Origin: Deltaproteobacteria bacterium
GTDB lineage: Bacteria; Desulfobacterota; Dissulfuribacteria; Dissulfuribacterales; QOAL01
Reading direction: 5' to 3'
Length of the DNA: 43,039 bases
Assembly (NCBI GenBank): GCA_027067775.1
Contig: JAMOVK010000066.1
Span: forward strand, 1-43,039
Shown here: piece by piece, positions 1 through 43,039 of the stretch
Position numbering within the stretch: position 1 is the stretch's first letter
Layout of the letters: every line of letters begins with the position of its first letter
The notes under the pieces: model-generated
The model's input: only the letters and a program-made list of their open reading frames with translations
What the model was told of the DNA's origin: nothing
Databases searched by the model: none
Position numbers and translations under genes: made by a program

Positions 1-213
1 AAGACCCATCTTAGCCTTTCTGACAACCCAAATCTCAAGGGCGTACCAAAGGGATGGAGGTTGTTTGTACGTGACATCCTCACTTACAAGGGTGCAGGTT
101 TTGTTGTGCCCGTTGCCGGAACCATCAGCCTTATGCCTGGTACTGGTTCCGATCCTGCTTACAGGCGTATTGATGTGGATGTTGAAACAGGGAAGGTCAA
201 GGGCCTGTTTTAA
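1..213 (+). CDS. fhs: Formate-tetrahydrofolate ligase, C-terminal fragment (partial at window start)
   Basis: The window opens inside this gene; only the last 70 codons are present, ending at the TAA at 211-213. The frame reads [10 protein letters not shown] at the start, then [17 protein letters not shown] and ends in a RIDVD...GLF tail, which is the recognisable C-terminus of formyl-THF synthetase. The enzyme activates formate with ATP onto tetrahydrofolate, the first step of the methyl branch after formate dehydrogenase. A rho-independent terminator follows at once, so fhs and folD probably form separate transcription units although they serve consecutive steps. The fragment is intact as far as it goes, with no frameshift. 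Confidence 0.9.
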
Positions 214-236
214 ATCTGATCTATCTTCATAAAGTC

Positions 237-264
237 AAAGGCCGCCTTCTGGCGGCCTTTTTTT
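237..264 (+). terminator. Rho-independent terminator after fhs
   Basis: A perfect GC-rich stem (AAGGCCGCC / GGCGGCCTT) with a TTCT loop is followed by a run of T. It lies 24 nt after the fhs stop and should end that transcript before folD. Confidence 0.9.
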
Positions 265-400
265 ATGGCGGGAGGAAAGGTCTCAGGCATGGGGCAAAAT
301 ACCCCATCATGTCTATCTTGTTACGTTTTGGGATAGAGTAACACGACTTTGCCTTGAAATATGTATAAATTTCAGTAAGTTTCATATGGCTGTTACGGGT

Positions 401-430
401 TTGACTAAACATGTTGAGATGGTCTAAACT
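401..430 (+). promoter_or_regulatory. Candidate sigma-70-type promoter upstream of folD
   Basis: TTGACT at 401-406 and TAAACT at 425-430 are separated by 18 nt, about 55 nt upstream of the folD start. This is the best -35/-10 match in the 265-485 gap. It could drive folD and the CODH/ACS genes behind it. The same gap holds a hairpin at 289-307 (ATGGGG / CCCCAT around a 7-nt loop) that could be an operator or leader structure. Both are judged by eye only. Confidence 0.35.
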
Positions 431-485
431 TTGCTTTAGGTAATGAAGTTCACAATCTTGTTTCATGAAAGAGCAGGGAGGAGAT

Positions 486-1373
486 ATGTCAGCAAGAATT
501 ATTAGTGGAGTCGAGATAGCAAAACAGATTAGGCAGGAGCTCAAGAAGGAAGTTGCAGAGCTCAAGGAGAAGCATGGTGTAATTCCTGGGCTTGTCACCA
601 TTCTGGTTGGTGAAAACCCCGCATCCGTTTCTTACGTGACTGCCAAACAGCGTACCGCCCATGAGCTTGGTTTCCACTCTATCCAAGATAATCAGCCCGA
701 GGATATATCAGAAGATGACCTGCTCAAGCTTATAGAAAAGTATAACAACGACAAAGACATACACGGGATACTCGTTCAGCTTCCCCTTCCGAAGCATGTA
801 GACGAGTCAAAGGTGCTCTATGCCATTTCCCCTGATAAGGATGTGGATGGTTTTCATCCAGTAAATGTAGGAAAGATGGTTATTGGAGAGCCGTGTTTTC
901 TGCCGTGTACTCCCCATGGGATCCTGGAGATGTTGATTCGTTCCGATGTTGAGACAAGTGGCGCAGAGGTAGTTGTGGTAGGGCGCAGCAACATTGTGGG
1001 GAAACCCATTGCCAACCTTATGCTTCAGAAGCGTCCTGGTGGAAATGCAACTGTAACTATATGCCACACTAGGACCAAAGATATGACCTTTCATACCAAG
1101 AGGGCAGACATACTCATCGTGGCAGCCGGCAGGCCAAAGGTAATCACAGCAGACATGGTAAAAGAAGGGGTTGTTGTCATAGACGTTGGAGTCAATCGTA
1201 TTGGAAAGACTCCAGAGGGTAAGGCCATCCTGTGCGGAGACGTGGATTTTGAGGCGATTAAAGAAAAGGCGGCAGCCATTACCCCTGTGCCTGGAGGGGT
1301 TGGTCCTATGACCATCACCATGCTTATGAAGAATACGGTCCAGGCTGCCAAGCAGTTTGCAGGCCTTGCCTAA
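486..1373 (+). CDS. folD: Bifunctional methylene-THF dehydrogenase / methenyl-THF cyclohydrolase FolD
   Basis: A 295-residue protein that interconverts formyl-, methenyl- and methylene-THF in the cytoplasm. Family landmarks are visible in order: YVTAKQR with the catalytic-lysine region, VQLPLPKHVDE, the DVDGFHPVN signature, PCTPHGILEML, the nucleotide-binding VVVGRSNIVGKP segment, GDVDF and the C-terminal ITPVPGGVGPMTITML block. I place the start at the ATG at 486, which has GGGAGGAGAT just upstream; an in-frame ATG at 465 lacks a comparable ribosome site. It stands between fhs and CO dehydrogenase, so here it serves the methyl branch of the acetyl-CoA pathway and not only one-carbon biosynthesis. 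Length is normal for the family. Confidence 0.97.
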   Translation: MSARIISGVEIAKQIRQELKKEVAELKEKHGVIPGLVTILVGENPASVSYVTAKQRTAHELGFHSIQDNQPEDISEDDLLKLIEKYNNDKDIHGILVQLPLPKHVDESKVLYAISPDKDVDGFHPVNVGKMVIGEPCFLPCTPHGILEMLIRSDVETSGAEVVVVGRSNIVGKPIANLMLQKRPGGNATVTICHTRTKDMTFHTKRADILIVAAGRPKVITADMVKEGVVVIDVGVNRIGKTPEGKAILCGDVDFEAIKEKAAAITPVPGGVGPMTITMLMKNTVQAAKQFAGLA

Positions 1374-1406
1374 TTTTTGGCCTAAATCATTAAGGAGAAA
1401 ATTTTT

Positions 1407-3404
1407 ATGGATACCAGCAGAAGATTTAAAAAGGGGAACGGTGGATGTCCCAGTATCCAGTGCGAGGCGAACCGTGAGGTCCTGTGCAACGAGTGTGCAT
1501 CAGGAGTTATCACAGCGGCCCACAGGGTGCAAAACAGAAGTGTTGAGCCGTGTCTTTTTGGCAAGGGTGGAACCTGCTGTAGAAACTGTAACATGGGGCC
1601 TTGTCAGATAATCGAAGGCGTGGATTCCATGGTGGGTATATGTGGAGCTGATGCACCAACGGTGGTGGCAAGAAACTTTGCCAGAATTGTGGCAGGTGGT
1701 GCGGCCGCCCATATGGATCATGGAAGGGGCGTTGCCTTGGCCTTTCTTGCAACAGCCAAAGGCGAAACACCTTATGAGATAAAGGACGGTGCCAAACTCA
1801 GAGAAACGGCCTTAAGGCTTGGCATAGATCCAGGCGAAAAGTCAAAGACAGACCTTGCCATAGAGGTAGGTGAAAAGCTGGTTGGCGAGTTCGGACAGCA
1901 GGAAGGTGTTATTTCCTTTATCAGAAGAGCGCCCCAGCCCAGGCAGGAACTGTGGGATAACCTTGGTGTGACTCCCCGGGGAGTTGACCGTGAGGTTGTG
2001 GAAATGATGCACAGGACCCACATGGGAGTGGATCAGAACTACGAGAGCATCTTGTTTCAGGCAGCCAGATGTGCCTTGGCAGACGGTTGGGGCGCTTCCA
2101 TGATAGCCACGGAGCTGTCTGATATCATGTTTGGGACTCCTGTGCCCATTAGGACAAAGGTAAATGTTGGTGTCCTGAAAAAGGATGAGGTAAACGTTAC
2201 GGTACACGGCCATGAACCTGTGTTGGCAGAGGCCCTTGCAATGGTGGCAAACGATCCAGAGATCATTGCTGAATGCAAGAAGGTTGGTGCCAAGGGGGTG
2301 AACCTTGCGGGTGTATGCTGTACCGGAAACGAGATTCTCATGAGAAGGGGTTTGCCCATTGCAGGAAGTTTTGTGCAGCAGGAAGTGGTTCTTGCCACAG
2401 GTGCGGTAGAGGCAATGGTTGTTGATGTTCAGTGTATAATGCAGGGCGTCTCTCCTGTTTCAAAGAACTATCACACCCAACTTATTACAACCTCTGAAAA
2501 GGCCAAGATTACAGGCGCCAAACACGTCCAGTTCCACGAGGACAAGGCCCTGGATGTGGCCAAGGAAATCGTTAAGATGGCCATTGCCAAGTTTCCTGAA
2601 AGGGGTAAGTACTGCATCCCAAAGCATGAGATGGATGTGGTGGCAGGTTTTAGCCATGAGACCATCAACTACATTCTTGGCGGCAGGTTCCGTGCTTCCT
2701 ACAAGCCCTTAAATGACAACATCGTTAACGGCAGGATAAGGGGTGTTGCCGCAATAGTTGGCTGTGATAACTACCGTGTAATGGATGAGGTGCATGTAGA
2801 GCTGGCCAAAGAGCTGATTGCCAACAATGTGCTCGTTCTTGTTACTGGCTGTGCTGCAACAGGTGTTGGTCGAGCAGGGCTTTTGTCTCCAGAGGCCATG
2901 GAGATGGCAGGAGATGGCCTGAAGGAAGTGCTTGAGGCCGTCGGTTGTCCTCCGGTGCTTCATATGGGTTCGTGTGTTGATAACAGCCGTTTGCTTGTTG
3001 CATGTACCGAGATGGTTCATACTGGCGGACTTGGTACGGATATCAGCGACTTGCCAGTGGTAGGTTGTGCTCCTCAGTGGATGAGTGAAAAGGCGGTCTC
3101 TATTGGTCAATACTTTGTCTCTAGCGGAGCTTACGTTGTGTTTGGTCCTAATTTTCCCACCACTGGTTCTCAGGTGGTTACAGACTTCTGCTTTAAGCAG
3201 ATGAACGAAGTATACGGTGGCTGTTGGGACGTTGCAGAAGGTGCCAACGAGTTCGCAAACAAGATGATTGATAAAATTGACCAGAGAAGAAAGGCACTTG
3301 GCCTTGACAAGAAAAAGGAGCGCGTACTCTTTGACATGGCCATGAGACGCGAGCTTGGTTCTGGCATACCTGGTATGGGGTGTTCCCCTGGAGGCCATAG
3401 CTAA
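1407..3404 (+). CDS. cooS: Anaerobic Ni-Fe carbon monoxide dehydrogenase, catalytic subunit
   Basis: This 665-residue enzyme interconverts CO2 and CO at a Ni-Fe-S C-cluster; in an ACS complex (where the subunit is called AcsA) the CO passes to acetyl-CoA synthase. The N-terminal region holds the cysteines that bind the B and D clusters (LCNECASG, then PCLFGKGGTCCRNCNMGPC and GICGAD, residues about 26-80). Further conserved segments include CCTGNEILMRRG, the IVGCDN region, LVTGCAATG and HMGSCVDNSR, which carry C-cluster ligands in the family. AAGGAG precedes the ATG. It leads the Hdr-MetFV-ACS series, so it is the CODH of this acetyl-CoA synthase system. No CooC/AcsF-type nickel maturation gene is seen nearby. 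Confidence 0.96.
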   Translation: MDTSRRFKKGNGGCPSIQCEANREVLCNECASGVITAAHRVQNRSVEPCLFGKGGTCCRNCNMGPCQIIEGVDSMVGICGADAPTVVARNFARIVAGGAAAHMDHGRGVALAFLATAKGETPYEIKDGAKLRETALRLGIDPGEKSKTDLAIEVGEKLVGEFGQQEGVISFIRRAPQPRQELWDNLGVTPRGVDREVVEMMHRTHMGVDQNYESILFQAARCALADGWGASMIATELSDIMFGTPVPIRTKVNVGVLKKDEVNVTVHGHEPVLAEALAMVANDPEIIAECKKVGAKGVNLAGVCCTGNEILMRRGLPIAGSFVQQEVVLATGAVEAMVVDVQCIMQGVSPVSKNYHTQLITTSEKAKITGAKHVQFHEDKALDVAKEIVKMAIAKFPERGKYCIPKHEMDVVAGFSHETINYILGGRFRASYKPLNDNIVNGRIRGVAAIVGCDNYRVMDEVHVELAKELIANNVLVLVTGCAATGVGRAGLLSPEAMEMAGDGLKEVLEAVGCPPVLHMGSCVDNSRLLVACTEMVHTGGLGTDISDLPVVGCAPQWMSEKAVSIGQYFVSSGAYVVFGPNFPTTGSQVVTDFCFKQMNEVYGGCWDVAEGANEFANKMIDKIDQRRKALGLDKKKERVLFDMAMRRELGSGIPGMGCSPGGHS

Positions 3405-3485
3405 TCAGAAACTCGGTGCTGACAGTCCATATTGGCTGACGGCTACCAGTGATTACAAACTTTTGAAGGACTTGGAGTTGAGATA

Positions 3486-6400
3486 ATGGCAAAAAGTGGT
3501 GCAATTATGGTCCTTGGAGGGGGAGTCGCAGGGGTTCAGACTGCGTTAGACCTTTCCGAGCTTGGCTACTATGTATATCTGGTGGAAAAAAAGGCGTCCA
3601 TTGGTGGGGTTATGGCCCAGTTGGACAAGACCTTTCCCACCAACGACTGTTCGTTGTGAATTCTTGCCCCCAAGCTTGTTGAGGCCGGTCGGTCTCCAAA
3701 CATTGAAATCCTCACAAATGCAAAACTTGAGGCCCTTGAGGGTAAGCCTGGCCAATTCACTGCAAAGGTCTATCAGGAACCAAGATACATAAATGAAGAT
3801 CTGTGTACAGCCTGCGGTATGTGCACCATGTACTGTCCTAGGCCTGTTGTAGATACCTATAACGAAAGGCTGGATATAACCAGGGCCCCTCACATAGATT
3901 ATGCCCAGGCAATACCTTCCAGTTACTACATCGACGCAAAGGCATGTCTGAGGGTCAACTACGAGACGTGTAACCTGTGTGCCCAGACCTGCACCGCTGG
4001 GGCCATTGATTTCAGCCAGCAGCCCAAGGAATTGGAACTAAAGGTCGGGGCGGTGGTGCTGACGCCTGGCTTTGGCCGTGTGGATGACGAGGTGCTTGAA
4101 AGGTTTGGTTACGGTCGTTTTCCAGATGTTTTGACTGCCTTTGAGTTTGAACGTCTTACCTGTGCATCAGGCCCTACAGAAGGACATATTGTAAGGCCAT
4201 CGGATAACCAGGTTCCCAAAAAGATAGCATTTCTCCAGTGCATAGGCTCAAGGGACGAGACCTGCGGTAACGGTTACTGCTCTTCTGTCTGCTGTATGTA
4301 TGCAGTGAAGGAGGCCTCTGTTGCAAAGGAACACGAACCCGATCTTGACATATCCATTTTCTTTATGGATGTAAGGACAATGGGCAAGGGCTTTGATGAG
4401 GCCAGAAAGCGCGCGCAGGAAAAATATGGAATAAATGTCATCAGGGCAAGGGTGCCAAGGGTGGATCAGGTGGATGGAAAGCTCGCGTTAACCTGGACCA
4501 CTGGAGATGGTGAGCATCACTCTGACCTGTTTGATATGGTGGTCTTGTCAGTGGGGCTTGAGTCTCCTGAAGACGCTGAAACCATTGCAAGAGTAACAGA
4601 TATAGAGCTAAATCATTACAACTTCTGCCGCACAAGTGTTGACTCCCCTCTTCTTTCATCAAGGGGCGGTGTGCTGGTGGCAGGTGCCTTTCAGGGGCCA
4701 AAGGATATCCCAGAGTCTGTTACCCAGGCCTCAGGTGCTGCTGCCATAGCCTCAGAGCTTCTGGCAGATGCAAGAAACAGCCAGACCGTAACTGTTACCT
4801 ATCCAGATGAAGACAAGGCACTGGAAGAGGAGGAGCCACGCATTGGTGTGTTTGTATGTCATTGCGGGGTTAACATTGCAGGTGTTGTAGATGTGAAGGC
4901 GGTTCGCGACTATGCAGGAACACTGCCTGGAGTTGTGCTATATGAAGACACCCTCTACTCCTGTTCCCAGGACGCCTTGAAATCCATTGCAGAAAAGATC
5001 AAAGAAAACCGCCTTAACAGGGTTGTCATATCTGCATGTTCTCCAAGAACCCATGAGCCTCTTTTTCAGGAAACTCTTCGTTCCATCGGTTTGAATCCTG
5101 CCTTGGTGGAAATGGCCAACATCAGGGATCAATGCGCATGGGTCCATGCCCAAGAGCCAGACAAGGCCACGGAAAAGGCAAAGGATCTTGTGCGTATGGC
5201 TGTGGCAAAGGCGCGGCTTCTGACCCCTTTGGACCAGCCTACTGTTGATGTAACCCCCTCTGCCTTGGTAATAGGTGGCGGTGCCGCAGGCATGTCTGCT
5301 GCCCTTTCCATTGCGGATCAGGGTTATAAGGTGGTCCTGGTTGAGAGAAGCAAAGAGCTTGGAGGAAATCTTAAGAGGCTGAAATGGACCTTGGATGGTC
5401 AGGATGCATCAAAGGTCCTTAAGGATATGATAAAGAAGGTGAAGGCCCACAAGAATATCCAGGTTTTTACCGGTTCACAGGTGGAGTCTGTGTCCGGCTA
5501 TGTTGGTAACTTTACCAGTGCTTTAAGCCGCCAAGGCAAGACGGAGATGATAAATCACGGTGTCATCGTCCTTGCCACTGGCGGGCGGGAATACAAGCCA
5601 AAGGGTTATGCCTACGGCGACAGTACAAGGATTGTTACTCAGCTTGAGCTTGAAGAGAAACTTGCAAGAGGGCGCGGCTTTTTAAGGAATGCCAGAAATG
5701 TCGTGATGATCCAGTGCGTTGGTTCAAGGGGTGATGACATGCAGCACTGTAGCAGGTTATGCTGCATACAGGCTGTTAAAAATGCACTTAAACTCAAAGA
5801 GCTAAAGCCAGAGCTTAACATATACATATTTTACAGGGATATGCGTACATACGGCTTCTATGAGGATCTTTACAGGGAGGCCAGAAAACAGGGGGTCAAA
5901 TTCATACGGTACACCCTGGACCGGAAGCCAGAGGTCATAAAGCAGTCTCGAGGTATCAAGGTCAGGGCCTTTGATGAATTGATAGGTGAAGATTTAGAGA
6001 TTCCTGCAAGCCTGGTGGTGCTGTCTGCAGGCATAGCCCCAGGGGAGAACGAGGAACTTTCAAAGATAATCAAGGCCCCGCTTACCTCTGAGGGATTTTT
6101 CCTAGAGGCCCATGCCAAGCTAAGGCCTGTAGAGGTTGCTGTTGATGGTGTATATCTTTGTGGTCTTGCCCACGGGCCAAAGAGCCTCGAAGAGTCTGTT
6201 GCTCAGGCCAAGGCAGCTGCCGCCAAGGCCACTATTCCCCTGGCAAAGGGCAAGGTAGCGGTGGCACCCATAGTCTCGAAGGTGGATCAAGATAAGTGTA
6301 TTGGTTGTGGAATCTGCGAAAGTCTTTGTCCCTTTAACGCAATTGTCCTTGAAAAGGTTGGCAAGAGGAAAAAGGCCAAGACCATTACCGCTTCATGCAA

Positions 6401-6521
6401 GGGTTGCGGTGTCTGTGCCTCTCATTGTCCAACAATTGCCATATCTATGGGTGGTTTTACAGATGAGGCAATAATGGCCCAGATACACGCCTTTTCTCCT
6501 GAAGGATGTGAGGAGGCCTAG
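3486..6521 (+). CDS. hdrA: Selenocysteine-containing HdrA-like flavoprotein (long form), in-frame UGA at 3657-3659
   Basis: A 1011-residue iron-sulfur flavoprotein that by family is the electron-bifurcating/confurcating hub of heterodisulfide-reductase-type complexes. The ATG at 3486 has a GGAG upstream. Codon 58 is TGA within [16 protein letters not shown]; the paralogue at 39878 has cysteine there. Residues 1-340 form an N-terminal half with an FAD GGGVAG motif, a [11 protein letters not shown] ferredoxin motif and a CNLCAQTC motif. From about 345 a canonical HdrA follows ([11 protein letters not shown]), then a second FAD site ([10 protein letters not shown]) and two C-terminal 4Fe-4S motifs ([22 protein letters not shown]). 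It sits between CODH and mvhD, before hdrC and metVF, as in the MetFV-Hdr-Mvh arrangement known from acetogens. Read without Sec, it would wrongly begin at 3819 and lose the first FAD domain. Confidence 0.93.
3657..3696 (+). promoter_or_regulatory. UGA(Sec) codon and SECIS-like hairpin in hdrA
   Basis: The in-frame TGA at 3657-3659 is followed after 21 nt by a hairpin: stem GAGGCC (3681-3686), loop GGTC (3687-3690), stem GGTCTC (3691-3696), with one G-U pair. Bacterial SECIS elements lie just 3' of the UGA and show G/GU in a small apical loop, as seen here. The stem is short, so the hairpin is less certain than the Sec codon itself. Confidence 0.7.
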
Positions 6522-6524
6522 GGC

Positions 6525-7328
6525 ATGGCACAGCAAAACGTAGTGAAAAAGGAGAGTGAAATGGCCCAGGAGGGTTTTGAGCCAAGAATACTGGGATTTT
6601 TCTGTCACTGGTGTTGTTATGCAGCAGCAGATTCGGCAGGTGTTTCAAGATATCAGTACCCCCCTAATGTGCGGGTGATAAGGGTCATGTGCACTGGCAG
6701 AATAGATGCCCGATTCATCCTTGAGGCCTTCAGATGTGGCGCAGATGGGGTCTTTACAGGTGGCTGACATCTGGGCGAATGTCATTACCAGTCTGGTAAT
6801 TACGAGGCAATGATAGTGGCTGAGACCTGCCGGCAGTTTCTGGCCGACTGCGGCATTAATCCAGAGCGTCTAGCCCTTGAATGGGCCTCTGCCGCTGAGG
6901 CTCCACGTTTTGTGGAGTTGATCACCGGCTACGTAAACAGCATAAAGGAAAAGGGGGAGATAGGAAGCGCTGAGGGCGAGGCTGACAGTGAGACAATCAA
7001 GAGAAGACTTGCTGCAGCAGTCAAGGCCGCTGAGGCCCGCAAGCCTCGCATCGCCCTTGGGAATCTGGCCAAGAGGCTTCACAAAGAGGGTGACTTTTCA
7101 AAAGAGGCAATAGAAAAAGGTGTTTCTTCAAAGATCCTTCCGGCCCTGAGGGCAGAAAGGATAAAGGAGGAACTCCTTATGCTTCTTGCCCAAGGTCCCA
7201 TGGATATGAAGGAGCTTTCAAAGGCCCTTTGGGCAGATGAGGGAGAGATTGAAAAGCCCCTTTCTCAGTTGGTTAAAAAGGGTGTGATTGAGGAAAAGGA
7301 CGGCAAATATTCACTTGCCGACAAGTGA
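6525..7328 (+). CDS. mvhD: Selenocysteine MvhD-family electron-transfer subunit with C-terminal winged-helix-like extension
   Basis: MvhD passes electrons to HdrA through a 2Fe-2S cluster. The gene reads through TGA at 6765-6767 (codon 81) in [16 protein letters not shown], where the family normally has GGCH..CHY..GN. The product is 267 residues, against about 140 for ordinary MvhD. N-terminal [12 protein letters not shown] and VMCTGRID motifs are as expected. The extra roughly 100 residues are charged and end in a segment (about 200-267: [16 protein letters not shown], then [12 protein letters not shown]) that looks like a winged helix. The start at 6525 has AGGAGG 8 nt upstream; an in-frame ATG at 6561 with AAGGAGAG is also credible and matches the shorter N-terminus of the paralogue at 42942. 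Three nucleotides separate it from hdrA. Confidence 0.92.
6765..6800 (+). promoter_or_regulatory. UGA(Sec) codon and SECIS-like hairpin in mvhD
   Basis: TGA at 6765-6767 is followed after 16 nt by a perfect stem ATTACC (6784-6789) / GGTAAT (6795-6800) with loop AGTCT, which contains the GU usual for bacterial SECIS loops. The spacing from UGA to the loop G is 24 nt. Confidence 0.8.
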
Positions 7329-7355
7329 TAAGATTTTGGTTAACAGGAAAAAGAT

Positions 7356-7907
7356 ATGACTGTTCAAGCCGCAAAGCTAAATAGTGACTTTATAAAAGAT
7401 ATTGTTTCCTACCAGGGCTGCGAGACTGCATCCATGTGTTATGCATGCGGATCGTGCAGTGGGGTCTGCCCGGTAGAAAAGGTCGTTGATGATTTTGACC
7501 CAAGGAAGATTGTTCACATGGTTGGGCTGGGAATGGAAGATGCCCTTATGACCAGTGACATCATTTGGGCCTGCTCTCAGTGTCAAAGCTGCATTCCTGT
7601 TTGTCCGCAGAATGTTAGGTGTGCTGATATAATTAAGGCTCTTAGGGACGAGGCACTGAAGCGCAAGATGGTGGATCAGCAACGTCTTAAAGATCTTGGC
7701 CTTTTTGCAGTAGTGGATGCTGGTAAGTGTGTTGCCTGTCTTACCTGTGTGAGGCTTTGTCCTTTTGGTGCCCCATCAATAACTGAAGAGGGGTATGCAG
7801 TTATAAAACCGGAGCTGTGCCATGCCTGTGGTATTTGTGTGCTGGATTGTCCGGCACAGGCCATAGAACTGGCGCCATCTCTTGAGGCGAGGGGGGCACA
7901 ACAATGA
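7356..7907 (+). CDS. hdrC: HdrC-like iron-sulfur protein with extra C-terminal 2[4Fe-4S] ferredoxin domain
   Basis: A 183-residue cytoplasmic electron carrier. The first half has the HdrC pattern, CYACGSCSGVCPVE and CSQCQSCIPVCPQN (residues about 27-90). The second half adds two more ferredoxin motifs, CVACLTCVRLCPFG and CHACGICVLDCPA, making four predicted 4Fe-4S clusters. Classical HdrC is about this length but carries only two clusters. An AGGA lies before the ATG at 7356. Its stop overlaps the next start (ATGA at 7904), implying translational coupling. No HdrB with CCG domains is encoded beside it, so it probably wires HdrA/MvhD to MetVF and not to a disulfide-reducing site; that last point is inference. 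Confidence 0.85.
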   Translation: MTVQAAKLNSDFIKDIVSYQGCETASMCYACGSCSGVCPVEKVVDDFDPRKIVHMVGLGMEDALMTSDIIWACSQCQSCIPVCPQNVRCADIIKALRDEALKRKMVDQQRLKDLGLFAVVDAGKCVACLTCVRLCPFGAPSITEEGYAVIKPELCHACGICVLDCPAQAIELAPSLEARGAQQ

Positions 7908-8275
7908 GCAAGATTAAGGGGTTTTGTTGTAACTATACTTTAAGCGTTGACATAGAGGCCCTTATAAAGGAAGGGCTGGTTCCTGAAGATCTAGAAATAG
8001 AAAGACTCCCGTGTACTGGCAGGCTTGAGGTGCCCCAGTTGCTTGATGCGTTTTCTGACGGTGCCGAGGCGGTTTTTGTTGTTGGGTGCCAACTGGATAA
8101 ATGTCATAATCTGTCAGGAAGCTACAGGGCCTCAAAAAGGGTCAAGTATGCCAAAAGGATCCTTGAGGAATTGGATATCGATCCTGATAGGGTAGAGATG
8201 TTTTTTGCTGGCAGGGGAGAGACCGAGCCAGTTGTTGAAGCAGCAAGGATAATGGCCTCAAGGTCAAAGGGCTGA
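7904..8275 (+). CDS. Short MvhD-family (hydrogenase iron-sulfur subunit) protein
   Basis: A 123-residue protein with the MvhD/FlpD pattern: an N-terminal GFCCNYTLS stretch, LPCTGRLEVPQLLDAFSDGA, and VVGCQLDKCHNLSGSY, which matches the family's GC...CHY..GN segment with cysteine instead of Sec. It is a second, standard-length MvhD-type subunit within one operon. It overlaps hdrC by 4 nt and precedes metV. By position it probably belongs to the same Hdr-MetFV complex, perhaps as the contact to MetV. The N-terminal CC pair replaces the CxxC spacing seen in the Sec-containing copy, so cluster ligation may differ. Confidence 0.82.
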   Translation: MSKIKGFCCNYTLSVDIEALIKEGLVPEDLEIERLPCTGRLEVPQLLDAFSDGAEAVFVVGCQLDKCHNLSGSYRASKRVKYAKRILEELDIDPDRVEMFFAGRGETEPVVEAARIMASRSKG

Positions 8276-8318
8276 ACAGGTCTTGCAAAACAAGCACAGG
8301 TTTTTGGAGTAAAATCAG

Positions 8319-8987
8319 ATGATTATAGCAGAAAGAAAACCAATGAAAGAGCTGCTGGAGATGGTCTCTGATGTCAAGAGGCTTCTGATTGTAGGCTGCC
8401 GGGGTTGTGTGGCGGTCTGCTCTGCAGGGGGTGACAAGGAGGTTAGCATTCTGGCAGCCGCGCTAAGGCTAGGGATGAAAAAGGCTGGCAAGCAGATTGA
8501 AATAGATGAGGATACCCTGGTTCGCCAGTGCGATCCAGAGTACATAGATCCTCTTAACGATAGGGCATCTGATTATGATGCCGTATTGTCTATGGCCTGT
8601 GGGGTAGGGGTTAACTTTATAGCTGATCGTTGTCCTGATGTAAACGTTATGCCAGCCCTCAATACCACCTTTTATGGTGCAAATCTGTCGAGTGGAGAGT
8701 GGAAGGAGATGTGCGCGGGCTGTGGTGCATGCGTGCTTCATCTGACCGGAGGCCTGTGTCCAGTGGCCAGGTGTGCTAAAAGCCTTTCCAACGGACCTTG
8801 TGGGGGGTCACAGGGGGGCAGGTGTGAGATCAATCCGGATGTGGACTGCATTTGGCAGCAGATCTATGACAAGTTGTCCAGTCTGAACAGGAAGGAAGAA
8901 TTGAGACAGATCATGCCCATTCGCGACTGGACTACAGCAGGGCATGGGGGACCACGCCGGAGAATAAGGGAGGACTTGCTACCGTGA
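8319..8987 (+). CDS. metV: MetV-like zinc/iron-sulfur partner of methylene-THF reductase (MTHFR C-terminal domain family)
   Basis: A 222-residue cysteine-rich protein. CRGCVAVCSAGGDKEV lies near residue 28, then MACGVGVNF, and a dense cluster CAGCGACVLHLTGGLCPVARC...GPCGGS around residues 135-175. In acetogens MetV forms a complex with MetF and links it to electron donors. Here its stop overlaps the start of the MetF fusion (GTGA at 8984-8987), so the two should be made in equal amounts. Its position between the Hdr/Mvh genes and metF supports a role passing electrons from the Hdr module to the MetF flavin. The family assignment is firm; the electron path is inference from known complexes. 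Confidence 0.87.
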   Translation: MIIAERKPMKELLEMVSDVKRLLIVGCRGCVAVCSAGGDKEVSILAAALRLGMKKAGKQIEIDEDTLVRQCDPEYIDPLNDRASDYDAVLSMACGVGVNFIADRCPDVNVMPALNTTFYGANLSSGEWKEMCAGCGACVLHLTGGLCPVARCAKSLSNGPCGGSQGGRCEINPDVDCIWQQIYDKLSSLNRKEELRQIMPIRDWTTAGHGGPRRRIREDLLP

Positions 8988-11900
8988 TGGCAGGAAGCAA
9001 TCTTGAAAATGTACTTCGTTCTGGGACCTTTGCAGTCACAGGCGAGTTGGGGCCGCCTAAAAGTGGTGATATGGAAGTGGTTCGCAAAAAGGCACGCATT
9101 CTTAAGGGTCATGTAGATGCAGTAAATATTACAGATTGCCAGACGGCGATTGTCAGGATGTCAAGCCTTACTGCCGGACTTATAGCCCTGTCTGAAGGTG
9201 TGGAACCGGTTATGCAGATGACCTGTCGTGACCGTAACCGGATAGGCATGCAGGCAGACATTCTTGGTGCCTCTGCCCTTGGAATCAAGAATCTTCTTTG
9301 TCTGACTGGTGATCACCAGAAGTTTGGCAACCATCCCCAGTCAAAGGGTGTCTTTGATATGGATTCCATTCAGCTCCTTCAGATGGTCAAGGGGATGAGG
9401 GATGACAAAAAGTTCCAGTGTGGAGAAGATATAAAAAAGGCAGAGCCAAGACTGTTTCTTGGTTGTGCTGCAAACCCCTTTGCAGATCCTTTTGAGTTTC
9501 GTCCGGTGCGCTTGGCCAAAAAGGTGGAGGCAGGGGCCGATTTTGTTCAGACCCAAATTATCTACAATATTGAAAAGTTCAGGAAGTTCATGGAGATAGT
9601 TAGGGATCTGGGGCTTCATGAAAGATGTTTTATACTGGCAGGTGTTACGCCACCAAAGTCCCTTGGCATGGCTAGATACATGAAAAAATTCGTGCCTGGC
9701 CTTGATGTGACAGATGAAGTTATCCAGCGTCTGTCTGATGCTAAGGACCAGAAAGAGGAAGGGATTGATATCTGTGTTGATATAATAAATCAGGTTCGTG
9801 AAATCCCTGGGGTATCAGGTGTGCATGTAATGGCTATCGAGTGGGAAGAGGCCGTGCCGGAGATAGTGAAACGTGCCGGTCTTTCTGACAGGCCCGAGCC
9901 AACAGGCATAGAGCCTGTGCTTACCTCCACTGGTGCTATTGAGGAAGCTGTTGACAAGGCCCGCCAAGAGGCCAAAATCGAGCTTGAAGGTCAGCTTAAA
10001 AAGGCCAAGGCAGAGGCTCAGGCCACTAGAGATCTGCTGGCAAAGGAAAAAGAAAAGGTTGCCTCTGAGATATCAGGTCTCAAGAAGCAAATAGAGGAGG
10101 CAAAGAATATGGTGAGCCGCAAGGAGGCTGAAATCCGCAAACTTACCGAGGAGCTAAAAAAGGCCAAAGAGTCCATGGATGAATCGCAGGCGGTGAAGCC
10201 TACAGTCCAGGCCAAGGAGGCAGCGGTTGGTGTTTCTCCTTTACTAAGTGCCAGAGAACAACAGGTCCTTAATTCTCTAAATAAGGGTTTGGCTGCCTTA
10301 AAAGAGGTACTAGGGCTTGACGATGCTCAGTTTGAGGCAATGAGGCGTTTTCTTGAGGCTGAGTTCATGCTTCAGCTTGGTACCGCAGTAGTCCAGGCAG
10401 GGCCTTTGGAGACAGCAAAGGCAGAGTCTGAAGTGTCCAGGCCTGTGGTGGAAACACCCACTGTTGAGCCTGCCATGGAAGTTTCTGAAGACAAAAGGAC
10501 AGAACGTCCAAAGGAAGTGGTAAATCTGGTTGCAAAGGGCAATGTTGCCTTGCACAACAAGGATTATCCAAAGGCTGTAGAGGCCTTTAAAAAGGCCTTG
10601 GAGATAGCCTCTGATGACGAAAAGGCAAAAGAAGGCCTGGAACAGGCCAGGGAGGCCCTTGCCAAAGAGAAAGAGGCAGCAGACAAGGCAGTAAAGGTAA
10701 AGGAAGTGGAGGGGTTGCCACCCTGTCCCGAAGAGCTTGATCCTGAAGAGTGGAAACAGAAGTGGATTGTACGTTTTACTGCAAGGGGCAACGTGGCCCT
10801 TATGAAGGGTGATTATGAGGCAGCAAAAAGGGAATTTCAAAAGGCTCTAGAGCTTGATCCTGACTATGAAAAGGCCAAGGATGGACTTAGGCGGGCTGAG
10901 AACCAGGAGGATATTTTCGTACCTGACGTGGAACTAGGCCAAGAGGCGGTTGCTGCACCCAAGGCAGAAAAGGCTCCAGAGTCTCAAAAGCCGGAACCTG
11001 CAGCCGAAGTTAAACCGGAAGAAGAGACACCGCCCGAGGAAGAGGCAGTACCAGCCGAGGAAGAAAAGGAGGAAGTTGCAGAAAAGCCAGCTGCTCCACA
11101 ACCCAAGCCAAAGGTTGAGATCAGTGCACCAGCGGGAGAGGGTGTAAAAGACCTGTCCGTGGCGTCCTTGGCCAAGGACGAGCCTCCCCTTGAAGAAAGG
11201 GCCAAGGGCATACCAGAAGATGTTTACAAGGAACCGTGTACAGGTGTAATCCAAAGTGTCAGCATTGGGGATGGCGACAAGGCAATTACGGTTGGTGGTG
11301 AGACAGCCTTACCCTTTCATACATTTGAGGGTGACATTCCTAACATGCCAAGAACTGCCTATGAGGTGCTAGATGCTCCGCCTGAAGAGTGGCCAGAGTG
11401 CCTAGTGAGATACTATTCCGATGTTATAAACGATTCTGCAGCATGGGCGAAGAAGTGTGTCAGCGAGTTTGGTGCCGAGGCAATATGTCTGTCTCTTGAT
11501 TCCACCGATCCAAACGGACCAAACGTCTCATCAGCAGATGCTGCCCAGATTGCCAAGAAGGTTATTGAGGCGGTGGATGTGCCAATAATCCTTTGGGGAT
11601 GTGGAAACGCAGAGAAAGACACAGAGACCCTGCGCGAGATCACAAGTCTTATTGAGAATAGGAACGTATGTATAGGCCCTCTTACAGATGCCAACTATCG
11701 CACCCTTGGGGCAACAGCAATGGCCTTCCAGTATCCTGTAGTGGCATCCACTCCCATTGATGTAAATCTTGCCAAGCAGCTCAACATCTTGCTTGAGAAT
11801 CTTGGGGTGCATCTGGACCACATCCTTATGGATCCTTCTATTGGAGCTGTCGGTTACGGTTTGGAATATACGTATTCAGTCATGGAACGAATAAGGCTGG

Positions 11901-12145
11901 CAGCCCTGACCCAGCAGGATGAGAAACTTTCTCCGCCGATAGTTTGTAATCTTGGCCGTGAGGTATGGAAGGCCAAGGAGACAAGGCTTCCTACAGATGC
12001 AGAGTTAGGTGATCAGGAAAGAAGGGGTGTGCTAATGGAGGCCATAACAGCCTCTACCCTGCTTCTTGCCGGTGGAGAGCTAGCCATAATGAGACATCCA
12101 AAGGCAATCAATCTAACAAAGGTGTTGATTGATGGGATGCTTTAA
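8984..12145 (+). CDS. metF-acsD: Fusion: methylene-THF reductase (MetF) - coiled coil - TPR linker - corrinoid protein small subunit (AcsD/CdhD)
   Basis: One uninterrupted 1053-residue frame. Residues 1-300 are MetF, with TGELGPPKSGD, the QMTCRDRNR motif, LCLTGDH and FVQTQIIYN, reducing methylene-THF to methyl-THF. Residues about 315-400 are a Lys/Glu/Ala-rich predicted coiled coil. Two TPR-like repeats follow (GNVALHNKDYPKAVEAFKKAL near 514 and GNVALMKGDYEAAKREFQKAL near 603). Then comes a Pro/Glu-rich linker (about 650-735). Residues about 745-1053 are the corrinoid iron-sulfur protein small subunit: VGGETALPFHTFEGDIPN, LGVHLDHILMDPS, GYGLEYTYSVMERIRLAAL and MRHPKAINL. No separate acsD exists in the cluster, so this part must supply it. 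The start is GTG 8984 or ATG 8987, with AGGGAGG upstream. acsB and acsC follow. Confidence 0.9.
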   Translation: MMAGSNLENVLRSGTFAVTGELGPPKSGDMEVVRKKARILKGHVDAVNITDCQTAIVRMSSLTAGLIALSEGVEPVMQMTCRDRNRIGMQADILGASALGIKNLLCLTGDHQKFGNHPQSKGVFDMDSIQLLQMVKGMRDDKKFQCGEDIKKAEPRLFLGCAANPFADPFEFRPVRLAKKVEAGADFVQTQIIYNIEKFRKFMEIVRDLGLHERCFILAGVTPPKSLGMARYMKKFVPGLDVTDEVIQRLSDAKDQKEEGIDICVDIINQVREIPGVSGVHVMAIEWEEAVPEIVKRAGLSDRPEPTGIEPVLTSTGAIEEAVDKARQEAKIELEGQLKKAKAEAQATRDLLAKEKEKVASEISGLKKQIEEAKNMVSRKEAEIRKLTEELKKAKESMDESQAVKPTVQAKEAAVGVSPLLSAREQQVLNSLNKGLAALKEVLGLDDAQFEAMRRFLEAEFMLQLGTAVVQAGPLETAKAESEVSRPVVETPTVEPAMEVSEDKRTERPKEVVNLVAKGNVALHNKDYPKAVEAFKKALEIASDDEKAKEGLEQAREALAKEKEAADKAVKVKEVEGLPPCPEELDPEEWKQKWIVRFTARGNVALMKGDYEAAKREFQKALELDPDYEKAKDGLRRAENQEDIFVPDVELGQEAVAAPKAEKAPESQKPEPAAEVKPEEETPPEEEAVPAEEEKEEVAEKPAAPQPKPKVEISAPAGEGVKDLSVASLAKDEPPLEERAKGIPEDVYKEPCTGVIQSVSIGDGDKAITVGGETALPFHTFEGDIPNMPRTAYEVLDAPPEEWPECLVRYYSDVINDSAAWAKKCVSEFGAEAICLSLDSTDPNGPNVSSADAAQIAKKVIEAVDVPIILWGCGNAEKDTETLREITSLIENRNVCIGPLTDANYRTLGATAMAFQYPVVASTPIDVNLAKQLNILLENLGVHLDHILMDPSIGAVGYGLEYTYSVMERIRLAALTQQDEKLSPPIVCNLGREVWKAKETRLPTDAELGDQERRGVLMEAITASTLLLAGGELAIMRHPKAINLTKVLIDGML

Positions 12146-12202
12146 GGGTTTGCCAAAAGAAAAGATAGAAAATTTTGTCATATAACGTAGAGAGGGAAAA
12201 AC

Positions 12203-14410
12203 ATGTCCAAAATTATCTGTTCAGCAGCAATCAGAGGTGCCCACAAGATTGTGGATATGGCCGAAGAAAAGTATGAGGAGGCCCTCAAAAAATATGGGCC
12301 TGAGCAAGAGGTGGCCTTTCCAAATACGGCATATTACCTGCCCATCATATACAGCATGCTTGGTGCACCTATTAAACAGCTTGGGGATATGAAGGATATC
12401 TTTCAAGAGTGCAGAAAGCTTTTGCCTCCTCCAGTCAGTGATCATGTATGGTTGCCCTACCTGGCTCCGGCCCTGGATGCTGGCATGGCGACCTTTTTTG
12501 CTGAGGAAATGTTCGAGGCCATAAGATATGTTGACGATCCCCAGTTTTATACCAAGACAGAGGATCCACCTGCCAGTGGTAATTACTGGCTTGGAGCTGC
12601 TGACGACATTATATTCAGAAAAAGGGGCGTTGAGTTTGTTGATGGGACCGCCCCTGGTTTTGCAGCCATTCTTGGTTCTCCAGCTGATGCGCAAGAGGCT
12701 GAAAAGATTGCCACTGAGCTGCAGGAAAAGAATCTTTATGTCTTTTTCCATGATCAGACAGACGGGATCTATTTTCCAGACCAGCTTTTAAAGAGAAACA
12801 TACAAATTGGCTGGTCAACCAGACTGGTTCCCTTTGGCCCCACCTACACATCAGCCGTTTTTGCAATCGGTTTTGCCTGTCGCGTTGCCTTGGCCTTTGG
12901 CGGAATCCAGCCCGGAGACTACAAGGCCAACCTTCTCTATAACAAGGATCGTACATTTGCCTTTGTCATTGCCTTTGGACCGGTTTCTGATGAATGGTAT
13001 GCCAACGCCGCAGGTGCCATAAACTGGGGGTTCCCAACCATATCTGACTGGGATATTCCAGAGGTGCTTCCAAGTGGTATATGTACTTACGAACATGTTG
13101 TCAGCAGGGTTCCCCATGACGAGATAGTGCAGAAGGCCATAGAGGTCAGGGGGCTAAAGGTTACCGTTTCAAAGATAGACATCCCTGTTTCCTACGGCCC
13201 TGCCTTTGAAGGTGAACGTGTCAGAAAAGACGATCTCTATCTGGAGTGCGGTGGTGGACGCACCCTAGGCGTTGAGGTCCTTATTTCCAAGGAGATGGAT
13301 GAGGTCGAGGATGGCAAGATAATTGTGGAAGGCCCTGAGATGGACGAGGTTGAAGAGGGAGCAAAACTTCCACTTGCCATACTTGTGGAGGTTGCAGGGC
13401 GTCAGATGCAGCCGGACTTTGAGCCGATTCTCGAGCGCCAGTTTCATCATCTTATCAACTATGCCCAGGGGATAATGCACATTGGCCAGAGAAACATCAT
13501 GTGGCTTAGGGTCAGCAAGAGCGCCATAGAAAAAGGTTTCAAGTTCAAGCACATAGGAAAGATACTTCATGGAAAGCTTCACCAGGACTTTGGTGCAATT
13601 GTGGACAAGGTGCAGGTAAAGATCTATACGGAAGAGGAAAAGGTCAAGGAGGTCCTTGAGCTTGCCAAAAAGGTTTATGCTGCAAGGGATGAGCGTCTTG
13701 GTTCCATGACTGATGAGAGCGAGGAGGTCTTTTACTCCTGCACCCTTTGCCAGTCTTTTGCGCCAAGCCATGTCTGTGTTATCACGCCGGAGCGTGTGGG
13801 CATGTGTGGCGCATACAACTGGCTGGATGGCAAGGCATCCTATGAGATAAATCCCACAGGCCCAAATCAACCTATCGAAAAGGGCAAATGCATTGATGAG
13901 AATCTTGGCCAGTGGGAGGGAATCAACGAGTTTGTAAAACAGGCCTCCCGTGGCAAGGTGGAAAGGGTAAGCGCCTACTCACTCATGGTAGACCCAATGA
14001 CAGCCTGCGGGTGTTTTGAGTGTATTGCCACCATGTTGCCCATGTGTAACGGGATAATGATCGTTAACCGCGACTATATGGGCATGACTCCAAGTGGAAT
14101 GAAGTTTACCACCTTGGCAGGAATGGTAGGTGGCGGTCAGGTTACCCCAGGTTTTCTTGGCGTTTCCAAGCACTTTATCTGTTCAAGAAAATTCATGAAG
14201 GCAGAAGGCGGGCTGAAAAGGGTGGTCTGGATGCCAAAGATGCTCAAGGAAGAGCTTAAGGAACGACTCCAGGAAAGGGCTGAAGAAATAGGGGTTCCCA
14301 ACCTCCTTGATCTGATTGCAGATGAAGAGGTCGGGATTTCTGAGGATGAGGTTCTGAAGTTCTTGCAGGAAAAGGGTCATCCAGCACTTTCCATGGACAG
14401 CGTTGTTTAA
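12203..14410 (+). CDS. acsB: CO-methylating acetyl-CoA synthase (AcsB)
   Basis: A 735-residue bacterial-type acetyl-CoA synthase that condenses CO, the corrinoid-borne methyl group and CoA at the Ni-Ni-[4Fe-4S] A-cluster. The cluster ligands are visible: C513, C516, C525 and C535 (YSCTLCQSFAPSHVC... GMCGA), then C602 and C604 in ACGCFEC. The 67-residue gap between C535 and C602 equals that between C528 and C595 in the well-studied Moorella enzyme. The N-terminal CODH-contact domain (residues about 1-310) is present, so this is the full bacterial form and not the shorter archaeal CdhC. AGAGGG precedes the ATG. It lies between the AcsD fusion and acsC. Confidence 0.97.
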   Translation: MSKIICSAAIRGAHKIVDMAEEKYEEALKKYGPEQEVAFPNTAYYLPIIYSMLGAPIKQLGDMKDIFQECRKLLPPPVSDHVWLPYLAPALDAGMATFFAEEMFEAIRYVDDPQFYTKTEDPPASGNYWLGAADDIIFRKRGVEFVDGTAPGFAAILGSPADAQEAEKIATELQEKNLYVFFHDQTDGIYFPDQLLKRNIQIGWSTRLVPFGPTYTSAVFAIGFACRVALAFGGIQPGDYKANLLYNKDRTFAFVIAFGPVSDEWYANAAGAINWGFPTISDWDIPEVLPSGICTYEHVVSRVPHDEIVQKAIEVRGLKVTVSKIDIPVSYGPAFEGERVRKDDLYLECGGGRTLGVEVLISKEMDEVEDGKIIVEGPEMDEVEEGAKLPLAILVEVAGRQMQPDFEPILERQFHHLINYAQGIMHIGQRNIMWLRVSKSAIEKGFKFKHIGKILHGKLHQDFGAIVDKVQVKIYTEEEKVKEVLELAKKVYAARDERLGSMTDESEEVFYSCTLCQSFAPSHVCVITPERVGMCGAYNWLDGKASYEINPTGPNQPIEKGKCIDENLGQWEGINEFVKQASRGKVERVSAYSLMVDPMTACGCFECIATMLPMCNGIMIVNRDYMGMTPSGMKFTTLAGMVGGGQVTPGFLGVSKHFICSRKFMKAEGGLKRVVWMPKMLKEELKERLQERAEEIGVPNLLDLIADEEVGISEDEVLKFLQEKGHPALSMDSVV

Positions 14411-14425
14411 CGAGGAGATAAAATC

Positions 14426-15781
14426 ATGGGTCTGACAGGAATTGAAATCCTGAAGATGCTCCCCAAAAAGAATTGCGGGGAATGTGGTGTGCCTACTTGC
14501 CTGGCCTTTGCCATGAAGGTGGCAGCGGGTCAGGAGGATATAGGGGCATGTCCCTATGTTTCCGACGAGGTGAAGGAAAAGGTTGGAGAGGCCAGTGCTC
14601 CTCCTATCCGAACCATTGTGCTGGGAAGCGGGGACAACAAGTTTCAAGTTGGAGGCGAAACCTGCCTCTACAGACACGAGAAGAGGTTTGAACATCCTAC
14701 CGGCCTGGCCTTCCTGATAACCACCGGAATGGATGACAGCGAAGTTTCTGACCGTCTTGCCCGTTTTAACGGCCTTAGATACGACAGGGTGGGTGTTGAG
14801 TTAAAGGCCGATCTTGTGGCAGTTAAGGATGAATCGGGAGACGAAGGGGCATTCAGGTCCTTGGTGGAAAAGGTTCGTCAAGACTGTCCAGATGCGGCCA
14901 TTATCCTTATTAGTGATAATGCTGGTGTCCTTAAGGCAGGCGCAGAGGCCTGTGGCGAACACAAACCCCTTCTTTATGCTGCAACACCTGACAACGTTGA
15001 CGACATGGTGAGCCTGGCCAAGCAGGTAGAGTGTCCTCTTGCGGTGAAGGGTGGAACCATTGGCGAGACGGCAGAACTTTCTGAAAAGATTCAAGGAGAG
15101 GGGCTCAAGGACCTGGTTCTAGATACAGGTGCAAGAACTGTTAAGGCAGTCTTTGAGGATCAGGTGGTGTGCAGAAGGGCTGCCGTTAAGCACAAGTATA
15201 AGCCCCTTGGTTTTCCAACCATTACCTTTCCCTGCGAGATGACCGATGACAGCCTCACCGAGGCAATGATTACCTCGGTGCTCATTGCCAAGTATGCAGG
15301 AATCTGTGTCCTTTCGGATATCCAGGGTGACGTTCTTTTCCCACTTTTGCTTGAACGTCTCAACATCTTTACCGATCCCCAGAGGCCCATGGTCGTCCAG
15401 GAAGACATATATCCAATCAACGGACCTGATGAAAATTCTCCTGTACTGATTACCTGTAACTTCTCGCTGACCTACTTTATTGTTTCAGGGGAAATCGAAG
15501 GCTCTAAGGTGCCTTCGTGGCTGCTTATAAAGGATACAGAGGGCCTTTCAGTCCTGACTGCATGGGCAGCTGGCAAGTTTAGCGCGGATCTTATTGCCCA
15601 ATTTGTCAAAAAGTGTGGAATAGAAGAGAAAGTCAAACACAGAAGCCTAATTATTCCAGGCTACCTGGCCTCTATTAAAGGTGAACTGGAAGAAGAGTTA
15701 CCTGACTGGAAGATTCAGATTGGACCGAGGGAGGCAAGCCACCTTCCCTCCTATCTTAAGAGCTGGCAGCCTGAGGGCTGA
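14426..15781 (+). CDS. acsC: Corrinoid iron-sulfur protein large (gamma) subunit
   Basis: A 451-residue protein carrying the 4Fe-4S reactivation cluster and, with AcsD, the cobamide that takes the methyl group from methyl-THF to AcsB. The N-terminal cluster motif is complete: C17, C20, C25 and C42 (NCGECGVPTCLAFAM...GACP). The remainder is the TIM-barrel plus C-terminal cobamide domain usual for AcsC/CdhE, with GGETCLYRHEKRFEHPT near residue 75 and a C-terminal LIIPGYLASIKGELEEELP segment. GAGGAGATAA precedes the ATG. The length is typical. Its partner small subunit is found only as the C-terminal domain of the preceding MetF fusion. Confidence 0.96.
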   Translation: MGLTGIEILKMLPKKNCGECGVPTCLAFAMKVAAGQEDIGACPYVSDEVKEKVGEASAPPIRTIVLGSGDNKFQVGGETCLYRHEKRFEHPTGLAFLITTGMDDSEVSDRLARFNGLRYDRVGVELKADLVAVKDESGDEGAFRSLVEKVRQDCPDAAIILISDNAGVLKAGAEACGEHKPLLYAATPDNVDDMVSLAKQVECPLAVKGGTIGETAELSEKIQGEGLKDLVLDTGARTVKAVFEDQVVCRRAAVKHKYKPLGFPTITFPCEMTDDSLTEAMITSVLIAKYAGICVLSDIQGDVLFPLLLERLNIFTDPQRPMVVQEDIYPINGPDENSPVLITCNFSLTYFIVSGEIEGSKVPSWLLIKDTEGLSVLTAWAAGKFSADLIAQFVKKCGIEEKVKHRSLIIPGYLASIKGELEEELPDWKIQIGPREASHLPSYLKSWQPEG

Positions 15782-15807
15782 TAAATTATCAAGGGTGAGG
15801 AAGAGAT

Positions 15808-16698
15808 ATGTACGTTCAATGTATAGCTGAAAGCATCAATATAATGGGAAAGCGTACAGGAGGGGCCATGCGGGCCAGGGATCCAAGGCCTATCGTAGAG
15901 ATGGCCCATGAAGAGGTGGCCTTTGGAGGAGACTATCTTGATCTCAACATCGGTCCTGCCAGGAAGGACGGCACCGAGCTTATGCCCTGGATTGTGAGAG
16001 TCGTTGAGGAGGTAACGGATTGCCCCCTTTCCCTTGATACTACCAATGCAGATGCCTTGATTGCCGGTATGCGTGCTGCAAAAAATCCAAAGCAACACAT
16101 AATGAACTCCATATCCCTGCAGCCAGAGAGGATGAAAAAGCTGATTCCTGTTGCAGCCGAAACAGGTTGCTACGTGGTGGGACTGCTTTGGGGAGTAGAT
16201 GGCATGCCAAGGGATTCCAACGAGAGGGCGGCAATGACCGTGGACCTCACAATGGCCATGAATGAGGCTGGCATTCCTAATGAAAAGATACTCATAGACC
16301 CGATTGCAACACCAATTACACTGGGATCCGAGCAGGTTATGAGCGGTCTGGAGTTTATGTCCATGCTTCCTGATATTGCTCCAGGGGTCAAGAGCACGGT
16401 GGGCTTGTCCAACGTGTCAAATGGTGTAGAGGCACACCTTCGCCCCTACCTCAACAGGGCATATCTTGCCATGCTCATGAAAGTGGGTATCTGGTCTGCC
16501 ATTGTTGATGCCTATGACCAGGAACTTATGGAACTGGCCCATGGAGAGCGGCCAGAGCTGGTGAAACTGGTTCATGACATAATGGATGGGAACGAACCTG
16601 ATCCGTCAACCTTGTCAGACAAGGAAACGGAATATTACAAAACCACCAGGGTGCTTATGGGCAAGACCATCTTTTCAGAGTCCTGGCTGGAACTTTAA
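15808..16698 (+). CDS. acsE: Methyl-THF:corrinoid iron-sulfur protein methyltransferase (AcsE)
   Basis: A 296-residue pterin-binding TIM-barrel enzyme that moves the methyl group of methyl-THF to Co(I) of AcsC/AcsD. Recognisable segments are ESINIMGKRTGGAM, DYLDLNIGPAR with the conserved Asp, CPLSLDTTNADALIAG, MNSISLQPERM, ILIDPIATPI and STVGLSNVSNG. It is about 30 residues longer than the roughly 262-residue Moorella protein, the excess lying in a C-terminal tail (after about residue 260). GAGGAAGAG lies before the ATG. It ends the ACS gene run; a hairpin with a short T run follows. Confidence 0.95.
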   Translation: MYVQCIAESINIMGKRTGGAMRARDPRPIVEMAHEEVAFGGDYLDLNIGPARKDGTELMPWIVRVVEEVTDCPLSLDTTNADALIAGMRAAKNPKQHIMNSISLQPERMKKLIPVAAETGCYVVGLLWGVDGMPRDSNERAAMTVDLTMAMNEAGIPNEKILIDPIATPITLGSEQVMSGLEFMSMLPDIAPGVKSTVGLSNVSNGVEAHLRPYLNRAYLAMLMKVGIWSAIVDAYDQELMELAHGERPELVKLVHDIMDGNEPDPSTLSDKETEYYKTTRVLMGKTIFSESWLEL

Positions 16699-16725
16699 AA
16701 TTTAGTATTCAAACGGTATTATAAG

Positions 16726-16751
16726 ATGGTGGGTTCATTCCCACCATTTTT
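16726..16751 (+). terminator. Terminator or attenuator between acsE and formate dehydrogenase
   Basis: A perfect 8-bp stem ATGGTGGG / CCCACCAT with a 6-nt loop is followed by TTTTT. It ends 17 nt before the fdhA start and could partly uncouple formate dehydrogenase from the ACS genes. Confidence 0.75.
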
Positions 16752-16768
16752 GTATAGAAAGGTGGCAA

Positions 16769-19700
16769 ATGTCAGAGAAAATCAAGATTACAGTAGACGG
16801 TAAGGAGATAGAGGCCCAAAAGGGCCAGACCATTCTCCAGGCTGCCAAGGGTGCCGGCATAGAGATTCCCACCCTGTGTCATCTTGAGGGAGCGGCAGAT
16901 TCCAGCACTCCCTGCCTAATTTGTATGGTTGATGTTGAAGGAAAGGGCAGGGTAAGGGCCTGCAACACGCCTGCTGAGGATGGTCAAGTAATAGCAGTAC
17001 ATTCAAAGGAACTGGACGCTTTTAGAAAAGAGAGACTCACTCTACTTGCCGAGAGTCACTACGGTGACTGCAGGGCACCTTGCAACCTTACATGTCCTGG
17101 GGGCATAAATGTCCAAGGCTATGTAAACCTCATCGCCAAGGGCGAATACAAGGCGGCCCTTATGCTTATAAAGGAGAAAAATCCCCTTCCTATCTCAGTC
17201 GGCAGGGTCTGTCCACGTTTTTGTGAGACCAGGTGCAGGAGGATACTTCTTGACGAGCCAATAGCAATAAATCACCTGAAACGTTTTGTGGCAGACTATG
17301 CTTCAGAGGTGGGTTTCAGGGATGATGTGGTTGGCAAACCCACTGGTAAGAGGGTTGCTATAATCGGAGGAGGGCCTGCCGGACTGTCGTGTGCACATTT
17401 TTTAAGAAAACAGGGGCATGATGTAACAATCTTTGAGGCAGAGGAAAAGCTTGGCGGACTCCTAAGATACGGAATACCAGGTTATAAGCTGCCAAACAAG
17501 GAGGTGGATAGAGAGGTCCAGAATATCCTGAATCTTGGAGTCCATGTAAAGCTCAAAAAGAAGTGGGGCGAAGATTTCACCATTCAGGATCTCAAAGACC
17601 AGGGTTTCGATGCGGTATTTATTGCGGTTGGTCTGTCGAGACAAAAGAAGCTGGAGATAGAGGGCTCGGAGCTTGCCATCTGTGGTCTAAAGTTTCTCAA
17701 GGAAGTTAACAAGGGTCAAAGGCCGAAGATAGGCGAGGAGGTGCTTATTGTAGGCGGTGGCGATATTGCTGTGGACGCTGCCAGAAGCGCCAGACGTCTT
17801 GGAGCAAAAAGTGTCACGGTAATATATCCCCGTTCACGTGTGGAGCTGCCTGCCCATCAGCGTGAAATAGAAGAGGCCGAAAAGGAAGGTGTACAGTTCT
17901 TCCTTATGGCCACTCCATTGAAAATTGTTGAGGAAGACGAAAAACTCAAGGTAGAGATGGCAAGAACCATTCTTGATGAGCCTGACAAAAGGGGCATTCG
18001 TCATCCCATTCCCATGCCTGGCTCTCGTCTTTACTGGACAGGTGATACGGTGATTTCGGCACTTGGCCAGGAAGGGGACCCGACCATACAAAGCTTTGGT
18101 GAGATTGAGGCTACCATAAAGCTCACTCCAAGAAAGACCATCAAGACCCATCCCTCCACAATGAAGACAAGCGTTGAGGGAGTATACGCAGGTGGTGATG
18201 CTGCTACAGGCTCCAGAACTGTTATACAGGCGGTTGCTGGGGGCAGGAGGGCAGCAGAATCCATCCACGAGTACCTCATGAGTGAAAAGGCGGGAATCGC
18301 AGAGGCCAGGTTCAACTTTACAAAGGGCAAGCGGTTCGAGGATGTGGACATGCACAACTTTGATGGCTACTCCATCAAGCTCAACGAGGTCATGCCCTCC
18401 AGGCCTCCAGAGAGGCGAATCGGGGATTTTGATGAAACCAACCTTGGGTTTTCAGAACAGATGGCAGTAAGGGAGGCCAAAAGGTGTCTGCAGTGCGGAT
18501 GTCTTGGCCTGTCCAAGTGTACCTACAGGGAGCTTTGTGTTGATTACAAAGTAAAGGCCAATGTGGCAAGGACAAGGCTCAAGTATCCTGTAGATAGAAG
18601 CCATCCCTTTATTGTTATTGACGCCAACAAGTGTATAGGATGTACAAGGTGTGAGAGAAGTTGTCAGTATGGTGCCCTTGAGCTTGACATAAAACGTGAT
18701 GAAAAGACCCAGCTAATCCAGGAAGTCTCCATCAAGCTCAACGACAGCTGTGTGTCCTGTGGGGCCTGCGTTGACGCCTGTCCAACTGGCACTTTGTCAA
18801 AACAGGATCTTGTCATTCCCATGTTCCCAGGCCAGCTTACCAGTGTCAAGAGTGTTTGCACCTACTGTGGAACAGGCTGCAGCCTGGATGTGGTGACCAA
18901 GTATGGAGCCATACTGGAGATAAAGGCCGATAGGAAAAGACCACCAAACTGGGGCCAGCTTTGTGTCAAGGGCAGGTTTGGCTACACCTTTTATCGTCAT
19001 GAAGACAGGCTTCGTAGTCCCCTGGTCAGGGATACCATAGACGAGCCCTTCAGAGAGGTGGACTGGGACGAGGCCCTAAGGATGGTAGCCGCCCGTTTTG
19101 GTGCTATTAAGGACAACTTTGGTTCAGATTCCCTGGGTATTCTGGCCTCTTCCAGGTGTACAAATGAGGAGAACTATCTGCTTCAGAAACTGGCGCGAGC
19201 GGCCTGGGGCACCAACAATGTGGACAACTGCGCCCGGGTCTGACACGCTCCATCTGTCAGCGGTCTGCTGGCAACACTTGGAAGCGGCGCAGCCACAACA
19301 CCCTTTGAGCAGATTGTTGGCACAGACTGTCTGCTGATTTGTGGTTCCAACACCACTGAGGCACATCCAATAGTCGGCCTCAAGGTAAAGGAGGCCGCCA
19401 GCAGAGGAACCGACCTGATAGTTATTGACCCTCGCAGAACCGAGGTGGCTGCCATCGCTGAGAAACAGCAGGACGGCATATGGCTGAGGGTGGCTCCAGG
19501 GGGTAACATCCCCCTTCTAAACTCTATTCTGTATTGCATTATAGAAGAGGGATTGGTGGATGAGAAATTCATAGCGGAAAGGACAGAACAGTTTGATGCC
19601 GTAAAGAAACATATCCAGGATTATCCACCAGAAAAGGTGAAACAGATTACAGAGGTGGATCCTGAACTGGTCAGGCAGGCGGCAAGAAAATATGCATTGG

Positions 19701-20884
19701 CTGAAAATGCTCTAGTCCTTTACGGTCTTGGTGTGGCCGAACACAAGGGAGGCACAGCAGGGGTCATTGCCTTGGCAAATCTGGTCCTTGCAACAGGACA
19801 TGTGGGCCGTGCGCACAATGGCATAAATCCCCTGCGGGGCCAGAACAACGTACAGGGTGCCTGTGACATGGGAACCTTGCCCTACACGTTCCCTGGTTAT
19901 CAGCCTACAGACGATCCGGCAGTGCTTGAAAAATTTGCAAAGGCCTGGGGTGTTAGCAGTTTGCCTGTAAAGGACGGCCTGCTTGAACCCCAGATGTACG
20001 ATGCGGCCCTGGAAGGGAAGTTCAAGGGGCTTTACTGTGTTGGTTACGATCCAGCCCAAACCCAATCAAATATCGCTCGGGTACATGAGGCGCTTCGGGC
20101 CATGGACTTTGTTGTTGTGCAGGATATGTTTCTTACTGAGACAGCAAATTTCGCCCATGTGGTGCTTCCTTCTGCCTGTTTCTATGAAAAGGACGGGACC
20201 TTTACTAGTGGTGAGCGCAGGGTCAGGCGGGTGACCAAGGTTATAGATCCTCCAGGCAAGGCAAAGGCAGACTGGGAGATAGTCTGTCTTGTATCCCAGG
20301 CAACTGGTTATCCCATGTTCTATACAGGGCCGGAGCAGATCATGGCAGAGATTGCAAGGGTAAGTCCTGCATATGCAGGAATCTCATACGATAGGTTGGG
20401 TGAAAAAGGCATGGTGTGGCCATGTCCCTCTCCAGACCATCCAGGAACACCCCTTCTTCATACGGAGAGCTTCCCAAGGGGTAAGGCCAGTTTTGTGCCT
20501 GTTTCTTACATTATTCCGGAAGAGGAGGCTGATGAAGAATACCCCTTTGTCCTGATTACAGGAAGGCATCTTGAGCACTACAACAATGGTTCCATGACTA
20601 GGCGCTGTGAGGGGTTTGAAAGGATCTGTCCTGAGGAGTTGGTAGAGATCCATCCAGAAGATGCAGGCCGTCTAGGAATACAGGATGGAGCTGTAATAAA
20701 GGTGGAATCCCGTCGGGCCAAGATAAAGGCAAAGGCCTTAATAACCAAAAGGAGCAAGCCAGGTACTGTTTTCATGACATTTCATCATCAGGAAACTCTT
20801 ACAAATTTCCTGACCAGCCCTGGCATGGACTCCAAGACTCTGACTCCAGAATACAAGGTCTGTGCAGTAAGGATACAGACATAA
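16769..20884 (+). CDS. fdhA: Giant selenocysteine formate dehydrogenase fused to a 2Fe-2S and NAD(P)H/flavin (GltD/NfnB-like) module
   Basis: A 1371-residue chain that reads through TGA at 19241-19243 (codon 825, CARV-U-HAPS, the Mo/W-ligand position of formate dehydrogenases). Domains in order: a 2Fe-2S ferredoxin (C37, C49, C52, C65); a His/Cys cluster region (HYGDC...PCNLTCPGG); a GltD-like module with CPRFCETRC, an FAD site GGGPAGLSCA near 200 and an NAD(P) site VGGGDIAVDAARSA near 327; then CLQCGCLG, two 4Fe-4S motifs (CIGCTRCERSC, CVSCGACVDAC); and FdhA proper from about 697 (CTYCGTGC). It reduces CO2 to formate, or the reverse, using pyridine nucleotide and/or ferredoxin in one polypeptide. 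AAAGGTGG precedes the ATG. Without Sec it looks like two genes, ending at 19243 and restarting at 19445. Confidence 0.93.
19241..19272 (+). promoter_or_regulatory. UGA(Sec) codon and SECIS-like hairpin in fdhA
   Basis: TGA at 19241-19243 is followed after 12 nt by stem GTCAGC (19256-19261), loop GGTCT and stem GCTGGC (19267-19272), with one G-U pair. The GGUCU loop and the 12-nt spacing closely resemble the E. coli fdhF SECIS element (loop AGGUCU, about 11 nt from the UGA). Confidence 0.88.
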
Positions 20885-20915
20885 TAGAAAAGGCCGATCT
20901 CCAAACCGTTTTGAT

Positions 20916-20959
20916 AAAGGGCAGCCTTGAGAGCAAACATGCTTGCCAGGCTGCCTTTT
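20916..20959 (+). terminator. Rho-independent terminator after fdhA
   Basis: GGCAGCCT (20920-20927) pairs with AGGCTGCC (20948-20955), with an extra inner GCAA/TTGC pairing, a preceding A run and a following TTTT. It closes the acetyl-CoA pathway locus before hslV. Confidence 0.8.
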
Positions 20960-21058
20960 CCTTTCAAGGTCATTGTATTTAAGCAAGGGCATTGTTATTA
21001 ATAGCGGTGTGATGAAAAATCCTTTCTAAATCCTCAAAATACGGCAAAGGGGTAAAGC

Positions 21059-21598
21059 ATGGAACCGTTCAAGGGTACTACTGTGATAGCAGTCAGGCAC
21101 AAGGGCAAGGTGGTTATAGGTGGCGATGGGCAGGTTACAGTGGGAAGCACTGTTATGAAAAAAAGTGCCAAAAAGGTAAGACGCCTTTTCAACGGAAAGG
21201 TGATTACAGGCTTTGCAGGGGCAACTGCCGATGCCTTTACCCTCTTTGAAAGGCTTGATTCAAAGCTTGAGGCCTATGGAGGCAACCTTATGAGGGCTGC
21301 CGTTGAGCTTGCAAAGGACTGGAGAACCGACAAGCTGTTGAGGCGTCTGGAGGCAATGCTTATAGCAGCCGATAAGGAGCATACGCTTTTAATAAGTGGA
21401 CTTGGTGATGTCATAGAACCAGACGACGGGATCATAGCAATCGGTTCCGGAGGCCCTTATGCGCTGGCTGCCGCAAGGGCTTTGATAGCCCACAGTTCCC
21501 TTGATACGGAGGAGATAGCAAAAAGTGCCCTTGAGATTGCAGCAGATATTTGCATCTATACCAATCAAAACCTGGTTTTTGAAGCAATAGAGGAATAA
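21059..21598 (+). CDS. hslV: ATP-dependent protease HslUV peptidase subunit
   Basis: A 179-residue proteasome-like threonine peptidase. The N-terminal MEPFKG is expected to be removed to expose T7, the nucleophile, in [21 protein letters not shown]. The [15 protein letters not shown] block near residue 128 is also typical. AAAGGGG lies upstream of the ATG. hslU follows after 4 nt, the usual gene order; together they form the cytoplasmic HslUV protease. The gene begins a new unit about 175 nt after the fdhA stop, downstream of a terminator. Confidence 0.97.
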
Positions 21599-21602
21599 GA
21601 AC

Positions 21603-22955
21603 ATGAAAAAGCTCGAATTGTTAGATGACATACAGCCTTTGACCCCAAGGGAGATAGTGGCAGAGCTTGATAAGTATATCATTGGCCAGGCCAAGGCCAA
21701 GCGTTCGGTTGCCATTGCCCTCAGGAACAGGTGGCGCCGTCAGCAAGTACCAGAGGAGCTTAGAGACGAGATAGCTCCTAAGAATATAATTATGATTGGG
21801 CCGACTGGAGTAGGTAAAACCGAGATTGCCCGAAGGCTTGCAAGGCTTGCGAAGTCGCCATTTTTGAAGATCGAGGCCAGCAAGTTTACAGAGGTTGGGT
21901 ATGTAGGGCGGGATGTGGAATCTATGATCCGGGATCTTACCCATCTTGCTGTTGACATGGTAAAGGCAGAGGAGAAACAGAAGGTTCAGGAAAAGGCACG
22001 GCGTCAGGCTGAAGAAAGGCTTCTGGATCTTCTCCTTCCAAGGTCAACACCTGGACAGGAAGAAACGGCTTCAGAGACTAGGGAGCGTTTCAGGCAGATG
22101 CTCAGGGAAGGAAAGTTGGATGAGCGTCCAGTTGAACTTGAGGTCTCGGCGCGTTCTGCTGCTCCCATGGTAGAGATATTTGCTGCAGCTGGTATGGAAG
22201 AGATGCAGTCAAATCTTCAGGATATGCTTTCAAACATCTTTCCTAAGAAGAGAAAGAGACGACAAGTGAAGGTCAAGGAGGCGAGAAAGATCCTTGAACA
22301 GGAGGCTGCCGGCCGTCTGATAGACATGGACAAGGTGGTGGAAAAGGCCATTGCTCGGGTGGAGCAGTCTGGCATCATATTCTTGGATGAAATAGATAAG
22401 ATCGCGGCAGGTTCTGCCTCAAAGGGCGGCCCTGATGTATCAAGGGAAGGGGTGCAGCGCGATCTTCTTCCTATTGTTGAAGGAACAAGTGTCCACACCA
22501 AGTACGGAATCGTACGTACAGACCATATCCTTTTTATTGCAAGTGGTGCCTTTCATGTGGCAAAGCCTTCTGATCTTCTGCCAGAGCTGCAAGGGCGTTT
22601 CCCCATAAGGGTGGAGCTTGACTCCCTTACCCAGGAAGACTTTGCCCGTATCCTGGTGGAGCCTGAAAATGCCCTTGTAACCCAGTACAAGGCTCTTATG
22701 GAGACGGAAGACATAGAGCTTCAATTTGATGATGAGGCTATTTCCGAGATTGCAAAGATAGCCTTTGAGGTCAACTCCAGGACCGAGAACATCGGGGCCA
22801 GAAGGCTCCATACCGTCATGGAAAGGCTCCTTGAAGAGATCTCCTTTGAGGCGCCAGACATTGCACCTCAGGTCATTCGCATCACAGCCAACTATGTGCG
22901 TGAAAAACTGGCTGATATAATGGAAGATCAGGATCTTAGCAGGTTTATTCTGTAG
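21603..22955 (+). CDS. hslU: HslU, AAA+ unfoldase of the HslUV protease
   Basis: A 450-residue AAA+ ATPase that unfolds substrates for HslV. Walker A is [15 protein letters not shown] (near residue 61), followed by [14 protein letters not shown], the pore-loop region specific to HslU. An inserted I-domain spans about 110-240, Walker B is [11 protein letters not shown], and the C-terminus contains [25 protein letters not shown]. The start follows hslV by 4 nt with only a weak ribosome site, so translation is probably coupled. Length and domain order are standard. Confidence 0.97.
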
Positions 22956-22969
22956 GAGAGAGTCATATT

Positions 22970-23872
22970 ATGTCAACTTCGTCATCAGTAACCGCCCAGG
23001 TATTAGTGGAGGCATTGCCTTACATAAGGCGTTTTTACGGCAAAACCATTGTCATAAAGTATGGCGGTCATGCCATGGTGGATGAGGAGCTAAAGAAGAA
23101 TTTTGCCCTGGACATCATTCTTATGAAATATGTGGGCATAAATCCCATAATTGTCCATGGAGGAGGTCCTCAGATAAGCAGTATTATGGACAGAATGGGT
23201 ATCAAGCCCACATTCATTGAGGGGCAAAGGGTCACAGATGATGAGACCATGAGCGTGGTTGAAATGGTGCTTGTTGGTACTGTCAACAAGGAGATCGTTG
23301 GCCTTATAAACAGGCTCGGGGGCAGGGCGGTGGGCCTTTCAGGCAGAGATGGAGAGCTGGTACAGGCTGAGAGAATGAAAATATATCGCTACTCTGGAGA
23401 TGAGCGGCCACCGGAGATAATTGATATAGGCAGAGTAGGCAAAGTATCCAAGGTGAACCCAGAGGTGTTGGTGGCCCTTGAAAAGGATGGCTTTATTCCA
23501 GTAATTGCCCCAGTGGGTGTGGGGCCTGACTCCCAGGCCTACAATATAAATGCGGATCTGGTGGCAGGTTCTATTGCCGGGAAACTACGTGCCGAAAAGC
23601 TCATTTTGCTTACGGACGTTCCTGGTGTCCTTGGTCAGGGAGGAGAAGGGGAGGAGCAGAGACTCATCCACTCCATGACCATGAAAGAGGTAGAAAGGGC
23701 CTTGGAAGAGGGTACTGCCTCAGGGGGCATGATCCCAAAGCTCAAGGCATGTCTAAAGGCCCTAAGGCAAGGCACCAAAAAGGCCCATATCCTTGATGGC
23801 AGGAGAGAGCATGCGATCTTGCTGGAGCTTTTTACTGACTCGGGAGTCGGCACAGAAATCCTTAGGGAGTGA
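22970..23872 (+). CDS. argB: Acetylglutamate kinase
   Basis: A 300-residue amino-acid kinase for the second step of arginine synthesis, phosphorylating N-acetylglutamate. Visible are [31 protein letters not shown], a [26 protein letters not shown] block and the [15 protein letters not shown]-terminal signature. AGGAGAG precedes the ATG. It follows hslU by 14 nt, so it is likely co-transcribed with hslVU despite the unrelated role. Its 3' end overlaps by 11 bp with the convergent gene on the other strand. No other arginine gene is seen nearby. Confidence 0.96.
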
Positions 23873-24842
23873 CAGTCTCGACTGCTGGCAGCCCCTTTCC
23901 TTTATACCCCTTTGGATAGCGAGGTATAATCCCATGGGAGGATAATATTTTTTGTCCTTTTTTTGAAAGGCAAAAGTGTAAAAAGGCCATTTCTTTCTGA
24001 TCCAGTATGGCCTTTTGATATCGTATTCCAGCGGTTGTGGTAAGAGGATAATCACCCGAATTGATGTTATCAGGAGTCGGCAGAAAGTAATCCTTTCCTT
24101 CCTTAACAGAGATAGCCACCGGTTTTATCCTGTCTTTATTCCTTCTTGTAGACATATAAAAGCCAATGGCCCTGCTTTGAGAAGACACGGCCTTGAAAAG
24201 GTCAGTTTTTGTAGCAAGAAGTTTGACTTTGTCTTTAAAAGTACCATTACACATGCATGCCCTTTTGAACCATCTTGCTAGAGACGGGAACGAGGCGGGC
24301 CCAAGGGGTTCGATCTCGGAATCCAGCCACTTGCCAGTAAGGCCAAGCTGGCCAAAACAGTGAATGTCAAAGGGAAATCCGCATCTCCTGTCTCTTGAAA
24401 AAATAGAGTCTACCTGGGGTATTGTCAGGCCTTTCAAAGGGGTTTCTTTACTTACAAATATGGCAAGGGCTACTTTGCCAAGCGGTAGGAAATTGTATTT
24501 TCTTTGTTCCGTAGAGTTGGCTTCGAGTTTGTTAGATGGAAACTTTTCTAGAATCGTAAACTGCAGCACAGGCTCTGGGGTTTGTCCTGCCATGTCCTTG
24601 TCGTTACTGTTGAGGACAACGATTTTGGGAGCTCGAGTGGTTTTTCTGAACCCTGTAACCAGCTCATCAAGACAGGTTCGTAAGAGAAAGGGACACACGA
24701 TTTTGACCTGTTTTACCGCAGAGGCAGTGGGGCCATATTTTTTATTTGAGGTTTCAGCCGATCCCTTGCCGAGCCCAAACACCATTGCAAACACTGCAAA
24801 GACTAGAAAACATGACTGAAAATGACTGTTTTTTATCTTCAT
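23862..24842 (-). CDS. Periplasmic substrate-binding (PstS-like PBP domain) protein, orphan
   Basis: A 326-residue protein with an N-terminal Lys-containing stretch and a hydrophobic signal peptide (residues about 10-28, ending near GSAETS), so it is probably exported. The body has features of the phosphate/molybdate-type binding fold: [34 protein letters not shown], the usual 'blocks use as a site, then next to the hinge' segment, and a late [10 protein letters not shown] and [16 protein letters not shown]. No permease or ATPase gene accompanies it. It overlaps the upstream Crp-type regulator by 4 nt (ATGA), so the two form one operon. The ligand cannot be told; the family includes phosphate binders and also signalling proteins. 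Confidence 0.65.
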
Positions 24843-25546
24843 GATATTGTCAAACCTACGTCATCCTGAGTAAGGCCTGAGATCTTTTGAAGTTCTCCCC
24901 TGTTCTTAATGGTTATATCAGCACCATGTACTTCTATTATTCCTGCCTTTTGCATCCTTGATAGGATCCTTGACAGCGTCTCTGGGATGGTGCCAAGGAG
25001 GCTGGCAAGCTGGGTCTTTGTAAGATCTAGGCTCAAGGAATTTGTGCCCCCCTTTTGGGCACTTGATATTAACAGATATGTTGCAAGTCTTCCTGGAACC
25101 TCTTTCAAAGACAGGTCTCCTATCATCCTTGCAAATATCATGAGTCTTTTAGAGAGTATGGCAAGTAGATTAAGCGAAAGGGACGGGTTTTCCTTGAGTA
25201 GTCGTTCAAAACCTGTCCTGGGGATGTAAAAGGCCTGGCTATTTTCCATGGCGGCGGCATTGGCGGGATAGGGCATGTCTGCAAATGCCGCTGCCTCGCC
25301 GAAGGGTTCACCCTGAGCAAAGATGTGGAGAATCTGTTCCCGACCTTCAGAGGAAAGCTTGAATATTTTAACCTTGCCACTAACCACGATATAGAATCCC
25401 TTGGCAGGTTCTCCTTCAAAGAATATGGCCTCCTTTTTGTTAAAGGACTTTAGCTTCCCAATGGTTTTAAGCTGCTCGATGTAAGAGCCAGAAAGCCCCT
25501 TAAACAGAAAGCAGGACTGCAAAATTTCATTAACAGCCAATGGCAC
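24839..25546 (-). CDS. Crp/Fnr-family transcriptional regulator
   Basis: A 235-residue regulator. The N-terminal cyclic-nucleotide-binding-type domain (residues about 10-130) includes FEGEPAKGFYIVVSGKVKIFK and FGEAAAFADMPYPANAAAME. The C-terminal helix-turn-helix contains LTKTQLASLLGTIPETLSRILSRMQKAGII. The Fnr set of N-terminal cysteines is absent (one Cys, C12), so it is unlikely to be a direct 4Fe-4S oxygen sensor. The frame begins at GTG 25546; TTG at 25540 with AGAGG 5 nt upstream is an alternative. It is divergent from corA and coupled to the binding-protein gene. In Desulfobacterota such regulators often control nitrosative-stress or energy genes, but nothing here fixes the target. Confidence 0.85.
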   Translation of the reverse strand: MPLAVNEILQSCFLFKGLSGSYIEQLKTIGKLKSFNKKEAIFFEGEPAKGFYIVVSGKVKIFKLSSEGREQILHIFAQGEPFGEAAAFADMPYPANAAAMENSQAFYIPRTGFERLLKENPSLSLNLLAILSKRLMIFARMIGDLSLKEVPGRLATYLLISSAQKGGTNSLSLDLTKTQLASLLGTIPETLSRILSRMQKAGIIEVHGADITIKNRGELQKISGLTQDDVGLTIS

Positions 25547-25629
25547 CTCTCAAGGTGATAGAATCTCTTTTCTTGCCTAAACCCATGGCCTGTCTTATAA
25601 ATGTAGAAAAAATTTTCGCAGGTGCAGCT

Positions 25630-26562
25630 TTGCTTCAAATATACAAACAAAAAAAGACTGGCATAGAGTCTTTAGACACTATAGAAAAGGGCTGTTGGAT
25701 AAACCTGACAGCTCCCACAGAGGATGAACTTAATAGGATATTGAAAGAGACTCAAGTCCTGCCGGAATTTTTGCGCTATCCCTTGGATCCGGAAGAGACC
25801 TCCAGGGTAGAGAGCGATGAGGATCAGCTCCTCATCATAGTTAAGATTCCCCATCCCCAGCATGTGGAAGATGTAGTGCGTTACGAAACGATTCCATTGG
25901 GAATTATCCTTGTAGAGGATATCGTTATTACGGTATGCCCCATAAAGTCGCCAGTGCTGGACAAGGTTATTGAGACAGCTGGAAAACAGAGGGTCCTTTC
26001 AAGCCATATCAGATTTATATTCAACATTTTTCTGCGGGTTGCCGGAGAGTATCTTCGTTATCTGCGTCTGATAGACAGGCTTATGGATGAGTATGAGGAA
26101 GAACTCCATCGCTCCATGAGGAACAAGGAACTGATTAAGCTCCTTAACCTGGAAAAGAGCCTTGTATATTTTAATACCAGTCTAAAGGCCAACGACATGG
26201 TAATGGCCCGTCTGGGCAGTGGAAGGTACCTTGCGATCTCCGAAGACGACGAAGACATCCTGGAAGACGCACAGATAGAAAACATGCAGGCCATTGAGAT
26301 GGCAAAGATATACAGCGACATTCTGGCGGGTATGATGGATGCCTATGCCTCTGTTATCTCCAACAATCTCAATATAGTAATGAAGTTTCTGACTGCGGTC
26401 ACCATTGTGCTCATGCTCCCTAATCTCGTGGCAAGTATCTATGGCATGAATATCGAATTGCCTTTTCAGCACAATCCGCATGCCTTTTTCATCACAATGG
26501 GTCTGTCATTTCTCATGTCTGCCGTGGTTGTATACATCTTTATAAAAAAGAAAATGTTTTAA
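25630..26562 (+). CDS. corA: CorA-family divalent cation (Mg2+/Co2+/Ni2+) transporter
   Basis: An inner-membrane channel with a long cytoplasmic helical domain and two C-terminal transmembrane segments. The signature GMN is present (YGMNIELPFQHN) between helix one (about 275-297, FLTAVTIVLMLPNLVASIYG) and helix two (about 310-330). The N-terminal part includes EKGCWINLTAPTEDELNRIL. I start it at TTG 25630 (LLQIYKQKK), since homologues begin here and AGGTG lies 5 nt upstream. In-frame ATGs at 25540 and 25585 lack ribosome sites, and the first would overlap the divergent regulator. From the TTG the length is 310 residues. The transported metal cannot be read from sequence, although nickel supply would matter for the CODH/ACS enzymes. 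Confidence 0.88.
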   Translation: MLQIYKQKKTGIESLDTIEKGCWINLTAPTEDELNRILKETQVLPEFLRYPLDPEETSRVESDEDQLLIIVKIPHPQHVEDVVRYETIPLGIILVEDIVITVCPIKSPVLDKVIETAGKQRVLSSHIRFIFNIFLRVAGEYLRYLRLIDRLMDEYEEELHRSMRNKELIKLLNLEKSLVYFNTSLKANDMVMARLGSGRYLAISEDDEDILEDAQIENMQAIEMAKIYSDILAGMMDAYASVISNNLNIVMKFLTAVTIVLMLPNLVASIYGMNIELPFQHNPHAFFITMGLSFLMSAVVVYIFIKKKMF

Positions 26563-26567
26563 ACAAG

Positions 26568-28322
26568 GTGATGAGCGAGCTGCCAAAGGAGCAAGATAAA
26601 AGGGACCCTGAAAGAGAAGCATGGCTTACCAATTTCTACACCGAAAATCATCTTGCCTATGAGGCGTATCCGCATGAGGTGGCCTCTCCTGAGCAGTTGA
26701 GGTTCATAGTCTATACAGAGCCTAATCAGCTCTACTATCCATGTTCGGACCGCACCTTCAATGCCATAATAAATAAGACCGACAGCGATTGGCTCATAAT
26801 GAACTACATGAAGGTGTGGGATAAGGTCAAGCCCCTTGTCACATCCATTATCGAAGACAGGTTCAAAAGGGATTTTCTGCTGAACCTGCTTCATATAAAG
26901 TTCAGGCATGACACAGCCTCCCTGGTGATGCTTCCATCCAGAATAGAAAAACGGCTCCTGCATATTTTCATTCGCGTAAGCGAGATAGACAGACCCCTTG
27001 CCCGTAAAAAGGAAGAGATGAACAAAAAGGTGAGCCAGCTTCTTGATTCACAGTCCTACAGGGATGCCATCAATGATAGAGAGGGCCTTTCCCTGGAGGC
27101 TGATTCACCGCTGGATGAGATTGGCCTGAGAATAAGTTTTCTAAAACTCCAAAGGCTTTTCAGCCTGGCGTTTAACCTGGAAAAGGTCATGGAGACAGAG
27201 GAGCTTACCAAGGAAAAACTCATGCACTTCATGTCCACAGAGGTAAAGGGTTCAGGCTGGGAGCATCTGGAAGAAACCCTGCGCACCTGGCACAAGGACC
27301 AGGAGTGGCATTACATTCTGTGGAAAAGCCCTCTGGCCGGTTCGATCTTGCTAGATCTTGAAATAATAAAGATACTTATCAGGTTTGGTGTAAAAGTTAT
27401 CATCTCTGTAAAACACGCCTTTTATTTTAATGAAATAACAATGGCGGATGTTATGGAAGACCCTTACCTTGCAGACAGGTTCAAGGTTGCAGAGATTGTT
27501 ACCGAACGCAACATTTCAAAAAACGCCCTTATTGACAAGCTCAAAAGTGACAAGACCATCTTTGTGATAGATGACGGGACCCAGGAGAGGTTCAATCCCC
27601 TCTTGACGTCTGTAACCTTTGCCAGGGCTTTCAAGGAGGCGGACGAGGTCCTTATTCGTTCTCCCAATGATGCCTGGTATATCTCCCGTTCAAGTTTCAG
27701 CTATACCAGAAACATGATGTTGAGAAATCTGGACGTTAACGATTATCTTGAGATTCAGTTCAAGCCCAAACATCCAAAGGCTGTCCGTTTTTCCGAGGCG
27801 GATCTTCGCGCCAAGGCCGAGGCCCTTATCTACCACCTGAAGATGGAGAAGAGAAAGGGCAAGACCATAATGTTTTACAGTGCCATTGTTGGCAGTATTC
27901 CAGGTCAGCTTGAAATGGCAAAGAAGATCCTTAAAGTATTTGTGAACTATCTGCGTCAGAAGCACAAGGATGTGGTCATAATAAATCCGGCTGAGCATTT
28001 TGAACCTGGCATGGATGCAGACGATCTCATGTACATGTGGGAGATTGTCCAGAGAAGCGGCCTTATAGATATATGGCGATTTCAGACCTATGAAGACATT
28101 GAAAAGGCCTTTGAGCTTATGGGAGAAAAGGTTCCTCCTGAATGGGTGGGCAAGGATGCAACCTATAGCACCGGTTGCACCAAGGAGATGCAGATTGCAA
28201 GAGAGGTGCAGAAGGAACATCCTGAAATGCAGATAATCGGCCCTCCCTGGGAAAAGTTTCTCAGGAGGAAGGAGTACGGGGTGGGAAAACTGTACGACAG
28301 AACATTAGGAGACATTTCGTAG
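26568..28322 (+). CDS. Conserved protein with degenerate DUF89/ARMT1-like domain
   Basis: A 584-residue cytoplasmic protein with no signal peptide or membrane helix. The central and later part follows the order of the DUF89 (ARMT1-like, metal-dependent phosphatase) fold: SPLAGSILLDLEIIKILI where DUF89 has its DNAGE motif, VKVIISVKHAFYFNEITMADV matching the 'KG..ILNDAT..D' strand, and FVIDDGTQERFNPLL with ADEVLIRSPND near the metal site. The key DN and GE residues are not kept, so catalysis by the known mechanism is doubtful. A C-terminal region (about 420-580) with ATYSTGCTKEMQIAREVQ is unassigned. It starts at GTG 26568 or ATG 26571, 5-8 nt after corA, and is followed by phoH. The domain call is tentative. 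Confidence 0.5.
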   Translation: MMSELPKEQDKRDPEREAWLTNFYTENHLAYEAYPHEVASPEQLRFIVYTEPNQLYYPCSDRTFNAIINKTDSDWLIMNYMKVWDKVKPLVTSIIEDRFKRDFLLNLLHIKFRHDTASLVMLPSRIEKRLLHIFIRVSEIDRPLARKKEEMNKKVSQLLDSQSYRDAINDREGLSLEADSPLDEIGLRISFLKLQRLFSLAFNLEKVMETEELTKEKLMHFMSTEVKGSGWEHLEETLRTWHKDQEWHYILWKSPLAGSILLDLEIIKILIRFGVKVIISVKHAFYFNEITMADVMEDPYLADRFKVAEIVTERNISKNALIDKLKSDKTIFVIDDGTQERFNPLLTSVTFARAFKEADEVLIRSPNDAWYISRSSFSYTRNMMLRNLDVNDYLEIQFKPKHPKAVRFSEADLRAKAEALIYHLKMEKRKGKTIMFYSAIVGSIPGQLEMAKKILKVFVNYLRQKHKDVVIINPAEHFEPGMDADDLMYMWEIVQRSGLIDIWRFQTYEDIEKAFELMGEKVPPEWVGKDATYSTGCTKEMQIAREVQKEHPEMQIIGPPWEKFLRRKEYGVGKLYDRTLGDIS

Positions 28323-28339
28323 TTTAAAAAACTTTCATT

Positions 28340-29311
28340 ATGGTCAGTACAAATCTGGATTTTGAAGACAACACCAAGGTTATTGATCTCTACGGTGAGC
28401 ATGGAAGCAACCTAAAGCTCATAGAAGACGCCCTTGGGGTGGATATCAGTACAAAGGGTAACCAGCTTACCATTACAGGAGATGCTGCAGGCATAGATCT
28501 GGCCCAGCGAGCATGCGTCCAGCTCTATAATCTGGTCCAGCAGGGCTATCCTCTGGAATCAAGGGACGTTGAGTTTGCAATAACTATACTCAGTGAAGAC
28601 CCGAAGGCAAAGATTGCAGACATATTTCTTGATAATCTGACAATCAAGTCGGGACGCAAGAAGATTTCTCCCAAAAGTCTTGCCCAGAAGTACTATGTTG
28701 AGGCCATCAGGAAAAACGACATCGTTTTTGGAATAGGGCCTGCGGGTACTGGCAAGACCTATCTGGCCATGGCAATGGCCATCTCTTTTCTGCTTAACGA
28801 TGAGATTTCTAGAATAATAATGGTGCGTCCTGCAGTTGAGGCTGGTGAAAGGCTTGGTTTTTTACCAGGGGACCTAGAGGAAAAGGTAAATCCCTATCTT
28901 CGTCCCCTATACGATGCCCTATACGACATGCTTCCATTTGATCGGGTGGCCCGTCTGCTTGAAAGGGGCATCATAGAGGTGGCCCCCCTGGCGTTTATGA
29001 GGGGACGGACTCTGAACGATGCATTCATTATCCTGGATGAGGCCCAGAACACCACCTCCAGCCAGATGAAGATGTTTCTTACCAGGATAGGCTTTGGTTC
29101 CAAGGCCGTGATAACCGGAGACATTACCCAGATAGACCTTGATGATAGGACCCAGTCTGGACTTGTTGAAGCAAAAAGATTGCTTAAGGATATCAAGGGG
29201 ATACGTTTTTGTGCCTTTTCAAAAAAGGATGTTGTTAGACATCCTCTGGTTAAAAGGATTATCCAGGCTTACGAGGAAAAGGAAGAAAGAAAGAAGCAAA
29301 GGCTTCCCTAG
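28340..29311 (+). CDS. phoH: PhoH-like ATPase
   Basis: A 323-residue protein with an N-terminal KH-like nucleic-acid-binding region (GEHGSNLKLIEDALGVDI, residues about 14-80) and a PhoH P-loop ATPase domain. Walker A is GPAGTGKTYLAM near residue 133, then IIMVRPAVEAGERLGFLPGD, and Walker B is AFIILDEAQNTT. PhoH proteins act in RNA metabolism and ribosome maturation, and are very often next to ybeY, as here (3 nt apart). The ribosome site before ATG 28340 is weak. Domain order and length are ordinary. Confidence 0.95.
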   Translation: MVSTNLDFEDNTKVIDLYGEHGSNLKLIEDALGVDISTKGNQLTITGDAAGIDLAQRACVQLYNLVQQGYPLESRDVEFAITILSEDPKAKIADIFLDNLTIKSGRKKISPKSLAQKYYVEAIRKNDIVFGIGPAGTGKTYLAMAMAISFLLNDEISRIIMVRPAVEAGERLGFLPGDLEEKVNPYLRPLYDALYDMLPFDRVARLLERGIIEVAPLAFMRGRTLNDAFIILDEAQNTTSSQMKMFLTRIGFGSKAVITGDITQIDLDDRTQSGLVEAKRLLKDIKGIRFCAFSKKDVVRHPLVKRIIQAYEEKEERKKQRLP

Positions 29312-29314
29312 ATC

Positions 29315-30451
29315 ATGCCTGCTAACATACTTGTTGATTATACACGGCCTTTCAGTACGCTTTGGCTAAAGAGATGTGCAGATAACCTTCTGAGGGCAAG
29401 AGGCCTTCAGCAGAAGGAATTAAACGTTCTTTTAACTGACAATCCAACAATAGAGCAGTTCAACAGAAGGTGGTTCAACAGACCCTGGCCCACCAATGTC
29501 ATTTCATTTCCCATGGATGACATGGACTGTCTTGGGGATGTGGTTATTTCCATAGACAGGGCAAGAGAAGAGGCGCAACAGGGTTTGACTACCTTGTCGA
29601 ACCGGTTGGTTGAGTTGCTTGTTCATGGCTTTGTTCATCTGCTAGGTGAGGATCATGAGCGTGGTCCGGAAGATGCTCTCAGAATGGGGCATATGGAGTT
29701 TGAACTCAAAAAGACCCTTTTCAGGAGGAATATTATGGCTGATCTTTGCATAAATGTGGATCATGTGGCAACAATTCGTCAGGCAAGAGGCGGGGTTGAG
29801 CCAGAACCTGTGGTTGCTGCCGGGATGGTTGAGCTTGCAGGGGCGGACGGCGTTGTGGTCCATCTGAGGGAGGACAGACGGCATATACAGGACAGAGACG
29901 TACGTCTTATCAAGGAGATAGTGCAGACAAGACTGACCCTTGAGATGGCTGCAACTGACGAGATGATATCCATTGCCTCGGATATAAGGCCAGACATAGT
30001 AACCCTTGTGCCTGAAAAGAGGCAGGAGCTGACTACCGAAGGAGGGCTTGATGTTGCAGGCCTTGAAAGGTCTGTTACCGATGCGGTTTCCAGGCTTCAT
30101 GATGCAGGTATTCCGGTAAGCCTTTTTATTGATGCGGAAAAGGAACAGATAGAGGCAGCAAAAAGGACAGGGGCCGAGTGTATAGAGATCCATACAGGCC
30201 GTTATGCAGATGCGAGGGATGAAAAGACCCGGGATAGAGAATTTGACAAGATCGCAGAGATGGCCAGGCTTGCCACAGATCTAGGTTTGAGAGTTCATGC
30301 AGGGCACGGACTTAACTATCAGAACACGGGAAGGCTTGCAGCGGTAAGCGAAATAGTGGAGTTCAGTATCGGGCACTCTGTCATTTCGCGTTCTGTATTC
30401 GTAGGGCTTGAACGGGCAGTAAAGGAGATGCTTTCCATCATAAAGGGTTAA
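29315..30451 (+). CDS. ybeY-pdxJ: In-frame fusion of rRNA maturation RNase YbeY and pyridoxine 5'-phosphate synthase PdxJ
   Basis: One open frame of 378 residues. Residues 1-140 are YbeY, a zinc-dependent endoribonuclease of 16S rRNA processing: TNVISFPMDD, LGDVVIS, and the zinc-binding HGFVHLLGEDHE. Residues 141-378 are PdxJ, which condenses aminoacetone phosphate and deoxyxylulose phosphate in vitamin B6 synthesis: CINVDHVATIRQARGG, GADGVVVHLREDRRHI, TLVPEKRQELTTEGGLD, ECIEIHTGRYA and VHAGHGLNYQN. There is no stop between them, but ATG 29735 has AGGAGG in front, so PdxJ may also be made alone. YbeY is short, with little sequence after its zinc site. The whole follows phoH by 3 nt. Confidence 0.88.
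   Translation: MPANILVDYTRPFSTLWLKRCADNLLRARGLQQKELNVLLTDNPTIEQFNRRWFNRPWPTNVISFPMDDMDCLGDVVISIDRAREEAQQGLTTLSNRLVELLVHGFVHLLGEDHERGPEDALRMGHMEFELKKTLFRRNIMADLCINVDHVATIRQARGGVEPEPVVAAGMVELAGADGVVVHLREDRRHIQDRDVRLIKEIVQTRLTLEMAATDEMISIASDIRPDIVTLVPEKRQELTTEGGLDVAGLERSVTDAVSRLHDAGIPVSLFIDAEKEQIEAAKRTGAECIEIHTGRYADARDEKTRDREFDKIAEMARLATDLGLRVHAGHGLNYQNTGRLAAVSEIVEFSIGHSVISRSVFVGLERAVKEMLSIIKG
29723..29737 (+). promoter_or_regulatory. Internal ribosome binding site and ATG for PdxJ inside the fused frame
   Basis: AGGAGG at 29723-29728, a 6-nt spacer and ATG at 29735 sit exactly where PdxJ homologues begin (MADLCINVDHV). This is a better ribosome site than that of the ybeY start and argues for independent PdxJ synthesis. 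Confidence 0.75.
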
Positions 30452-30599
30452 GTTTCTTTCTTGTAGGGCGTGGCAGCGTAGCCTCTTTAGGGCGAAGTGT
30501 CATGGGGCTGTATCTTGTTTTGTTGAATTGGTTTTTAATTCTGCGCATATCTTGTATAATTACGAAAACTTATTTCTTTTTTCATAAAGAAGACAGAGT

Positions 30600-31040
30600 A
30601 TGCATAAAGAGAAGAAAGAAACCCTATGTAGATTTGGTGTGTCAATCCCCAAGTCCCTCATTCAGGCCTTTGATGATTACATCAAGATGCGTGCCTACAA
30701 GAACCGGTCCGAGGCCATCCGGGACCTTATTAGGGAAAAACTTGTTGAACAGGAGTGGGAGGCGGATGCACAGGATAAGGAGGTGGTGGGAACCATTACC
30801 TATGTGTTTGATCATCATAAAAGGGAACTGGTTGATTCCATTATTCGAATCCAGCATCAGTTTGCAGACCATGTAATAGCCTCCCAGCATGTGCACCTTG
30901 ACCATGACAACTGTCTTGAAGTAGCGATAGTCAAGGGAAAACCTAGTACTCTCAGGGGTGTAGCCTACAAGTTAAAGGCGCTCAAAGGCGTAAAACACTG
31001 CCGTTTTACAATGACGACTACAGGTTCTTCTTTAAGGTAA
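30600..31040 (+). CDS. nikR: Nickel-responsive transcriptional regulator NikR
   Basis: A 146-residue regulator: an N-terminal ribbon-helix-helix (RFGVSIPKSLIQAFDDYI, then NRSEAIRDLIREKL) and a C-terminal ACT-like nickel-binding domain. The nickel ligands match E. coli NikR with a constant +10 offset: H86, H97, H99 and C105 correspond to H76, H87, H89 and C95. It therefore should sense Ni(II), and likely represses nickel uptake or tunes nickel-enzyme supply, which makes sense in a genome with CODH, ACS and probably hydrogenases. It stands alone, about 150 nt after pdxJ, with a TATAAT at 30555-30560 but no clear -35. A CATA...TATG inverted pair (30584-30601) lies just before the start and might be an autoregulatory site. 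No nickel transporter is adjacent. Confidence 0.93.
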   Translation: MHKEKKETLCRFGVSIPKSLIQAFDDYIKMRAYKNRSEAIRDLIREKLVEQEWEADAQDKEVVGTITYVFDHHKRELVDSIIRIQHQFADHVIASQHVHLDHDNCLEVAIVKGKPSTLRGVAYKLKALKGVKHCRFTMTTTGSSLR

Positions 31041-31082
31041 TTTATAAAAGACTGCTAAAATTGAGCTTATCAGGAGTGATAG

Positions 31083-33539
31083 ATGGCTGAACAGCAACAA
31101 CTGTTTAAAGAAAAGGTGGATGTTTGTGACATATCCAAAGAGCTGAAGAGATCCTATCTAGATTACGCCATGAGCGTGATTATCGGCAGGGCCTTGCCAG
31201 ACGTGCGTGATGGGCTAAAGCCTGTTCATAGACGCATACTTTATGCCATGCACGAACTCGGAAATTCTTACAACAGGCCATATAAAAAGTCAGCGCGTAT
31301 TGTTGGTGATGTTATCGGTAAGTATCATCCCCATGGAGACGCTGCTGTTTATGACGCAATTGTCCGCATGGCCCAGGATTTTTCCATGGGCTATCCTCTC
31401 ATTGATGGCCAGGGTAATTTCGGCTCTATAGATGGGGATTCTCCCGCTGCCATGCGTTATACCGAGGTGCGCCTTACCAAGCTTGCCCATGAGCTTTTGC
31501 AGGATCTTGACAAGGAAACCGTGGATTTTGTTCCAAACTATGACAATTCCCTGCTTGAGCCTACTGTTTTGCCTGCCAAGATTCCAAATCTTCTCATAAA
31601 CGGTTCATCTGGCATAGCCGTTGGCATGGCTACCAACATTCCGCCACACAACCTGGGTGAAGTGATAAATGCGCTGATAGCCCTGATCAAGAACCCAAAT
31701 CTGACAGTGGCAGATCTAATGGAATATGTAGAAGGGCCTGATTTCCCAACAGGGGCATACATAACAGGGCGCAAGGGAATCAAGGAGGCCTATGAGACTG
31801 GCAGGGGAATAGTCAGGATGAGGGCCCGGGCCACAATAGAACAGGTTGCAAAGGGAAACAAGGAGCAGATTGTGGTTACCGAGATTCCCTATCAGGTTAA
31901 CAAGGCAAGGCTGGTAGAAAAGATAGCCGCCTTGGTCAGGGACAAGAAGGTAGAGGGTATCCATTCTGTCAGAGACGAGTCTGACAGAAGAGGTATGCGC
32001 ATTGTTGTTGAGCTGAAAAGAGACGGTGTTGCCCAGGTGGTTCTTAATCATCTCTATAAGCACACTGCCATGGAGACAAGCTTTGGCATCATCCTTCTTG
32101 CCATTGTCAATGGCAAACCGGAGCTTCTAAACCTTAAGGAACTCCTGACCCACTTTATAGAGCACAGAAAGACCATAATAATCAGGCGAACCACTTATCT
32201 TCTGAGAAAGGCCAGAGAAAGGGCACATATACTGGAGGGCCTGAAAATAGCCATTGACAACCTGGATGACGTTGTGGCCCTGATTAGGGCATCAAAGACG
32301 CCTCAAGAGGCCAAGAATGGATTGATTGACCGGTTTGATCTTAGTCCAATCCAGGCCCAGGCTATTTTGGATATGCGTCTGCAAAGGCTGACAGGGCTTG
32401 AGCTTGAAAAGATCCTGGAAGAGTACAAAAAGGTTCTTGCCGAGATAAAGGATTATGAGGATATCCTGGCAAAGGAACAGAGAGTGCTTGATATCATTCA
32501 TGATGAGCTGACAACTATAAAAGAAGAGTATGCCATTCCCAGAAGGTCCGAAATTATAGGTGAGCCCAAGGAGATACGAATAGAGGATCTTATTGCTGAA
32601 GAAGACATGGTGGTAACCCTTTCCCACAGGGGTTACATCAAAAGAAATCCTCTCAGCCTCTATCGAAGCCAGAAGCGAGGAGGCAAGGGTGTCATAGGTC
32701 TTTCGTCTAAGCAGGAGGACTTTGTAGAAAGGCTCTTTGTGGCCTCAACCCACGACTATTTTTTGTGCTTTAGCAATCTTGGCAGGATCTACTGGTTAAA
32801 GGTCCATCAGATTCCTGAAGCAGCACGTACGTCTAGAGGCAAGGCCCTGGTTAATCTCCTTCCGATAGATAAAAAGGCTAACGAGTATATAGCTGCAGTG
32901 GTTCCGGTCAGGGAGTTTGAAGAGGGCAAGTTTATCGTTATGGCCACAAAGACCGGGATTGTCAAGAAGACGCCCTTGAAAGATTTTTCCCATCCAAGGC
33001 CTTCAGGCATTATAGCTGCTACGATAAAGGAGGGTGACGAGCTGGTTACAGCCTCTCTTACCGATGGTAACGCAGAGGTCTTTCTGGCAACGAAAAACGG
33101 CTTCAGCATACGTTTCTCAGAAGGCGACATACGTCCCATGGGCAGACAGGCAGCAGGTGTGATAGGTATCAGGCTGAAGGGAGATGACCAGGTAGTTGCC
33201 ATGGTAATTATAACCGATGAGCACGGGCACATTCTGACGGCTACTGAAAACGGTTTTGGTAAAAGGACTCCCATTTCAGAATACAGGCTCCAGTCAAGGG
33301 GTGGAAAGGGAATTATCAATATAAAGGTGTCCGAGAAGATAGGCCATGTGGTAGGCTCGGTTCTGGTATATGAAAATGACGAGATCATGCTGGTGGGAGC
33401 AAGTGGAAACATTATAAGAATGAGTGTGAAAGACATAAGGATAACAGGCCGTGCCGCCCAGGGTGTCAAGCTGATCCGCCTTGCCAAAGGAGACAAGCTT
33501 GCCGCAATTGCAAAACTTGGTATAAACGAACAGCAATGA
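31083..33539 (+). CDS. gyrA: DNA gyrase subunit A
   Basis: An 818-residue type IIA topoisomerase subunit that breaks and rejoins DNA. The catalytic tyrosine is Y126 in [10 protein letters not shown]. The quinolone-resistance region reads [17 protein letters not shown], with Ala87 where E. coli has Ser83; the following Asp91 is kept. The GyrA box, KRGGKG near residue 531, marks this as gyrase and not topoisomerase IV, and the C-terminal beta-pinwheel repeats are present. AGGAG precedes the ATG. The stop overlaps the start of gpsA (ATGA at 33536), so the two are coupled. gyrB is not in the window. Confidence 0.96.
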
Positions 33540-34558
33540 AAAGCGCAGCGGTTCTTGGAGGAGGAAGCTGGGGAACCGCCCTGGCAAAACTCCTGTCAGA
33601 AAAGGGCATAGACACGGCCCTCTGGGTAAGAAACGATTCCCTTGCCAAGGAGATTCGTGCCAAGGGCGAAAACAAGAGATATCTTCCAGGTTTTAGGCTT
33701 CCTGAAGACCTTGTGATTACCTCAGACATTGCTGAAGTGTTGTCCAGAGGAGAGGTCATTCTTTTTGTTGTTCCTTCTCATGCGATGCGACAGACAGCCG
33801 AGCTGGTAGCCCGGCAGCTTCCTTCTGTCCCAGGTCCATCTGCCATTGTTTCGTGTGCAAAGGGCATAGAGAATGAGAGCCTTATGACCATGACCGAGGT
33901 CTTTCAGGAAATTTTCCCTCCACAGATGGCCTCTGGCATATCTGTACTTTCAGGGCCAAGCTTTGCCAAAGAGGTGGCCCAGGGTATGCCAACAGCCGTT
34001 ACCATTGCTGCATATAGCGAGGAGAAGGCCAAGGGGCTTCAAGACTTTTTTTCCACGGATTTTTTAAGGGTCTACACAACCCAGGACGTAATTGGCGTTC
34101 AGCTAGGCGGGGCAGTGAAAAATGTGCTCGCCATAGCAGCCGGCATTTCAGACGGTCTGGGCTTTGGCACCAATACACGGGCTGCCCTCATCACAAGAGG
34201 GCTTGCCGAGATGTCGCGGCTTGGACTAAAGCTTGGAGCAAACCCCCTTACCTTTGCAGGTCTGGCTGGTCTTGGGGATTTGGTGCTCACCTGCACCGGG
34301 GATCTATCCAGGAATCGGCAGGTTGGGCTTAAACTTGGTGCAGGAAAGAGCATGGATGAGATTCTAGATTCCATGAACATGGTGGCCGAGGGAGTAAAGA
34401 CGTCCAAGTCGCTATACATGCTTGCACAGCGGCACCAGGTGGATATGCCCATAGTGGAGCATGTTTACAAGGTGATTTATGAGGGAATGAGTCCGGCAGA
34501 GGCAGTCCGAGGCCTCCTTGACAGGCCCCAAAAATATGAACTTTATGGAGTTCATTAG
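33536..34558 (+). CDS. gpsA: NAD(P)H-dependent glycerol-3-phosphate dehydrogenase
   Basis: A 340-residue enzyme reducing dihydroxyacetone phosphate to sn-glycerol 3-phosphate for phospholipid synthesis. The Rossmann motif [15 protein letters not shown] is at the N-terminus, followed by [22 protein letters not shown], the catalytic-lysine segment [14 protein letters not shown], and [23 protein letters not shown]. It overlaps gyrA by 4 nt and is followed after 5 nt by a UPF0280 gene, so the run gyrA-gpsA-UPF0280 is a probable operon. Confidence 0.96.
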
Positions 34559-34563
34559 ACAGT

Positions 34564-35289
34564 ATGGGAGAGGTTCGGTCATACCGGGCGCTCATGCAGA
34601 GAAAGGGCCTGGTTTCCTTTTGTGTAAGACACAAGGAGACTGATCTATACATCCAGGCAGAGCAGGATTTTTCGAATCAGGTATCTGCCTGGGTAGTTGA
34701 GGCAAGGGGAGCCATTGAAGGGTACGCACGCGACAATCCCGGTTTCCTAGAGTCATATTCTCCCATTCCAAAAGACCCTTTTGCCCCTGAAATCGTTAAG
34801 GAAATGCTGGAGGCCGGTTCCAAGGCGGGTGTAGGCCCCATGGCCGCTGTTGCTGGTGCAATTGCCGAATACGTAGGCAAGCGTCTGGTTGTATGCAGCA
34901 GAGGTGAGGTTATTGTGGAAAATGGTGGGGATACCTTTTTAAACCTTTCCTCTGAATGTGTGATTGGCATCCATGCAGGGGATTCTGTCTTGTCTGGGCG
35001 CATTGGAATAAGGATTGATGCAGGGCCAAGTCCCTTGGGTGTATGTACTTCATCGGGAACCATTGGACATTCAAAGAGTTTTGGCAGGGCGGATGCCGTG
35101 ACTGTGGTGAGCCAGAGTTGTGCCCTTGCCGATGCGGCAGCCACTGCGGCAGGAAACCTCGTTAAGAAAAAGGCAGACATCCAGACTGCCCTTGATTTTC
35201 TAAAAGAAATTGAAGGAGTCTTGGGGGCGGTAATAGTAAAACAAGACGTAATTGGTGCCTTTGGGCAACTGGAGCTAGTGGCCCTTTAG
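34564..35289 (+). CDS. UPF0280 family protein (ApbE-like fold)
   Basis: A 241-residue conserved protein of uncharacterised function. It has the family pattern YR..M....LVSF.V...ETDL.I at the N-terminus, GVGPMAAVAGAIAEYVG near residue 94, VENGGDTFLN, and GVCTSSGTIGHSKSFGRADAVTVVS, the last recalling ApbE-type flavin transferases and their relatives. No signal peptide is visible. It lies 5 nt after gpsA and 25 nt before a metallo-hydrolase gene. The family is frequent in methanogens and sulfate reducers, but its substrate is unknown. Confidence 0.85.
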   Translation: MGEVRSYRALMQRKGLVSFCVRHKETDLYIQAEQDFSNQVSAWVVEARGAIEGYARDNPGFLESYSPIPKDPFAPEIVKEMLEAGSKAGVGPMAAVAGAIAEYVGKRLVVCSRGEVIVENGGDTFLNLSSECVIGIHAGDSVLSGRIGIRIDAGPSPLGVCTSSGTIGHSKSFGRADAVTVVSQSCALADAAATAAGNLVKKKADIQTALDFLKEIEGVLGAVIVKQDVIGAFGQLELVAL

Positions 35290-35314
35290 CAAGGGCTGTG
35301 GGGAGGAGTCCTAA

Positions 35315-36097
35315 ATGGTTGCAGATTACATGGAGGTGGTAACTATCGGTACTGGTACCTGTGTTCCTTCGGTTCGAAGGGCAGGTCCATGCCAACTGTT
35401 GAAGGCCTGGGGTTACAACATCGTTATCGACATGGCAGCAGGGTCATTGAGGAGGCTGGTGCGGGCAGGTGTGTCACAGTCTGACATAGACCTGATACTT
35501 TTCACCCACTTTCACCCTGATCATACCGGGGAGTTGCTTCCATTCATATTTGCCTCGAAGTATGGCCCTGGATTCAATCGAAAGCGGCCGGTGCTCATTT
35601 GGGGGCCAGAGGGGCTTGGTGGACTTTTGAAGGGCCTTGTTGAGGCATGGGGGCACTGGGCTGAGCCAGAGCCTGAAAAGATAGTCTTCGAGGAGATTCC
35701 TGTCGGTTTGATGACGAACCAGCAGTTTCCCCCCTTTTTCATCAAGACGGCTCATACCCAGCACACCCCTTACAGCCTCGCCTATCGGATAGAAGGGCCA
35801 GATGGAACCTCTGTGGTCTTTTCCGGCGATACGGATTTTTGTGATGAACTCATTGAGCTTTCGAAACAGGCAGACCTCCTGGTGCTTGAGTGTGCAGCTC
35901 CAGAGGGGAAAAAGGTGGAAGGGCATATGACACCTTCAGAGGCTGGCAGGCTGGCCGCTGCCGCGCAAGTCAAAAGGCTTGTGCTCACCCATTTTTATCC
36001 GGAATGCGATAAAAGTGACCTCCTTGGGCCATGCAGGGAATATTTCAAGGGGCCGGTGATTTTGGCCGAAGACATGATGCGAGTGGTGGTGGTCTAG
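35315..36097 (+). CDS. Metallo-beta-lactamase fold hydrolase (ribonuclease Z-like)
   Basis: A 260-residue hydrolase. The zinc motif THFHPDHTGE lies near residue 63, with a further His in TAHTQHTPYSLAYRI, the metal-bridging Asp in FSGDTDFCDEL, and a last His in LTHFYPE. This layout matches the RNase Z / ElaC branch of the superfamily, though the tRNA-binding exosite arm of true RNase Z is not apparent. GGAGGAG stands before ATG 35315. A tRNA gene begins 72 nt downstream, but this is probably coincidence. The substrate is not determined. Confidence 0.82.
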   Translation: MVADYMEVVTIGTGTCVPSVRRAGPCQLLKAWGYNIVIDMAAGSLRRLVRAGVSQSDIDLILFTHFHPDHTGELLPFIFASKYGPGFNRKRPVLIWGPEGLGGLLKGLVEAWGHWAEPEPEKIVFEEIPVGLMTNQQFPPFFIKTAHTQHTPYSLAYRIEGPDGTSVVFSGDTDFCDELIELSKQADLLVLECAAPEGKKVEGHMTPSEAGRLAAAAQVKRLVLTHFYPECDKSDLLGPCREYFKGPVILAEDMMRVVVV

Positions 36098-36124
36098 GAG
36101 GGTTTGGTTCCAGACTTGCCGTGC

Positions 36125-36154
36125 TTGACCTTTCAGGGATATTTGTGCTAATAA
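36125..36154 (+). promoter_or_regulatory. Promoter of the tRNA-Thr gene
   Basis: TTGACC at 36125-36130 and TAATAA at 36149-36154 are 18 nt apart and end 15 nt before the tRNA, a good sigma-70-type pair for a single tRNA gene. Confidence 0.6.
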
Positions 36155-36169
36155 AGGCGAGATGTGGAT

Positions 36170-36245
36170 GCCGGCATAGCTCAGCTGGTAGAGCAGCTGA
36201 TTCGTAATCAGCAGGTCGCCGGTTCAAGTCCGGCTGCCGGCTCCA
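36170..36245 (+). tRNA. tRNA-Thr (anticodon CGT), CCA encoded
   Basis: A complete 76-nt cloverleaf. The acceptor stem GCCGGCA pairs with TGCCGGC; the D-arm is GCTC...GAGC; the anticodon arm GCTGA-TTCGTAA-TCAGC gives anticodon CGT (reads ACG, Thr); the T-arm is GCCGG-TTCAAGT-CCGGC. The discriminator is T and the 3' CCA is in the genome at 36243-36245. No integrase gene or duplicated 3' tRNA end is seen nearby. Confidence 0.97.
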
Positions 36246-36322
36246 TCGATTTCAGTAGGCCAAGAGATTTTAGGCCCTTCCTTTTTGACCGGGTTCTAGC
36301 TCCGTTCAATTACATTTAACCT

Positions 36323-36360
36323 CGTCAATTTTGTCGATCTCCGTCAAAAATGTCGATATC
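36323..36360 (+). repeat. Two tandem 19-bp imperfect repeats, possible enhancer/operator
   Basis: CGTCAATTTTGTCGATCTC (36323-36341) is followed directly by CGTCAAAAATGTCGATATC (36342-36360), 15 of 19 identical, with TTTTG...CAAAA inverted across the junction. They lie 65-100 bp upstream of a sigma-54-like promoter and could bind an activator. The rest of 36246-36540 shows nothing else. Confidence 0.55.
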
Positions 36361-36424
36361 TTATCTGTATGTGACTGTTTAATATTGCAGTAACTCTTGT
36401 TCTGGGGATCGGACCACAGTAATT

Positions 36425-36440
36425 TGGCAGGAACATTGCA
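36425..36440 (+). promoter_or_regulatory. Candidate sigma-54 (RpoN) promoter for the lipoprotein gene
   Basis: TGGCAG, five bases, then TTGCA gives the required -24 GG / -12 GC spacing and one mismatch to TGGCAC-N5-TTGC. It is 100 nt upstream of the start at 36541, behind which AAAGGAGG stands. Confidence 0.55.
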
Positions 36441-36540
36441 AGATTGCAGGATGAAGGGGAAAATAGATTTTGACTGGAACGTGTTTTCCTTTTTGATCAG
36501 ATTTTCTAAAAGGCCGTTTTTATAAAGGAGGTTTTGTATT

Positions 36541-37074
36541 ATGAAAAGATCCCTGATTCCAATTACATTATTGGCATTTGTCTTTATTCTTTCTTCATGT
36601 GCATCCCAAAGTGGCTGGACTCCCACTGTTGATCCGACCACAAGCCCGGCAGCATATCCATCACAGCCTTACCCGCAGGCACAGCAGTATCCTCCACCAC
36701 AGCCCCGTCCAGTGCCGCCACCTCCACCTCCGGCTCCAAGGCAGGTAAGGCCGGCTCCAGCGCCAGTTCCGGTTCCTACTCCGCAACGCAGCTATACGCA
36801 GGATCTTGCTGAATGCAAGATGTTGGCCCAGCAGGTTTCAGGTTATACGCCAGGAGAGACCATCAAGGGAGGTTTGATAGGTGGTGCCATAGGAGCAGCT
36901 GCAGGTGCGGCTATCGGTGCAGCTACCGGCAATCCAGGGAAGGGTGCGGCCATTGGAGCAGCCGCTGGAGGAATAGGCGGAGGCGCCTACAAGGGTATAG
37001 ATGCAGAAAGGAAGTATAAAGAGGCCTATATCAGGTGTATGAGAAACAGGGGATGGAATGTTATAAACCCCTAG
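36541..37074 (+). CDS. Outer-membrane-type lipoprotein with proline-rich spacer and glycine-zipper domain
   Basis: A 177-residue exported lipoprotein. Residues 1-19 are a signal peptide ending in the lipobox LSSC, so C20 should be lipidated; the next residue is Ala, fitting outer-membrane sorting. Residues about 35-85 are Pro/Gln/Ala-rich (an extended spacer). Residues about 105-150 are a glycine zipper (GGLIGGAIGAAAGAAIGAATG, split here as two runs of G/A), a motif that packs in membranes. Two cysteines flank the zipper (AECKML and YIRCMR). It has a perfect ribosome site and, apparently, its own sigma-54-type promoter and terminator, so it is monocistronic. A role in the cell envelope or stress is likely, but not specific. 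Confidence 0.85.
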   Translation: MKRSLIPITLLAFVFILSSCASQSGWTPTVDPTTSPAAYPSQPYPQAQQYPPPQPRPVPPPPPPAPRQVRPAPAPVPVPTPQRSYTQDLAECKMLAQQVSGYTPGETIKGGLIGGAIGAAAGAAIGAATGNPGKGAAIGAAAGGIGGGAYKGIDAERKYKEAYIRCMRNRGWNVINP

Positions 37075-37090
37075 AAGACAAAACTTAAAG

Positions 37091-37123
37091 GCCCCTCTTT
37101 ATCTGCGATATTTAAAGAGGGGC
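37091..37123 (+). terminator. Terminator after the lipoprotein gene
   Basis: A perfect 11-bp stem, GCCCCTCTTTA / TAAAGAGGGGC, with an 11-nt loop starts 17 nt after the stop. The following tract is only moderately T-rich. Confidence 0.75.
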
Positions 37124-37426
37124 GCCTCTTGTTTCAGGACAGAAAGGGTTTCTGCCTGGTTGTCTGTCAATCTGGTTCAGCTTTGCTCATGTTTATAACC
37201 CATGTACCCAACCGTTGTCTCCTGACTTTTGATCTTATAAAAAGGCATCAATTTCTATAAAAAGTCAAAAGCACCCTTGTATCAAAAAAAAAATATGCTT
37301 TATTAGTTCCAGCTCTGAAAAAGGGAGGGAAGTGGGATCCTTTTTAGGGTCGATTCCACTGTTCACGTAATATTATTTGTTCGCCATTGTTGATTTACAA
37401 TAATGACAGGAGGCGTTTGTAGTTCT
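37124..37426. other. Non-coding stretch between lipoprotein and methyltransferase genes
   Basis: AT-rich sequence with no convincing gene. It holds a repeated TATAAAAAG (37237-37245 and 37256-37264) and a run of ten A near 37284. No clear -35/-10 pair or RNA gene is seen. Confidence 0.5.
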
Positions 37427-38065
37427 ATGAACCTACGCAAAGCAAATTCAAACATGCTGCCAAAGGTAATGAACGGATGTCTGTTTTTCTTTCAGGAGTT
37501 TCTTAAGCATCCTTTTCAGATAGGGTCGGTGATACCAAGTTCTCAGGCACTTATCCGTCGGGTAGTTGAAACGGCCAGGGTGAACGAGGCAAATACCATT
37601 GTAGAGCTTGGTCCAGGCACTGGATGCACAACAAAGGCAATATTGGAGCATATGAAACCAGATGCCAGACTATTGTCTATAGAGATAAACCCGAATTTCT
37701 ATTCCATAATAAGCCAGATATCAGACGAACGTCTCATTGCCCATCTTGGAGATGCCAGAAAGCTGAAAGCCATTTTAAACGAGCACAATCTTGACGCTCC
37801 TGAGGCAGTGATATCAGGTATTCCTTTTTCTACAATGAGTGACGAATGCGGCTCACAGATCATCAAGGCGATCCATGAGGTTCTTGTGCCAGGTGGACGG
37901 TTTGTGGCCTATCAGCTTAGCAAAAAGGTTATAGATCTGTGCAGTCCCGTTATGGGGCAGGAAAAGGTTCAGCTTGAATTTTTTAATATCCCGCCCATGA
38001 GAGTCTGTTACTGGGAAAAAGGCAATGGGAATGGCACTGGTCATAAAAGACACTATTGTGCTTGA
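37427..38065 (+). CDS. Class I SAM-dependent methyltransferase, phospholipid N-methyltransferase-like
   Basis: A 212-residue enzyme with the SAM-binding motif VELGPGTGCTTKAIL (near residue 59), an acidic LLSIEINPNF strand end, and HLGDARKL. The opening FFQEFLKHPFQIGSVIPSS is shared by the bacterial PmtA-like and KsgA-related group, so phosphatidylethanolamine N-methylation is a reasonable guess but not proven. I place the start at ATG 37427. The frame is open to ATG 37403, but AGGAGG (37408-37413) lies between the two and suits the later start, with a long 13-nt spacer. It is monocistronic, followed by a long non-coding stretch. Confidence 0.75.
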   Translation: MNLRKANSNMLPKVMNGCLFFFQEFLKHPFQIGSVIPSSQALIRRVVETARVNEANTIVELGPGTGCTTKAILEHMKPDARLLSIEINPNFYSIISQISDERLIAHLGDARKLKAILNEHNLDAPEAVISGIPFSTMSDECGSQIIKAIHEVLVPGGRFVAYQLSKKVIDLCSPVMGQEKVQLEFFNIPPMRVCYWEKGNGNGTGHKRHYCA

Positions 38066-38619
38066 TCTTTCTGGACAGTCTTTTCAGAAATGTCTTTTTT
38101 GAATGGTAACAATATTACTTTGACAGCCTGTTCAAGAAGAAGGACGTTTTGCACGGAGTGATTCGTGTGGGATTTGACAGGGTAGAGTAAAGCTTGTTCC
38201 TAGTGATAAATAACAAGGCTTTTTTTGGACGTTTCATCCGGGCTGCTTCTTTTTGGAAAAGGAAACGATATCAGTCCTGATAATCCATTTCCGTCATGGA
38301 GGCATGACAGATGGTTTTCGTTAAGGAATGTGCAGAGAGTGTAAGTCAACCAATAGGATGTTTTACCATGTCAGAAACCAGGCAATTCCCCAAGGTGGTC
38401 AGAGGTAGAGTCAGAGTATAAAGTTTAGCATTCAAGATTTTTCCATATATTTCAGGATTTGAGCGTACGCTCTTAATTTTGTCCTCCTATTCCCTGCAAT
38501 CAGAGAAAATCACCTTGTTATTAGTTTGACAAAGTGTATTTAAGAATATAGTTAATAGATAACTCTAAGGGTCTTTTGGGCGTTTGTTGCCTTTTGTTTT
38601 TTCTTTCAGGGGATTAAAA
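38066..38619. other. Non-coding region upstream of the second Hdr operon
   Basis: About 550 nt without a supported gene. It contains a perfect 12-bp palindrome GAGCGTACGCTC (38461-38472), an inverted repeat GTCATG-GAGG-CATGAC (38293-38308), another, GTTA-N5-TAAC (38551-38563), and a TTGACA at 38526 followed 15 nt later by TATAGT as a weak promoter. These are possible operators for the operon starting at 38620. Confidence 0.5.
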
Positions 38620-39873
38620 ATGGGTAAAGAAATCATAGATCTGTCATCTGTCAGGGCCAGGGTCAAGAAACAGATAGAAGATGCTGTTCCTGATGCGAGG
38701 ATAGATTACTGTCTTACGTGTGGATTGTGCGTTAGTGGTTGTCCTGCATCGGGGATAGAGGGGCTTGATCCTCGGAAATTTCTCCGACTCCTTGTGCTTG
38801 GCCAGGATGAGGAGATTCTCGAAACTAACTGGATATATTCGTGCACCATGTGCCAGCGCTGTAGGTATGCTTGCCCCATGGGTATAGATGTTGGCCGAAT
38901 CGTTTATGAAATCAGGGGGATGAGGCCAAGGGACAAGCGTCCCAGAAACCTTCAGCGATCCTGTGATCTTCAGAAGCAGAGTAACAGTACAGGGATTCCA
39001 AACGAGGACTTTGTCTGGGTGGTTAATGATGTGCTTGAAGAGGTCCGTCAGAATGAACCCCAGTGGAAGGATCTGCAGGCGCCCATTGACAAGAAGGGTG
39101 CTCTTTACTACCTGAACCAGAATGCCAAAGAGCCGACAGTCGAGCCAGAAGAGATGGTGCCTTTGTGGAAGATACTCCACGTGGCAGGTATCGACTGGAC
39201 CTATTCCTCAAAGTGGTGGGATGGGGCAAACTACTGTCTTTTTACAGGAGATCCAGAAGATTGGGAGTATACTGTAAGAAAACAGGCAGAGGTAGTGGAT
39301 GAGCTTGGTTGCCGCTACTATATAAACACCGAGTGAGGCCACATGTTCTACGCAACCCTGGAGGGGTTGCGCCGCTTCAACATTCCCCACAAGTTTGAAT
39401 TTATAAGTGTCGTTTCTCTTTATGCCCAGCTCATTAGAGAAGGAAGGCTGAAGGTGGATCCTTCCTGGAACAAGGAAGGGCTGAAGTTTACCTGCCAGGA
39501 TCCCTGCAAGCTGGTGCGACAAGGGCTTGGGGACAAGGTGGCTGAGGATCTGCGTTTTGTCATAAAGGCCGTTGCAGGCCCTGAGAACTTCGTAGATACA
39601 TGGCCCAGGCTCTCCAACAACTACTGCTGTGGAGGGGGTGGTGGTGCCCTTCAGGCTGGATTTGTAGCCAACAGGCGGAGGTTTGGGAAGATCAAGTTTG
39701 ATCAACTTGCTGCCACTGGTGCGGATGTTGTCATAACGCCTTGTCACAACTGTCATACTCAGATTCTGGATATATGCGAATTTTACGGTGGCAACTGGAA
39801 GACCACCCATCTGTGGAACTGGTTGGAAAAGGCCCTTGTCCTTGACGGCGGGGATCAGAAAGGGAAGGACTAG
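38620..39873 (+). CDS. Selenocysteine HdrC-HdrB-like (HdrD-type) iron-sulfur oxidoreductase, in-frame UGA at 39334-39336
   Basis: A 417-residue protein that fuses an N-terminal HdrC-like 2[4Fe-4S] domain (CLTCGLCVSGC near residue 28, CTMCQRCRYAC near 72) to a C-terminal cysteine-rich HdrB/HdrD-type domain. The frame reads through TGA at codon 239 (YYINTE-U-GHMFYA), the spot where DsrK/HdrD relatives have ECGHA. After it follow CQDPCK, NYCCGGGGGALQAG and TPCHNCHTQ, the CCG-domain ligands. The start at 38620 has AGGGG before it; an upstream in-frame ATG at 38584 has none. It is 4 nt from hdrA2, so it is the disulfide- or substrate-side subunit of a second Hdr complex; its electron acceptor is not known. 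Read naively, it breaks into two ORFs. Confidence 0.9.
39334..39371 (+). promoter_or_regulatory. UGA(Sec) codon and SECIS-like hairpin in the HdrD-like gene
   Basis: TGA at 39334-39336 is followed after 14 nt by a perfect 8-bp stem CGCAACCC (39351-39358) / GGGTTGCG (39364-39371) closing a 5-nt loop TGGAG. Size and distance fit a bacterial SECIS; the loop has G but not the usual GU. Confidence 0.78.
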
Positions 39874-39877
39874 TCAG

Positions 39878-42800
39878 ATGAACAGACCAAAAGGTTCGGT
39901 ACTGGTGGTGGGAGGAGGAATCGCCGGTGTACAGGCAGCCCTCGACCTTGCAAACAGCGGTTTTTACGTGCATCTTGTTGAAAAAAGCACTGCCATTGGC
40001 GGTAGCATGTCCCAGCTTGACAAGACCTTTCCAACAAATGACTGTTCGGCCTGCATCCTGTCTCCCAAACTCGTTGAAGTAGGCCGTCATCTTAATATTA
40101 ACCTTTTAACTCTTAGCGAGGTTTTGGATATCCATGGAGGGCCGGGGGATTTTAGGGTGCGTATCAGAAAAAATCCCCGTTACGTTGATCCGGAAAAGTG
40201 TATTGCCTGCGGTACCTGTGCCGAAAAATGTCCAAAAAAGGTGCCTAGCGAATTTGATCTTGGCCTAGGAATTAGAAAGGCCATATATCTGCGCTACCCC
40301 CAGGCGGTTCCCTTAAAGTATGCCATAGATCCAGATGCATGTATCTATCTGAAAAAGCCTGGTAGATGCGGATTTTGTAAAAAGGTGTGCCCAACCGGTG
40401 CAATCAACTTTGATGACAAGCCAGAGGAACTCGTACTCGAAGTGGGTTCGGTTATTCTTGCCCTTGGTTTCAAGCCCTTTGATCCTTCTGTTTTGGATTT
40501 TACAGGCTATGGAACCTTTAAAAATGTGGTTACAAGCATGGAGTTTGAAAGGCTGCTAAGTCCTTCTGGTCCGTGCATGGGGCACATGGAAAGGCCTTCT
40601 GACAAAAAGGAGCCCAAACGCATTGCCTGGCTTCAGTGTGTAGGCTCAAGGGATATAAACCGGGCGTGTCACGGTTATTGTTCCTCTGTATGTTGCATGT
40701 ATGCAATCAAACAGGCGGTGATTGCCAGGGAGCATTCAGAATCAGGAGAGCTTTCAGCCTCGATCTTTTTCATGGATATGAGGACCCACGGCAAGGGTTT
40801 TGAGGCCTACTATCAGCGTGCCAAGGACGAAGGCATCAGTTTTCATAGGGCCAGGGTGCATACAGTGCTTTCTTCATCCAATGACAATCTGTTACTCCGC
40901 TACAGTGGTGAAGATGGCAATCTTAGGGAAGAGGAGTTCGACCTTGTTGTGCTTTCTGTTGGTCTCGAGACCGATCCGGAGGTCATACGGTTGTGTCATG
41001 ATCTGGAAGTAGAGCTTGATCATGACAACTTCATTTCAACCTCTCCTTTTTCTCCTGTGGCCACCAACAGGCCGGGGATATTTGTTTGTGGTGCTGTTAG
41101 CGAACCTAAAGCCATTCCCCAGTCTGTTATAGATGCAAGTGCAGCAGCCTGTAGCGCCCAGTGCATGCTTTATCCGGCAAGATGGACAGAGACAAAAAAG
41201 AAGGAGTTTCCTCCAGAGAGAAATGTTTATGCGGAGCCTCCAAGAATAGGAGTCTTTGTCTGTTCATGCGGTATTAACATAGCAAGTGTTGTGGATGTGA
41301 AGGCGGTGACTGAATATGCCAAGACCCTGCCAGGGGTGGTGTTTGCACAGAACAATCTTTTTACCTGTTCCCAAGATACCATCAACCAGATGGCAGAGAT
41401 TATAAAAAGGGAGCGGCTCAACCGGGTGGTGGTAGCTTCCTGCACGCCCAGGACCCATGAACCGCTTTTTCAGGAGACCCTTAGGGAGGCAGGCATAAAC
41501 AAGTATCTTTTTGAAATGGCAAACATCAGGGATCAGGATTCCTGGGTGCACCAGAAATGGCCGGAAAAGGCAACGGAAAAGGCCAAGGATCTGGTCAGGA
41601 TGGCTGTGGCCAAGGTGCGGGGAGATGAGCCCCTTCCTTACAATCAGCTTCCTGTGACCAAAAAGGCCCTTGTTGTAGGTGGAGGCGTTGCAGGTATGGT
41701 GTCGGCCCTTTCTCTTGCCGAGCAGGGTTTCCCTGTGTGTTTGGTAGAGAAAAAAGATAGGCTCGGAGGACATGGCAGGAAGTTTTACCGAACGTGGCAG
41801 GGAAGGCTCATGCAGGAGTATCTGGATGAGCTTATAAGCAGGGTGGAGGGCCATCCTGAAATTGATATCCAGCTTTCCGCCAGCCTTGACAGGGTTTCAG
41901 GCTCTGTTGGAAGGTTTCAGACAAGACTTTCAAACGGAGTAGATGTAGAGCATGGCGTTGCCATTGTGGCAGTTGGCGCGGAATCGTACAAGCCTCTCTC
42001 TGGCCCCTGGAACTATCTTTATGGAAAAAATCCTAATGTCCATACATTACTTGATCTTGATCAGCGCTTTATCGCAGGAGACGAGGGCTTGAAGGGACTT
42101 GGACAGGCCGTTTTTATTCACTGTGTAGGCTCCAGAGTTCCTGAACGGCCCTACTGCAGCAAGGTATGCTGTACACATGCCATAGATCAGGCATTAAAAC
42201 TTAAAGAACTTAATCCGGACATGGACATATTCATGCTCTATAGGGACATAAGGACCTATGGCCGGCGAGAGCACATTTATCAGGAGGCCAGGGAGAAGGG
42301 CATTGTCTTTATCAGGTATGACCTTGACAACCTTCCTAAGGTAAGCGAAAGAGATGGACGGCTCGTGGTGGAGGTGACAGACCCTATTCTTCAAAAGGGG
42401 GTAAGACTTCATCCAGAGCTTCTTGTGCTTGCTACCGCAGTCCAGCCAAGGGACGATGTGGGTGAGCTTTCAAAGCTTTTCAAGTGTGCCATGACAGAAG
42501 AGGGTTTTTTGCTTGAGGCACACATGAAGCTCAGGCCGGTGGATTTTGCAACAGACGGTGTCTATCTGGCAGGTCTTTGTCACTATCCTAAACCAGTAGA
42601 AGAGACCATAGCACAGGCCCAGGCCGCTGCCTCCCGTGCCGCCATAGTTCTTTCCAAGGATGCGGTGCCTGTAGAGTCCATAACGGCTGTTGTAAACCAG
42701 GCCAAATGTACAGGCTGTGGCGTATGTACAAAGGTGTGTGCCTATCATGCTGTGTCACTGTCTGAAGAGACCGGCAAGGCCCAGGTGGATACTGGGTTGT

Positions 42801-42910
42801 GCAAGGGCTGTGGCGCCTGTGTTGCCGGATGCAGAAGCGATGCAATTACCATTAAAAACCTTGGTAACGAGCAGATAATGGCGGCAGTAGAGGCTGCCAT
42901 GGAAGATTAG
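39878..42910 (+). CDS. hdrA2: HdrA-like flavoprotein, cysteine-containing paralogue
   Basis: A 1010-residue paralogue of the HdrA at 3486, with the same order: FAD site GGGIAGVQAALDL, PTNDCSACILSPKLVE with Cys where the other copy has Sec, ferredoxin motif CIACGTCAEKC, CGFCKKVC, LQCVGSRD, then the second half with GVFVCSCGINI, FAD site VGGGVAGMVSALSL and C-terminal CTGCGVCTKVC and CKGCGACVAGC. It should take electrons from MvhD and pass them to the Sec HdrD-like protein upstream. The ATG at 39878 follows AGGGAAGG and lies 4 nt after the previous stop; the frame is open further upstream but only inside that gene. It belongs to a different complex from the CODH-linked copy. Confidence 0.93.
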   Translation: MNRPKGSVLVVGGGIAGVQAALDLANSGFYVHLVEKSTAIGGSMSQLDKTFPTNDCSACILSPKLVEVGRHLNINLLTLSEVLDIHGGPGDFRVRIRKNPRYVDPEKCIACGTCAEKCPKKVPSEFDLGLGIRKAIYLRYPQAVPLKYAIDPDACIYLKKPGRCGFCKKVCPTGAINFDDKPEELVLEVGSVILALGFKPFDPSVLDFTGYGTFKNVVTSMEFERLLSPSGPCMGHMERPSDKKEPKRIAWLQCVGSRDINRACHGYCSSVCCMYAIKQAVIAREHSESGELSASIFFMDMRTHGKGFEAYYQRAKDEGISFHRARVHTVLSSSNDNLLLRYSGEDGNLREEEFDLVVLSVGLETDPEVIRLCHDLEVELDHDNFISTSPFSPVATNRPGIFVCGAVSEPKAIPQSVIDASAAACSAQCMLYPARWTETKKKEFPPERNVYAEPPRIGVFVCSCGINIASVVDVKAVTEYAKTLPGVVFAQNNLFTCSQDTINQMAEIIKRERLNRVVVASCTPRTHEPLFQETLREAGINKYLFEMANIRDQDSWVHQKWPEKATEKAKDLVRMAVAKVRGDEPLPYNQLPVTKKALVVGGGVAGMVSALSLAEQGFPVCLVEKKDRLGGHGRKFYRTWQGRLMQEYLDELISRVEGHPEIDIQLSASLDRVSGSVGRFQTRLSNGVDVEHGVAIVAVGAESYKPLSGPWNYLYGKNPNVHTLLDLDQRFIAGDEGLKGLGQAVFIHCVGSRVPERPYCSKVCCTHAIDQALKLKELNPDMDIFMLYRDIRTYGRREHIYQEAREKGIVFIRYDLDNLPKVSERDGRLVVEVTDPILQKGVRLHPELLVLATAVQPRDDVGELSKLFKCAMTEEGFLLEAHMKLRPVDFATDGVYLAGLCHYPKPVEETIAQAQAAASRAAIVLSKDAVPVESITAVVNQAKCTGCGVCTKVCAYHAVSLSEETGKAQVDTGLCKGCGACVAGCRSDAITIKNLGNEQIMAAVEAAMED

Positions 42911-42941
42911 GGAAAGAAAAAGGCTAATAAAAGAGGCTTTT

Positions 42942-43039
42942 ATGGAAAATGGAAAAAGCAGTGACTGGGAACCCAAGATAATTGCCTTTTTATGCAACTG
43001 GTGTAGTTATGCTGGTGCGGATCTTGCCGGTGTTAGCCG
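42942..43039 (+). CDS. mvhD2: MvhD-family subunit, N-terminal fragment (runs off the window)
   Basis: The first 32 codons are present, from ATG 42942 with AGAGG upstream. The sequence FLCNWCSYAGADLAGVS matches the start of the MvhD at 6525 ([17 protein letters not shown]). It follows hdrA2 by 31 nt as part of the second redox operon. Whether it also carries Sec at the GG-x-H position cannot be seen, since that part lies beyond the window. Confidence 0.85.
   Translation, partial: MENGKSSDWEPKIIAFLCNWCSYAGADLAGVS

Follow-up and report, generated by a model that had tools for sequence, protein, structure and literature searches.

Genes of the window and domains of the fused protein

The window, a stretch of 43,039 nucleotides, carries on its forward strand folD (465..1373; Pfam) and the CO dehydrogenase gene cooS/acsA (1407..3404; PF03063, E 4.5e-166), followed by a group of Hdr- and MvhD-like genes upstream of metV: an hdrA-like gene (3486..6521; Pfam and read-through), an mvhD-like gene with a C-terminal winged-helix-like part (6525..7328), a gene for an HdrC-like ferredoxin-type Fe-S protein (7356..7907; Pfam) and mvhD (7904..8275; PF02662), which makes two MvhD-like genes. 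The annotated ORFs of the window's operon include no HdrB. The gene for the MTHFR partner subunit, metV (8319..8987; PF12225, 122.8 bits), overlaps with its end (8987) the start of a metF-acsD fusion gene (8984..12145), beyond which lie those for acetyl-CoA synthase (acsB, 12203..14410; Pfam, NCBIfam), the CFeSP large subunit (acsC, 14426..15781; NF003195, 608.7 bits against a cutoff of 306), the methyltransferase AcsE (acsE, 15808..16698; Pfam, NCBIfam) and a formate dehydrogenase (fdhA, 16769..20884) with a NuoG/flavin-oxidoreductase-like part and a molybdopterin part, all on the same strand. The order metV, metF-acsD, acsB, acsC, acsE is the one given in an earlier note on this DNA. In-frame TGA codons, passed over in that note, interrupt the hdrA-like gene (3657-3659), the mvhD-like gene (6765-6767) and fdhA (19241-19243); these are presumably read through as selenocysteine.

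The fusion gene is a single unbroken frame of 1053 codons from a GTG at 8984, or 1052 from an ATG at 8987, and is recognised by its ORF, by Pfam and NCBIfam and by homologous fusions in other genomes. Its N-terminal MTHFR (MetF) domain (residues 7-299, 9002..9880) matches PF02219 with 134.6 bits (E 5.7e-39) and, by Foldseek, MTHFR structures. The AlphaFold2 model places after this barrel a long charged helix, a predicted coiled coil (residues 316-399, 9929..10180), a helical hairpin (residues 421-465, 10244..10378, with helices at 423-443 and 447-465), and two TPR units (residues 510-567 and 587-639, 10511..10900), matched by Pfam near residues 517-545 and 600-628 (E 2.8e-13) and mostly modelled with pLDDT above 90. 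The hairpin had not been mentioned in the earlier note. A spacer rich in Glu, Pro, Ala and Lys (residues 640-735, 10901..11188) follows, predicted to be disordered and for the greater part modelled with pLDDT about 30, and leads to a second barrel, the AcsD (CFeSP small subunit) domain (residues 746-1053, 11219..12142). This part contains a CdhD domain (Pfam; residues 759-988, E 4.9e-40), matches the ACS/CODH delta subunit over residues 746-1052 (PRK04452.1-2, 372.9 bits against a cutoff of 280) and 2h9a_B (E 1.3e-89), and is superposed by Foldseek on 4djd_D, 2h9a_B and 9fzy_E with TMt 0.87-0.92; against the narrower exception model WLP_AcsD it scores 308, below the cutoff of 430. The joining of MetF and AcsD in one chain, as previously proposed, is thus borne out by frame, domain models and two predicted barrels alike.

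In the MTHFR barrel, E21, D110 and Q191 are invariant across 45 fusions, and the GD and TQ motifs line up with human MTHFR. We take these three residues to be the equivalents of the active-site residues Glu28, Asp120 and Gln183 of the Escherichia coli enzyme. The fusion scores 64 against TIGR00676, the NAD(P)H MTHFR equivalog, far under the cutoff of 293.7, which would be consistent with a reductase that depends on ferredoxin and not on NADH. The sequence evidence supports a MetV-dependent type for this part, since metV overlaps the fusion gene and, where the operon is broken up, has no metF neighbour.

Only two places in the window's genome belong to the CdhD family, the fusion and AcsC, so a second acsD that would do the work, whose absence had been claimed from the locus, can be rejected. 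A free AcsD made from an internal start is likewise rejected: between residues 608 and 780, where the AcsD boundary lies, no start codon in frame is preceded by a ribosome-binding site, and the sole strong combination of the two sits within the long helix, at residues 376-377.

Distribution and origin of the fusion

The metF-acsD fusion is real, old and widely conserved in anaerobic, mostly sulfur-metabolising bacteria. In a search for joint chains across the phylum, as the earlier note had suggested, AcsD was found within a frame of at least 720 aa in at least 43 of 395 sampled genomes of the phylum, including 18 of 18 from the window's own order; MetF and AcsD have been confirmed within a single frame in more than 60 loci, and a MetV domain was detected in all 12 genomes tested. 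In the sampled phylum titled Chloroflexi (that of L080), by comparison, all 27 AcsD copies are unfused, in frames of 304-381 aa.

That an assembly error joined two genes, or that the gene is a pseudogene, is hardly credible. The window does come from a 165-contig assembly, but the architecture is repeated in those independent loci, and closed genomes carry it, among them the long-read hybrid assembly of the isolate Dissulfurimicrobium hydrothermale Sh68 (PMC8780430), and a sequencing error, which the note had named as a refuting condition, is excluded. The gene is moreover under strong purifying selection, with dN of 0.03-0.16 in both domains against 0.24-0.39 in the linker.

On the AcsD tree the fusion has a single origin: fused and secondarily split genomes lie on one side of one branch (SH-aLRT 100). 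The tree of the MTHFR domain, which has long branches and poor resolution, is by itself no proof of this. Taking into account that the unfused lineage L129 has the same gene order as the fused operons, the fusion would go back to one event, the loss of the stop codon that separated adjacent metF and acsD genes in an ancestor shared by several Desulfobacterota-related lineages. Later, in Desulfobulbales, metV and acsE moved elsewhere in the genome and the fusion was kept. Gene order is for this reason a weak argument for one large assembly of Hdr proteins, MetV, AcsB, AcsC, AcsE and CODH, and that part of the note's reasoning carries little weight. In the related genomes G096 and G335, metF and acsD are separate again, and the covalent link is therefore dispensable.

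The tether, its helical tag and the proposed assembly

Tethers range from 106 to 462 aa across the fusions, that of the window having 444 residues. The coiled coil and TPR linker previously described is predicted in the window's chain, but it is not conserved, the tethers of other lineages being Ala-rich or Glu/Lys/Pro-rich. The sole part common to these otherwise variable tethers is a conserved helical tag of about 40-45 aa, which in the window is the hairpin at residues 421-465 and which occurs at one place per genome. It scores 37.6-40.8 bits, whereas pattern-preserving shuffles gave means of 3.3-5.8 and one maximum of 33.1 in about 2000, and mere hydrophobic patterning is thus rejected. 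In the split genomes, the tag remains on AcsD and is also present on CO dehydrogenase (CooS), with no other strong match. The likeness to the CooS extension spans about 38 residues; a first tag profile, with all lineages mixed, matched CooS weakly (E 0.019), and when a single CooS tag was compared directly with a single AcsD tag, the score of 66 against a mean of 42 (sd 7.9, maximum 73) did not decide the matter.

These features can probably be best understood if the fusion forms a tethered MetVF-CFeSP assembly in which the tag is the assembly helix. MetV would bind the N-terminal barrel and provide electrons, and the C-terminal barrel would form the CFeSP with AcsC. Because MetF and AcsD would be made 1:1 in a single chain and held close together, methyl-THF would be set free near the CFeSP, where AcsE would transfer its methyl group to cobalt. 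Most of the tether would be interchangeable spacer, and the tag an element for self-association or for docking to a CODH/ACS component. We infer activity of both halves, their physical assembly, channelling, a binding partner for the tag and a kinetic gain. A further, tentative and rather doubtful step would be that the methyl branch and the CODH/ACS core form one tag-organised assembly, the tags of AcsD and CooS linking CFeSP to CODH through paired helices in the split, Thermodesulfobacteria-type lineage.

Tethering may bring little benefit where methyl-THF diffuses freely, and it could be argued that the fusion chiefly sets the stoichiometry and co-expression of two enzymes, with a tether that contributes to neither catalysis nor assembly. 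The wide variation of the tether in length and composition and the occurrence of fission both suit such an explanation, as does Desulfobulbales, where the fusion would still ensure a 1:1 ratio though metV and acsE have moved. We nevertheless consider it unlikely, since a conserved tag persists within the variable tethers and expression balance leaves unexplained the matching tags of CooS and AcsD in split genomes. Even less probable is post-translational cleavage of the chain into short-tailed MetF and AcsD, the fusion then existing at the gene level only: the long spacer at residues 640-735, predicted to be disordered, would offer room for it, but no cleavage site is evident, spacer length and composition differ between lineages, and a conserved tag inside the tether would serve little purpose.

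A natural covalent link between the maker of methyl-THF and a subunit of the methyl acceptor, present in a cultivated species, makes physical assembly in the Wood-Ljungdahl pathway directly testable, and the tag, itself short, is a candidate for an element that keeps CO2-fixing enzymes together. The fusion also affects pathway reconstructions: literature searches found it nowhere described, and the genome papers found overlook it, that on D. hydrothermale naming two other loci as MTHFR and listing no CFeSP subunit (PMC8780430).

Comparison with known systems

A MetVF-CFeSP contact is not established in the literature found; a search for CFeSP cryo-EM papers returned none, nor was a solved structure related to MetV found. 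Sporomusa ovata has separate genes, and its purified MetVF (140 kDa) was free of other proteins; the preparation contained AcsC and AcsD, native PAGE placing AcsD in a different, 1-MDa band (PMC9430772). The MetVF of this organism binds its Hdr partners weakly.

The MetVF/Hdr-type methylene-THF reductases of the acetogens Clostridium ljungdahlii, S. ovata and Moorella thermoacetica (PMC8760232, PMC9430772) resemble the window's system in their MTHFR-barrel MetF with an adjoining MetV and in the HdrA-like, MvhD and Fe-S genes upstream, but the MetF of the window bears in addition a 444-residue tether and AcsD. With regard to AcsCD (2h9a, 4djd, 9fzy), the last 308 residues of the fusion align with the whole of AcsD, with 38-47% identity and the same fold, and acsC is the second gene downstream of the fusion; AcsD is there a free chain of 310-323 aa, whereas in the fusion it forms the C-terminal end of MetF. 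The bifunctional homocysteine S-methyltransferase/MTHFR (PRK08645) offers a precedent for an MTHFR barrel joined to a methyl-transfer protein, although its partner and methyl acceptor differ, and the window's protein scores 217 bits against that model's cutoff of 453.

Architecture and reality of the fused chain

The fusion gene at 8984-12145 is one uninterrupted frame of 1053 residues from the GTG at 8984, or 1052 from the ATG at 8987, its start overlapping the end of metV at 8987. By Pfam, residues 7-299 are an MTHFR domain and residues 759-988 belong to the CODH/ACS delta subunit family, with TPRs between them near residues 517-545 and 600-628. The NCBIfam delta subunit match (residues 746-1052) scores above the PRK04452.1-2 cutoff. 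The AlphaFold2 model, built from an alignment of 45 fusions, contains an N-terminal and a C-terminal barrel, a helix (316-399), a helical hairpin (423-443/447-465), TPR helices (510-567 and 587-639) and a disordered stretch (~640-735); with a mean pLDDT of 75 and a pTM of 0.45, it does not fix the mutual placement of these parts. Foldseek matches the N-terminal part to MTHFRs and the C-terminal part to the CFeSP small subunits 4djd, 2h9a and 9fzy. The description of a MetF-AcsD chain in the earlier note, made from the sequence alone, was thus right. Its claim that the locus has no other acsD also holds, and extends to the genome (99.97% complete), which has two CdhD-family places, the fusion gene and acsC. 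MTHFR domains occur three times, in the fusion and in frames of 644 and 538 aa, the latter bearing its own MetV-like domain.

An assembly artefact is rejected on the strength of other loci, an isolate genome and purifying selection. The search of other genomes that the earlier note had suggested gives more than 60 loci with both domains in a single frame. Among the matches listed, at least 43 of the 395 sampled genomes of the phylum have AcsD in a frame of at least 720 aa (G024, a genome with a different fusion, being excluded), among them 18/18 genomes of the window's own order. Contiguity in long reads, also proposed there, is confirmed by the isolate Dissulfurimicrobium hydrothermale Sh68, a hybrid nanopore and Illumina genome (PMC8780430), in whose single contig of 2,025,450 bases (G097) the fusion is one 1004-codon frame. 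Strong purifying selection acts on the MTHFR and AcsD domains alike, with dN of 0.03-0.16 in both against 0.24-0.39 in the linker, dS being mostly saturated.

Elsewhere in the window, three genes carry in-frame TGA codons, and SelB is present in the genome. In the hdrA-like gene (3486-6521), the TGA at 3657-3659 is read through (DCSLU-ILAPKL), and selenocysteine is probably conserved there, since the open frames of relatives likewise start at about this point. The mvhD-like gene (6525-7328; TGA 6765-6767, FTGGUHLGECHY) has a C-terminal winged-helix-like part. The formate dehydrogenase gene (16769-20884), interrupted by a TGA at 19241-19243 with a weak SECIS_3 match at 19238-19296, gives one 1371-aa chain whose front half is NuoG/flavin-oxidoreductase-like.

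Origin, splitting and dispersal

At locus L129, separate metV, metF, acsD, acsB, acsC and acsE genes stand in the order of the fusion operon; its MetF ends in PRPRL, about 70 bases ahead of acsD, and the tether of the fusions starts with the equivalent PRP. Loss of the stop codon between adjacent metF and acsD genes is the straightforward explanation for the fusion. The AcsD tree shows a single origin, with a branch (SH-aLRT 100) that separates 25 fused and two secondarily split sequences from 12 unfused ones; the MTHFR tree, with long branches, is less clear. None of the 27 AcsD copies found in 26 of 151 genomes from the phylum of locus L080 (titled Chloroflexi) is fused (frames of 304-381 aa), nor is that of the L083 genome (titled Actinobacteria; 329 aa). 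One genome with the fusion also has a second AcsD of unfused type on a 7974-base contig (L130, G389:C81), which is either contamination or a second copy of the pathway.

Two genomes branching within the fused clade, G096 (a single contig of 1,634,377 bases) and G335, encode MetF and AcsD separately; MetF stops a few residues after YPRP, and about 100 residues of the former tether remain on AcsD.

In Desulfobulbales-type loci, the fusion is flanked by cooS and acsB, with metV and acsE not nearby. Four such genomes have a distant metV beside HdrC-like and MvhD genes, with no adjoining metF, so that the fused MTHFR is likely the partner of MetV; acsE lies at yet another place. In G188, which we take to be Desulfurivibrio alkaliphilus AHT2, the fusion is at ~990 kb, metV at ~1915 kb and acsE at ~2309 kb. 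Thus, the covalent link has outlasted the gene cluster.

The tether and its helical tag

The tether ranges from 106 to 462 residues and is, depending on lineage, short and Glu/Lys/Pro-rich, Ala-rich, or long with a coiled coil and TPRs. The coiled coil and TPR linker of the earlier note, present in the window's fusion, is therefore mainly one order's variant. The single conserved island is the helical hairpin at 421-465, in which L429, G435 and L439 do not vary across 45 sequences. When ten whole genomes were searched, this tag turned up at one place per genome, inside the fusion gene, except for one weak match (E 0.03).

The Thermodesulfobacteria-type tether helix is shorter and only loosely similar. 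Its profile, constructed without G096 and G335, detects the AcsD extension of these split genomes (E about 1e-9); an N-terminal extension of their CO dehydrogenase, CooS, is detected as well (E 3e-9 and 1e-8). Six-frame searches gave these two strong places per genome, the third match being weak (E 0.036 and 0.075), and the real tag scores above shuffles that preserve the hydrophobic pattern. The tag on AcsD and CooS was either copied or converged; in the simplest functional reading of these sequences, the proteins bearing it would associate.

Other joins occur among the same proteins. AcsC and AcsE form one chain in both split genomes (L116 3631-5958, 776 aa; L117 3461-5863, 801 aa). G024 encodes an AcsD-CooS chain of 1123 aa with a Pro/Ala-rich linker (L127 5315-8683), separate metV and metF genes lying upstream. 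Several unfused AcsD (L122-L126, L134) carry an Ala/Lys-rich C-terminal extension of ~210 residues, with a similar short motif (roughly SELDxxLExxNxxxxR) at its end. Because different fusions occur within this one set, AcsD, CooS, AcsC, AcsE and MetF are probably neighbours at work. Adjoining one short-tether fusion, a CooS-like ORF of 493 aa (L118 11009-12487; 31% identity over the C-terminal part) looks degenerate or repurposed.

Proposed function and known systems

No paper naming a MetF-AcsD fusion was found among the open-access papers searched. The D. hydrothermale paper assigns the pathway MTHFR to LGS26_08700 and LGS26_08025, numbers well away from those of the acs genes (around LGS26_01905-01950); its pathway passage names no CFeSP subunit (PMC8780430). 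The Thermosulfurimonas dismutans paper gives MTHFR as TDIS_1006, three numbers ahead of acsE (TDIS_1009), and nowhere uses "fused" or "fusion"; a paper on a Desulfobulbus epibiont reports that metV is missing. The fusion is real and conserved, joins known protein families and is apparently undescribed so far; the tag findings lift its interest above that of an ordinary gene fusion.

No start codon with a ribosome site was found near the AcsD boundary in the fusion gene, which suggests that AcsD would not be made separately from it. In the established biochemistry, MetVF reduces methylene-THF; AcsE passes the methyl group of methyl-THF to the AcsCD cobalt, and AcsB then uses it. On a single chain, MetF and AcsD are necessarily 1:1, AcsE remaining a third partner. 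The analysis shows the architecture of the fusion, its conservation, its single origin and where the tag occurs; its activity, assembly and kinetic gain are inferred. A point against the proposal comes from Sporomusa ovata, where purified MetVF contained no other protein and the AcsD present in the preparation migrated in a native band of its own (PMC9430772).
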